Below are positions 1-38,192 of a stretch of 38,192 nucleotides of DNA, one piece after another. A program made the translations under genes and the position numbers. The stretch is from a virus. Location: positions 1 to 38,192 of IMG/VR virus record IMGVR_UViG_3300025012_000192; one strand, given 5' to 3'. Each line of letters opens with the position of its first letter. Position 1 is the first letter of the stretch. The notes under the pieces were generated by a model that made no database searches, was not told the DNA's origin, and saw only the letters and a list, made by a program, of their open reading frames with translations.

Positions 1-2
1 AT

Positions 3-380
3 AATTTAAGATTTAAATATGATCCTCAGAGCGATACTTTAGAATGGTGGGGAGCTAATAAATGTATTAGTGCCAACTATAGCGATACAGATGGATGCCT
101 TGGGATTTATAATAAAGGCGAATGGGCTAAAATTGTAGAAGAAGTAATTACTGTTGGGCCATATGTTGTTAAATTTGACGCTAATTTAAATAAAGTTGAA
201 ATCCATAGTTTGGATTCATTTAGACCTGTAGTTATTTTTCATAAAAATGATATTAAACACCTTAAAGATGTTATGAAAACTTTTTTTATTAATATTATTT
301 CTGTTAAAACTTGTTCGGGCGAAACTTTTTCTGTTTCAAAAGTTCTTATAGAAAATATTTATAAACAATTAGAGAAATAA
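3..380 (+). CDS. hypothetical protein, 5'-truncated by window edge
   Basis: This frame is open from the first bases of the window to a TAA at 378-380, giving about 125 residues with no start inside the window, so the gene begins upstream. The visible part is a mixed polar/hydrophobic sequence with an early WWGAN segment and no membrane span or motif I recognise. Base composition and direction match the genes that follow, and the next gene starts 2 nt after the stop, so it belongs to the same operon. Function unknown. Confidence 0.75.
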   Translation, partial: NLRFKYDPQSDTLEWWGANKCISANYSDTDGCLGIYNKGEWAKIVEEVITVGPYVVKFDANLNKVEIHSLDSFRPVVIFHKNDIKHLKDVMKTFFINIISVKTCSGETFSVSKVLIENIYKQLEK

Positions 381-381
381 A

Positions 382-600
382 ATGAAAACAGATAATAGAA
401 GATCGGTAAATACCGAGTTAAAAGATTATTGTGCTTTTGCAAAAGAGCGTGATTTTTTAGAAGTAACTGAATGGATAAATGGGGAAGGCTTTGATGTTAA
501 TGTTTCTTCTCGTAAAGAACAAATGTTTCAATTAACTTGGGGCGAGTTCAAGGCATTGAAAAAAGTAATTAAATTTATGAATAAGCCAGAGGAGGATTAA
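382..600 (+). CDS. hypothetical small phage protein (72 aa)
   Basis: A 72-residue soluble protein whose ATG lies 2 nt after the preceding stop, and whose own TAA overlaps the next ATG (TAATG). The centre reads FLEVTEWINGEGFDVNV, and the C-terminal half holds LTWGEFKALKKVIK. I have the impression of this pattern in small uncharacterised phage proteins, but I know no function for it. There are no cysteines in zinc-box spacing and no signal peptide. Tight coupling to both neighbours supports translation. Confidence 0.75.
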   Translation: MKTDNRRSVNTELKDYCAFAKERDFLEVTEWINGEGFDVNVSSRKEQMFQLTWGEFKALKKVIKFMNKPEED

Positions 601-842
601 TGAAAAAACTACTTGGTAGTTTATTACTTGTTGTTGTAATACTATTGTTCTTTTATCTGATGAATGTTACCAATGGATTCTTAGAAGCTATTGCTGTATG
701 GGGGATTTCTATTTTTATGTCGGCGCTTGTTTTAGCCGCTATTGACTTATTTCAATCAGATAAAACTATTAAAAGTGTAACTATAACAAATCCTGGAATT
801 AATTATAATCCATTGCAAACTATTAAAAAAGAGGAGAATTAA
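600..842 (+). CDS. small two-span membrane protein (80 aa)
   Basis: Starts in a TAATG overlap with the upstream gene, behind GGAGG ending 4 nt before the ATG. Residues about 4-22 form a hydrophobic segment rich in L, V and F. A second span follows at about 29-50, then a polar tail of about 30 residues. The layout is that of a small inner-membrane protein with a cytoplasmic or periplasmic tail. A holin-like role is possible for any phage protein of this shape, but nothing here points to it, and the lysis enzyme is 8 kb away. Confidence 0.7.
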   Translation: MKKLLGSLLLVVVILLFFYLMNVTNGFLEAIAVWGISIFMSALVLAAIDLFQSDKTIKSVTITNPGINYNPLQTIKKEEN

Positions 843-843
843 A

Positions 844-1143
844 ATGTCGCATGAAAGAAATCCAATAAGAAGAAATATGTATTATGAATCGGATATTAAA
901 AGTAAACTTGAGGATATTAAAGATGCATTAAAAAGTGTTCGAGACGATTTAGACAATATTGAATCATTTGTAGAAAAGTTGGCGGAAGAAAGAAGTGATT
1001 TAGAAAATTGGACAGAGGAAGAAGCCGGACAATATGACGAATTAGGCGATTCGTTTGATAATAAAGAGGCTGCATTACAAGATAGAATCAACACTTTAGA
1101 GGAAGAAGTTTATAGAATGAAAGAGGAATTAAATAATAAATAG
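844..1143 (+). CDS. acidic coiled-coil protein (99 aa)
   Basis: Begins 1 nt after the preceding stop, with GAGGAG upstream. Residues about 16-96 are almost continuous charged heptad-like sequence rich in E, D, K and L, consistent with one or two long coiled-coil helices broken near residues 55-70. It probably oligomerises. No enzyme motif, membrane span or cysteine pair is present. An antisense frame over the same bases is open only because of codon composition. Function unknown. Confidence 0.75.
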   Translation: MSHERNPIRRNMYYESDIKSKLEDIKDALKSVRDDLDNIESFVEKLAEERSDLENWTEEEAGQYDELGDSFDNKEAALQDRINTLEEEVYRMKEELNNK

Positions 1144-1181
1144 TAACTATTATTGTATAACTAATTCTAAAGAGGTTTGTT

Positions 1182-1982
1182 ATGTTTAAAGGTATTTGGA
1201 CAAATGATTTATCATGGAGTAATATTTTGTTATTAAAGAAACAAGGCTTTGATTCTTTATTTTTAAAATGCGGATTTTTTTATGAAAAGTTTACTAATGA
1301 TACCATGGATGTTACTGAACGGCAAAAATTAACTGCCGAAGCAATGAAAAATGCTTATGATTTTGCCGTGGGGATTGGTTATAAGTTTTTTATTGTTGAT
1401 ATTGGTTGGGGATTGGGCGAATTAGATAATAATTATTTTTGGCAAAAAATTTATAAAAAGTTTATGTTCACTACGGGTGTCGTTTTTTATCACGGCGAAC
1501 CTCTTGAAGGATTAGTTGAGTCTGAACAATATACCTATGAACAGGTAATGAATGTAATGTTAGAAAAATCTTCAACTGTTGGATATAAAAAATTTGTTAT
1601 GGATTCTACTAAACGAAATCTTTCTAGAGTTGAAAATTATAATCTTTGGTTTAATGGAAAAGTAGTACCATCTTATTATTATAATGCTCAAGAAAATTGG
1701 CATTCAATGTTGCCGTTTGTTTGGATATTTGGACAGCTTAGTATTGGAAGTTCTTTAAGATATAAATTTTTAATTGAAGAGGCTAAAAAGAATTGGGTGT
1801 CTGCTGTATTTTTATATCAAGGAAATTATCCCGCTTGGAATATAGAAGGTTGGTTGTTAAAAATACTTCAGATATTTGGTCTGTTAGAAAGATATGAAAA
1901 TTGGATGCGAAATAGATTTATTAAAGCGGCGGAGGAAAAAGTAATTGGCGAAAGTGGAAAAATTAGCTTGGCAGCTATTTAA
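1182..1982 (+). CDS. unknown protein, possible TIM-barrel fold (266 aa)
   Basis: ATG preceded by AAGAGG at good distance. The 266-residue protein alternates short hydrophobic strand-like blocks with amphipathic helices: FDSLFLKCG (about 24), KFFIVDIGWG (about 68), GVVFYHGEPLEG (about 99), KKFVMDS (about 136), VPSYYYN (about 162), FVWIFGQ (about 179) and AVFLYQG (about 208). Seven or more such repeats resemble a (beta/alpha) barrel, and the HGEP segment sits where barrel hydrolases often keep an acid. This is inference from pattern only; I do not recognise the family. Its 3' end overlaps the next gene by 38 nt. Confidence 0.7.
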   Translation: MFKGIWTNDLSWSNILLLKKQGFDSLFLKCGFFYEKFTNDTMDVTERQKLTAEAMKNAYDFAVGIGYKFFIVDIGWGLGELDNNYFWQKIYKKFMFTTGVVFYHGEPLEGLVESEQYTYEQVMNVMLEKSSTVGYKKFVMDSTKRNLSRVENYNLWFNGKVVPSYYYNAQENWHSMLPFVWIFGQLSIGSSLRYKFLIEEAKKNWVSAVFLYQGNYPAWNIEGWLLKILQIFGLLERYENWMRNRFIKAAEEKVIGESGKISLAAI

Positions 1983-2151
1983 GATTCATATGAGAATTAT
2001 TGATAATTCCAAAATTATTCAGAAGACTTCTGATGAAGTGAAAAGACAAAAAGCGCAAGAAGAAAATTGTAAATTGTCCCCAATGTATTATAAAATATTT
2101 AACGGATTGAGCAATTATTATTATAAGAGTGTATGTTCGATTAAAAAATAA
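1945..2151 (+). CDS. hypothetical small basic protein, TTG start (68 aa)
   Basis: The preferred start is the TTG at 1945, because GGAGG at 1930-1934 sits about 10 nt upstream. This makes the gene overlap the preceding one by 38 nt. An in-frame ATG at 1990 would give a 53-residue product without overlap but has no ribosome binding site. The product is Lys-rich and soluble, without recognised domains. It is followed by an 88-nt gap holding only a weak GCACT/AGTGC inverted repeat. Confidence 0.5.
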   Translation: MAKVEKLAWQLFKIHMRIIDNSKIIQKTSDEVKRQKAQEENCKLSPMYYKIFNGLSNYYYKSVCSIKK

Positions 2152-2239
2152 ATCTTATACAGGGCACTCGCATCTTATTATCTAAAGTGCTACATTTACA
2201 TGGTAAATAATTCATTGAACTAAACAAAAGGAGAATTAT

Positions 2240-2410
2240 ATGAATATGGCAAAAACATTTAAGTATCTTTTGTATCTCTGGCTTGCTTATACTGTTTTAT
2301 TCGCCTTCGATGTTATTCCAAATACTTTTTCTCGATCTGTTTCTACTATTCTTATTATTGGTTTTCTTTATCTTGGAGAAAAGCTCGAAGAAATAAGAAG
2401 AGGCTATTAA
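2240..2410 (+). CDS. small membrane protein (56 aa)
   Basis: An open frame of 57 codons with AAGGAG 5 nt before the ATG and a TAATG overlap with the next gene. The first third (about residues 8-25, KYLLYLWLAYTVLFAF) and a second segment (about 33-46, ending GFLYLG) are hydrophobic, so two short membrane spans are likely, followed by a charged C-terminus. It sits directly ahead of another gene with an N-terminal span, and the two may act together. Function unknown. Confidence 0.65.
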   Translation: MNMAKTFKYLLYLWLAYTVLFAFDVIPNTFSRSVSTILIIGFLYLGEKLEEIRRGY

Positions 2411-2760
2411 TGAATGAGCAATTATTCGTTGTGTTTATATTATCTCTTTTAGGAATTATTGTGGTTGGTCTTCTGAGTTTTTTATACAAAAATGAAAACA
2501 CCCGTTCATTTTCAGATATTATGTTAAACGAATCTAAATGGAATTTAGTTCAAATATCACAGAGGGAGGAAATAACTCGGCAACATCTTGAATCTTATTG
2601 TTTGCCGCAAGAAATTATAGTGAATAGAACAAAAGAAGATCTAAAAGAAAGGTTACTTCAGATTATAAGTGGGCACATAGAAATAGAAGAAGAAATTGAT
2701 TTACATACGGCAAATATCATCCTAAAAGGTGCAATAAAAGTGGGAATTCGTAGAAAATGA
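2410..2760 (+). CDS. hypothetical protein with N-terminal membrane anchor (116 aa)
   Basis: Translationally coupled to the preceding small membrane protein through TAATG. Residues about 5-25 form one hydrophobic span with few charges before it. The remaining 90 residues are polar, with a long acidic helix-like stretch around 75-100 (ISGHIEIEEEIDLHTANI). It looks like a single-pass protein with a soluble domain. No enzyme motif is visible. A 147-nt gap follows, so it probably ends a translation unit. Confidence 0.7.
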   Translation: MNEQLFVVFILSLLGIIVVGLLSFLYKNENTRSFSDIMLNESKWNLVQISQREEITRQHLESYCLPQEIIVNRTKEDLKERLLQIISGHIEIEEEIDLHTANIILKGAIKVGIRRK

Positions 2761-2891
2761 GGTGAATACAAAATAACCGTGAAAAGTATACCGAAAACAT
2801 CGTTTTTACAAGACAGCGGTGTCAGAATATTCCCTTAATTAAGAATACTTATTATATACTAAAAGAAGAAAAAGATTAAGGAGCGAAAAGA

Positions 2892-2921
2892 ATGCAGAAG
2901 AGTAGAAATGAAATTGGATAA
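2892..2921 (+). CDS. possible 9-codon leader ORF
   Basis: The strongest ribosome binding site in this gap (TAAGGAG, 2877-2883) is spaced for the ATG at 2892, which opens a frame of nine codons ending in TGA? No: it ends in TAA at 2919-2921. The downstream gene's ATG at 2908 is in another frame, inside this mini-ORF, and has only a weak GAAGAG upstream. It may be a leader that couples translation to the 2908 gene, or simply a displaced ribosome binding site. Low confidence that a peptide matters. Confidence 0.2.
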   Translation: MQKSRNEIG

Positions 2922-3174
2922 AGAAGCGTTTAATTCTTCAGTAATGCTTTGTAAAGTAATTCCGGAAAGAACGAAATCATATGTTTATGAGGAAGAGTAT
3001 TCTTTTAGAACATTCGTAAACGAAGTTGCTAAAAAATTAAAACAACAGCATAGAAAGTTTTATTATGTTAAAGGTGAAGATTATGATTCAGAAAAAGGAA
3101 GATATTATTATGCAAAAATATTTTTAATTAAAAATAAAGAGCAAGCAAATAAACACACTAAACTTTGGATATAA
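2908..3174 (+). CDS. hypothetical basic protein (88 aa)
   Basis: A soluble, Lys/Tyr-rich 88-residue protein. It has the segment RKFYYVKGEDYDSEKGRYYY around 50-70, which looks like a beta hairpin, and ends soon after KLWI. There is no membrane segment or cysteine motif. Its ATG lies inside the short upstream ORF at 2892 and lacks a strong ribosome binding site of its own, so the start is less certain than for its neighbours. Next gene 15 nt downstream. Function unknown. Confidence 0.6.
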   Translation: MKLDKEAFNSSVMLCKVIPERTKSYVYEEEYSFRTFVNEVAKKLKQQHRKFYYVKGEDYDSEKGRYYYAKIFLIKNKEQANKHTKLWI

Positions 3175-3189
3175 CAAAAGGAGGAATAA

Positions 3190-3429
3190 TTGCCGGTACC
3201 GGAGATTGTAAGAGATATGAAAAAAGAGCTCGAGATAATAGAAAATCATTATCCCGGAGTAGAGAAGTTAATTAATGATGAGGCAGTAATGAGAGGGGAG
3301 TTTGAAACTGAACATGACTTTCAACTGTTTATAGCTTTACATAGAATGTTTGCTAATGGTTTTGGTTTAGAACTACAAAATCTTTATAATGAAATTTTTA
3401 GATCTAGAGCTGTGGTAAAAAGTTTATGA
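3190..3429 (+). CDS. hypothetical protein, TTG start (79 aa)
   Basis: The TTG at 3190 is chosen because AAAGGAGGAATAA ends immediately before it, a near-perfect ribosome binding site. The product is helical and acidic: an N-terminal amphipathic helix (about 4-28) and a second helical half rich in F, L and H. The stop overlaps the next ATG by 4 nt (ATGA), indicating coupled translation. No recognised domain. Confidence 0.7.
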   Translation: MPVPEIVRDMKKELEIIENHYPGVEKLINDEAVMRGEFETEHDFQLFIALHRMFANGFGLELQNLYNEIFRSRAVVKSL

Positions 3430-3692
3430 AAAAAGTAAAATATCAATCTTATGTATTAAAAGGTGTGCGAGTTATTCTGTCTTTAGAAAATGGCTACAAC
3501 ATAAAAATAAATTTAAAGCGAATGGAGGGCATTTGTGCTATCTCGGAAAGATTATTAGAACCAGATTGTGAAGTCATTAAGTTTGAAGATGTTTATTTTA
3601 TAGATGAGGGTTCTTTTGCGGTGCGAAACTTTTTTATAACTGTAAATAAACAGCACGCAGAAATAGTAAAAAATAATTTTGGAATTAAATAG
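3426..3692 (+). CDS. hypothetical protein, beta-rich (88 aa)
   Basis: Starts at an ATGA overlap with the upstream gene. Alternating hydrophobic residues (SYVLKGVRVILSLENGYNIK near the start, VIKFEDVYFI and FAVRNFFITV further on) suggest a small antiparallel beta protein with a terminal helix. No catalytic or metal motif is evident. The stop is directly followed by the ribosome binding site of the next membrane protein. Function unknown. Confidence 0.65.
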   Translation: MKKVKYQSYVLKGVRVILSLENGYNIKINLKRMEGICAISERLLEPDCEVIKFEDVYFIDEGSFAVRNFFITVNKQHAEIVKNNFGIK

Positions 3693-3702
3693 GAGGTTAC
3701 GA

Positions 3703-3906
3703 ATGAGATATGTTTATTTGGTATTGTTTATAACCAGCGTTATTTCTATTGTTAGTTTTTCTTTTTCTGTGTGGCTCGTTTTTTGGTATGTGAAAAAAAT
3801 GAAAGTTAAAAATTTTTGGTATACTTTTTTTGCTGAAGCTATATCCCCATGGAAAGTATTTTTTATGTTGGTTATTCCATTAATTTATATTGGGTGGTAC
3901 TTATGA
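3703..3906 (+). CDS. small two-span membrane protein (67 aa)
   Basis: The frame is open from 3679, but the ATG at 3703 is the start because GGAGG at 3692-3696 is well placed and avoids overlap with the gene before. Residues about 3-28 are one hydrophobic segment (LVLFITSVISIVSFSFSVWL). A KKMKVK loop follows, and a second span runs from about 50 to 65. Two spans with a short basic loop is a shape shared by holins and many other small phage membrane proteins. The stop overlaps the next ATG (ATGA). Confidence 0.65.
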   Translation: MRYVYLVLFITSVISIVSFSFSVWLVFWYVKKMKVKNFWYTFFAEAISPWKVFFMLVIPLIYIGWYL

Positions 3907-4247
3907 ACGCTACTTATGGATTAAGAGGGCATTTTGGTATTTCGGTTGATCCCGATGTGAATAATCGATTGATTAGGGCAAATTTATTAATAGATGAGTA
4001 TAATAAAAAAATAAATTCTTTTGCTACGGCGGAAGAAAATAAAATTTTTTATGAGATGGCAAATGAAGAAATAGATCGGGCGGCTAATAGTCCTAAGCCA
4101 GGTAAAATACTTTTGAAGTACCAAAAATGCATTAATCAGATTGATGATTATTTGGAATATAATTATAAAGAAAAAAGCGCCGAAGAAATAAGAAATACCA
4201 TTTTAGAAATTATAGATAAACTAACTGAAAGGTTAAAAGAGTTATGA
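3903..4247 (+). CDS. hypothetical helical protein (114 aa)
   Basis: The frame is open from 3849, but the ATG at 3903 in an ATGA overlap with the preceding stop is the natural start. After a short N-terminal segment (GLRGHFGISVDPDVNN) the protein is mostly charged helices, with a C-terminal amphipathic stretch rich in E, I, K and L over about residues 75-114. It overlaps the next gene by 4 nt. No domain recognised. Confidence 0.65.
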   Translation: MNATYGLRGHFGISVDPDVNNRLIRANLLIDEYNKKINSFATAEENKIFYEMANEEIDRAANSPKPGKILLKYQKCINQIDDYLEYNYKEKSAEEIRNTILEIIDKLTERLKEL

Positions 4248-4438
4248 GCATTGAAATCGTAAAAGGTAATTATTATAAGTGTAGTAATTGTATACATTGG
4301 ATTAGAACTACAAATAGAGGCGGCGAATGTCATATGATTTCTAAGTTAGTTTGGAATGAAAAAATTGCAGAAACACAAGAAGCGTTTATACATACACAAA
4401 GTTATCATAGTTGTAAAGATCATGGGGTAAGTAAATGA
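4244..4438 (+). CDS. Cys-rich zinc-box miniprotein (64 aa)
   Basis: Starts in an ATGA overlap. It contains CSNCIHW near residues 13-19, GECH near 28-31 and HSCKDHG near the C-terminus, so four cysteines and several histidines could hold one zinc ion. Small proteins of this layout are common in phage accessory regions and lack assigned roles. Two others in this window (9028-9207 and 30126-30302) have a similar arrangement. It overlaps the metallophosphatase gene by 4 nt and is probably co-translated with it. Confidence 0.7.
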   Translation: MSIEIVKGNYYKCSNCIHWIRTTNRGGECHMISKLVWNEKIAETQEAFIHTQSYHSCKDHGVSK

Positions 4439-5145
4439 AGATTTTAACTGTAGGTGATTTACATGGAAAAAGGGTTTGGGAAAACCTTGATACAAATAGT
4501 TGGGATCTTATTATTTTTATTGGTGATTATATGGACGCTTTTGAATGGCAATTTAGCGGTGACTTGGTTCGAAAGAATTTTAGGAATTTAGTTTATTGGG
4601 CTAAAAATCAGCCTGAAGGAAAAATAAAATTCCTTTTAGGAAATCATGAGATACATTATTTATTACACGGAACAGAATACTTTGAACGAATGAGAGGAAG
4701 TGGTTATGTTTATGCCTCTTTATTTTTTACGTTTAATTTAATTAATGAGGAATCGGAGTTATTTAATGTTGCTTATCAGTATGATAATTATTTGTGGACT
4801 CATGCTGGAGTTACAAATACTCATTGGGAGGAGGATCTTAAAAAAGATTTTGAGGATAATAGTTTTAATTCTATTGCTGAATACCTAAATTATTTATGGA
4901 AAATAAAAGATGCTAGATTAATGAGAATTGGTAGAGATAGATTGGGGTATGATAAACAAGGTTCGATATTTTGGTGCGGAAAAAACGAGCTAGAAAATGA
5001 TATGCTTTTAGGTTATCATCAGATAGTAGGGCATACGCCAATTAAGGATATTGAATATCCAACTGATGAAGTTAATACTGATACTTCGGTTGCGTTTATA
5101 GATTGTTTAGATAAAATAACTAAATTTTATGAATTAGAGTTATGA
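4435..5145 (+). CDS. PPP-type metallophosphatase (calcineurin-like phosphoesterase)
   Basis: A 236-residue enzyme with the full metal-binding set of the calcineurin-like/PPP family: GDLHG at 7-11, GDYMD at 30-34 (GDxVDRG position, without the usual Arg-Gly), GNHE at 69-72, a THAGV box at about 122-126 and VGHTP at about 198-202. These residues hold two metal ions and activate water for hydrolysis of a phosphoester. Family knowledge makes protein phosphatase or diadenosine-tetraphosphatase-like activity possible, as with lambda PP; the substrate cannot be told from sequence. The product is soluble with no signal peptide. It is coupled by ATGA to both neighbours. Confidence 0.88.
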   Translation: MKILTVGDLHGKRVWENLDTNSWDLIIFIGDYMDAFEWQFSGDLVRKNFRNLVYWAKNQPEGKIKFLLGNHEIHYLLHGTEYFERMRGSGYVYASLFFTFNLINEESELFNVAYQYDNYLWTHAGVTNTHWEEDLKKDFEDNSFNSIAEYLNYLWKIKDARLMRIGRDRLGYDKQGSIFWCGKNELENDMLLGYHQIVGHTPIKDIEYPTDEVNTDTSVAFIDCLDKITKFYELEL

Positions 5146-5312
5146 AAAAAGAACCCATAAATATAAAAGAGATTTTTAATTTATATAAATCTTTAGAGCG
5201 TTCTGCTACCGAGCATTTGAGAACTCATTTGGATTTTGAGGTTTTAGAAATTCGAAGATTTTATAGAAAGGCGCAACGAAAAATTAAAAAATATTGGAAG
5301 GAGAATAAATGA
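5142..5312 (+). CDS. hypothetical basic helical protein (56 aa)
   Basis: A 57-codon frame opening at an ATG that overlaps the phosphatase stop (ATGA) and closing in an ATGA overlap with the next gene. The product is helical and strongly basic in its C-terminal half (FYRKAQRKIKKYWKE), which could suit nucleic-acid or membrane-surface contact. No recognised family. Overlap on both sides is the main evidence that it is translated. Confidence 0.6.
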   Translation: MKKEPINIKEIFNLYKSLERSATEHLRTHLDFEVLEIRRFYRKAQRKIKKYWKENK

Positions 5313-5587
5313 GTTTAAATATAAATGGGTTTGTAATATTATTGTTGTTTGTGATTTTTTTGATTTCTCGGGTTGCAATGAAATGGAAAGTTCAATCAGA
5401 TTTGTGGGATGTTCATATAGGAAAAGAGCACGATGAAAATTGGGTTCCAAATTTACAAGAAATATTGCATGAAGAAAAGTTTATGAAATATAAAAGAAGA
5501 GTGGATTATATATTTATTTCTTGCGCTTCTTTTTATGAATGGGCTGTGAGGAGATTTATGCAAATAAAAATATTCGCAAAAGAATAG
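5309..5587 (+). CDS. hypothetical protein with N-terminal membrane anchor (92 aa)
   Basis: GGAGAA stands 5 nt before the ATG. Residues about 7-22 (GFVILLLFVIFLISRV) form a transmembrane or uncleaved signal segment, followed by about 70 mostly polar residues with aromatic patches near the end (FISCASFYEWAVRRF). It is probably a single-pass membrane protein facing one compartment. Two antisense frames over this gene are shadows. Function unknown. Confidence 0.65.
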   Translation: MSLNINGFVILLLFVIFLISRVAMKWKVQSDLWDVHIGKEHDENWVPNLQEILHEEKFMKYKRRVDYIFISCASFYEWAVRRFMQIKIFAKE

Positions 5588-5599
5588 AAGGAGGATAAA

Positions 5600-5860
5600 A
5601 TGAGTTTTGAAGGCTATGTTCAACGGTTGTGTGTCAATGGCCATTTAAGTATTGTTGATGTTTATAATGATGACGATGGGGATGTTTGTTTTTGTGGGGC
5701 GCTTTTTGTTTATCGTCATATTGTTGATGAAATAAACGCTTGGAATCCCGAAGATAGAAAAGAGTTTGAAATTTTAACTGCTGCTGAATATGACATTTGC
5801 CCAACTTGTGAAAATAAAAAATTAGTTAAACCCGCAACTTATAAAATACCGGAGGAATAA
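5600..5860 (+). CDS. zinc-ribbon-like protein (86 aa)
   Basis: GAAGGAGG lies 6 nt before the ATG. The N-terminus reads MSFEGYVQRLCVNGH, then CFCGALF around 30-36 and CPTCEN around 67-72. These cysteine pairs with the first CxxGH would form one or two zinc knuckles. The pattern fits small phage proteins of unknown role, and I do not know a function. It is followed 1 nt later by the next gene. Confidence 0.7.
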   Translation: MSFEGYVQRLCVNGHLSIVDVYNDDDGDVCFCGALFVYRHIVDEINAWNPEDRKEFEILTAAEYDICPTCENKKLVKPATYKIPEE

Positions 5861-5861
5861 A

Positions 5862-6176
5862 ATGAGCGCAAAAGAAAATATAGCAAAACTACCAGAATGG
5901 TGTTATGGAAAGTTGTTGATGGATACTTCTGTTATAAAAATATATGCTGGAGAAATGGGATATTATCCTTTTGGTGGGGTTCCCCCATTAGATGTTAATG
6001 AAACTGTTGATGAATTTATTGATGAGTGGAATTTAAATATTGGTGTTACAAAAGGAATGCGGGCCGCAATGGAACAAGGCTCTATGTTTGGTTGGCATAT
6101 TGGTGCTGCAAATGTAGATAATTATGATGTTGATGGGCATTGGACTAAAGAATATATAATGTCTCTTAAAAAATAA
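5862..6176 (+). CDS. hypothetical protein (104 aa)
   Basis: ATG 1 nt after the preceding stop, with CCGGAGG in good position. A soluble 104-residue protein with Gly/aromatic-rich loops (AGEMGYYPFGGVPP around 30-43) and an acidic helix (VDEFIDEWNLNIG). No recognised motif or membrane span. It closes this run of genes: an 89-nt AT-rich gap follows, with no hairpin and only poor promoter matches. Confidence 0.65.
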   Translation: MSAKENIAKLPEWCYGKLLMDTSVIKIYAGEMGYYPFGGVPPLDVNETVDEFIDEWNLNIGVTKGMRAAMEQGSMFGWHIGAANVDNYDVDGHWTKEYIMSLKK

Positions 6177-6265
6177 TAGTTCTTTTATTATTCATTTATT
6201 CTTCGTATGTTTGTTTTGTTATTCAAATAAAACATAATTTAATAACAAAAGATTAGGAGGAAAAA

Positions 6266-7174
6266 TTGAGGATTGCTGGAAAATTTACTTCGAATTATTT
6301 GCGTAAAGAAAAATGTTTTAAGGTTGAAATGAAAGATCGTTTTGGCCGGATTACAATTGCTCGTTGTTCTAAAATAGAACGGAATGAAATGCGAAAGCAA
6401 TTTGATTTTATTCAAAATGAAAAAAAGGTTTCAACTGTTATTGCGGAAAAGGTCGTTGCGAAAAAAATTGTAAAGAAAAAAATAGTTAAAAAAAATCTGC
6501 TCGATGAAATAAAGGATACCGATTATTATGTAGTAGATAACTTTACCGCAAATCTCTTTAGCGAAGAAGGGAAACAAATTAATTTACCTTATGGAAATGA
6601 TTTTATTGAAACTTTGGAATTAGGTAAATTTGTATTAATGCCGAGATGGTATGAGAAGAAATTAAATTTGGATGAAAGAATTTCGTATTCAAAAATTATT
6701 GATATCCGTGAAGAAAATTGTTTATTGATATTGTTGCCTAAATTAACTTTTCGGGATAAGCGGATTACTTTTGAGTTTCCTTTTGTGGTTGGTTCTTTAT
6801 TAACTTATGCTCAAGCAAAAAGATTGTATAAAAATATTAATCGATTTGGTTTTCAGAAAACTATTATAAGTATTGGGCAAATTCCTAAAACAAGTAAAGT
6901 AGTAAACTATTTTTCTACAGATAGGGTTATTAAAAGAATTGCTAATGAGCATAAGAGAAATGAATCGGCGAAAAATAAAATTATGCGAAATAAAGTTACA
7001 ACGCTAAAAAGTCGGCGAAGAAAACAAAAATATACTATTAAATCTGGGAGTAGTAAAAATTATTATACAACCGCTAGTAATGAAAGAGTGCATAATAAAT
7101 TTGGTGGTCGGGTTGACGCTGAAAATCGGCGCAAGAAAAATGAAAAATTTTTAATGGAAGTAATTAATAAGTAG
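6266..7174 (+). CDS. hypothetical Lys-rich protein, TTG start (302 aa)
   Basis: The TTG at 6266 follows AGGAGGAAAAA and is the only start with a ribosome binding site. The 302-residue product is strongly basic. Residues about 55-78 hold a Lys/Val repeat (VAEKVVAKKIVKKKIVKKN-like). The middle (about 85-200) is a folded-looking beta-rich region with FEFPFVVGSLLTYAQAKRLY. The last 90 residues are again basic (KSRRRKQK). Basic tails on a central domain suggest nucleic-acid binding, but this is inference. It is the largest unrecognised gene in the accessory block besides 1182-1982. Confidence 0.7.
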   Translation: MRIAGKFTSNYLRKEKCFKVEMKDRFGRITIARCSKIERNEMRKQFDFIQNEKKVSTVIAEKVVAKKIVKKKIVKKNLLDEIKDTDYYVVDNFTANLFSEEGKQINLPYGNDFIETLELGKFVLMPRWYEKKLNLDERISYSKIIDIREENCLLILLPKLTFRDKRITFEFPFVVGSLLTYAQAKRLYKNINRFGFQKTIISIGQIPKTSKVVNYFSTDRVIKRIANEHKRNESAKNKIMRNKVTTLKSRRRKQKYTIKSGSSKNYYTTASNERVHNKFGGRVDAENRRKKNEKFLMEVINK

Positions 7175-7185
7175 GAGGAATAAAA

Positions 7186-7404
7186 ATGAGCAAAGAGAAA
7201 AATAAGTTACATGAAGCCTATTGTGCTTTAGAAGATTTAGAAAGATTATTAGATGATAGAATTGTTGAGAATAGCAGAATAAAAAATATTTGTCCGAATA
7301 CCTTTACAGAACAAGCGAATCATGCTTTTATGTTGTATAGAGATAGAGTTTGGGAAGCAAAATATATTTTAAGAGATATGGGTGCCGGTAAAATATGCGA
7401 CTAA
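7186..7404 (+). CDS. hypothetical helical protein (72 aa)
   Basis: GGAGG stands 8 nt before the ATG. The product is a charged, mostly helical protein (LHEAYCALEDLERLLDD at the start, then HAFMLYRDRVWEAKYILRDM), with no recognised domain. Its last codons (ATA TGC GAC TAA) contain the ATG of the next gene, a 10-nt overlap repeated almost exactly at the following junction. Confidence 0.65.
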   Translation: MSKEKNKLHEAYCALEDLERLLDDRIVENSRIKNICPNTFTEQANHAFMLYRDRVWEAKYILRDMGAGKICD

Positions 7405-7616
7405 TGAAACCGTTTAAGGAAAAAAGATGGGCAATTAAAACTTCTTATGGATATGTGTTTATTGGTCGAGGGTCGAAAGAACAAACAATAAAATCGTATT
7501 TGGCTCATCTGTATGACATTGTCTATTTAGATGGTAACTTAAAATATAAGTGGAAAGAGCGGGAAGAAATGGGTGAAAAATTGATAAGAGTTTTAGTAGA
7601 GGAAATATGCGATTAA
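7395..7616 (+). CDS. hypothetical protein (73 aa)
   Basis: Starts inside the 3' end of the previous gene at ATGCGACTAATG. The in-frame ATG at 7404 is an alternative start that would use the TAATG overlap instead. Aromatic-rich N-terminus (KRWAIKTSYGYVFIGRGSKE) and acidic C-terminus ending in ICD. The small beta-hairpin-plus-helix look recalls an RNA- or DNA-contact domain, but nothing definite. Downstream junction repeats the same ATGCGAYTAAT arrangement. Confidence 0.6.
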   Translation: MRLMKPFKEKRWAIKTSYGYVFIGRGSKEQTIKSYLAHLYDIVYLDGNLKYKWKEREEMGEKLIRVLVEEICD

Positions 7617-7804
7617 TAAAATTTATGAAATTAATAACTTTGGCTTTTGATATTCGAAGCGAGGGTAGTGCGGAATGTTTATATCTTTGGAATGAAGTGG
7701 TTGTTAAAGGAAAAGATTTTAATGAATGTTTTACTAAATTTATTGTAGAAGTTAAAAAAGCTAAATATAAAAATGTAGAGATTAAAGGGATTAGAATTTT
7801 ATGA
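7607..7804 (+). CDS. hypothetical protein (65 aa)
   Basis: Starts at ATGCGATTAAT overlapping the preceding stop by 10 nt, with GAGG 4-7 nt upstream. The first segment is hydrophobic (LIKFMKLITLAFDI), but too short and charged to be a certain span. The rest alternates E/K with aromatic residues. It ends in an ATGA overlap with a membrane protein gene. Function unknown. Confidence 0.6.
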   Translation: MRLIKFMKLITLAFDIRSEGSAECLYLWNEVVVKGKDFNECFTKFIVEVKKAKYKNVEIKGIRIL

Positions 7805-7986
7805 AATTAATATTAAATTTTATTCTTAAAACTTTAGAAGAATGGGTATTGGCATTTTTATTAATTGTTTTTGGATTGGTTGATGTATCTGATTGGCGAT
7901 TTTATTGTATATTATTAATTGTTGGAGTATGTTCTGGAATTTCCACAAAGGTGTGGGTTGCTGAAAAAGTGGCAGGAAATAAATGA
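7801..7986 (+). CDS. small two-span membrane protein (61 aa)
   Basis: Coupled by ATGA to the gene before and after. Two hydrophobic segments, about residues 14-30 (EWVLAFLLIVFGLVDV) and 34-48 (YCILLIVGVCSGIS), separated by a short SDWR turn, then a short basic tail. Its size and the tight turn are compatible with a holin of the two-span class, and it lies 1.3 kb before the lytic transglycosylase. That role is only a guess. Confidence 0.6.
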   Translation: MKLILNFILKTLEEWVLAFLLIVFGLVDVSDWRFYCILLIVGVCSGISTKVWVAEKVAGNK

Positions 7987-8504
7987 GAGTAATGAAACAA
8001 GCAGTATTGGCAAATGTAGTTATTTTTGATCGTAAGGATTTATCGGTTAATGGATTGGGAACGGAAAAATTTCACGGGCATTTTTCTTTAGTTGATTTTA
8101 TTATTAAAGATCGAGATATGGTTTTGAAGTCTCAGTTAGTTTTGTATGACACAGGAAAAGAGTTGAGATTTGTAAAAGCAAATATTGGAAAGACTATTGA
8201 AGATTACAATACTTTTCAAAAACATATTCACGAAATGAATAAAGAATTAATTTTTGAAGTTGGTGAATTAAAGAAAAAGGAAAATAGTATTATTATTGTA
8301 GAGGATGGTGAAGATTTTACTGCTGATGAAATTAAATGTGGCACTGCTGAATTGGGACAATTTGATGGTGTACGAATTATTGTTGATGATAAAAAGTTGG
8401 AGGAAAAAGATGTCGAAAGAAACAAAACAATTGCGGGCCATAAGAAAGTTCGCAAAGGAAAAAACAATACCAATAGTAGTAGGACAACCAGAAGGGTTAA
8501 ATGA
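7983..8504 (+). CDS. hypothetical protein with basic tail (173 aa)
   Basis: ATGA overlap at the start. Residues about 5-105 look like a beta-rich folded domain (VLANVVIFDRKDL, SLVDFIIKDRDMVLKSQLVL), followed by an acidic region and then a basic Ser/Thr/Arg tail (about 148-173). The tail-coding bases (8410-8504) are shared in another frame with the start of the next gene, an overlap of 95 nt. The odd composition of the last 30 residues may reflect that overlap rather than function. Family not recognised. Confidence 0.6.
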   Translation: MRVMKQAVLANVVIFDRKDLSVNGLGTEKFHGHFSLVDFIIKDRDMVLKSQLVLYDTGKELRFVKANIGKTIEDYNTFQKHIHEMNKELIFEVGELKKKENSIIIVEDGEDFTADEIKCGTAELGQFDGVRIIVDDKKLEEKDVERNKTIAGHKKVRKGKNNTNSSRTTRRVK

Positions 8505-9027
8505 GAATAATTATAATAAACTCCTTTTAGAAGAGTTGGGTTTTGTAATAACCGAACAAGGAAGTGGATTATTTAATTGTGTGTTTCCGAAAGGTTGGCG
8601 AAAAGTTTGGGATAAGGGAATGAAAGAGTGGATGTATTTGTGTGATGATCTTGGTAGAAAAAGGGCCGCAATATTTTATAAGTTTGCGGGGTATCTTTAT
8701 GCTGGTGGAAAAAAAACATACACACAATATATAACACATATAAATTGGATGACTCGATATAGAATCGTTGTGAGCCATACAACTCCGTTTGGAATGAAAT
8801 CTAAGAATAACGATTTGCATTATAATTCGCCAATGATCGGGGTTGTGGTTGATGATGAAAATGTTATATTTATAACTGAAGAATATAAGTTGCTTACAAA
8901 AAAAGGTGATGAGTTATATGAAACCGAGATAAAAGAATTAAGAAGTAAGTTATATTCGGATTGTGAAAATTGGATCAAAGAAAAATATCCTCGCTACGAT
9001 ACTGTAACTAGTTATTGGGATGATTAA
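8410..9027 (+). CDS. hypothetical protein (205 aa)
   Basis: The frame is open from 8305, but the ATG at 8410 is preceded by TTGGAGGAAAAAG and is the evident start, even though it lies 95 nt inside the previous gene. The product is soluble, with a basic N-terminus, then an aromatic-rich domain (FNCVFPKGWRKVWDKGMKEW around 50-70; YRIVVSHTTPFG later) and a C-terminal helix. No catalytic motif recognised. The next gene's ATG overlaps its stop (TAAATG spacing 0). Confidence 0.65.
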   Translation: MSKETKQLRAIRKFAKEKTIPIVVGQPEGLNENNYNKLLLEELGFVITEQGSGLFNCVFPKGWRKVWDKGMKEWMYLCDDLGRKRAAIFYKFAGYLYAGGKKTYTQYITHINWMTRYRIVVSHTTPFGMKSKNNDLHYNSPMIGVVVDDENVIFITEEYKLLTKKGDELYETEIKELRSKLYSDCENWIKEKYPRYDTVTSYWDD

Positions 9028-9207
9028 ATGGAAACCAAAAATTGTCGTAAATATTGTAAGTATTTTGTGTCCTTTCAGATTGATTATGAGGACGAGTTAA
9101 AACCATACGATTATGGGTTTTGTCACAATGAGGATAGTGGCGTTGAAACTACTGGATGGGATAATTGGTGTTTTTGTTTTTACCAGACAGCGGAAGAAAA
9201 TAAGTAA
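9028..9207 (+). CDS. Cys-rich zinc-box miniprotein (59 aa)
   Basis: An open frame of 60 codons whose ATG follows the upstream stop directly. It holds CRKYCKYF at about 6-13, GFCHNEDSG around 31-39 and WCFCFY around 48-53, a C-x3-C ... CH ... C-x-C set able to hold one zinc. The layout resembles the miniproteins at 4244-4438 and 30126-30302. No strong ribosome binding site is visible, so it is probably translated by coupling to the upstream gene. Confidence 0.65.
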   Translation: METKNCRKYCKYFVSFQIDYEDELKPYDYGFCHNEDSGVETTGWDNWCFCFYQTAEENK

Positions 9208-9234
9208 TTATTTGTTAACAATGTGGAGGTAGTA

Positions 9235-9885
9235 TTGAGTAAGCAAATTAAAATTATTTTGACGAGTTTAAGTGCTCTTCTTATTTTTGTTATGTTTTAT
9301 TGGATGTTGACAAATCCGCAGAAAGAAAAAATAGTATATGTAAATTCTAACTATGAATTGGATATAGTGAAGGCGGATTTAGAAACTTATGGTTCTTCGA
9401 AAATGTTTTTAGATATTGCTATTCCGGAAATAAAATCGACTTCGGAAAAATATAAAATTCCTATCGGATTGCTTCATGCAATTTTTAGAGTTGAATCGGA
9501 TTACAGATTTAATATTACTCATGCTGATGTTGTAGTTCCGGTGAAAGGAAAAAGCGCAAAAACAAATGCGGTAGGATTAGGTGGAATTTTATGGGTGTAT
9601 TGGGGTGAGAGTTTAAGATCTGAAAAAATTGCCGAAGTGGAACAAGATTTATTTTTACCAAATGTTTCTATTAGGGCGACTGGTTATATACTGAGATATT
9701 TAATTGATTCGGAAATAAAAGCGGGCGGAAAAAATAGTTATAATATTTTATCAAATGTAGTTCGGAGATATTACGGTGCTTATTCATCTTTGTATATGTC
9801 AAAAATGCAAAATTATACGAGCGATTTATGGATGAAGAGAATTGGGATGGAATTAATGAATTACGAAAAAGAGCATAAGAAATAA
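9235..9885 (+). CDS. membrane-anchored lytic transglycosylase (likely endolysin)
   Basis: A GTG at 9223 is in frame, but GGAGG at 9225-9229 places the start at the TTG at 9235. The 216-residue product has an uncleaved-looking hydrophobic anchor at about 7-25, then a goose-type/SLT lysozyme-like domain. The segment IPIGLLHAIFRVESDYRF (about 75-92) carries the probable catalytic Glu87, and NAVGLGGIL (about 111-119) matches the conserved GAxGLMQ position. Such enzymes cleave the peptidoglycan glycan strand. The N-terminal span suggests export as a signal-anchor endolysin; a virion-associated transglycosylase is the alternative. Two-span holin candidates lie upstream (7801, 3703). Confidence 0.8.
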   Translation: MSKQIKIILTSLSALLIFVMFYWMLTNPQKEKIVYVNSNYELDIVKADLETYGSSKMFLDIAIPEIKSTSEKYKIPIGLLHAIFRVESDYRFNITHADVVVPVKGKSAKTNAVGLGGILWVYWGESLRSEKIAEVEQDLFLPNVSIRATGYILRYLIDSEIKAGGKNSYNILSNVVRRYYGAYSSLYMSKMQNYTSDLWMKRIGMELMNYEKEHKK

Positions 9886-9888
9886 GCT

Positions 9889-10092
9889 ATGTTAAAATAT
9901 CTCGGTAGGGAAGGATTGTTACAAGGTATTTGGCGGTTGACAAAGAAAGAGACTTTTGAATTTGAAACTACTATGGTTTGGCTGGAACAAATTTGTAATG
10001 GTCATCGAAGATATATTGCGGTAATGCAGGAAGAGTTGCAAGAGGATGTTGGTTTGTGGAAGAAATTAAATAAGAAGGAGGATTATAAATGA
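9889..10092 (+). CDS. hypothetical protein (67 aa)
   Basis: ATG 3 nt after the transglycosylase stop. The product is helical and amphipathic (REGLLQGIWRLTKKETFEFE, then HRRYIAVMQEELQEDVG) without a clear membrane span. It ends in an ATGA-type overlap with the next gene. It could be a lysis accessory by position only; no motif supports that. Confidence 0.6.
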   Translation: MLKYLGREGLLQGIWRLTKKETFEFETTMVWLEQICNGHRRYIAVMQEELQEDVGLWKKLNKKEDYK

Positions 10093-10388
10093 CTTTCGAA
10101 TTGAATGAACAAAAATATAAGATTTCTTGGCGGTATGATACTGTTCTGCTGGATTATGGTATACATGGTGCACGACATTGTACTTATTGTAGTATTTTTC
10201 AATTAATTGATGGTGAATGGTATTTATTGATATCGGTGGAGATTAAACAATATTACAAAGATAAGCGGGATAAAAATAAGGCTAGAAAAATTTCATTAGA
10301 AAAAGCAATGAACACATTGGGAATTGGCAAAAAAGAGCGCACAGAAATATGGAATCAATATTATAAAATGAGGAATAATAAATGGTAG
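10089..10388 (+). CDS. hypothetical protein (99 aa)
   Basis: Starts with AAGGAGG 8 nt upstream, overlapping the previous stop by 4 nt. The N-terminal half is beta-rich, with a CTYC pair (about residues 32-35) that could bind metal with nearby histidines (GARHC). The C-terminal half is basic and helical (KDKRDKNKARKISLEKAMN). Seven-nt overlap with the next gene. Unrecognised. Confidence 0.65.
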   Translation: MTFELNEQKYKISWRYDTVLLDYGIHGARHCTYCSIFQLIDGEWYLLISVEIKQYYKDKRDKNKARKISLEKAMNTLGIGKKERTEIWNQYYKMRNNKW

Positions 10389-10837
10389 AGAAAAGTTACA
10401 AAGTGTTAAAGAAATATGCTATTTTAAGAAATAGTTCGGCATTTTTATTTACAAATCAACAGATGGAAAATAATGATATTATTTGTGAGATGATTCCATT
10501 AGCAGATAAGTCTTTATGCCGAGATTTATTATTAGTGACAGAGAATATGGGAAATGGATTAGAGTTTGGTGATAGATCTTTTTATGCTGGTGGATTTGTG
10601 TATAGTTTATTGCCCGTTGAAAAAGAAGTTATAGAAAAGTTACAATTAAAAGTAGAAGGTTGTGAGGGACGAATTGGAATTCAAGAGAGTGATGGTTTTA
10701 GGGGTATTAATAATGATGATTATCTTTGTTTAGTCGTTGATTATAGTAATGGGAATGTTCGTGTTGTGAATAATAAGTTTCCGGTGGGTATGACTGGTAA
10801 TGAGGGAAAAGTATTTATTAAAAAGGAAAAATTATGA
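10382..10837 (+). CDS. hypothetical protein (151 aa)
   Basis: ATG inside the last codons of the preceding gene, with ATGAGGAATAATAA upstream. A soluble, mostly beta protein with Gly-rich loops (ENMGNGLEFGDRSFYAGGF around 52-70) and an acidic middle. No catalytic signature, membrane span or cysteine box. Overlaps the following small gene by 4 nt (ATGA). Function unknown. Confidence 0.65.
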   Translation: MVEKSYKVLKKYAILRNSSAFLFTNQQMENNDIICEMIPLADKSLCRDLLLVTENMGNGLEFGDRSFYAGGFVYSLLPVEKEVIEKLQLKVEGCEGRIGIQESDGFRGINNDDYLCLVVDYSNGNVRVVNNKFPVGMTGNEGKVFIKKEKL

Positions 10838-10995
10838 GAAACAAAGTTTGCAAGGAATTAAGAAAAATGGCGCATGAAGAAATGGTTGCTGGTGGAAAAA
10901 CAGAGAATACTAAAACTAAGGCTATTAATGGCCAAGTTACATGGGATGTTGGAACCGCAAAGAGAATTTATAAAGATTTGAAAAAAGCGCAGTAG
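10834..10995 (+). CDS. hypothetical small basic protein (53 aa)
   Basis: A 54-codon frame opening at an ATGA overlap with AAAGGAAAA before it. The product is basic and helical, starting MRNKVCKELRKMAHEE and ending in DVGTAKRIYKDLKKAQ. Small proteins of this shape often sit next to packaging genes, but I cannot assign one. Its last codons hold one copy of the AAAAGCGC word. It is the last gene before the regulatory gap at 10996-11128. Confidence 0.65.
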   Translation: MRNKVCKELRKMAHEEMVAGGKTENTKTKAINGQVTWDVGTAKRIYKDLKKAQ

Positions 10996-11002
10996 AAAAA
11001 AT

Positions 11003-11092
11003 TGGGAGAAGTTGAACGGATATTTACCACGTTGAAGGTTAGATAACTGTATTTTAATAGCTGAAAAGTATATTGAAAAGAAACTTCTCTCA
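11003..11092 (+). other. long inverted repeat / possible structured RNA element
   Basis: TGGGAGAAGTT (11003-11013) pairs with AACTTCTCTCA (11082-11092): 11 bp with a single G-U. The 68 nt between them can form at least two 4-bp hairpins, AACG/CGTT (11015-11018 with 11030-11033) and GGTT/AACT (11037-11040 with 11045-11048, loop AGAT). There is no tRNA T-arm consensus. The right arm lies between the -35 and -10 of the promoter at 11073-11100, so the repeat could act as DNA operator or as RNA. Confidence 0.45.
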
Positions 11093-11100
11093 TTTATAAT
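11073..11100 (+). promoter_or_regulatory. sigma70-like promoter before the head operon
   Basis: TTGAAA (11073-11078), a 16-nt spacer and a perfect TATAAT (11095-11100) match the housekeeping sigma consensus. The expected transcript would start near 11107, about 22 nt before the ATG at 11129, leaving room for the AAGGAGG site. It would drive the 11129 gene and possibly terL and the head genes. It is the best -35/-10 pair seen in the window. Confidence 0.6.
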
Positions 11101-11128
11101 AAAGTTTGAAAAACTAAAGGAGGATTAA

Positions 11129-11479
11129 ATGAGTAAGAAAGTAAACTGTTCAATATGTAATGATACTGGAAAATTTATGAATCCATTTGATCAAGAATAT
11201 AATTGTACATGTATGGTTGAAAGTTTAAGTCCCGATGAGGAATATATTCAATGGATGGCGGGTGAAAACAAAAAATTAAAAAAAGAAATTAAAAAACTGA
11301 ATTTTTTTAAGGCTGGTGTAGTGGACTTTGCTGATGGTTATAGGGAAACATTGAAGTATGATTTAGAGGATGCGATAGAACATCAAGAGCAGCAAGATAA
11401 TGAAGACTTTAATGCAGGTCGTGAGGCTGCTTTAAAATATGCCATTGAAATGATTGATAGGCATCTCAATTCTCCATAG
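11129..11479 (+). CDS. zinc-binding protein ahead of terL (116 aa)
   Basis: AAAGGAGGATTAA precedes the ATG. The N-terminus has CSICNDTGKF (residues about 7-16) and CTCM (about 27-30), a C-x2-C ... C-x-C set similar to a DnaJ-type zinc knuckle. The rest is charged and helical, with a probable coiled coil at 45-60. Its place directly before terL is where a small terminase subunit is often found, but it has no helix-turn-helix I can recognise, so that role is not claimed. Confidence 0.7.
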   Translation: MSKKVNCSICNDTGKFMNPFDQEYNCTCMVESLSPDEEYIQWMAGENKKLKKEIKKLNFFKAGVVDFADGYRETLKYDLEDAIEHQEQQDNEDFNAGREAALKYAIEMIDRHLNSP

Positions 11480-11552
11480 AGATTTTGTAATATAACCAAG
11501 CCGCATTAAACCTATCTAAAAACTACAAGTTGATTTACTCACATCTTTTTGC

Positions 11553-11583
11553 CTATTTTAATATTAATAATTTATTAAAATAG
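11553..11583 (+). repeat. perfect AT-rich inverted repeat just before terL
   Basis: CTATTTTAAT (11553-11562) and ATTAAAATAG (11574-11583) are perfect inverse copies around an 11-nt AT loop. The right arm ends 6 nt before the terL ATG at 11590, where a ribosome binding site would be expected and none is visible. It could sequester the start region, bind a protein or be a weak terminator; no long T run follows. Confidence 0.5.
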
Positions 11584-11589
11584 CGTATA

Positions 11590-13263
11590 ATGAATTTTAA
11601 TTCCGAAAATGTAAAAGAAGAGCGAGCAAAAAATGTCGAATCTACACAGGAACAAATTGTTTCTGATGAGGAGATATTCGAGCAAGCAAAAATAAAAGCT
11701 GAAGATATAATAAGCATACCAAATTTGATACAAGGCATAATCACATTTGCTGAAACTCTTGGTGATATGCACTTTTATCCCTACCAAAAAGAAGTCGTCG
11801 AAAGAATAATTTACGACTTAGTTACTGATGGAGGAAATACTATAGCCGTTCTTTTCGCTAGGCAGACCGGGAAAAGTTTTTCGATGTCTTGCTTGGTTCC
11901 TTCGATGTGTATTTTACTTCCTTTAGTTGCTCAAACAATGGAACTGAAAGGAATAGAGAAACATGATCTTTTGAAATTTAGAAAAGGATTGTGGGTTGGA
12001 GTTTATGGGCCGGATTATGAACGTGCTGGAATTATTGGAAATAAAATAAACACGGTGTTGGGAAGTAAAAATTCTAAATTGATATTAAGTCATCCGGAAA
12101 TTGGCATGAATTTTCCGGAAAGATTAAACCGATATATCGGACACCTACCAAGAGGCTCTCGAATAAACGTAAAAAGTGCAAACAAGAGAGTAAGCATAGA
12201 AGGAGATACCTACCACTTGGTAATTACTGATGAGACTCAAGCTATATCGGATTATGTTCTCAAGAAATCAATAAGTCCGTTCCTTTCAAGTACCAACGGA
12301 ACAAAAGTTCATCTCGGATCGGCGTATCCTCTTAAAGTTTATTTTTATGATGTTCTTTCTTTAAATAAACGAGAAGATATAAATCGCTCAAAGAAATTAA
12401 AATGTCATTTTGATATTCCTTATCAAGTTGCCGAAAAGTATAATAAGAACTATAAGAAGTATGTTGAAAAAGAAAAAAAATTATTGGGAGCTCATTCGGA
12501 TGAATTTAGGATGAGCTACGAAAATTACTGGCCGATAGATAAAGGCATGTTAATTACTGAGGACTTTTTAGTTAATCAATTGGGGAAAGATTATCCCACT
12601 ACCACTTATAATAAAAAAGTAGAGCATGTAATAGGAATAGATATTGGAAAAATCCAAGATCCAACTGTTATAACTGTATTGGAACCAGATTGGGAAAATC
12701 CTATTGTTGTTGATACTGATTCAAAAACAGTTCGCTATGTAAAAAAAATTGTTAATTGGTATGAGATAATGGGCGATGATTATGATTCTCAATATTACCA
12801 GATTTGTGATTTTTTGGATAATTATAAATGGAGTATTGCAGTAATAGATGCAACTGGTGTTGGTCAAGGAATGTATGATAGATTAAATAATAAATATTCA
12901 AAACAAAATAAAAGAGTTATACCTTTTGTATTTACTCGTCCGGATAAATCTTTATTGTATTCGTTATTGGCGAGGGAATTATTAGCAGAAAGAATTATCT
13001 ACCCAAATAATTCGGCGGCACAGAGACAAAGAAAGCAGCAGAAATTCGTTTCACAATTACTTGACTTGTCGAAAAAAATTGAGGGTGGATATTTAAATTT
13101 TGTTCCAACATCTGATACAGGCCACGACGATTATCCAGCGTCATTGGGTTTGGCTGTGTGGGGTGTTGAGGGGGATAATATAGCAATAGATATCGAAGAA
13201 GTTAGTGTTGGTGAAAGTTTTTATAAAGTGGGCAAGATGGAAAGAAATTTTTGGAAAAATTAA
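11590..13263 (+). CDS. terL: terminase large subunit
   Basis: The 557-residue DNA packaging motor. The ATPase domain has Walker A at 91-96 (RQTGKS), Walker B with catalytic Glu at 211-215 (VITDE) and a coupling-motif-like HLGSAYP at 241-247. The C-terminal RNase H-fold nuclease shows GIDIGKIQDPT (Asp351), VIDATGVG (Asp420) and GHDDYPAS (Asp513/514), the acidic triad that cuts concatemers into genomes. It would dock on the portal encoded next. The start has no Shine-Dalgarno sequence and follows an inverted repeat. A small terminase subunit was not identified. Length is normal for the family. Confidence 0.95.
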   Translation: MNFNSENVKEERAKNVESTQEQIVSDEEIFEQAKIKAEDIISIPNLIQGIITFAETLGDMHFYPYQKEVVERIIYDLVTDGGNTIAVLFARQTGKSFSMSCLVPSMCILLPLVAQTMELKGIEKHDLLKFRKGLWVGVYGPDYERAGIIGNKINTVLGSKNSKLILSHPEIGMNFPERLNRYIGHLPRGSRINVKSANKRVSIEGDTYHLVITDETQAISDYVLKKSISPFLSSTNGTKVHLGSAYPLKVYFYDVLSLNKREDINRSKKLKCHFDIPYQVAEKYNKNYKKYVEKEKKLLGAHSDEFRMSYENYWPIDKGMLITEDFLVNQLGKDYPTTTYNKKVEHVIGIDIGKIQDPTVITVLEPDWENPIVVDTDSKTVRYVKKIVNWYEIMGDDYDSQYYQICDFLDNYKWSIAVIDATGVGQGMYDRLNNKYSKQNKRVIPFVFTRPDKSLLYSLLARELLAERIIYPNNSAAQRQRKQQKFVSQLLDLSKKIEGGYLNFVPTSDTGHDDYPASLGLAVWGVEGDNIAIDIEEVSVGESFYKVGKMERNFWKN

Positions 13264-13287
13264 TTGTAAAATTTTTAGAGGTGTGAA

Positions 13288-14970
13288 ATGAATTTAACAA
13301 ATTCTAAAGTGTTGCAGAGTTATATATACCAAATTGCCGGGGATGACCCGAGGTATAAAAATTTTCTTCTTGCTCAAGGTATAAGTCAAATTGAGTCAAA
13401 GAAACAAACGATGGTAGATATTCTAATGGCTGAACATGGGGCTAGGATTAATGCCTATACAAGTTATTGGAATATGTATTTGGGGAATCATTGGTTTACT
13501 GTATCTGATGAAAACTTGGATAAAGTAAAAGCAAATTTTGTTGCCGCAAATATTAATAAACATGTTTACTTTTTAATGTCAAAAGGTTTTTTAGTCGAAA
13601 GTGATTTTCCTCAGATAGAAAGATTTTTGCAAAGAAACTGGCGCTTGAATAAAGGAGGCATAGATAAAATAAATCAGTTTGGTATTGATTGGGCTATTCA
13701 AGGTGGAATTTGTGGTGATACTTGGATTGAAGTTAATAAGAGTCAGAGTGAGGAAGAGAATGCAACATTTTTCAAATTTAAGTTGCTGAATTCCATGGGT
13801 TGTTATCCGGTGTTTGATCGTGGAAAGCAAAAAGGATTTTTGTATTACATGCCGGAAAGAAGTGTGCTAAAAGAAAATAATGGTTTTGCTGAATATGAAA
13901 CTAATTGGGAAGGGTATTATTATAGTCCAGGGCAAAGAAAAAACATAAGAGAAGAAAATGTAACATCAACAGATACATTTGATTATTTGAAAGTACCGAT
14001 TGTGCATACAAAGAATTTCTGTATGCCGGTTAGTAACTATGGTTTGGCTGATATGATAAATTATTTAGAGTTGAATAATTTATACGATAGAGTGTTAACA
14101 GATACGCAAGATATTATTGATTATAACTCGGCTCCGGTTACAATTATTTCTGGTGCGAAGGCTGGTGATTTACAAAGAGGTGCAAATAAAGTTTGGAGTC
14201 TTCCAGTTAAAGAGGCAACAGTTAGTAATTTGAAATTAGATGGTGACTTATCGGCTATAAATACTCAAATGGAAACTGTAAGAAATATAATTGGTGAGAT
14301 GGCAAATAATCCGGCGCATAAAATAGAAAACATTTCTAATACAAGTGCTGTTGCGTTGGCCATTACATTTTTACCTTTGTATGAAGCCATGGAATTTAAG
14401 AGAATTAATTATGGTACTTCTATACTGTCATTAAATAGATTGACGATTAATATGGCTTTTCTTACTGGCGAATTAGATCCATCGGAAATTGCAAATGAAG
14501 CTATTAAAGAATGGGAAGGAAAGTTTTCTATTGAATCGGAAGAAGTGAAAAAGAAATTTTATCCGTTTGATAAAGAATATTCGAAAGAAGAAATTGCAAA
14601 GTTTAATTCGTTGGATTATATTTTAGGAAATAAAATTCCTCCGGAGTTATATCATTCTTATGCAACATGGTTTCCTCCATTACCGAGAGATGAAAAATCG
14701 ATGGCCGATATGGCTTTGGCTATGGTTAACGGTGGGTTGTGGGGTAAACGATATGCAAGGGCTTATACTGGTATGACGGAAAGAGAAAGTGTCTTGATTC
14801 AAAAAGAAATTAATGAGGATAAAAAATCGGCGATGGAAAATATAGAGAAGGTTACTGATAAAAATAATATGATGATAGTTACTGATAAAACTAAAACTGG
14901 ATTGGAAGGGGATAATACAATTAAAGGTATTAATGAATCGAAGCGGGTGGAGGATAAGTTAGATGCGTAA
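13288..14970 (+). CDS. portal protein (SPP1 gp6-like)
   Basis: A 560-residue protein directly after terL, GAGG before the ATG. The N-terminal region (MVDILMAEHGARINAYTSYW, about 41-60; NINKHVYFLMSKGF later) and the central stem-type segment (NLYDRVLTDTQDIID, then AGDLQRGANKVW) fit the gp6-like portal family. It would form the dodecameric DNA gate at one capsid vertex. The last 60 residues are polar and repetitive in lysine/aspartate, a usual disordered tail. Position between terminase and scaffold-like/capsid genes strengthens the call. Confidence 0.85.
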   Translation: MNLTNSKVLQSYIYQIAGDDPRYKNFLLAQGISQIESKKQTMVDILMAEHGARINAYTSYWNMYLGNHWFTVSDENLDKVKANFVAANINKHVYFLMSKGFLVESDFPQIERFLQRNWRLNKGGIDKINQFGIDWAIQGGICGDTWIEVNKSQSEEENATFFKFKLLNSMGCYPVFDRGKQKGFLYYMPERSVLKENNGFAEYETNWEGYYYSPGQRKNIREENVTSTDTFDYLKVPIVHTKNFCMPVSNYGLADMINYLELNNLYDRVLTDTQDIIDYNSAPVTIISGAKAGDLQRGANKVWSLPVKEATVSNLKLDGDLSAINTQMETVRNIIGEMANNPAHKIENISNTSAVALAITFLPLYEAMEFKRINYGTSILSLNRLTINMAFLTGELDPSEIANEAIKEWEGKFSIESEEVKKKFYPFDKEYSKEEIAKFNSLDYILGNKIPPELYHSYATWFPPLPRDEKSMADMALAMVNGGLWGKRYARAYTGMTERESVLIQKEINEDKKSAMENIEKVTDKNNMMIVTDKTKTGLEGDNTIKGINESKRVEDKLDA

Positions 14971-14993
14971 ATACTATTGCGTTAAATAGTATT
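14970..14993 (+). terminator. hairpin after portal gene (weak terminator)
   Basis: AATACTAT (14970-14977) and ATAGTATT (14986-14993) are perfect inverse copies around an 8-nt loop, starting at the last base of the portal stop. There is no uninterrupted T run after it, and the stem is AT-rich, so termination would be partial; an RNA-processing or stability hairpin is equally likely. Confidence 0.35.
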
Positions 14994-15087
14994 GAGTTGT
15001 TATTATTGTGGTGAAAATAAATGCAATAAATAAACAAAGGAATTTGTTTAGGTTAAAGTAATTAATAAATTAAAGGAGAAGTAAAAA

Positions 15088-15288
15088 ATGGCTACAAATC
15101 AATTTAAGGTTCCGGATAGCGCAAAGGGTAGTTTCAATGTGAAACCGCTCGGCACTATGAAAAAGGAAGATATTACAAAAGTTCCATCCGCTCCTGGTAC
15201 ATTAGAAGATGGAAAGGCTGCTTTGAAAGTTACTGCTATTGCTAATAAAGGCAATAAAGGCGGTAAAGGTTTTGCAGAGGCAAGCTAA
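15088..15288 (+). CDS. small head-region protein (66 aa)
   Basis: AAAGGAGAAG stands before the ATG. The product is 66 residues, low in aromatic residues, rich in K, G and A with no hydrophobic core of note (GTMKKEDITKVPSAPG; NKGNKGGKGFAEAS at the end), so it is probably flexible. It sits between portal and scaffold-like genes and could be a decoration or minor head protein; sequence gives no proof. Confidence 0.65.
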   Translation: MATNQFKVPDSAKGSFNVKPLGTMKKEDITKVPSAPGTLEDGKAALKVTAIANKGNKGGKGFAEAS

Positions 15289-15336
15289 GGTTAATTTAGA
15301 AAATGAAAAATACATTAAATACAACGGAGAATAAAA

Positions 15337-16035
15337 ATGGCTGACGAAAAAAAGTTGGATGCTGATGGAAATGAAATTATTGAAGTAGTGGATGATAAAA
15401 AACCTATTACTATAAAAATTGAAGTTCCAAAAGTTGAGCCCAATAAAAGTTATACTGCTGAAGAGGCTCAAAAATTTATTGACGATGCAATTAAGGCAGG
15501 GCAGAATATTGCGAAGGGCCAATTGTATCCTGAAATAACTAAGTTAAAAGGAAAAGTTGAAGCGTTGGATTCAAGTATGCAAGGAAAAGTAAATCCTGAA
15601 GAGTTGGAAAAACTGGTTGCTGAAAAAGCCGTGACTACTCAAAAATTGACGGCTTTGGAAGATGCGTATGTTACTTCAAAACAGCAATTAGATGGCCTTG
15701 AAAACCAGCTAAAGAGTGAAAAGTTAGAAAGTTACAAACAGAAAAAAATAGCTAGTTCGGACGGAAAAATTATTCCGGAATTAGTGGTTGGAAATTCGAC
15801 AGAAGAAATTGACACCTCCATAGAAAAAGCCAAAGTAAAGTATGCTGAAATTCAAAATGAATTAAGGCAGAAATATAATTTACCAACAGAAGTAGAAAAT
15901 AAGAAGTTAGAAAACGAGCAAGAGGAAAAAATAAATATTCCTCGTCTTGGCTCAAAAGCTGATTTAGGCAAATGGGAATCGCAAAGAAAAGATTTGCTTA
16001 AAGAAGTATATGGTAAGTACGGCTTAAATGTTTAA
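15337..16035 (+). CDS. capsid scaffold-like protein (232 aa)
   Basis: Acidic start, then a long predicted coiled coil (about 70-185) rich in E, K, L and Q, and a short C-terminal segment (RLGSKADLGKWESQRKDLL). The charged helical composition and the position immediately before the major capsid gene are typical of phage scaffolding proteins (including DUF4355-type), which guide assembly and leave or are cleaved from the head. No protease domain is visible. The family assignment is by resemblance and context. Confidence 0.75.
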   Translation: MADEKKLDADGNEIIEVVDDKKPITIKIEVPKVEPNKSYTAEEAQKFIDDAIKAGQNIAKGQLYPEITKLKGKVEALDSSMQGKVNPEELEKLVAEKAVTTQKLTALEDAYVTSKQQLDGLENQLKSEKLESYKQKKIASSDGKIIPELVVGNSTEEIDTSIEKAKVKYAEIQNELRQKYNLPTEVENKKLENEQEEKINIPRLGSKADLGKWESQRKDLLKEVYGKYGLNV

Positions 16036-16060
16036 TAAATTAAATTAATGGAGGTCTTAA

Positions 16061-17044
16061 ATGGCTGATCGTTTTACATCCGTGGTAAACACTGGAGTTT
16101 ATGACGGGATTCCGGAAAATGTGTTAAAGTTGCATACTAATGATGTTTTGTTTGCAGCTATGCCCGCAATGAGATTTGATCAATTTGCGGTTGTTCGAAC
16201 TGATTTACAAAGTAACTCTGGCGATACAATTATCTTTTCAAAATATGGTAATTTAACCCGTGGCGGAACCATTGCTGAAAATGCTGATATTGAATCAAAA
16301 GGAATGTCAAAAACTCAGATTACTATTGCTGTTACTGAATATGGTAATGCTGTTGGTTTAACTTCTAAGTTGTTAACTCTTTCTTTCTTAGATGAAATGC
16401 AAAATGCTTCTGTTACATTGGGAAGAGATTATGCATTGGTAACTGATTTAATGTTGAGAACTGCTTTGTTTAGTGCTACTCCTACAGTTCTTTCGGCTTC
16501 AAGTGCTGCTCAAAAAGATATTGGTACTGCGGATACTTTTAAGAAACTTGAAGTGGATACTGCTGTTGAATTATTGTTAACTGGTAATGTTCAGAAATAT
16601 ATTGATGCTAACGGTGAATTCTATGTTTGTTATTTCCATCCTCATCAGTATACTTCGATGAAAAATGATTTGGTTTCTATTCATCAGTATGCTTATGCTG
16701 AATTGATTTTCAAAGGTGAAGTTGGCGAATATAATGGTGTTAGATTTATTGTTACTACTAACTGTCCTAATGGTGCTGCCGTTGCTACTGATGGTGGTTA
16801 TGATGCAACATTAGTTGCTGGTTATCAATATGGTGCTACTGCTGTTGATTCGAATGATGTTGATTTGTATAAGGCGGTTATTTTTGGTGAAAGAGCTTAC
16901 GGTTGGGCAATTGCTCTTCCTGTTGAATTGCGACAAGATCCTGGTCAGACTAATTTTGGTCGAAGAATCCGGGTTGCTTGGTATGCTATTCAAGGTAGCG
17001 GTATAATTAATAATGAAAATTGTGTAGTAATAATCAGTTCTTAG
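16061..17044 (+). CDS. major capsid protein, N4-gp56 type
   Basis: The 327-residue protein follows AATGGAGG. Sequence features fit the N4-gp56 family of HK97-fold capsid proteins: an N-terminal ENVLKLHTNDVLFAAMP segment, GDTIIFSKYGNLTRGGTIAE (about 54-73), a FHPHQYTSMKND segment (about 192-203), EYNGVRFIVTTN (about 223-234) and a C-terminal FGRRIRVAWYAI strand. It assembles the icosahedral shell. Codon use is more U-rich at third positions (GCT, GTT, ACT) than neighbours, as expected of a highly expressed gene. A strong terminator follows. Confidence 0.9.
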   Translation: MADRFTSVVNTGVYDGIPENVLKLHTNDVLFAAMPAMRFDQFAVVRTDLQSNSGDTIIFSKYGNLTRGGTIAENADIESKGMSKTQITIAVTEYGNAVGLTSKLLTLSFLDEMQNASVTLGRDYALVTDLMLRTALFSATPTVLSASSAAQKDIGTADTFKKLEVDTAVELLLTGNVQKYIDANGEFYVCYFHPHQYTSMKNDLVSIHQYAYAELIFKGEVGEYNGVRFIVTTNCPNGAAVATDGGYDATLVAGYQYGATAVDSNDVDLYKAVIFGERAYGWAIALPVELRQDPGQTNFGRRIRVAWYAIQGSGIINNENCVVIISS

Positions 17045-17059
17045 TGTCTTGTTTGATTT

Positions 17060-17095
17060 AATTAGAGCATCTGAAAAGGTGCTCTAATTGTTTTA
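17060..17095 (+). terminator. strong Rho-independent terminator after capsid gene
   Basis: AATTAGAGCA (17060-17069) pairs perfectly with TGCTCTAATT (17080-17089), extended inward by a U-G and a C-G pair around a TGAAAA loop, followed by GTTTTAT. It lies 16 nt after the capsid stop and would raise capsid mRNA level relative to the distal genes. Confidence 0.85.
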
Positions 17096-17126
17096 TAATA
17101 AATTAAAATAATTTGGAGAATAAAAA

Positions 17127-17468
17127 ATGAGCAAGAAAAAAGTTGAAGAAGTTTTGGAATCGAGTGTTCCAAGTAAAGTTGAAACTCTTGAAGAAGGGGA
17201 ATTTGTTGAAGAAGTAGAAGAAGTTGTCGAATTAGAAACTGAAGTTATTCCTATAAAAAATCCGCCAATTGAAAAAGAAGATTTAATAGCTACTGTAACT
17301 AAAAGTAAAGTTCCTGTTGTCGATAAGAGTATGGTAAGAGTTAAGTTTTTGAAAGATTGTCCTGCGGTGTTTATTATTTGCGGTAGAGTTGAAGGACAAA
17401 AAGGCGAAGTAAAAATGATTAAGCATGAACAAGCAAATATTTTACGAAGACAAAATTATGTGGCATAA
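17127..17468 (+). CDS. head-region protein with acidic N-terminus (113 aa)
   Basis: TTGGAGAATAAAAA precedes the ATG. Residues 1-70 are highly acidic and repetitive (E/V rich), probably disordered. The last 45 residues form a compact basic domain (SMVRVKFLKDCPAVFIICGR and QANILRRQNYVA). The next gene begins directly after the stop. Its place after the capsid gene suggests a minor head or connector protein. Not recognised by family. Confidence 0.65.
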   Translation: MSKKKVEEVLESSVPSKVETLEEGEFVEEVEEVVELETEVIPIKNPPIEKEDLIATVTKSKVPVVDKSMVRVKFLKDCPAVFIICGRVEGQKGEVKMIKHEQANILRRQNYVA

Positions 17469-18242
17469 ATGACAACTGTTGAAACAAGTCTGATCGAAAT
17501 TCTTAGAGATAAGATTGCCGATAATCCGGTAAAGGTTATTGATGCTTCTCCTAGTGGAACTGAAGAAATTGCGGATACTGATAATCAAATTTGGTCTGAT
17601 ACTGAATTACTCCGAATATTAAATACTTCTCTTACTCTTATGTTTAAGGGGCGGGTTTCTTCCGTTGATGATTTGTCGGATTACGATCAAGTGCTTGTTA
17701 CGTTGCAAGCGAATATTGAATTACTTTATATGTTGGCTCAAGATTCTGCTCGATACGCAAAATATACAGTTCGGGATGTTGACGTAGAAAAGAGATCTCC
17801 CGGCGAGTTTCTAGATATGGCTGAGGCATTGGAAAATCGCCTTGGAAAATTGGCGAACGAATCTCCAACTGCCGAGACAAGTGGTGTTACGGTTTCTCAA
17901 AGTTTTACTCGTAGAAAAGGAACTGATGTATATACTCAATTAGATGTTATGAAGCCGCAGAAATATGCTCCTCCGGCTAATCTTCCTACATTTAAATTAA
18001 CTAGTGTTGCTACTGGTGTTGAGATAAAAATTGGTTATGCTTTTATTCCGGATTATTCTTATCATCTAATTCAGAGAACAGATATTGGTCTTTTAGAAGA
18101 ATATTTTGTTTTAGAGGAATTAACTTATATTGATACTACTGCTGTTACGGCAACTACTTATGAATATGCGTTGCAAGTTTTTGGATTGAATGGAAATTAT
18201 ACAAGCAAGAAAGAAACAATTACTTATGTTACTCCTACATAA
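17469..18242 (+). CDS. putative head-tail connector protein (257 aa)
   Basis: The N-terminal 135 residues are mostly helical (TSLIEILRDKIADNPVKVI; LVTLQANIELLYMLAQDSAR), the layout of head-tail adaptor proteins that dock beneath the portal. The C-terminal 90 residues (from about FKLTSVATGVEIKIGY) look like a beta sandwich of fibronectin-III type. A helical adaptor fused to an Ig-like domain fits a virion surface or connector part. Position after portal and capsid supports this; the family is not certain. Confidence 0.5.
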   Translation: MTTVETSLIEILRDKIADNPVKVIDASPSGTEEIADTDNQIWSDTELLRILNTSLTLMFKGRVSSVDDLSDYDQVLVTLQANIELLYMLAQDSARYAKYTVRDVDVEKRSPGEFLDMAEALENRLGKLANESPTAETSGVTVSQSFTRRKGTDVYTQLDVMKPQKYAPPANLPTFKLTSVATGVEIKIGYAFIPDYSYHLIQRTDIGLLEEYFVLEELTYIDTTAVTATTYEYALQVFGLNGNYTSKKETITYVTPT

Positions 18243-18256
18243 AAAGCGCAAAGAAA

Positions 18257-18691
18257 GTGAATAGAAATAATATATATAAGGCTGCTATTCTTACGAAAGA
18301 CGAATTGGATTCCCTATCTTCCATATACACTAAAGTAATCGAAGACTGTGGAATTTCTGTAGACTATCATAGTTACATAGAAAGTTTGAATGGGTATTCT
18401 CCGGCGTTTCAAGTGTATATGTTTCTTAGCGGGGAGAATAATGTTACGATTGGAAAGTTTGATGCTTCAACTGTTTTGTTTGCAATTATACCTACTGAAG
18501 CGTTGAAAGAGTTAGAAATTACTCCTAGTAAAAATGATAAGGTTGTTTATTCCAATAAACCTTTTTATGTTCGTAAAATTTCTTATCTTGATAAGAATGG
18601 AAATCTCTCCGGAGATTTTGATCATAGTTTTTTGTGTGAATGTGAGCTTGTCCAGAAAACTGATTTGCTCCGAAGTGCCAAATTGTTGTAA
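18257..18691 (+). CDS. putative head-completion protein, GTG start (144 aa)
   Basis: Start GTG at 18257; only AAAGCGCAAAGAAA precedes it, a poor ribosome binding site that includes the AAAAGCGC word. The product has a helical N-terminus and then a beta-rich body (NVTIGKFDASTVLFAIIPTE; KVVYSNKPFYVRKISYLDKN) of the sort seen in small stopper or tail-terminator proteins. By position it should belong to the head-tail joint. Weak evidence beyond context. A 115-nt AT-rich gap follows. Confidence 0.5.
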   Translation: MNRNNIYKAAILTKDELDSLSSIYTKVIEDCGISVDYHSYIESLNGYSPAFQVYMFLSGENNVTIGKFDASTVLFAIIPTEALKELEITPSKNDKVVYSNKPFYVRKISYLDKNGNLSGDFDHSFLCECELVQKTDLLRSAKLL

Positions 18692-18806
18692 AATATTACC
18701 AAAATTTTGTTAATTTTTTATTCTTCTACTACTTGTTTATTCAATTATTATTTACTACCTTTACTTATCAAAAATATCATTTATTAAAATATAACGGAGA
18801 ATTAAA

Positions 18807-19109
18807 ATGAATAGTTTTTTAGATACTACAATTCGTCGTACAGTGTCTATTCCAAAAGTTTACAAAGGTAACAACATTTTGGCTATTGTGGATGTTGGTG
18901 GTAAACTTTTGAATAAGGATGTCATCTATCAAAAGTTTTTTGAACTTGGTTCTGATGCAGTTAAGGAATTTTTATTAAAAGAATTTACCGATAGAGGTGG
19001 TTCTAAAGAAAATTTTGTGGCTATGTTAGAATCGGCGCAGAAAAAAATAAACGGAAAATTTGGGGCGGTTGAAGAAATCGCAAAACCAAAAAAGAAACCC
19101 ATTAAATAA
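18807..19109 (+). CDS. hypothetical protein (100 aa)
   Basis: AACGGAGAATTAAA precedes the ATG. The N-terminal third is beta-like (RRTVSIPKVYKGNNILAIVD), then a helix (DAVKEFLLKEFTDRGG) and a basic tail (KPKKKPIK). No family recognised. It lies between the head genes and the start of replication genes; structural or regulatory roles are both open. Confidence 0.6.
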   Translation: MNSFLDTTIRRTVSIPKVYKGNNILAIVDVGGKLLNKDVIYQKFFELGSDAVKEFLLKEFTDRGGSKENFVAMLESAQKKINGKFGAVEEIAKPKKKPIK

Positions 19110-19121
19110 AAGGAGAATAAT

Positions 19122-19391
19122 ATGAGTGACGAAGTAAGGGAAAAACAAGTTAGTGCTGCAATGAAAAGATTGCAAATACAAACGGAAGTAGCTTATAAGG
19201 AGTTTGATAATCTTTTAGGTTCTATAGGCTCTGTATTAAATCCGGGGACATTGGAAGTTGGCGGGCCCGCCGTTTTGTCTGAAGTTAGAGTTACGCAATG
19301 TGAATTGGCCGAGAAAATTATGGATATTGTTTCACAGTTACAAAATCTAACTAATAAAATTGTGTTTACTAATGGAAGGATCGAACTTTAA
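19122..19391 (+). CDS. hypothetical helical protein (89 aa)
   Basis: AAAGGAGAATAAT before the ATG. Two helical halves (EKQVSAAMKRLQIQTEVAYK and CELAEKIMDIVSQLQNLTNK) are separated by a Gly/Pro-rich turn (LNPGTLEVGGPAVLS). The helix-turn-helix-hairpin look suggests an oligomeric coiled coil. No catalytic motif. Unknown role; small enough to be an accessory virion or regulatory protein. Confidence 0.6.
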   Translation: MSDEVREKQVSAAMKRLQIQTEVAYKEFDNLLGSIGSVLNPGTLEVGGPAVLSEVRVTQCELAEKIMDIVSQLQNLTNKIVFTNGRIEL

Positions 19392-19410
19392 TAAAATAAG
19401 GAGATAAAAT

Positions 19411-19779
19411 ATGCCGCAGACTAAAGGGGAATTTAGTGCGCAAGAGTTGTGGAAGTTGTATAGGGAAACATTTAGTGGAACTTTTGAAATTAACGCACCT
19501 AAGTGGAATATTAAAGACTGGAAAAACTGGTGTCGATTGGTGGATGAAATTGGTATTGATAAAACGAATTTACTTTTTAATTTTGTAATTGAAAATTGGG
19601 AAAAAGTAAAATTTAAATTTAAGATTAATGGTTATCCAACTATAAGTGTGCTGTGGTGTTGGAGGCATTCGTTATTGGATTATATGAATGAAAGAAATAA
19701 AATCGCAAACGGAAATAGTAATACACGGAAAAAAGAGCAAAGCGCAAGTAGTTCTAAGAAATTATTCCTTAGTCAGTAG
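19411..19779 (+). CDS. hypothetical Trp-rich protein (122 aa)
   Basis: AAGGAG precedes the ATG. Six or more tryptophans sit in an alpha-helical body (ELWKLYRETFSG; WNIKDWKNWCRLVDEIG; WRHSLLDYMNE). The spacing resembles a small winged or helical DNA-binding unit as found in replication-initiation accessory proteins, but no known motif is present. The Ser/Lys-rich tail is encoded in the stretch shared with the next gene's start (92-nt overlap), which may explain its unusual composition. Confidence 0.6.
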   Translation: MPQTKGEFSAQELWKLYRETFSGTFEINAPKWNIKDWKNWCRLVDEIGIDKTNLLFNFVIENWEKVKFKFKINGYPTISVLWCWRHSLLDYMNERNKIANGNSNTRKKEQSASSSKKLFLSQ

Positions 19780-20128
19780 TTTTACTATATTTGGAAGTCC
19801 GGCTAGGAAATCAAATAGTAGAATTTATACGGGAACCGCTTTTATTTTAGGAAAAAGTGCTCAAGCGTTTTTGTTATTATTTAAGAGACAAATTAAAAGA
19901 ATTCAATTTGCGGATATGCCCTTTTCACGAAGGGATTTTTTTTGGGTGTTTGAAATTTGGTATAACTGTAAAAGTGCGGATGCAAGTATAGAGTTGATAT
20001 TTGATTTAATGGAACATAATGGTATTGTGGATAATGATGTGAATATCAGAAATTATACAGTGTTGGCGGAGGAGTTGGATTATGTAACTCCTCGGGTAAA
20101 AATTTCATTATATAAAAAGGAGGATTAA
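19688..20128 (+). CDS. RusA-like Holliday junction resolvase
   Basis: A 146-residue protein with the RusA layout. An N-terminal strand FTIFGSPARKSNSRI (about 32-46) fits the family's substrate loop. SADASIELIFDLMEHNGIVD (about 96-115), followed by NDVNIR, carries the acidic residues expected for metal-dependent cutting (Asp98, Asp106, Asp115/117). LDYVTPRVKISLY fits the last strand. Such enzymes resolve four-way junctions during phage recombination and before packaging. The start lies 92 nt inside the previous gene with no clear ribosome binding site and no better start downstream. Confidence 0.7.
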   Translation: MKEIKSQTEIVIHGKKSKAQVVLRNYSLVSSFTIFGSPARKSNSRIYTGTAFILGKSAQAFLLLFKRQIKRIQFADMPFSRRDFFWVFEIWYNCKSADASIELIFDLMEHNGIVDNDVNIRNYTVLAEELDYVTPRVKISLYKKED

Positions 20129-20413
20129 ATGAGTAAATCTATCTGGAAGTTTCCATTAGAGGTAGTTGATGGTATGCTAATAAACGTAATTAAAATGCCA
20201 TTGGATGCTGAAATTTTGTGTGTTCAAGTTCAAAATGAAATTCCGTGTATGTGGGCTATTGTGAACATTGGCAACGATTTGGAAAATCGTTTCTTTAGAG
20301 TGGTTGCAACAGGAGAAATATTGCAGAAAGAATACCTTGATGTAAGGGAATATATTGGAACATTTCAATTAAATGAAGGGGCTTTGGTATTTCATTTGTT
20401 TGAGGATAAATAA
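20129..20413 (+). CDS. DUF7352-like small phage protein (94 aa)
   Basis: AAAAGGAGGATTAA precedes the ATG. Sequence signs: a start with WKFPLEVVDG, then IKMPLDAEILCVQVQNEIPC, MWAIVN, FRVVATGE and YIGTFQLNEGALVFHLFE at the end. This matches the pattern I know as DUF7352, a short all-beta protein common in phages with no known function. It lies between a resolvase and a helicase loader gene, so it is expressed with replication genes. Confidence 0.8.
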   Translation: MSKSIWKFPLEVVDGMLINVIKMPLDAEILCVQVQNEIPCMWAIVNIGNDLENRFFRVVATGEILQKEYLDVREYIGTFQLNEGALVFHLFEDK

Positions 20414-20414
20414 A

Positions 20415-21011
20415 ATGGACAATGGTTTGTTTCCAAAATATGCAAATGCTTCGATGAAAAATCTACATAAAAAAGCGCCGAAAGATTTAAGAGACTTGTT
20501 GGAAAAAATATCTAAGACAGATAGTAGGGCTTTCTTTAAGAAGGCGGATAATATTTATTTATACGGCGAAAGTAGAGTCGGAAAAACTTGGATACTTCAT
20601 GCTATTGCTAATCATATAATAAAAAGCTACGGAGAAAATAGTGTCTATATTGTGACTACTTCCGATTTAGCCGAATATTTTATGAAACAAACTTGGAATG
20701 CGGAATATGGATATTCTTGGATTGATGTTCTTTTAGGAAAACGAGTATTAATTATTGATGGACTTGGAAAAGAATATCGTGGTTCGCAATCTGGATTTTT
20801 TGAAAATAAGTTTGAAAGTTTTATTCGGGAAAGAATAAATAATATGAGGATAACTTATATAGAAAGTAAGTTTGATATTGGCGATTTAGAATTGGAATAT
20901 GGAAAAGGTTTATCCGGTGTCATAGCTGGAGAATTTATTTGTTTTGATATTGATTCTAACGTGGATATGAGTAAAGTAATGATGGATGAAAAATTGGCGA
21001 AGAAAAAATGA
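20415..21011 (+). CDS. DnaC/IstB-like AAA+ ATPase, probable helicase loader
   Basis: The frame is open from 20373, but the ATG at 20415, just after the preceding stop, is the start. The 198-residue product has Walker A GESRVGKT at 51-58 and Walker B VLIIDGLG at about 111-118, in the DnaC/IstB arrangement, with a short N-terminal segment that would contact the helicase. It would load the DnaB-like helicase encoded at 22328. An IstB transposition role is unlikely without a neighbouring transposase. Confidence 0.8.
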   Translation: MDNGLFPKYANASMKNLHKKAPKDLRDLLEKISKTDSRAFFKKADNIYLYGESRVGKTWILHAIANHIIKSYGENSVYIVTTSDLAEYFMKQTWNAEYGYSWIDVLLGKRVLIIDGLGKEYRGSQSGFFENKFESFIRERINNMRITYIESKFDIGDLELEYGKGLSGVIAGEFICFDIDSNVDMSKVMMDEKLAKKK

Positions 21012-21244
21012 TTTTGAATGATGAAAATGTATTTAATGAATTAATTGTCCCATGTAAAAAAGGAGAATTTATTTTTGTAATTTGCAAAAATAAAAAAAGC
21101 ATAAAAGAATTGAAGTTAATTATGAAAGGTTATAAGTTGCCATACAAGCGTGGGGTTTTTACATGGAAAGGTATTATAGTAATTGGTTTGGAATCTATGA
21201 GTGAATGGAAACAATATTTCGATAAGATTATTGAGGTAGAATAA
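21008..21244 (+). CDS. hypothetical protein (78 aa)
   Basis: ATGA overlap with the loader gene. Small alpha/beta pattern: GEFIFVICKNKKSIKELKLI, then VFTWKGIIVIGLESMSEW and a final helix. No recognised domain or catalytic residues. Direct continuation into the next ATG. Its tight coupling between the loader and other replication genes suggests an accessory role in replication. Confidence 0.6.
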   Translation: MILNDENVFNELIVPCKKGEFIFVICKNKKSIKELKLIMKGYKLPYKRGVFTWKGIIVIGLESMSEWKQYFDKIIEVE

Positions 21245-21613
21245 ATGGAAGAAAATGAGCTAATAAAAAAAGTAGCTTTGGAAACATCCGCTGCTATTAC
21301 GGAGAGATTGAAAGAAATTGTAAATCCGTCCTTAGAAGATATAGTTAAGAAATTGATTGTTCCGTTGAATTTAGATCGAACAAAATATTTGGAAGAGCAA
21401 TTAACTTTGGCGGATGGTTTGTTATCTAAAATTAATGGTTCATTTACTGGTTGGTTGGCCATTAAAATTGCTAAGTGGTCGATAAGTAGACCGGAAAGAA
21501 AACGAGCGAAAGAATTAATAAAGTCAGAAAAGCGCCGATTAAAAATGGAAAAAAATAAACTTAAAATATTAGCGGAGAGTTATAATGGGCAGAAAAGAAC
21601 TAAAACTGGATGA
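21245..21613 (+). CDS. hypothetical helical protein with basic tail (122 aa)
   Basis: ATG directly after the previous stop. N-terminal 75 residues are acidic helices, followed by a strongly basic helix (about 80-105, SRPERKRAKELIKSEKRRL) that could bind nucleic acid. The last 10 residues overlap the next gene by 29 nt. It contains an AAAAGCGC copy read as Glu-Lys-Arg. Unknown family. Confidence 0.6.
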   Translation: MEENELIKKVALETSAAITERLKEIVNPSLEDIVKKLIVPLNLDRTKYLEEQLTLADGLLSKINGSFTGWLAIKIAKWSISRPERKRAKELIKSEKRRLKMEKNKLKILAESYNGQKRTKTG

Positions 21614-21881
21614 TATTGTTTCAATCCTTCTTACTGGAAATAAAAGCAAAACAGTTGTGCTGTTTGAGGATAGTATGAAGAAGAAACGAATGAGTGATAA
21701 AATTGGTGAGAAGTTAAGAACTGATTTGAACTTTGTAACTAATAAGATTAATAAATTTAAGGTTACTAATAATACTATTGTCGTTGAAGACGCTATGGTG
21801 TTTTTAGGATTGAAACGGGACGAGCCATTTTTACTTAATGATTATTCTAATGAGGCTATTGTATATTTTAATGAGGAGTAA
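21585..21881 (+). CDS. hypothetical protein (98 aa)
   Basis: GCGGAGAG lies upstream of the ATG, which sits 29 nt inside the previous gene. The product is basic in its first half and beta-rich at the end (NTIVVEDAMVFLGLK). No domain recognised. The stop is followed at once by an AAAAGCGC copy and the next ATG. Confidence 0.55.
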   Translation: MGRKELKLDDIVSILLTGNKSKTVVLFEDSMKKKRMSDKIGEKLRTDLNFVTNKINKFKVTNNTIVVEDAMVFLGLKRDEPFLLNDYSNEAIVYFNEE

Positions 21882-21890
21882 AAAGCGCAT

Positions 21891-22295
21891 ATGCAAAAAG
21901 GAAGTATAGATCCAAAAAGTTACCAAAGAAGGAATACATTAGTTATTGATGTAGATTTAATTGGGAAGGCTATTTTTTCTTGGCGCTCTTTTAGCTTTAT
22001 TGTTAAATATAATCCGGTTACAAATGGAGTGTTGAATTTTTTGGAAAAGAAAAGTAAGAACTTTGATAATGTTGTAATTGCTGGGGTTGGTTTGAAGTGT
22101 AATATTGTTTTTAAGGCTTTATCAGAAAGATTATTTTTGAATAACTCTATGCAGAAATTTGATAATGAAGAAAGTTATAGGGAGTGGTTATTAGTTGTTC
22201 ATCCGCAGTTGCATTTTGCTACAAAAGAAAGGAGTAACTATTGTCCTATGTCGGCTTATATTGATGTTGTGGCAATAGGGGAATATTTGGACTAA
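21891..22295 (+). CDS. hypothetical protein (134 aa)
   Basis: ATG 9 nt after the previous stop; the gap is mostly the AAAAGCGC word, and the nearest purine-rich site, GAGGAG, is inside the previous stop region. The product has an N-terminal strand region (NTLVIDVDLIGKAIFSW) and a second hydrophobic strand (VVIAGVGLKCNIVF), suggestive of a small alpha/beta fold. No catalytic motif recognised. It precedes the helicase gene by 32 nt. Confidence 0.6.
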   Translation: MQKGSIDPKSYQRRNTLVIDVDLIGKAIFSWRSFSFIVKYNPVTNGVLNFLEKKSKNFDNVVIAGVGLKCNIVFKALSERLFLNNSMQKFDNEESYREWLLVVHPQLHFATKERSNYCPMSAYIDVVAIGEYLD

Positions 22296-22327
22296 ATTAT
22301 TAACGCAGTTTATTAAGGAGTTGCCGC

Positions 22328-23551
22328 ATGAACATTGATGCGTTATTCATATCTTCTATTTTAAAAGAAAAATCCGCAGAAAAATTTCGCATAGCAGTAA
22401 AAAAAATTAGCAATGATAAATTAGTTGGTATAGAGAAAAATGTATATCAATTTATTAAAGATTATTATAGACAATCTGATGGAAAGATACCGAGTGTAAA
22501 AGCCGTAAGAACTAAGTTCCCAGAAGTGGAACTTATTCAACCAAGTGATTCAATTGAATTTTATATTGATGAATTACAGAATCGAGAGAAGTATGATAAA
22601 CTCACTACGGCGAATACCGCCATTCAAAATAAACTTTTTAATAAAGATATAGTTGGGGCTATTGATGAGTTAAAAAAATTAAATTCGGCGATAGGAAAAA
22701 TAGCTGTTGAGGATTCAACTACGGTAAGAAGTAATTTCGGCGAAAGAATAAAAAGCTATTTGAATGCAAAAAGAAATGATGGAAAGATAGGTTGGCAAAC
22801 CGGATTTGAAGCTATAGATACTCATATAGGTGGATTGAGTGATGAGTATGTGGTTATAATGGGAGCCAGGGGTGTGGGAAAGTCGTTCAATTTATTAATG
22901 ATTGCAAAGAATATTTGGCTTCAAATGGATAGGCCGGTATTTTTGGTTACGAATGAAATTCCCGCTAAAAAAATGGGTATGCGCTTAGATACTATATTGT
23001 CGGAGGTTTCTTACTCAAAATACCGAAAGGGATTATTGGGGTCAAAAGACGAGCAGAAAATAAAAAAATTATCTGAAATATATAAAATACTTCCGGAATT
23101 TTATATAACTAATGGGGCGGGTAAGAGTGTTGATGATATTGAATTTGAGATAATAAGTGTTGATCCTAAACCCGGGTTGCTTTTAATTGATGGGTTATAT
23201 TTGACGGATATGGGATTTAAGGGTGAGTATGAAAATACGGCGGCGGCTTCAAGAGCGTATCAACGATTGAAACAAAAGTTAGGTATTCCAATGATTGTAA
23301 CCACTCAAATGACTGCCGATCATCAAACAAAATATGCAAGGGCAATAGAGGAGGATGCTGATATTGTTTATTATTTGAAACAAGATCCGGCTTTTAGAGA
23401 TATGAAAAGAATGAATTTAGTATTTACAAAAATTCGGGATGAAGATAGTTATTTGAAATTGCAGTTGAATTGGAACTTTGATAAATGGGATTTTTCGCAG
23501 ATAAAAGATGATTATGAGGGTGATTCTGATGCCGAAGTCTCAGTTAGCTAA
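22328..23551 (+). CDS. DnaB-like replicative DNA helicase
   Basis: TAAGGAG before the ATG. 407 residues: a helical N-terminal domain (about 1-125), linker, and a RecA-fold motor with Walker A GARGVGKS (179-186), the DnaB-type TNEIPAKKMGMRL segment (208-220, Glu210 in the catalytic position), Walker B LLLIDG (284-289) and PMIVTTQM as sensor strand. It would form the hexameric fork helicase, loaded by the DnaC-like protein and coupled to the primase at 26431. Slightly shorter than bacterial DnaB, as usual in phages. The 3' end overlaps the RNase H-like gene by 23 nt. Confidence 0.88.
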   Translation: MNIDALFISSILKEKSAEKFRIAVKKISNDKLVGIEKNVYQFIKDYYRQSDGKIPSVKAVRTKFPEVELIQPSDSIEFYIDELQNREKYDKLTTANTAIQNKLFNKDIVGAIDELKKLNSAIGKIAVEDSTTVRSNFGERIKSYLNAKRNDGKIGWQTGFEAIDTHIGGLSDEYVVIMGARGVGKSFNLLMIAKNIWLQMDRPVFLVTNEIPAKKMGMRLDTILSEVSYSKYRKGLLGSKDEQKIKKLSEIYKILPEFYITNGAGKSVDDIEFEIISVDPKPGLLLIDGLYLTDMGFKGEYENTAAASRAYQRLKQKLGIPMIVTTQMTADHQTKYARAIEEDADIVYYLKQDPAFRDMKRMNLVFTKIRDEDSYLKLQLNWNFDKWDFSQIKDDYEGDSDAEVSVS

Positions 23552-23999
23552 TTTAACTTTACATAAACGTAAAAAAGATGTATTTTTTGGTCAAGTTTCT
23601 GATGTGATAGTTCAATGTGACGGATTTTTGAAATTTGGAGAATATCGTAATGGATGTTCTGTTGCTATTGTAGAAAATGGAAAATGTATTTATAAAAGAA
23701 TTTATTTACTTGAAAAACTAAAGAATAAAAATCTAAAAATGTTTGCCGAAAAAGAAAAAGTTACTAATAATGTAGTGGAATATTTTGCCATATATTGTGC
23801 TGCTATCTTAGCTTCGCAATATAGAATTCCTTTTATTTATTCTGATTCGGAATTATGTGTAAAACAATTAATGGATGGGTGGAGTATAAATTTATCTCAT
23901 CTTAAATTGTGGAATAAACTTTGTAAAAAACACTTAAAAAAATATATGTCGGTGGTTTGGTTTTCGAGGGATGCGAATGTTAAAGTATTAGGTCATTAA
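23529..23999 (+). CDS. RNase H-like protein
   Basis: The frame is open from 23508; the ATG at 23529 is chosen because GAGGG at 23516-23520 is well placed. The 156-residue product shows the RNase HI pattern: CDG with Asp31, TNNVVEYFA with Glu84, IYSDSELCVKQL with Asp106 and a final WFSRDANVKVLGH. The first three carboxylates match, but the last segment lacks the fourth Asp of E. coli-type enzymes and ends early. It would remove RNA primers or act in RNA-DNA hybrid turnover. Position after the helicase supports a replication role. Confidence 0.75.
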   Translation: MPKSQLANLTLHKRKKDVFFGQVSDVIVQCDGFLKFGEYRNGCSVAIVENGKCIYKRIYLLEKLKNKNLKMFAEKEKVTNNVVEYFAIYCAAILASQYRIPFIYSDSELCVKQLMDGWSINLSHLKLWNKLCKKHLKKYMSVVWFSRDANVKVLGH

Positions 24000-24026
24000 T
24001 AAATTTCAAAAAAGGAGCGGGAAAAT

Positions 24027-24224
24027 ATGAGTAAACAAAAATTTGTAACTTTGTGTATTGATAAGTTAGAAGGGGAAACTGCAAAAGGGGTGTTGAAGGC
24101 GATAGTTAATGAAATGCCTATTGCTGAAGATTGTTTGTATAAAATGTTTAAGGATGAAGAAATTGGCGCTGAAAGAATAATTCGCCCAACAGAAAAAATG
24201 GTCATTACTGCTTGTGAAGTATAA
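24027..24224 (+). CDS. hypothetical protein (65 aa)
   Basis: AAAAGGAGCGGGAAAAT precedes the ATG. A soluble 65-residue protein with one helix (KGVLKAIVNEMPIAEDCLYK) and a short beta end (IIRPTEKMVITACE). No recognised family. A strong terminator follows, so this gene ends the helicase-RNase H transcript. Confidence 0.6.
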   Translation: MSKQKFVTLCIDKLEGETAKGVLKAIVNEMPIAEDCLYKMFKDEEIGAERIIRPTEKMVITACEV

Positions 24225-24249
24225 TTAACAAATAGTATAACTAAAATTT

Positions 24250-24276
24250 AATCCGCTTTCGAGGCGGATTTTTTAT
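24250..24276 (+). terminator. Rho-independent terminator
   Basis: AATCCGC (24250-24256) pairs with GCGGATT (24264-24270) around a 7-nt loop, followed by TTTTT. The ribosome binding site of the next gene begins 9 nt later and no promoter is evident between, so read-through must feed the dNMP kinase gene. Confidence 0.85.
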
Positions 24277-24287
24277 ATGGAGGATAA

Positions 24288-24842
24288 ATGAGTTTCGAAG
24301 GTTATGAAAATGTTTGCGTTGTTGGTTTTTGTGGCCACTTAAAAGCTGGAAAAAGTTTGGCTGCTGGATTTGTTGCTGATGTTTTAGGCTTTATGAGGGT
24401 TTCATTTGCAGAAGGCGTTAAGCAAATTGCAATGGATCAGTTTGGTTGGGATGGAGTTAAGGACGATAGAGGAAGGGTGCTGTTGCAAAGGATAGGCACA
24501 GACTGTGGTCGAATGTATAATTCGGAAATTTGGGTTGAAAAAACAGCGCAGAAAATAGAGCATGAATATTTAAGAAAAAGAAATAGGTTATTTGTTATTG
24601 ATGATGTAAGATTTGACAATGCGGCTAATTATATTCATTCGTTCAAAAATTCGCTTCCGATAAAAATAGAAAGAGAATGGGCAAAGGATGAATTAAGTCA
24701 ACATGCAAGTGAGAAAGGGGTTAGTGAAGAATTAATTGATGTAGTTGTATTAAATACCGGAACAAAAGACAAACTCGGTAAAAAGGTAATAGATATAATT
24801 GAAAATAAATTTAATAAAAAGGAGCTAAAAGAAAGTGTATAA
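24288..24842 (+). CDS. deoxynucleoside monophosphate kinase
   Basis: ATGGAGGATAA precedes the ATG. 184 residues with a P-loop GHLKAGKS at 16-23, a dNMP-kinase middle (RVSFAEGVKQIAMDQFGWDG, then RVLLQRIGTDCGR) and VIDDVRFDNAA as the later strand-acid pair. It matches the phage dNMP kinase group that phosphorylates dNMPs to dNDPs during DNA synthesis, as T4 gp1 does. Its position among replication genes fits. The last codons overlap the next GTG by 8 nt. Confidence 0.82.
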   Translation: MSFEGYENVCVVGFCGHLKAGKSLAAGFVADVLGFMRVSFAEGVKQIAMDQFGWDGVKDDRGRVLLQRIGTDCGRMYNSEIWVEKTAQKIEHEYLRKRNRLFVIDDVRFDNAANYIHSFKNSLPIKIEREWAKDELSQHASEKGVSEELIDVVVLNTGTKDKLGKKVIDIIENKFNKKELKESV

Positions 24843-25083
24843 AAATGAATGGCGAAATCAACCTATTATAATTAATGATACAGTTAATGTTAGGTATGAT
24901 TCTTTTTATAATTATGTTGATTTGCGATGTGGTACTGGATTGGCGGGAAGTATAGTAAGAGTTCAATTGAATAAAGAGGGAGTGGGTTCGTGCGGTTTGT
25001 TAGAGTTAATTAAAGAAAGTGCCGATAAATTAGACTATGTTTATTTAGAAAAAAGTATATTGGAGGAAAAAGAGAATGGCTAA
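24835..25083 (+). CDS. hypothetical protein, GTG start (82 aa)
   Basis: GGAGCTAAAAGAAA precedes the GTG; the start overlaps the kinase gene by 8 nt. The product is soluble, with aromatic and acidic patches (YDSFYNYVDLRCGTGLAG around 21-38) and an acidic C-terminus. No recognised domain. It overlaps the next small membrane protein gene by 8 nt. Confidence 0.6.
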   Translation: MYKNEWRNQPIIINDTVNVRYDSFYNYVDLRCGTGLAGSIVRVQLNKEGVGSCGLLELIKESADKLDYVYLEKSILEEKENG

Positions 25084-25243
25084 GAATAGTTATAAATTTT
25101 TGAGTTTTGTTTCTGCTATTTCTGGATTAGTATTGGTGCAGATATATTTAGGTTGGGGTGTGTTTTTTGCTATTGCGCTTATTATTTTTAGTGTTTATGC
25201 TGATTTGGAATATCACGCAGTTTTCAAAAAGGAGCAAAAATGA
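25076..25243 (+). CDS. small two-span membrane protein (55 aa)
   Basis: A 56-codon frame with GGAGG at 25062-25066 before the ATG at 25076 and an ATGA overlap with the HAD gene. Residues about 8-23 and 26-42 are hydrophobic (FLSFVSAISGLVLVQIYLG; GVFFAIALIIFSVYA), with a polar C-terminus. It is probably an inner-membrane protein. Unknown function. Confidence 0.65.
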   Translation: MAKNSYKFLSFVSAISGLVLVQIYLGWGVFFAIALIIFSVYADLEYHAVFKKEQK

Positions 25244-25647
25244 TTGTGGCTGTAGATTTTGATGGGACATGTGTAACGCACGATTATCCCTATGTTGGGC
25301 AAGAGGTAGATGGATGTGTTTCTGTGTTAAAGGAAATAATAAATTGTGGCCATAAGTTAATTTTGTATACAATGCGTTCCTCTAATCGTAAAGATGGTAG
25401 TGATCCATTGCGGGATGCGGTTAATTGGTTTTTAGAACGTGATATACCTCTGTTTGGCGTTAATGAGAATAAGGAGCAATATTACTGGACAAGTTCGCCA
25501 AAAGTCTATGCACATGTTTATATTGATGATGCAGCTATCGGATGTCCTTTAATTTTTAACGCAGAAATTCATAATAGACCTTTTGTTAATTGGTTTTTAG
25601 TACGAGAATTATTAATTGAAAAAGAACTCATAAAAAGGAGCGAATAA
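25240..25647 (+). CDS. HAD-superfamily phosphatase
   Basis: GGAGCAAAA before the ATG. 135 residues starting IVAVDFDGTC, with nucleophile Asp6 and acid/base Asp8, Thr44 in the YTMR motif II position, Lys88 near motif III and Asp96/Asp97 in YIDDAAIG as the metal-binding motif IV. This is a capless HAD of the small BT0820-like type known in phages and Bacteroides. A nucleotide or 3'/5'-phosphate substrate is plausible beside the dNMP kinase, but unproven. Confidence 0.8.
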   Translation: MIVAVDFDGTCVTHDYPYVGQEVDGCVSVLKEIINCGHKLILYTMRSSNRKDGSDPLRDAVNWFLERDIPLFGVNENKEQYYWTSSPKVYAHVYIDDAAIGCPLIFNAEIHNRPFVNWFLVRELLIEKELIKRSE

Positions 25648-25650
25648 AAA

Positions 25651-25902
25651 ATGAAATTCGATGAAAAAAAAGATGCTATAAGGCATTTGAAATCTATTTT
25701 AGGTGATGCGTGTAAGGTGGAGGATAATGGGCAAGAAGTTTTAATCTATGGGGCTGATGTTGAGTCGGCTTATATGTATATGACGGGAAATTCTGAATCG
25801 GTTAAAATGCGGTTGATTTATAAAATTAAATTAGACGAACTTGGTCGCTACTGGCATTCTTATTTGAATAAAAATGGTATATTCATAGAGATGAGTGGTT
25901 AA
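25651..25902 (+). CDS. hypothetical protein (83 aa)
   Basis: AAAAGGAGCG ends 14 nt before the ATG, inside the HAD gene's tail. A soluble alpha/beta-looking protein (AIRHLKSILGDACKVEDNG; VKMRLIYKIKLDELGRYW). No family recognised. The homing endonuclease gene begins immediately after its stop, which may mark an insertion point. Confidence 0.6.
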   Translation: MKFDEKKDAIRHLKSILGDACKVEDNGQEVLIYGADVESAYMYMTGNSESVKMRLIYKIKLDELGRYWHSYLNKNGIFIEMSG

Positions 25903-25903
25903 T

Positions 25904-26431
25904 ATGAAAGAAGTGTGGAAGGATATAATTAATTTTGAAGGGATATACAAAGTTTCAAACTTGGGCAGGGTTAAATCTTTGCGAAGAATTCGCACTTGTG
26001 CGCACGGTGGTTTTAGTAAAACAATTATACTAAAGGGAAGAGTTAATCCCGATGGCTATATACATGTTAGTTTGCATAATAAAAAAATTAAGGATATTTC
26101 AATACATAGATTAGTTGCTTTAATGTTTATTTCAAATCCGGAAAATAAACCTCAGGTTAATCATAGGGATGGAAATAGACAAAATAATAAGGTAGATAAC
26201 TTAGAGTGGGTTACTATTAAGGAAAATGTTTGTTATTCATTTACTATGGGATGGCATGTAGGTAATTTTGGAGTTAAAAATGGGGGGTGTAAGTTAGCCG
26301 AAAAGCAAGTTAGACAAATACGAAAATTATTGCAGAAAGGATTTAGGCATAATTATATAGCTAAATTGTTTAATATATCGAGAACAAATGTTACTAATAT
26401 TAAAAACAGAAAGCGTTGGGCGCATTTATAA
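25904..26431 (+). mobile_element. HNH homing endonuclease (NUMOD4-HNH)
   Basis: A GTG at 25895 is in frame; the ATG at 25904 is preferred because it follows the previous stop. 175 residues: NUMOD4 module at about 1-45 (VWKDIINFEGIYKVSNLGRV), HNH core with His68 in IHRLVALMF, Asn86-His87-Arg88-Asp89 and VDNLEWVT, and a C-terminal helix-turn-helix (about 120-170, LAEKQVRQIRKLLQ and YIAKLFNISRTNVTNI). Free-standing homing endonucleases cut an allele lacking them and spread by repair. Sandwiched between a replication-region gene and primase with TAATG coupling, it looks like a recent guest. Confidence 0.85.
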
Positions 26432-27426
26432 TGGAAATAAATCGCCAATTAAAAACCGCCATAATATTAATGTTGGAACAGTTAGGGGTTGATACTGATG
26501 GATATCGAGAAACTAATGGAAATCTTCAGATTCGTTGTCCGTTTGCTGGTTGTGAAGATTCTTCCCATGCGGATGGGATTGATAGTAATCCTAGTTTTGG
26601 AATTAAATTAAATGGAAACAAATTTCAATTTAATTGTTTTACCTGTTCGGATAAAAAAGGAAATAGTTTAATTGAATTAATTCAAATGCTGATTGAACAT
26701 AAGGTTATTAAAGACAGTGGAAATGCGTATGCTTTACAAAATGCAATTAAAATAAAATTTCCAAAATATTACGAAAAAATTGTTCCAGAAGAAAAAAGGA
26801 AGGATGAAATGGATTTGTCTGTTTATGAAGAGTTAGATTCTGATTTTTATGACTATAATTTTAATAGAGGGTTAGATCGAAGAACTATTGTAGAATGTGA
26901 TTTGGGTTATGATTTGGTTAATAAGCGGGTGATATTTCCGGTAAAAAATCGGCGAGAAGAAAATGTAGGTTATGTAAGTCATTCTATAGAAGGAAGGAAA
27001 CCTAAGTATTCTAATGAATGCGATACTGGAAAGTATTTGTATTTAGAATGGTTGATAAAAGGGAAGATAGGAATAATTACCGAAGGAATTTATGACGCAT
27101 TATTAACTTATCAGCATGTGAGAAATTTGCACTTATTGGATAAATATTCGGTTGTGGGAATGTTTGGTGCAGAAATAACAACCATGCAAATTAAAAGACT
27201 GGCTATGCATTTTGATCGGTTGGTGTTAATGGGGGATAATGATGAGGCTGGAATTAAGATGGAAAAGACGATATGGAAAAGAGCGCACAAAAAAATACCG
27301 CTTATAATGAAAGTAATATATAAAGGAAAGGATCCAGGGGAAATAAAAGATTTGGCTAAGTTTGAAAAGTATTTTAATGGTAAATTGCCATATAATGCAT
27401 TAGGAATTTTAGATGTTAAATATTAA
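26431..27426 (+). CDS. DnaG-type DNA primase
   Basis: Start ATG at 26431 overlaps the endonuclease stop (TAATG); an in-frame TTG 15 nt upstream is less likely. 331 residues: a CHC2-like zinc module with CPFAGC (36-41) and CFTC (69-72) plus His46, then a toprim catalytic domain with TEGIYDAL (217-224), GDNDEAG (268-274) and KDPGE (300-304). It makes RNA primers at the fork for the polymerase encoded next. The C-terminal helicase-binding domain is short. Followed by a 147-nt gap with regulatory signals. Confidence 0.9.
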   Translation: MEINRQLKTAIILMLEQLGVDTDGYRETNGNLQIRCPFAGCEDSSHADGIDSNPSFGIKLNGNKFQFNCFTCSDKKGNSLIELIQMLIEHKVIKDSGNAYALQNAIKIKFPKYYEKIVPEEKRKDEMDLSVYEELDSDFYDYNFNRGLDRRTIVECDLGYDLVNKRVIFPVKNRREENVGYVSHSIEGRKPKYSNECDTGKYLYLEWLIKGKIGIITEGIYDALLTYQHVRNLHLLDKYSVVGMFGAEITTMQIKRLAMHFDRLVLMGDNDEAGIKMEKTIWKRAHKKIPLIMKVIYKGKDPGEIKDLAKFEKYFNGKLPYNALGILDVKY

Positions 27427-27438
27427 TTTTTATTTGCT

Positions 27439-27447
27439 TGTTATAAT
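27439..27447 (+). promoter_or_regulatory. extended -10 promoter
   Basis: TG-T-TATAAT (27439-27447) is a perfect extended -10 element. The -35 region 17 nt upstream is only AATATT, which extended -10 promoters tolerate. Transcription would start near 27454, giving an RNA that meets the terminator hairpin at 27518-27541 before reaching the polymerase gene. Confidence 0.5.
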
Positions 27448-27453
27448 GGTTAG

Positions 27454-27550
27454 AATTTCGTATCATAGTGGCGCAAATCAGTGTGCGGCAAACATATTTG
27501 ATAGCTCCTTTTTGAAGAGCCGACTTTTCCCCAAGTTGGCTTTTCGTTTT
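27454..27550 (+). ncRNA. possible structured leader RNA or small RNA
   Basis: About 97 nt between a predicted start and a terminator. Pairings visible: TATCA (27461-27465) with TGATA (27499-27503) as outer stem, GCGCA (27471-27475) with TGTGC (27482-27486, one G-U) inside it, and the terminator stem. GCTC (27504-27507) can alternatively pair with GAGC (27517-27520), overlapping the terminator's left arm, which would allow attenuation. No coding frame or known riboswitch consensus is evident. Confidence 0.35.
27518..27550 (+). terminator. terminator or attenuator before DNA polymerase
   Basis: AGCCGACTT (27518-27526) pairs with AAGTTGGCT (27533-27541), one G-U, loop TTCCCC, followed by TTTCGTTTTT. 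It stands 24 nt before the polymerase start. It may end the primase transcript, or terminate RNA started at 27454. Confidence 0.75.
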
Positions 27551-27573
27551 TACGGACTAAATGGAGGAATTAA

Positions 27574-29634
27574 ATGTTAGTACAAAATAAAAATCAATTA
27601 CCGGAATTAAATTCGATTCCTAAATTAATTGCTATTGATACTGAAACTCTCGATGGAGTTAATGGAATTGAAGGCTATTCGTTTGCATATGTTTGTGATA
27701 AAAAAATTAAAAGTTTTTTTGTTCCGGTTGCTTACGAATTTTCGGGGGAAGAAAGTAATAAGTTTGTGAATGTAGACTCTGAGTTCGCTTTCGGCTATTT
27801 ATCTAAACTATGTAAAAATAGAAGAATAATATTTCACAATGCAGAATTTGATTTAACTGTGTTGGAAAAAAATTGCAAAATAAAAATAGATGATGATAAG
27901 TTTGAAGATACTATGCTTTTACATTGGGTGTTTGATACGGAAAGAAAGCAAGGTTTGAAAGCTATTATGAAGAATGAATATGGGAAAGAGGTTTTAACTT
28001 ATGAAGAAGTTAGGACAATGGGCTTTGAAGAATTTTCTAAGTATGCGGATAATGATGCAAGGTTTACTTTATTTCTTTATGCAAAAATGATGGCGGAAGC
28101 AAAAAAGCATCCAAAAGCATATGAAGGGTATAAAAAATATGAACTGCCTTTAGTAAGAGTTCTTCAGGCAATTAATCATACTACTAATTATGTAAGGATT
28201 GATGAACCATTATTAAAAAAATATTGTGATTTAGCAAGTAAGGAGTTAGAGCAAATTTATAAATTATTAAAAAGTAAACTGGGGGATATTAATTTTAGGT
28301 CGGGGGTGCAGTTGGGAGAGGCTTTAGAAAAAGTTGGTTATATAATTGAAAAGAAAAAACCTACTGTAGGAATGATAGCAAAAGCCGCAAAAAAAGGTGA
28401 GGAGGCAGTCGGAAATTTTAATTTAGATGAAAAAGCAATTAATAAATTGTATAAAAAGCATAAAGGATTGATTTTTGATTTATTGATTTATAATCGTGGG
28501 ATTGAAAAATTAAATTCAACCTATGTTTCAGCGATGGCAGATAAAATTGAGAAAGTAAATAAAGACGTTTATTTGTTAAAAGGTTTTCATTTTATGCATC
28601 ATGGGGCCAGAAGTGGAAGACTTTCTTCTACGCATCCTAACATGCAAAATCAACCGAGAGATAGAATTATTTTTAAGTTTGCTTATATGAATTTGTTGAA
28701 AGATTTGGACGTATTAAAAGGTTCTACTTTATACGTCGATGATGAAAAATTTTATGGGTATTGTTTGTTGTCGAAGGATTTTGAAGCGTTGGATGAAAAA
28801 GAGCAAAAAGAATATAAAGAATTAGCAGATAAACATAAGATACTAACAAAGACTTTGAAGTTTTTGAAAGATCACGATTTTGAAAGTTGCAGTGTAGATA
28901 TTAGACGGCTTTACATTTCAATGCCGGGAAAGGTTTTTGTTGATTCGGATTTGGGGCAAATTGAATTAAGAATGATTGCGCATTTGTCCAAAGATAAGGT
29001 AATGTGTAAATCATTTAATGATGGTAAAGATTTGCATAAAGATGCTGCTGAAAATATTACTAAACTTGCCGGTGTTAAGGTTACTAGACAGGATGCGAAG
29101 CCACTGAATTTTGGGTTAATTTATGGACTGCATTGGACTGGATTAGCTCGAAATACTGGAATGAAAAAAGCAAAAGCAAAACAAATATGGGAATCGTATT
29201 TTGTAGTGTATGAAGGAGTAAAAAAGTTTATTGATAGAATTCATACTTCGGCAAGGGTTAGTCATTATGTTCAAACTCTTTCTGGTAGAAGAAGAAATAT
29301 AAATGAACTGGGAATAAACGATTATAGCGATAGTAAGAAAGCATTTATGCGAAGGAATAATGCGGAGAATGCAGCTGTTGCAACGGTGGTATCCGGTTCG
29401 AGTAGGGATTTATTAACTCTTGGAACTATTAATTTTTATAATGATTTTGTTAAAACCGGAAAGTGTAGAATTGTAGTTCAAGTGCATGATGAGTTGTTAA
29501 TTGAATGTGATGAAAAAATCGGCGAAGAAATAAAAAATAAAGTTAAAGAATATATGGAGAATGGTATGAGGTTAAGTATCCCGGTGATCGCTGAAGCAAA
29601 TATCTCGAAAACTTGGAGAGGGGCGCATAATTAA
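27574..29634 (+). CDS. family-A DNA polymerase with 3'-5' exonuclease
   Basis: AATGGAGGAATTAA before the ATG. 686 residues. Exonuclease: IDTET (Asp22, Glu24), NAEFD (Asp93) and YADND (Tyr157, Asp161), a complete DEDDy set. Polymerase: SGRLSSTHPNMQNQPRD (about 347-363), motif A DSDLGQIELR (Asp459 region), motif B RQDAKPLNFGLIYG (505-518, with K509 and F513), and motif C VQVHDELLIE (Asp639). About 75 extra residues sit between QNQPRD and the DIRRLY strand before motif A. It is the replicative polymerase. No 5'-3' nuclease domain. Confidence 0.93.
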   Translation: MLVQNKNQLPELNSIPKLIAIDTETLDGVNGIEGYSFAYVCDKKIKSFFVPVAYEFSGEESNKFVNVDSEFAFGYLSKLCKNRRIIFHNAEFDLTVLEKNCKIKIDDDKFEDTMLLHWVFDTERKQGLKAIMKNEYGKEVLTYEEVRTMGFEEFSKYADNDARFTLFLYAKMMAEAKKHPKAYEGYKKYELPLVRVLQAINHTTNYVRIDEPLLKKYCDLASKELEQIYKLLKSKLGDINFRSGVQLGEALEKVGYIIEKKKPTVGMIAKAAKKGEEAVGNFNLDEKAINKLYKKHKGLIFDLLIYNRGIEKLNSTYVSAMADKIEKVNKDVYLLKGFHFMHHGARSGRLSSTHPNMQNQPRDRIIFKFAYMNLLKDLDVLKGSTLYVDDEKFYGYCLLSKDFEALDEKEQKEYKELADKHKILTKTLKFLKDHDFESCSVDIRRLYISMPGKVFVDSDLGQIELRMIAHLSKDKVMCKSFNDGKDLHKDAAENITKLAGVKVTRQDAKPLNFGLIYGLHWTGLARNTGMKKAKAKQIWESYFVVYEGVKKFIDRIHTSARVSHYVQTLSGRRRNINELGINDYSDSKKAFMRRNNAENAAVATVVSGSSRDLLTLGTINFYNDFVKTGKCRIVVQVHDELLIECDEKIGEEIKNKVKEYMENGMRLSIPVIAEANISKTWRGAHN

Positions 29635-29816
29635 TGGTTAATTTTAGAAAATTATTTATTGATCGAGCAATTATATTATTGGATTTGAAATGGATTCATT
29701 TATCTGATTGGGAAAAGAAATTTTTCGTGGATATAAAAGAGCGCATAGAAAATGAAAAAGAATTATCTACGCATCAGTATAGTAAATTAATGGAAGTATA
29801 TAATCGGTTGAAATAA
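29634..29816 (+). CDS. hypothetical protein (60 aa)
   Basis: Starts with the last base of the polymerase stop (TAATG). Sixty residues, helical and charged (FRKLFIDRAIILLDLKW; DIKERIENEKELSTHQYSK). No recognised family. Very tight coupling to the polymerase suggests it is translated with it. Confidence 0.6.
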   Translation: MVNFRKLFIDRAIILLDLKWIHLSDWEKKFFVDIKERIENEKELSTHQYSKLMEVYNRLK

Positions 29817-29817
29817 T

Positions 29818-30126
29818 ATGCATAGAAAAATACTTAAATTCATAAAAATTATTCGGGATTCTTTTAGCGGTAGTATTGATGTTTATACAAGAGGAAGTTG
29901 TTATAAACTTTATGAAATTCTTAAATTTGTTTTTCCTTCTGCCGAATGTTTTTGTTATTCTAAGCATATTATAACGAAAATAAACAGCAGGTTTTATGAT
30001 ATAATGGGTGAGGTTAAAGATACAACTTTAGGAAAAAAACGCTTTAAGAAATACAAAGGTAAGTACGATATGCACAAATGTAGATTTAATATGTATCGGG
30101 CTTTTGAAAATTGGAGTAAAAAATAA
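29818..30126 (+). CDS. conserved-looking phage protein (102 aa)
   Basis: ATG 1 nt after the previous stop. The pattern IKIIRDSFSGSIDVYTRGSC, YKLYEILKFVFPSAECF, HIITKINSRFYDIMGEV resembles a small uncharacterised phage protein type I have seen with the same order of GSCY, ITKI and FYDI blocks. No enzyme signature is known to me. Basic C-terminus. Stop overlaps the next ATG (TAATG). Confidence 0.7.
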   Translation: MHRKILKFIKIIRDSFSGSIDVYTRGSCYKLYEILKFVFPSAECFCYSKHIITKINSRFYDIMGEVKDTTLGKKRFKKYKGKYDMHKCRFNMYRAFENWSKK

Positions 30127-30302
30127 TGAAAAATGTTCCAAAAAATGTTAAATGCGATTGTGGCCATACATGCAAAGATCATTATCAGGGAATTGGATTT
30201 TGCCATGATTCGACGCATCCAAAAGCTGGTGAATGTGGATGTACTTGGTTTTATCCGAATATAAATTGGGTTAAGAAAAATAAAACCCGCCGTAAAAAGT
30301 GA
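30126..30302 (+). CDS. Cys-rich zinc-box miniprotein (58 aa)
   Basis: A 59-codon frame in a TAATG overlap. It carries KCDCGHTCKDH (about 9-19), GFCHDST (about 24-30) and ECGCTWFYP (about 36-44): seven cysteines and three histidines, enough for one or two zinc ions, plus a basic tail KKNKTRRKK. It is the third such miniprotein, sharing G-x-C-H and C-x-C-x-W/F with those at 4244 and 9028. Confidence 0.7.
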   Translation: MKNVPKNVKCDCGHTCKDHYQGIGFCHDSTHPKAGECGCTWFYPNINWVKKNKTRRKK

Positions 30303-30326
30303 GTTGCTTTTTAGTTAATTAGTTTT

Positions 30327-30340
30327 GTATGTTTTGGTGT
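30327..30340 (+). repeat. 14-nt intergenic repeat, copy 1
   Basis: GTATGTTTTGGTGT is identical at 33956-33969. Both copies are intergenic and have GTTAA exactly 13 nt upstream of the repeat, counting from its first base. The flanks otherwise differ. The rest of 30303-30391 is T/G-rich with no other signal I can name. Confidence 0.5.
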
Positions 30341-30391
30341 GGGTTTTGGTAGTTGTGTGGTTGTTTGTTTCATTGTTCCTTCTTATTGGTT

Positions 30392-30424
30392 AGCGCCGGG
30401 CTTAGTCCTCCTGGCGCTTTTTAT
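30392..30424 (+). terminator. Rho-independent terminator
   Basis: AGCGCC (30392-30397) pairs with GGCGCT (30413-30418), with further G-C pairing possible inside the loop, and TTTTTATTT follows. It ends the polymerase transcript. Confidence 0.8.
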
Positions 30425-30439
30425 TTGATTGTGTTAAAA

Positions 30440-30556
30440 ATGAAAAAGAATTATCTTTGTTGTATGAAAAAGCGCAAAGAAATGGAAAAATTTTTATCAC
30501 TTAAAACGGAGGTTGTTGTGGGTGGCGGAAACAGAGGTAGTAAAACTTTAGGTTAA
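30440..30556 (+). CDS. possible mini-ORF between two terminators (38 aa)
   Basis: The frame is open from a GTG at 30353, but that would run through the terminator. The ATG at 30440 gives 38 residues, basic at the start (MKKNYLCCMKKRKEMEKFL) and Gly-rich at the end, with no ribosome binding site. The segment from 30425 to 30578 is bracketed by two terminators, so it may be a separate short transcript. Low confidence that it encodes protein. It contains an AAAAGCGC copy. Confidence 0.25.
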   Translation: MKKNYLCCMKKRKEMEKFLSLKTEVVVGGGNRGSKTLG

Positions 30557-30578
30557 CCTAATGGTTTTAAATTGTTTA

Positions 30579-30606
30579 TAAAGGGTTCTTAGGAACCCTT
30601 TTTTAT
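30579..30606 (+). terminator. strong Rho-independent terminator
   Basis: AAAGGGTTC (30580-30588) pairs with GAACCCTTT (30593-30601) around TTAG, followed by TTTTATT. It stands 16 nt before the nuclease ATG, whose CGGAGAATT site follows at once. Confidence 0.85.
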
Positions 30607-30621
30607 TACGGAGAATTAGTA

Positions 30622-31119
30622 ATGGAATTATTGAATAATTGGAATAGAATTACTAAAGGAGTTACAGAGTGGGAAATGCAAGAGCAGGTTGATGCGTTTC
30701 TTAGAGAATATAAATTTCAGCATTGGAATGGGGAATGGTATACGGAACTTCCTAAAATTGTCCTTAGAGAGTTTAGGGTTCCCGAGGTTAATAGAATTTC
30801 GGATCATGTTGTGTTGCTAAATAAAAGAAGGGTTGTAAATTTTGAATGCAAATTGGATGATATCGGCGTGGTAATAAAACAAGCAAAGGATCATTTACGT
30901 TGGTGTGATTATTCAATTATTGTCATTCCTCCCGATAGAAGATATATAGCAAATAGTTATAAATTAGATTGTATAAGAAGTGGTATTGGGTTGTATTATT
31001 GGTTTAAGGATATTGGAATGTTTGAGTTTATGCTTCCGGATTTTAACCGAAAGAAAGACATGGAGTTACGGGGTAAAATAATAAAACGAATTATTGAAAA
31101 AGCGCAGAGAAAAAAGTGA
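30622..31119 (+). CDS. PD-(D/E)XK nuclease-like protein
   Basis: ACGGAGAATTAGTA precedes the ATG. The 165-residue product has a nuclease core: Asp61 in RISDHVVLLN, FECK with Glu75 and Lys77 after the beta strand RRVVN, and Gln87 in VVIKQAKDHLRW with a following strand YSIIVIP. This is the order of the PD-(D/E)XK fold used by resolvases, restriction enzymes and VRR-type nucleases. Next to the branch-migrating helicase, a structure-specific endonuclease is plausible. Overlaps the helicase start by 4 nt. Confidence 0.7.
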   Translation: MELLNNWNRITKGVTEWEMQEQVDAFLREYKFQHWNGEWYTELPKIVLREFRVPEVNRISDHVVLLNKRRVVNFECKLDDIGVVIKQAKDHLRWCDYSIIVIPPDRRYIANSYKLDCIRSGIGLYYWFKDIGMFEFMLPDFNRKKDMELRGKIIKRIIEKAQRKK

Positions 31120-33923
31120 TACTAAAAAGTTTTCTTTATATACCAGAAAGTATGTTTGATTATAAACTTGCTAAAAGTCTTGTTATTGAAAATCCGGAGT
31201 ATGATAAAAGATTGAATTCTGGGTTGCCTTTGGGAGATATGGAAGCGGTTTATGTTTTGTATAAAAAGTTTGAAAAAAATGGAAAAGTATTTTATAGAGT
31301 TCCAAGATATGCATTCGGAAATTATTCGGAAGTGTTAAAACAATATCCGCAATTAGTTAAGGGTTATTCGGAAGTAAAAGAGTGTATTGAATTCAAGGAA
31401 AGTTCTATTGAATTCAATCCTTCGCAAAAGGAAACTATAGAAAAAACAATCGCTATGTTAGAAAAAGAGTTAGGAGCTATTGTAGTTGCTGCGACGGGTG
31501 AAGGTAAGAGTCAGTTATTTATAAAAATTATGTGCCTTTTAGGAATGAAGACTTTGATTCTTGTGCACAAGGACTTTTTAATTGGACAATGGAAAGAAAA
31601 TTTATTGAAATTAACTAATTTAAAAGAAAATGAAATTGGTTTATTGAAGCAAGGAAAATTTATTGATGGTAAAGTCGTTTTAGGAAGTATGCAAAGTTTA
31701 ATGCGTGGAACTATTGATAATAGTATAAATGATAAATTTGGTTTAGTTTGTGGTGACGAGATACATCATATAGGGGCCAAGATGTTTCTTCGGGCGTTTA
31801 CTCGTTTTAACTCTAAATTGCGTTGTGGGCTATCGGTTGTCGGTGATACACGAATTTTTATATCTCATAACGATATTATAGAACATCTTGAGATTCAAGA
31901 GTTTTATAATAGATTTAATTTTACGAGGAATAAGTGGAATATTGTAGATGGGTATAAAATTAGATCTTTTAATGGAAAAGAATTTATTTGGAAAAATGTG
32001 ACTGGTGTATTAAAGCATTCGGTTGGAAAGAAAAAAATATTTCAATTTTTATTGGATAAGAATGTAACAGTTGCACTTACCGAGGATCATTCTACTTATA
32101 AAGTTGTTGGAAATAGTTACAAGTTTATTAAAAGGGATAAAAAATATATCGCTTCGTTAGAAGAAGTTTTAGGAAAAGATTTAAAGGTTGGCGATTATTT
32201 GCTTCTTGAAGATAAAATAGATTCTTTGGATTCTGTAGATATTATGGAATTTAATATTCTTGAATATATGACTGGTAAATTTTATGTTGCTGGGGATTAT
32301 ACAAAATGGATTGAGAATAATATTACTTTATTAAATGGATATAAATGGCATTATAAAAAAAGACATAAATTTAGAAACGGAAAATACGGGGTTTTTATTC
32401 CGGGTGATATGTTTAGCAAATTTAATAATATACCGGATTGTGGAACAAAAATTTATACCGAAGGCTCGTGTGGTCATTGGCTTTCGTATAAAATTCCCGT
32501 TAATGTGATATCTTATTTATTAGGTTTTTATTTAGGAGATGGTTGGGTTTCTGGGGGTCAGTTGTCTTTTGCTATTGGGATTGACGAATATGATAGGTTT
32601 ATGAAAAAGCTGAATTTGTTAATTCCTTATTCAAATTTTGGAGTATTTAAAAGAGTTATGAGGGGAAAAAGTTATGAAATTAAAATAAATTGCAGTCCAC
32701 TCGCTAATTTTTTTAAGACAATCACAAACGGGGCAAAATCGTACAATAAATTTATTCCAAAGGAAGTCTATTCTTTCTCAGAAAATAATATTAGAGAGTT
32801 TATTTCTGGTTTAATGGAGTCCGATGGCCATTTAGGTAAAAAGAAATTACGATATTATTATACAACTACTTCAAAGAGACTTGCAGATGATATAGTGCAA
32901 ATTCTTAAACGAGTTAATGTGGTATCCTCTGTCAGTAATTTCCCTTCTAGAAAAGGCGGTATTATAGACGACAGACAAATAAAATCAAAGCGAATTAAAT
33001 ATGTTGTTAATTTTTCATCATATGAATTGCATGGAGATAATACGGGCTATAAAGGTAGACGTTTTCCTTTTATTATGAATGATTTGGGGGGCGTTCCTGC
33101 TAAGATTAGAAAAGTGTCTTTGGTCAAGGATGTTAAAAATGTTTATGATATAAATGTGGAGGGTACGAATTGGAATACGTTCGTTGGCTCTGGTGTTTTG
33201 GTTCATAATAGTGCTACGCCAGATAGGGAAGATAAGATGGAGAAACTTTATTACTATCATCTTTCAAGTAATTTAATTATTCATAATAATGTTCGAAATG
33301 TTGGTAGTGAGTTTTATGTAATTGAATATGAAAGAGTGAAAGCGTGGAAATGGTATCCAGCTTTTATTCCGTTTAAGATTCAATTAATTCATAATATTGT
33401 TGCTGATGAAGTTCGGAATAAAATTATTTTAGATATGATTGTTGAACTTAGAAAAAAAGGCAGAAAAATATTGGTGCTATCTGAGCGAATATCTCACCTT
33501 ACTGAGTTAATTTACTCAACGGGAAAGCGGTTGCCTTCTGATTCTTTGGTGCGATTTTTTGGTGCAAAAAGTTTGACAAAAAAAGAGCGGGCCGAAGGAG
33601 TGAAGCAAGAGAAAGTAAAAGATCCAACAAAAGAAGAATTGATAAATGGTGATGTGATATTTGGAACATATAGTAAAGTGAAGGAGGGTGTTGATATTCC
33701 TCAATTGGATACTTTGATATTTGCTACTCCGTTATCAAGTAAAACTACTGTAATTCAAGCGAAGGGAAGAATAGAAAGATTTGCAGAAGGAAAAGAGAAA
33801 CCTGTAGTAATAGATATATATGATACTGATAAATCATTACTGATTGGAATGTTTCAGAAGCGAAAACGATTGTATAAAGAATTGCAAATGAGACAATTAC
33901 ACTTATTTAGTGATATATTATAA
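31116..33923 (+). CDS. SF2 DNA helicase (UvsW-like) interrupted by an intein
   Basis: GTG start in a GTGA overlap, weak ribosome binding site. The 935-residue precursor contains a 459-residue intein (240-698); after splicing a 476-residue helicase remains. Motifs: NPSQKETIEK as Q-like region (101-110), Walker A AATGEGKS (125-132), DEIHH (214-218), SATPDRED (699 on), GTYSKVKEGVDIPQLD (motif V) and QAKGRIER (881-888, motif VI). It resembles T4 UvsW, which unwinds and branch-migrates recombination intermediates. Activity should need splicing, since motif III is split. Confidence 0.88.
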   Translation: MILKSFLYIPESMFDYKLAKSLVIENPEYDKRLNSGLPLGDMEAVYVLYKKFEKNGKVFYRVPRYAFGNYSEVLKQYPQLVKGYSEVKECIEFKESSIEFNPSQKETIEKTIAMLEKELGAIVVAATGEGKSQLFIKIMCLLGMKTLILVHKDFLIGQWKENLLKLTNLKENEIGLLKQGKFIDGKVVLGSMQSLMRGTIDNSINDKFGLVCGDEIHHIGAKMFLRAFTRFNSKLRCGLSVVGDTRIFISHNDIIEHLEIQEFYNRFNFTRNKWNIVDGYKIRSFNGKEFIWKNVTGVLKHSVGKKKIFQFLLDKNVTVALTEDHSTYKVVGNSYKFIKRDKKYIASLEEVLGKDLKVGDYLLLEDKIDSLDSVDIMEFNILEYMTGKFYVAGDYTKWIENNITLLNGYKWHYKKRHKFRNGKYGVFIPGDMFSKFNNIPDCGTKIYTEGSCGHWLSYKIPVNVISYLLGFYLGDGWVSGGQLSFAIGIDEYDRFMKKLNLLIPYSNFGVFKRVMRGKSYEIKINCSPLANFFKTITNGAKSYNKFIPKEVYSFSENNIREFISGLMESDGHLGKKKLRYYYTTTSKRLADDIVQILKRVNVVSSVSNFPSRKGGIIDDRQIKSKRIKYVVNFSSYELHGDNTGYKGRRFPFIMNDLGGVPAKIRKVSLVKDVKNVYDINVEGTNWNTFVGSGVLVHNSATPDREDKMEKLYYYHLSSNLIIHNNVRNVGSEFYVIEYERVKAWKWYPAFIPFKIQLIHNIVADEVRNKIILDMIVELRKKGRKILVLSERISHLTELIYSTGKRLPSDSLVRFFGAKSLTKKERAEGVKQEKVKDPTKEELINGDVIFGTYSKVKEGVDIPQLDTLIFATPLSSKTTVIQAKGRIERFAEGKEKPVVIDIYDTDKSLLIGMFQKRKRLYKELQMRQLHLFSDIL
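31833..33209 (+). mobile_element. LAGLIDADG intein inside the helicase gene
   Basis: It begins at Ser240 (SVVGDTRIF, block A) and ends at VLVHN (698), with Ser699 as the +1 nucleophile. Block B TEDH is at 322-325; block F starts at VYDINVEGTN. Two LAGLIDADG motifs, LLGFYLGDGW (468-477) and FISGLMESDG (562-571), each with the catalytic Asp, mark a homing endonuclease. Splicing rebuilds GL-SATPDR, the SF2 motif III. The N-terminal residue is Ser instead of the usual Cys. All splice residues are present, so it looks active. Confidence 0.92.
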
Positions 33924-33955
33924 GGGTTTTATGTTGAAAATGGTTAAATAAATTA

Positions 33956-33969
33956 GTATGTTTTGGTGT
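33956..33969 (+). repeat. 14-nt intergenic repeat, copy 2
   Basis: Second copy of GTATGTTTTGGTGT, 33 nt after the helicase stop and 40 nt before the next start. A TATAAA lies 19 nt past its TTGGTG end here, but no such box follows the first copy. Confidence 0.5.
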
Positions 33970-34009
33970 CAAAAATAATTCATTGCATATAAAAGGAGGA
34001 CAAAAACGC

Positions 34010-34516
34010 ATGATAGAAAAAAGCGCATTGGTAAAAATCATTCCGAAAGAACAATTAGAAGCTACTGAAAAAGAAATTACTGCTGTTGTAAAAGCAACCG
34101 ATACAAATGAGTTGCATGTATCGTATAAGAAAATAAATTCTTTTGTGGAGTTCTTTAATTCGGCGGTAAAAAATGAAGTAATTTCTCGTATTAAAAAAAC
34201 CATAAAGAAAAAAGGAAATAAAGTAGAAACCGAATTAGGGGAAATTTCTTTAGTTGAAAGGGCTAACTTCGAATATGATGAAGATAAACTATTGAAGTTT
34301 TTGAAAAAGAAAAAATTATTGCCCGATAGTTTATTTAAGATTGATTGGGAAGTTGTTACAAAAAATCTAAAAGAATTGGAAATACTGGAAGAGAAAGGTT
34401 TGGTACAGAAAAAGTTGAAAATGGATTCTACTAAGGCTGAAAATTTGGTTGTTAAATATCCGGAGTTAGTTGACTTAATTCATAATAGTCCAACTTATTA
34501 TTTGAAAAATTTATGA
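34010..34516 (+). CDS. hypothetical protein (168 aa)
   Basis: The frame is open from a TTG at 33983, but AAAGGAGGA at 33992-34000 selects the ATG at 34010. The product is helical and basic (FNSAVKNEVISRIKKTIKKK), then an ordered part VETELGEISLVERANFEYDE around 72-91 and a Lys-rich helix. It ends with a polar segment. The TELGEISLVER block recalls a phage protein group of unknown role, but I cannot name it. ATGA overlap with the next gene. Confidence 0.65.
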   Translation: MIEKSALVKIIPKEQLEATEKEITAVVKATDTNELHVSYKKINSFVEFFNSAVKNEVISRIKKTIKKKGNKVETELGEISLVERANFEYDEDKLLKFLKKKKLLPDSLFKIDWEVVTKNLKELEILEEKGLVQKKLKMDSTKAENLVVKYPELVDLIHNSPTYYLKNL

Positions 34517-34959
34517 CATCGTATTACGAAAAACATAAAGAAGAAATAAAAGAACGGCAAAAAAATCTTTACCATAAGGATAAAGAATTTCGTAAAATTC
34601 AGATTCAAAGAGTTGCTGAATATAAGAAAAGAAAAGCTAAAGAAAAAAAGCTGCAAAAAGAACAAATAAAATTAGATAGAAAAGTTTGGCGCAAAGTAAG
34701 AATAGATAATGTAATTGTGGAGTGTTGTAGAATAGCTTTCTTAGCTTCGGCTTTAGGTAGGGGAACAAAACGATTAAGAGAATGGGAGGCAATGGGAAAA
34801 TTTCCGAAAACTATTTTGGTTAAAGGAATGAGATATTATACTAAACCACATTATACAATGGTAATGAATGCGTGGAATCGAGCGGAAGAAGGAAAAGATT
34901 TAAAATTGTTTTTTGAAATAGTAAAGGATAAATGGGATGAAACTTATAAATTTAATTAG
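34513..34959 (+). CDS. MerR/excisionase-like DNA-binding protein
   Basis: ATGA overlap at the start. 148 residues: a basic coiled-coil N-terminus (about 1-62, KHKEEIKERQKNLYHKDKEF), then a MerR-type winged helix in which CRIAFLASALGRGTKRLREW (about 72-91) forms the helix-turn-helix and GKFPKTILVKGMRYYT the wing (95-110). This could be a regulator, an excisionase-like architectural protein, or a DNA-tethering factor. No effector domain follows. The basic N-terminus suggests nonspecific DNA contact. Confidence 0.65.
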   Translation: MTSYYEKHKEEIKERQKNLYHKDKEFRKIQIQRVAEYKKRKAKEKKLQKEQIKLDRKVWRKVRIDNVIVECCRIAFLASALGRGTKRLREWEAMGKFPKTILVKGMRYYTKPHYTMVMNAWNRAEEGKDLKLFFEIVKDKWDETYKFN

Positions 34960-35161
34960 ATGGTGTGAAATTGATAATGATCAGGATGCCCGAGAAGTTA
35001 TAACTATAGTTGGGCGATATTTAATAAAATCAGCTAATGATAAAATGGCTGAGGAAGGTGATGAGTTGGTTACTGCGGATTTAGCAAGAGTTTTTTGTGA
35101 TTCTTTGTTGAAGGATACGAGAGCTGATGGAATGTGTGGTTGCAGATTGTGCCGAAGTTAA
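34937..35161 (+). CDS. small protein with C-terminal Cys cluster (74 aa)
   Basis: AGGA at 34925-34928 precedes the ATG, which lies 23 nt inside the MerR-like gene. The helical body is acidic (EIDNDQDAREVITIVGRYL; GDELVTADLARVF) and ends in MCGCRLCRS, a C-x-C-x2-C cluster that could bind a metal. Unknown family. Confidence 0.6.
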   Translation: MKLINLIRWCEIDNDQDAREVITIVGRYLIKSANDKMAEEGDELVTADLARVFCDSLLKDTRADGMCGCRLCRS

Positions 35162-35186
35162 AAAATAATTTAATTAGGAGGTATAA

Positions 35187-35359
35187 ATGAGTAAGAAAGA
35201 AATAAGAGAAAAAAACTTAGTAAAATTGCAGAACTTGTGAAGGATCTTGTTCCGGAAGGAGAAATTTCTGAAGTTGATGATTGGAAAGATATGGTAACTT
35301 TTGTAGTTGATGGAGAGCTTTTTGAAATTGTTGCACGTTCTAGAGGGAAATTAGCATAA
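35187..35359 (+). CDS. small protein requiring a -1 frameshift (about 57 aa)
   Basis: AGGAGGTATAA precedes the ATG at 35187. The zero frame stops at a TGA after 17 codons. Moving to the -1 frame at the A7C run (35209-35216) continues the protein to a TAA at 35357-35359. The heptamer A_AAA_AAC (35210-35216) is in the exact phase for a -1 slip. The shifted product is MSKKEIREKKLSKIAEL, then an acidic-hydrophobic body (VDDWKDMVTFVVDGELFEIV) and RSRGKLA. A one-base loss in the A run is the simpler alternative. Confidence 0.5.
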
Positions 35360-35378
35360 AAATTAAAGGAGAAATAAA

Positions 35379-35639
35379 ATGAGTAAAGGGGAAGTAATTG
35401 TAAAAAACATTGTAATTAAAATCGGCGAAAAAGAATTGGAATTAAATTTGGATGAAGCTAGAGAATTACAAGAAGTGTTAAATGATGTTTTAGGAAAAGA
35501 AGTTCGAGTGGTTGAAAGATTGATTGAGGCTTATCCGTATAAATGGTGGTATACTAGGCCGTATCAATGGGAGGGGACTGGTAATCCTTTGTATCCGCCG
35601 GGAACTATTTTATGTACAACCAATCAAATAAAAGGATAA
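35379..35639 (+). CDS. hypothetical protein (86 aa)
   Basis: TAAAGGAGAAATAAA precedes the ATG. Residues 1-50 form a beta-strand pair and helix (VKNIVIKIGEKELELNLDEA, RELQEVLNDVLG). The second half is rich in Tyr, Trp and Pro (YPYKWWYTRPYQWEGTGNP), probably extended. This two-part layout is seen in small uncharacterised phage proteins. Unknown function. Confidence 0.65.
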   Translation: MSKGEVIVKNIVIKIGEKELELNLDEARELQEVLNDVLGKEVRVVERLIEAYPYKWWYTRPYQWEGTGNPLYPPGTILCTTNQIKG

Positions 35640-35642
35640 CAA

Positions 35643-35870
35643 ATGAAAGAAGAAAAGAATAAATCACCGGATAGAATAAGTGTTTATTTTGGGAGAAAGA
35701 TTCAAGTGAAACAATATGAGCCTGTGGATATTAATGTTGGGTATACTTCGGATGTAAGCGATGAGGAAAGTTTGGAACAAGCGTATAAAAGAATTTCTAA
35801 TTTTGTAAAGTTGCAAGTTAAAAAAGAATCAATTGAAATATTAAAATCAAAAAATAAAAAGGAGCAGTAG
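35643..35870 (+). CDS. hypothetical phage protein (75 aa)
   Basis: AAAAGGATAACAA precedes the ATG. The product begins with a strand pair (ISVYFGRKIQVKQYEPVDIN, then VGYTSDVSDEES), followed by a helix with KRISNFVKLQVKKE. The RKIQVKQYEP pattern is familiar to me from small phage proteins near ssDNA-binding genes, without assigned role. It ends 3 nt before the SSB gene and probably forms an operon with it. Confidence 0.65.
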   Translation: MKEEKNKSPDRISVYFGRKIQVKQYEPVDINVGYTSDVSDEESLEQAYKRISNFVKLQVKKESIEILKSKNKKEQ

Positions 35871-35873
35871 AAT

Positions 35874-36977
35874 ATGGCAAAGTTCAAGAAGAATCAATTA
35901 GTTGTAGTTGATGATGGTGGGGATGTTGTTTTTGCTGGCGTAGTTTCTGAAGTCGGCGAAAAGAAAATCAAAGTAACTTTTGGAAAAGGTGCAAAGGCTA
36001 AGACAGCCGCTTATCCGTTATCTCAAGTTTTTGATAAGGTGGAATACGAAAATCGTGAAGAGGATGAAGAACCTGAAGTTATTGTAAAAAAAGGCAAAAG
36101 TAAAAAAGCGCCCGAAGCAAAAGTCGAAGAAGATTTAGATCTTAGTGATATTGATGAAAATATTGATAATGATCTAAATGAATTAGGTGCTGAAGAGGAA
36201 GAAGGTTTAGACGATGAACCAGTTAAATCAAAAAATAAAAAAGCGGTTGAAGAGGATGAAAAAGATTTAAGTATTACTGATGATGAAGTTGTTAAACCAA
36301 AAAATAAAAAAGCCGCTGATGAAGTAACGGAAGAAGGAGAAGATAATGATGACTGGTTTGCAATAGGCGATGAGGAAGATAGTTCTACTTTTGCGAACCC
36401 TGTTAATTCTACTTTTAGATTTGGTTTGAAAGAAAGTGAATCAGCTTTATTAACTTTTGTTACTGGAAAACCGCTTACGTTGAAGGAGCATAATATGCGA
36501 GTTAATGGAAAGTGGGGAACTAATAGAACTTGTTTAACTCCTGGTGGGCAACGATGTCCGCTGTGTGAAAATGGAAAAAGAGCGGCCACAATAAAAGCGT
36601 TCTTTGTAGTAGATCATAGAAAAGTGAGCGGAAAAGATGGGAAGATTTATCAGAATCAAGTTAGAGTATTGGTGTTGAAACAGAAGGCGTATAAGATATT
36701 TAAGACGGTTTATTTAGATTATTTTGAAAATGCTGAAGATATAGATTTAACCGGATTAAGAATTAAGGCAACTCGTTCAACTGCGGATAAGTCCCCAGGT
36801 TCAGGTGATATTTTTGTTTGTAAAGAAAGTAATGTAAAACTATTGCCGGAATGGAAGAAAAATAAAGATGGAAAGGCTTACGATGTTAATATGCTGAAAG
36901 CCGAGTTCAAACCGCAATCATATAAAGAATTGGCTAAGTTGGTTAATTTAGTTGATGATGTATCTAATGATGAATAA
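35874..36977 (+). CDS. phage ssDNA-binding protein with zinc motif and acidic linker
   Basis: AAAAGGAGCAGTAGAAT before the ATG. 367 residues in three parts: an N-terminal SH3/KOW-like beta domain (1-55, KKNQLVVVDDGGDVVFAGVV); an acidic disordered linker (60-170) with two near-repeats NKKAVEED and NKKAADEV; and a C-terminal OB-like DNA-binding domain with EHNMR (His206), TCLTPGGQRCPLC (Cys220, 228, 231) and KAFFVVDHRKVSG. The Cys/His set fits zinc-stabilised gp32-like SSBs. It coats single strands for UvsX and polymerase. Acidic regions in SSBs usually contact partners; here it lies in the middle. Confidence 0.82.
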   Translation: MAKFKKNQLVVVDDGGDVVFAGVVSEVGEKKIKVTFGKGAKAKTAAYPLSQVFDKVEYENREEDEEPEVIVKKGKSKKAPEAKVEEDLDLSDIDENIDNDLNELGAEEEEGLDDEPVKSKNKKAVEEDEKDLSITDDEVVKPKNKKAADEVTEEGEDNDDWFAIGDEEDSSTFANPVNSTFRFGLKESESALLTFVTGKPLTLKEHNMRVNGKWGTNRTCLTPGGQRCPLCENGKRAATIKAFFVVDHRKVSGKDGKIYQNQVRVLVLKQKAYKIFKTVYLDYFENAEDIDLTGLRIKATRSTADKSPGSGDIFVCKESNVKLLPEWKKNKDGKAYDVNMLKAEFKPQSYKELAKLVNLVDDVSNDE

Positions 36978-36995
36978 TTAAATATTCTTTTTAAT

Positions 36996-37021
36996 GGGCG
37001 CAGTTTTTATGCGCCCTTTTT
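36996..37021 (+). terminator. strong Rho-independent terminator after SSB
   Basis: GGGCGCA (36996-37002) pairs perfectly with TGCGCCC (37010-37016) around GTTTTTA, followed by TTTTT. It stands 12 nt before the next ATG, so the downstream genes need read-through or their own start signal. Confidence 0.9.
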
Positions 37022-37033
37022 ATTGAGGTCAAA

Positions 37034-37231
37034 ATGGCAAAAAAGAAAAACGACGGTTGGGAAGAAAGAGAAAGTGGAGTTCTTATTTTTCCAGGAGTAA
37101 ACTATGTTTATGCAATTGGAAAAGCGGAGAAAGATACACTTTTATTATTAGATTCTGGAAATCTTCGTACTACATTATGTGTTGCATCAGTAGAGAGAGC
37201 TAAAAAAATTGCAAAATTGTTGGAACCATGA
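37034..37231 (+). CDS. hypothetical protein (65 aa)
   Basis: TTGAGGTCAAA precedes the ATG. The product has a polar N-terminus, then a small beta fold (SGVLIFPGVNYVYAIGKAEK, DTLLLLDSGNLRTTLCVAS) and a basic terminal helix. No domain recognised. ATGA overlap with the recombinase gene suggests they are co-translated. Confidence 0.65.
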   Translation: MAKKKNDGWEERESGVLIFPGVNYVYAIGKAEKDTLLLLDSGNLRTTLCVASVERAKKIAKLLEP

Positions 37232-38192
37232 AAGAAAAAAAACAAGTAATAGAGGAACCTAAAAATACTTCGGCAAAAGATATATTATTGAAGTTGAAGA
37301 ATAATATAAATGCGCATTACGAAAGAAAGGTTGTTATTCTTGGCAGTGAAAAAACCGAGCTCCCAAAAATAGAAACCGGAATATTTTCTATTGATGTAGA
37401 AACTGAAGGTGGAATTCCAAGAGGTAGGTGGATAATACTGGTTGGTGATGAATCTTCTTTCAAATCAACTTTGATGTATCATATAGCTGGAAGAATGCAG
37501 CGTATTTGTGCTACATGTATGTCTGGAATGATTACGGAAAAATTTACTAAAAAAGTTTTGCTCCCAAGTGAACTGGATAAAAGTAATGAAAATATTGAAG
37601 TTGGAAAGAATGGAGAATTGTATTCTAAAAAATATTTCGCCAATAAAAATAAAATGAATGCCTATTGTCCAGGAGAATTATTAACTCATACAAGGGAAGT
37701 AAACCTTTTAGAATATGAATTAGAATGCTCTAATTGTGATAGTCCGGAATATTCTATATTTCTTTTGTTAGATAGTGAACGAAATTATACAAAGAGTTGG
37801 GCAAGTAGATGGGGAGTTATTCATTATTATACAGCACTTTCTGATACAAGTCATTCTCAAATGACCGGCGATATTATCCGAGAAGCAATGGGTACTGGAA
37901 AGGTTTCGTTTGTTGCTGTAGATAGTTTGGATTCTCATGGTGCTGCCGAAGAGATGACTGCAAGTATGGAAGAATGGCAAGTTGGTTTACAAGCTAGGGT
38001 GTGGAATAAAATTGTTAGAATAATTACAAGTCTTTTGAATACAACTTTTATTTATACTTATACGAATAAAGAAGGAAAAAAAATTGCAGAAGAAAAACAT
38101 CAGGAGCCTGTGATTTGTATTATACAACAGTGGCGTGAAAAAATAATGTCTTTTGGGGATCCAAAAGTAATGGGTGGTGGTAGAGGAAAGAA
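37228..38192 (+). CDS. UvsX/RecA-like recombinase, 3'-truncated by window edge
   Basis: Starts in an ATGA overlap and is open to the end of the window (321 complete codons). Visible: LPKIETGIFSIDVETEGGIP and RGRWIILVGDESSFKSTLMY, with Walker A GDESSFKST (73-81), where Phe replaces the usual Gly before Lys as in T4 UvsX. A Cys-rich insertion follows (CATC at 94-97, later YCPGE and CSNCD). Walker B is FVAVDSLDS, and IIQQWREK is followed by VMGGGRGK, the UvsX/RecA L2-type region. It would drive strand exchange. Its C-terminus lies outside. Confidence 0.82.
   Translation, partial: MKEKKQVIEEPKNTSAKDILLKLKNNINAHYERKVVILGSEKTELPKIETGIFSIDVETEGGIPRGRWIILVGDESSFKSTLMYHIAGRMQRICATCMSGMITEKFTKKVLLPSELDKSNENIEVGKNGELYSKKYFANKNKMNAYCPGELLTHTREVNLLEYELECSNCDSPEYSIFLLLDSERNYTKSWASRWGVIHYYTALSDTSHSQMTGDIIREAMGTGKVSFVAVDSLDSHGAAEEMTASMEEWQVGLQARVWNKIVRIITSLLNTTFIYTYTNKEGKKIAEEKHQEPVICIIQQWREKIMSFGDPKVMGGGRGK

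What the first reader, a model, noticed from the sequence alone, without database searches (positions are those of the whole stretch)
31833..33209. Full LAGLIDADG intein inserted in helicase motif III
The intein runs from Ser240 to Asn698 and splits GL|SATP, the SF2 motif III that couples ATP hydrolysis to unwinding. All splice blocks (A, B, F, G) and both LAGLIDADG Asp residues are present. It begins with Ser rather than the usual Cys. Inteins favour conserved active sites; the site within SAT, in a UvsW-like phage helicase next to a PD-(D/E)XK nuclease, makes this a useful case of mobile DNA silencing the helicase until splicing.
Basis: partly seen in the sequence, partly recalled or inferred. 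Interest (0 to 1): 0.72.

Follow-up and report, generated by a model that had tools for sequence, protein, structure and literature searches.

The report
Phage helicase intein at motif III
A phage DNA-repair-type helicase gene carries a self-removing protein insert (an intein with its own gene-targeting enzyme) in one of its most conserved motifs; the insert itself is of a known kind, but close relatives sit at the same spot in several different helicase families of uncultured viruses, so this short motif looks like a shared landing site.

Summary
ORF 31116-33923 (+) is a 935-residue precursor: N-extein 239 aa, intein 31833-33209 (459 aa, Ser1 to Asn459), C-extein 237 aa; joining the exteins gives a 476-aa SF2 helicase with motif III GL|SATP intact. 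Splicing blocks and both LAGLIDADG aspartates are present, profile and fold comparisons agree, and homologous helicases in other phages have the site empty. It is a class 1 LAGLIDADG intein with Ser1: a new member of a known kind. 'UvsW-like' is only loosely right: T4 UvsW is distant. The PD-(D/E)XK neighbour could not be confirmed, and silencing until splicing is inference. Inteins in different families are up to 44% identical where the helicases are 18-19% identical, which points to transfer between non-orthologous genes at motif III. Splicing residues are kept in all 12; endonuclease aspartates are lost in three. No full-length copy was found in about 85,000 prokaryotic species genomes or 50,697 GenBank phages, within the sensitivity of those searches.

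The parts
31116..31832 (+). N-extein of SF2 helicase (239 aa; GTG start, overlaps the upstream ORF's stop); Walker A ATGEGKS 31491-31511, motif II DEIH within 31752-31769
   Evidence: PF04851 ResIII E 1.7e-17 over residues 98-240, phrog_16 DNA helicase E 8.8e-40
31827..31832 (+). Gly-Leu, last two N-extein residues; first half of motif III GL|SATP
   Evidence: translation; contiguous GLSAT in phage homologues without intein
31833..33209 (+). Intein, 459 aa, Ser1 to Asn459, class 1 with LAGLIDADG homing endonuclease
31833..31862 (+). Block A SVVGDTRIFI with Ser1 nucleophile
   Evidence: TIGR01445 above cut-off from residue 2; Ser1 invariant in 12 of 12 allelic inteins
32079..32090 (+). Block B TxxH (T83-E-D-H86)
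   Evidence: invariant T and H in 12 of 12
32517..32543 (+). LAGLIDADG motif 1 LLGFYLGDG, catalytic Asp236
   Evidence: Asp here; Cys in L028, Asn in L094 and L109
32802..32828 (+). LAGLIDADG motif 2 ISGLMESDG, catalytic Asp331
   Evidence: PF14528 residues 320-369; Cys in L028 only
33141..33158 (+). Block F VYDINV with Asp439
   Evidence: invariant Asp in 12 of 12
33192..33209 (+). Block G GVLVHN, penultimate His458 and terminal Asn459
   Evidence: invariant H and N in 12 of 12
33210..33221 (+). SATP, second half of motif III; Ser+1 nucleophile
33210..33923 (+). C-extein of SF2 helicase (237 aa, stop included); motif V region EGVDIP 33684-33701, motif VI QAKGRIER 33756-33779
   Evidence: PF00271 Helicase_C E 2.9e-5; phrog_9690 DNA helicase

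Best explanation
It is a mobile class 1 intein with a two-motif LAGLIDADG homing endonuclease, inserted between Leu239 and the Ser of motif III (GL|SATP) of a phage SF2 helicase of the XPB/RAD25-like type. Inferred steps: the 935-aa precursor folds its Hint domain, Ser1 attacks as an oxygen nucleophile (N-O shift), Ser+1 takes over the N-extein (branched ester), Asn459 cyclises with help from His458, and the 476-aa helicase with an intact motif III is released with the 459-aa intein. The free intein cuts empty helicase genes at the motif III codons during co-infection and is copied in by repair. It belongs to a family of allelic Ser1 inteins in viral contigs that has reached the same motif III position in several SF2 families, most simply because the endonuclease tracks DNA coding for a motif those families share. 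Shown here: sequence anatomy, fold resemblance, empty-site homologues, shared site, conserved splicing residues. Not shown: splicing, cutting, homing.
For: Exact anatomy and spliced frame. Intein profiles. AlphaFold model (mean pLDDT 65.8) matches full inteins: TliVMA 7qsu Foldseek E 5e-17 and VIA Z 19.7 over 334 residues, PI-TkoII 2cw7 Z 16.9 over 399, PI-SceI, PI-PfuI. Empty-site homologues with GLSAT/GLTAT contiguous, and a shared replication module: RcZahn primase/gp32-like/helicase/RecA, DLP5 primase/helicase/regulator/RecA, L005 primase/helicase/HTH/SSB-like/RecA. Same-site Ser1 inteins in 11 other full-length viral loci. Splicing residues invariant in 12 of 12 while endonuclease Asp are lost in 3 of 12. 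Intein identity between families exceeds extein identity (L019-L020 44 vs 18%; L020-L021 44 vs 19%), but is similar within families (L020-L022 48 vs 46%; L021-L094 43 vs 39%).
Against: No splicing or cutting was assayed. The intein tree is poorly resolved (no starred branch) and host family labels cluster on it more than in shuffles (4 changes, shuffled mean 7.1), so jumps between families would be few; only one of the group tests in the 12-row tree rejects one clade, at p 0.037. The window's intein is the most divergent member (23-31% identity) and lacks the VGPxSxxELRGGPF start of most others. PF14890 is under its cut-off.
Confidence: 0.93

Rival explanations
1. The 459 residues are a permanent domain of this helicase (an accessory Hint-like or LAGLIDADG-like domain that is not removed).
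For: It is a continuous open frame, and motif III would begin GLS even in the unspliced protein because intein residue 1 is Ser.
Against: Terminal His-Asn plus Ser+1, invariant block B and F residues, same-site copies in unrelated helicases and contiguous motif III in homologues.
Confidence: 0.03
2. The intein's splicing part works but the endonuclease is already inactive, so the element is fixed and no longer mobile.
For: Three relatives have lost one or both catalytic Asp (L028 C/C, L094 and L109 N/D); decay is usual in the homing cycle.
Against: Both Asp are present in the window copy and PF14528 is well above its cut-off.
Confidence: 0.2
3. Inteins at motif III in different SF2 families arose separately or were inherited from a common SF2 ancestor rather than transferred between families.
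For: Host labels cluster on the intein tree; one clade per family is not rejected for three of the four groups.
Against: Ser1 and full-length similarity in all; identity between families (to 44%) is far above that of the exteins (18-19%) although rates within a family are alike.
Confidence: 0.12

Closest known systems
Large class 1 LAGLIDADG inteins with solved structure: TliVMA/PhoVMA (7qss, 7qsu, 7qst), PI-TkoII (2cw7), PI-SceI (1vde), PI-PfuI (1dq3)
   Same: Hint splicing domain split by a two-motif LAGLIDADG endonuclease; whole-length structural match
   Different: About 14-18% identity; other host genes; the VMA inteins have Cys1 (entries are C1A mutants), this one Ser1
Ser1 inteins (Aes123 PolB1, 9hth, an S1A mutant entry; from own knowledge a phage intein, and thermococcal PolB inteins also have Ser1)
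   Same: Ser as first residue; DNA-replication host protein
   Different: Aes123 PolB1 is a split intein in a DNA polymerase; weak similarity only
Mycobacteriophage inteins in functional motifs of TerL, RecB-like and a HepA-related helicase (PMC5050341)
   Same: Phage inteins placed at active-site motifs of DNA enzymes
   Different: Other host genes, or a helicase whose site is not given in the passages read; no cross-family allele at motif III described there
Lhr2 helicase inteins in RecA1/RecA2 of archaea (PMC8301817) and the 'helicase-b' allele (PMC4071816)
   Same: Inteins in SF2 or ATP-dependent helicases of cells
   Different: Exact insertion residue not given in the passages read, so identity with the motif III site is open
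RcZahn gp58 and DLP5_059 phage helicases
   Same: Homologous SF2 helicases with like neighbours
   Different: No intein: motif III is contiguous

Membership tests
Intein (class 1) | In-frame insertion whose removal restores a conserved host protein | tested here: met
   476-aa helicase restored; empty-site homologues
Intein (class 1) | Block A nucleophile Cys/Ser at position 1 | tested here: met
   Ser1, 12 of 12
Intein (class 1) | Block B TxxH, block F Asp, block G His-Asn, Ser/Thr/Cys at +1 | tested here: met
Intein (class 1) | Hint fold | tested here: met
   VIA Z 15-17 to mini-inteins over 126-157 residues at rmsd 2.4-3.5; model pLDDT moderate
Intein (class 1) | Protein splicing | not testable with these tools
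   needs expression
LAGLIDADG homing endonuclease | Two LAGLIDADG helices with catalytic acids | tested here: met
   D236, D331; I-DmoI match Z 13 over 153 residues
LAGLIDADG homing endonuclease | Site-specific cutting of the empty allele | not testable with these tools
   needs assay
Class 3 intein | No Cys/Ser/Thr at position 1 and a block F Cys nucleophile | tested here: not met
   Ser1 present, block F VYDINV has no Cys
T4 UvsW helicase | Specific grouping with T4 UvsW | tested here: not met
   E 4e-5, 21% identity over 269 aa; T4 UvsW placed with other groups, though on a long branch
SF2 helicase, XPB/RAD25-like | Motifs I, II, III, V, VI; closest profiles and structures | tested here: met
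   ResIII, phrog_16, XPBII 5tnu E 2e-16, motifs aligned
PD-(D/E)XK nuclease (upstream ORF 30622-31119) | Family or fold match | tested here: inconclusive
   no family match; single-sequence model pLDDT 34

The most novel reading that the evidence does not exclude
A lineage of Ser1 LAGLIDADG inteins carried by viruses has adapted its endonuclease to DNA coding for SF2 motif III itself, so that it can home into non-orthologous helicases (XPB/RAD25-like, RadD-like, a further ResIII group, SNF2) at the same residue: a mobile element that follows a protein motif across families instead of one gene.
Probability: 0.4. Interest if true: 0.62.

Novelty: new member of a known kind. Interest (0 to 1): 0.42.

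Why it matters
The intein alone is ordinary. The set of same-site relatives makes a general question testable: whether homing endonucleases can spread across gene families by recognising DNA that codes for a shared catalytic motif. The 12 natural variants, with intact and with decayed endonucleases and in about four helicase types, are ready material. A Ser1/Ser+1 intein in motif III would also be a candidate switch that couples splicing to helicase activity.

Tried and rejected
Permanent domain: rejected by empty-site homologues. Class 3 intein: rejected (Ser1, no block F Cys). Close relatives by the window's own intein or extein halves in viral contigs: few or none. Phage hits to the endonuclease that I read (phiHSIC, Vibrio 424E50-1, Eggerthella LE2-3, AVP1) have their inteins at or near Walker A and not at motif III. 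Genome hits with the intein alignment cover mostly the endonuclease part; L085 and L089 lie in a different host gene, not a helicase. Samples of 398, 285 and 292 genomes of three phyla had no match at E 1e-30; viral members searched with the same model gave E 1e-101 to 1e-191, but there was no positive control inside those samples. The near-identical contig L092 (99.85% over 14.4 kb) does not reach the helicase. The single-sequence fold of the upstream ORF was useless. No held paper was found that describes inteins in SF2 motif III; InBase was not available.

Full report
Observation. The ORF at 31116-33923 (+, GTG start, 935 aa) reads without a stop through an N-extein, an insert and a C-extein. 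G+C of insert and exteins is alike (30%, 31-32%), so composition gives no sign of a recent foreign origin.

Identity. TIGR01445 (intein N-terminal region) and PF14528 (LAGLIDADG_3) exceed curated cut-offs; PF14890 spans residues 18-459 but lies just below its own. The AlphaFold model (pLDDT 65.8; residues 2-34 and several loops are poor) finds whole inteins with endonuclease: TliVMA 7qsu at Z 19.7 over 334 residues, PhoVMA, PI-TkoII at Z 16.9 over 399, PI-PfuI, PI-SceI, and mini-inteins at rmsd 2.4-3.5. Class 1 features are complete: Ser1, TxxH, block F Asp, His-Asn, Ser+1.

Host gene. The exteins are an SF2 helicase: ResIII, Helicase_C, phrog_16, best solved relatives 7clg, XPBII 5tnu/6p4f, RadD and RAD25. 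The closest annotated phage proteins are RcZahn gp58 (E 7e-43 to the spliced protein) and DLP5_059; T4 UvsW is far (E 4e-5) and does not group with it, though its branch is long. The gene sits in a replication module: DnaB-like helicase (22328-23551), a primase-like ORF (26416-27426; my reading, not tested), family A polymerase (27574-29634), the helicase, a MerR-like HTH ORF (34513-34959, weak match), an ORF read here as gp32-like (35874-36977, my reading) and UvsX/RecA (37228-38190). RcZahn, DLP5 and the metagenomic contig of L005 have a like module with a helicase whose motif III is contiguous. These are natural empty sites. A tblastn of the spliced helicase hit 612 phage records, each with a single place, so no obvious interrupted copy is among them.

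Same-site family. A DNA pattern for HN|[S/T]ATPxRxD in IMG/VR found 8 contigs; most carry a long intein that starts GLS and ends HN at the same residue. Two scans with intein alignments extended this. Together with the window there are 12 full-length, non-identical inteins (L019, L020, L021, L022, L023, L024, L025, L028, L029, L094, L109), one further copy with the same flanks and termini as L021 on another contig (L026) and one partial copy (L027). Every full-length one begins with Ser, and T83, H86, D439, H458 and N459 (window numbering) are invariant. The endonuclease aspartates are lost in L028 (Cys, Cys), L094 and L109 (Asn, Asp). Keeping the splicing residues while the endonuclease decays is what the homing cycle predicts and is the best indirect evidence that splicing is under selection.

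Across helicase families. The host proteins fall into distinct groups: the replication-module XPB/RAD25-like helicases (window, L019, L021; with L094), a second ResIII group (L023, L024, L028), RadD-like proteins (L025, L029) and SNF2 proteins (L020, L022 by Pfam PF00176; L109, with the SNF2-type motif TGTP, by reading only). Group names are my labels. Within a family, intein and extein are similarly diverged (L020-L022 48 vs 46%; L021-L094 43 vs 39%), but between families the inteins stay close while the exteins do not (L019-L020 44 vs 18%; L020-L021 44 vs 19%). The simplest reading is transfer between non-orthologous genes at an equivalent site. Limits: the intein tree has no strongly supported branch, host labels are clustered on it, and one clade for the replication-module group is rejected only at p 0.037 (in the smaller tree it was the ResIII group, at p 0.040). 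Few transfers, not frequent ones, are indicated. The window's intein is a divergent member (23-31% identity).

Range. No full-length relative appeared in genome contigs (84,980 species), in GenBank phages or in samples from three phyla. Collection scans rely on short patterns, so absence is limited to that sensitivity. All members found are in viral contigs of IMG/VR, whose hosts are unknown to me.

Mechanism. Shown: anatomy, fold resemblance, empty sites, same-site relatives. Inferred from established intein chemistry: N-O shift at Ser1, transesterification to Ser+1, Asn459 cyclisation, release of the 476-aa helicase, cutting and homing by the free intein. Splitting motif III should disable the precursor, but that is inference; since residue 1 is Ser, the N-side still reads GLS before splicing.

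Literature. Preference of inteins for conserved sites is established (PMC2814812), as are inteins in phage DNA enzymes (PMC5050341), in Lhr2 helicases (PMC8301817), in a 'helicase-b' allele (PMC4071816) and in helicases of eukaryotic viruses under KOG1123 (PMC5784728; that this KOG is the XPB group is from own knowledge). None of the passages read gives the motif III residue, so prior description of this site cannot be excluded. Verdict: a real intein and a new member of a known kind; the same-site family across SF2 helicases is the more interesting result.

Noticed in passing
L093 1188-2477 and 2470-3729 (IMGVR_UViG_3300033153_008196): A different intein at the same motif III site (GL|Cys1 ... 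HN|SATP) is broken into two overlapping ORFs: helicase N-part plus Hint N-half ends at a stop, and a second ORF with AGGAG before its ATG holds an HNH endonuclease, the Hint C-half and the C-extein. A natural split intein with an HNH in its C-half, or an assembly frameshift.
   Followed up: partly
L020, L021, L022, L023, L025, L094: Several of the helicase genes carry a second intein at another motif: Walker A (L020, L023, L025, L094), motif II between DE and CH (L021) or the motif VI region (L022).
   Followed up: partly
L028 3501-4730: Both LAGLIDADG aspartates of this motif III intein are Cys (YIGCGW, QESCGY) while all splicing residues are kept.
   Followed up: partly
window 25895-26431: NUMOD4 plus HNH_3 ORF, a likely free-standing homing endonuclease, overlapping the start of the primase-like ORF; a second mobile element in the replication region.
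   Followed up: no
window 30622-31119: 165-aa ORF upstream of the helicase, without homologues in the phage collection searched; SDHVV...NFECKL resembles a PD-(D/E)XK site by eye.
   Followed up: partly
L092 (IMGVR_UViG_3300025030_000566): A 16-kb contig 99.85% identical to window 4306-18702, then diverging (92.9% over 254 bases): a very near relative of this phage.
   Followed up: no
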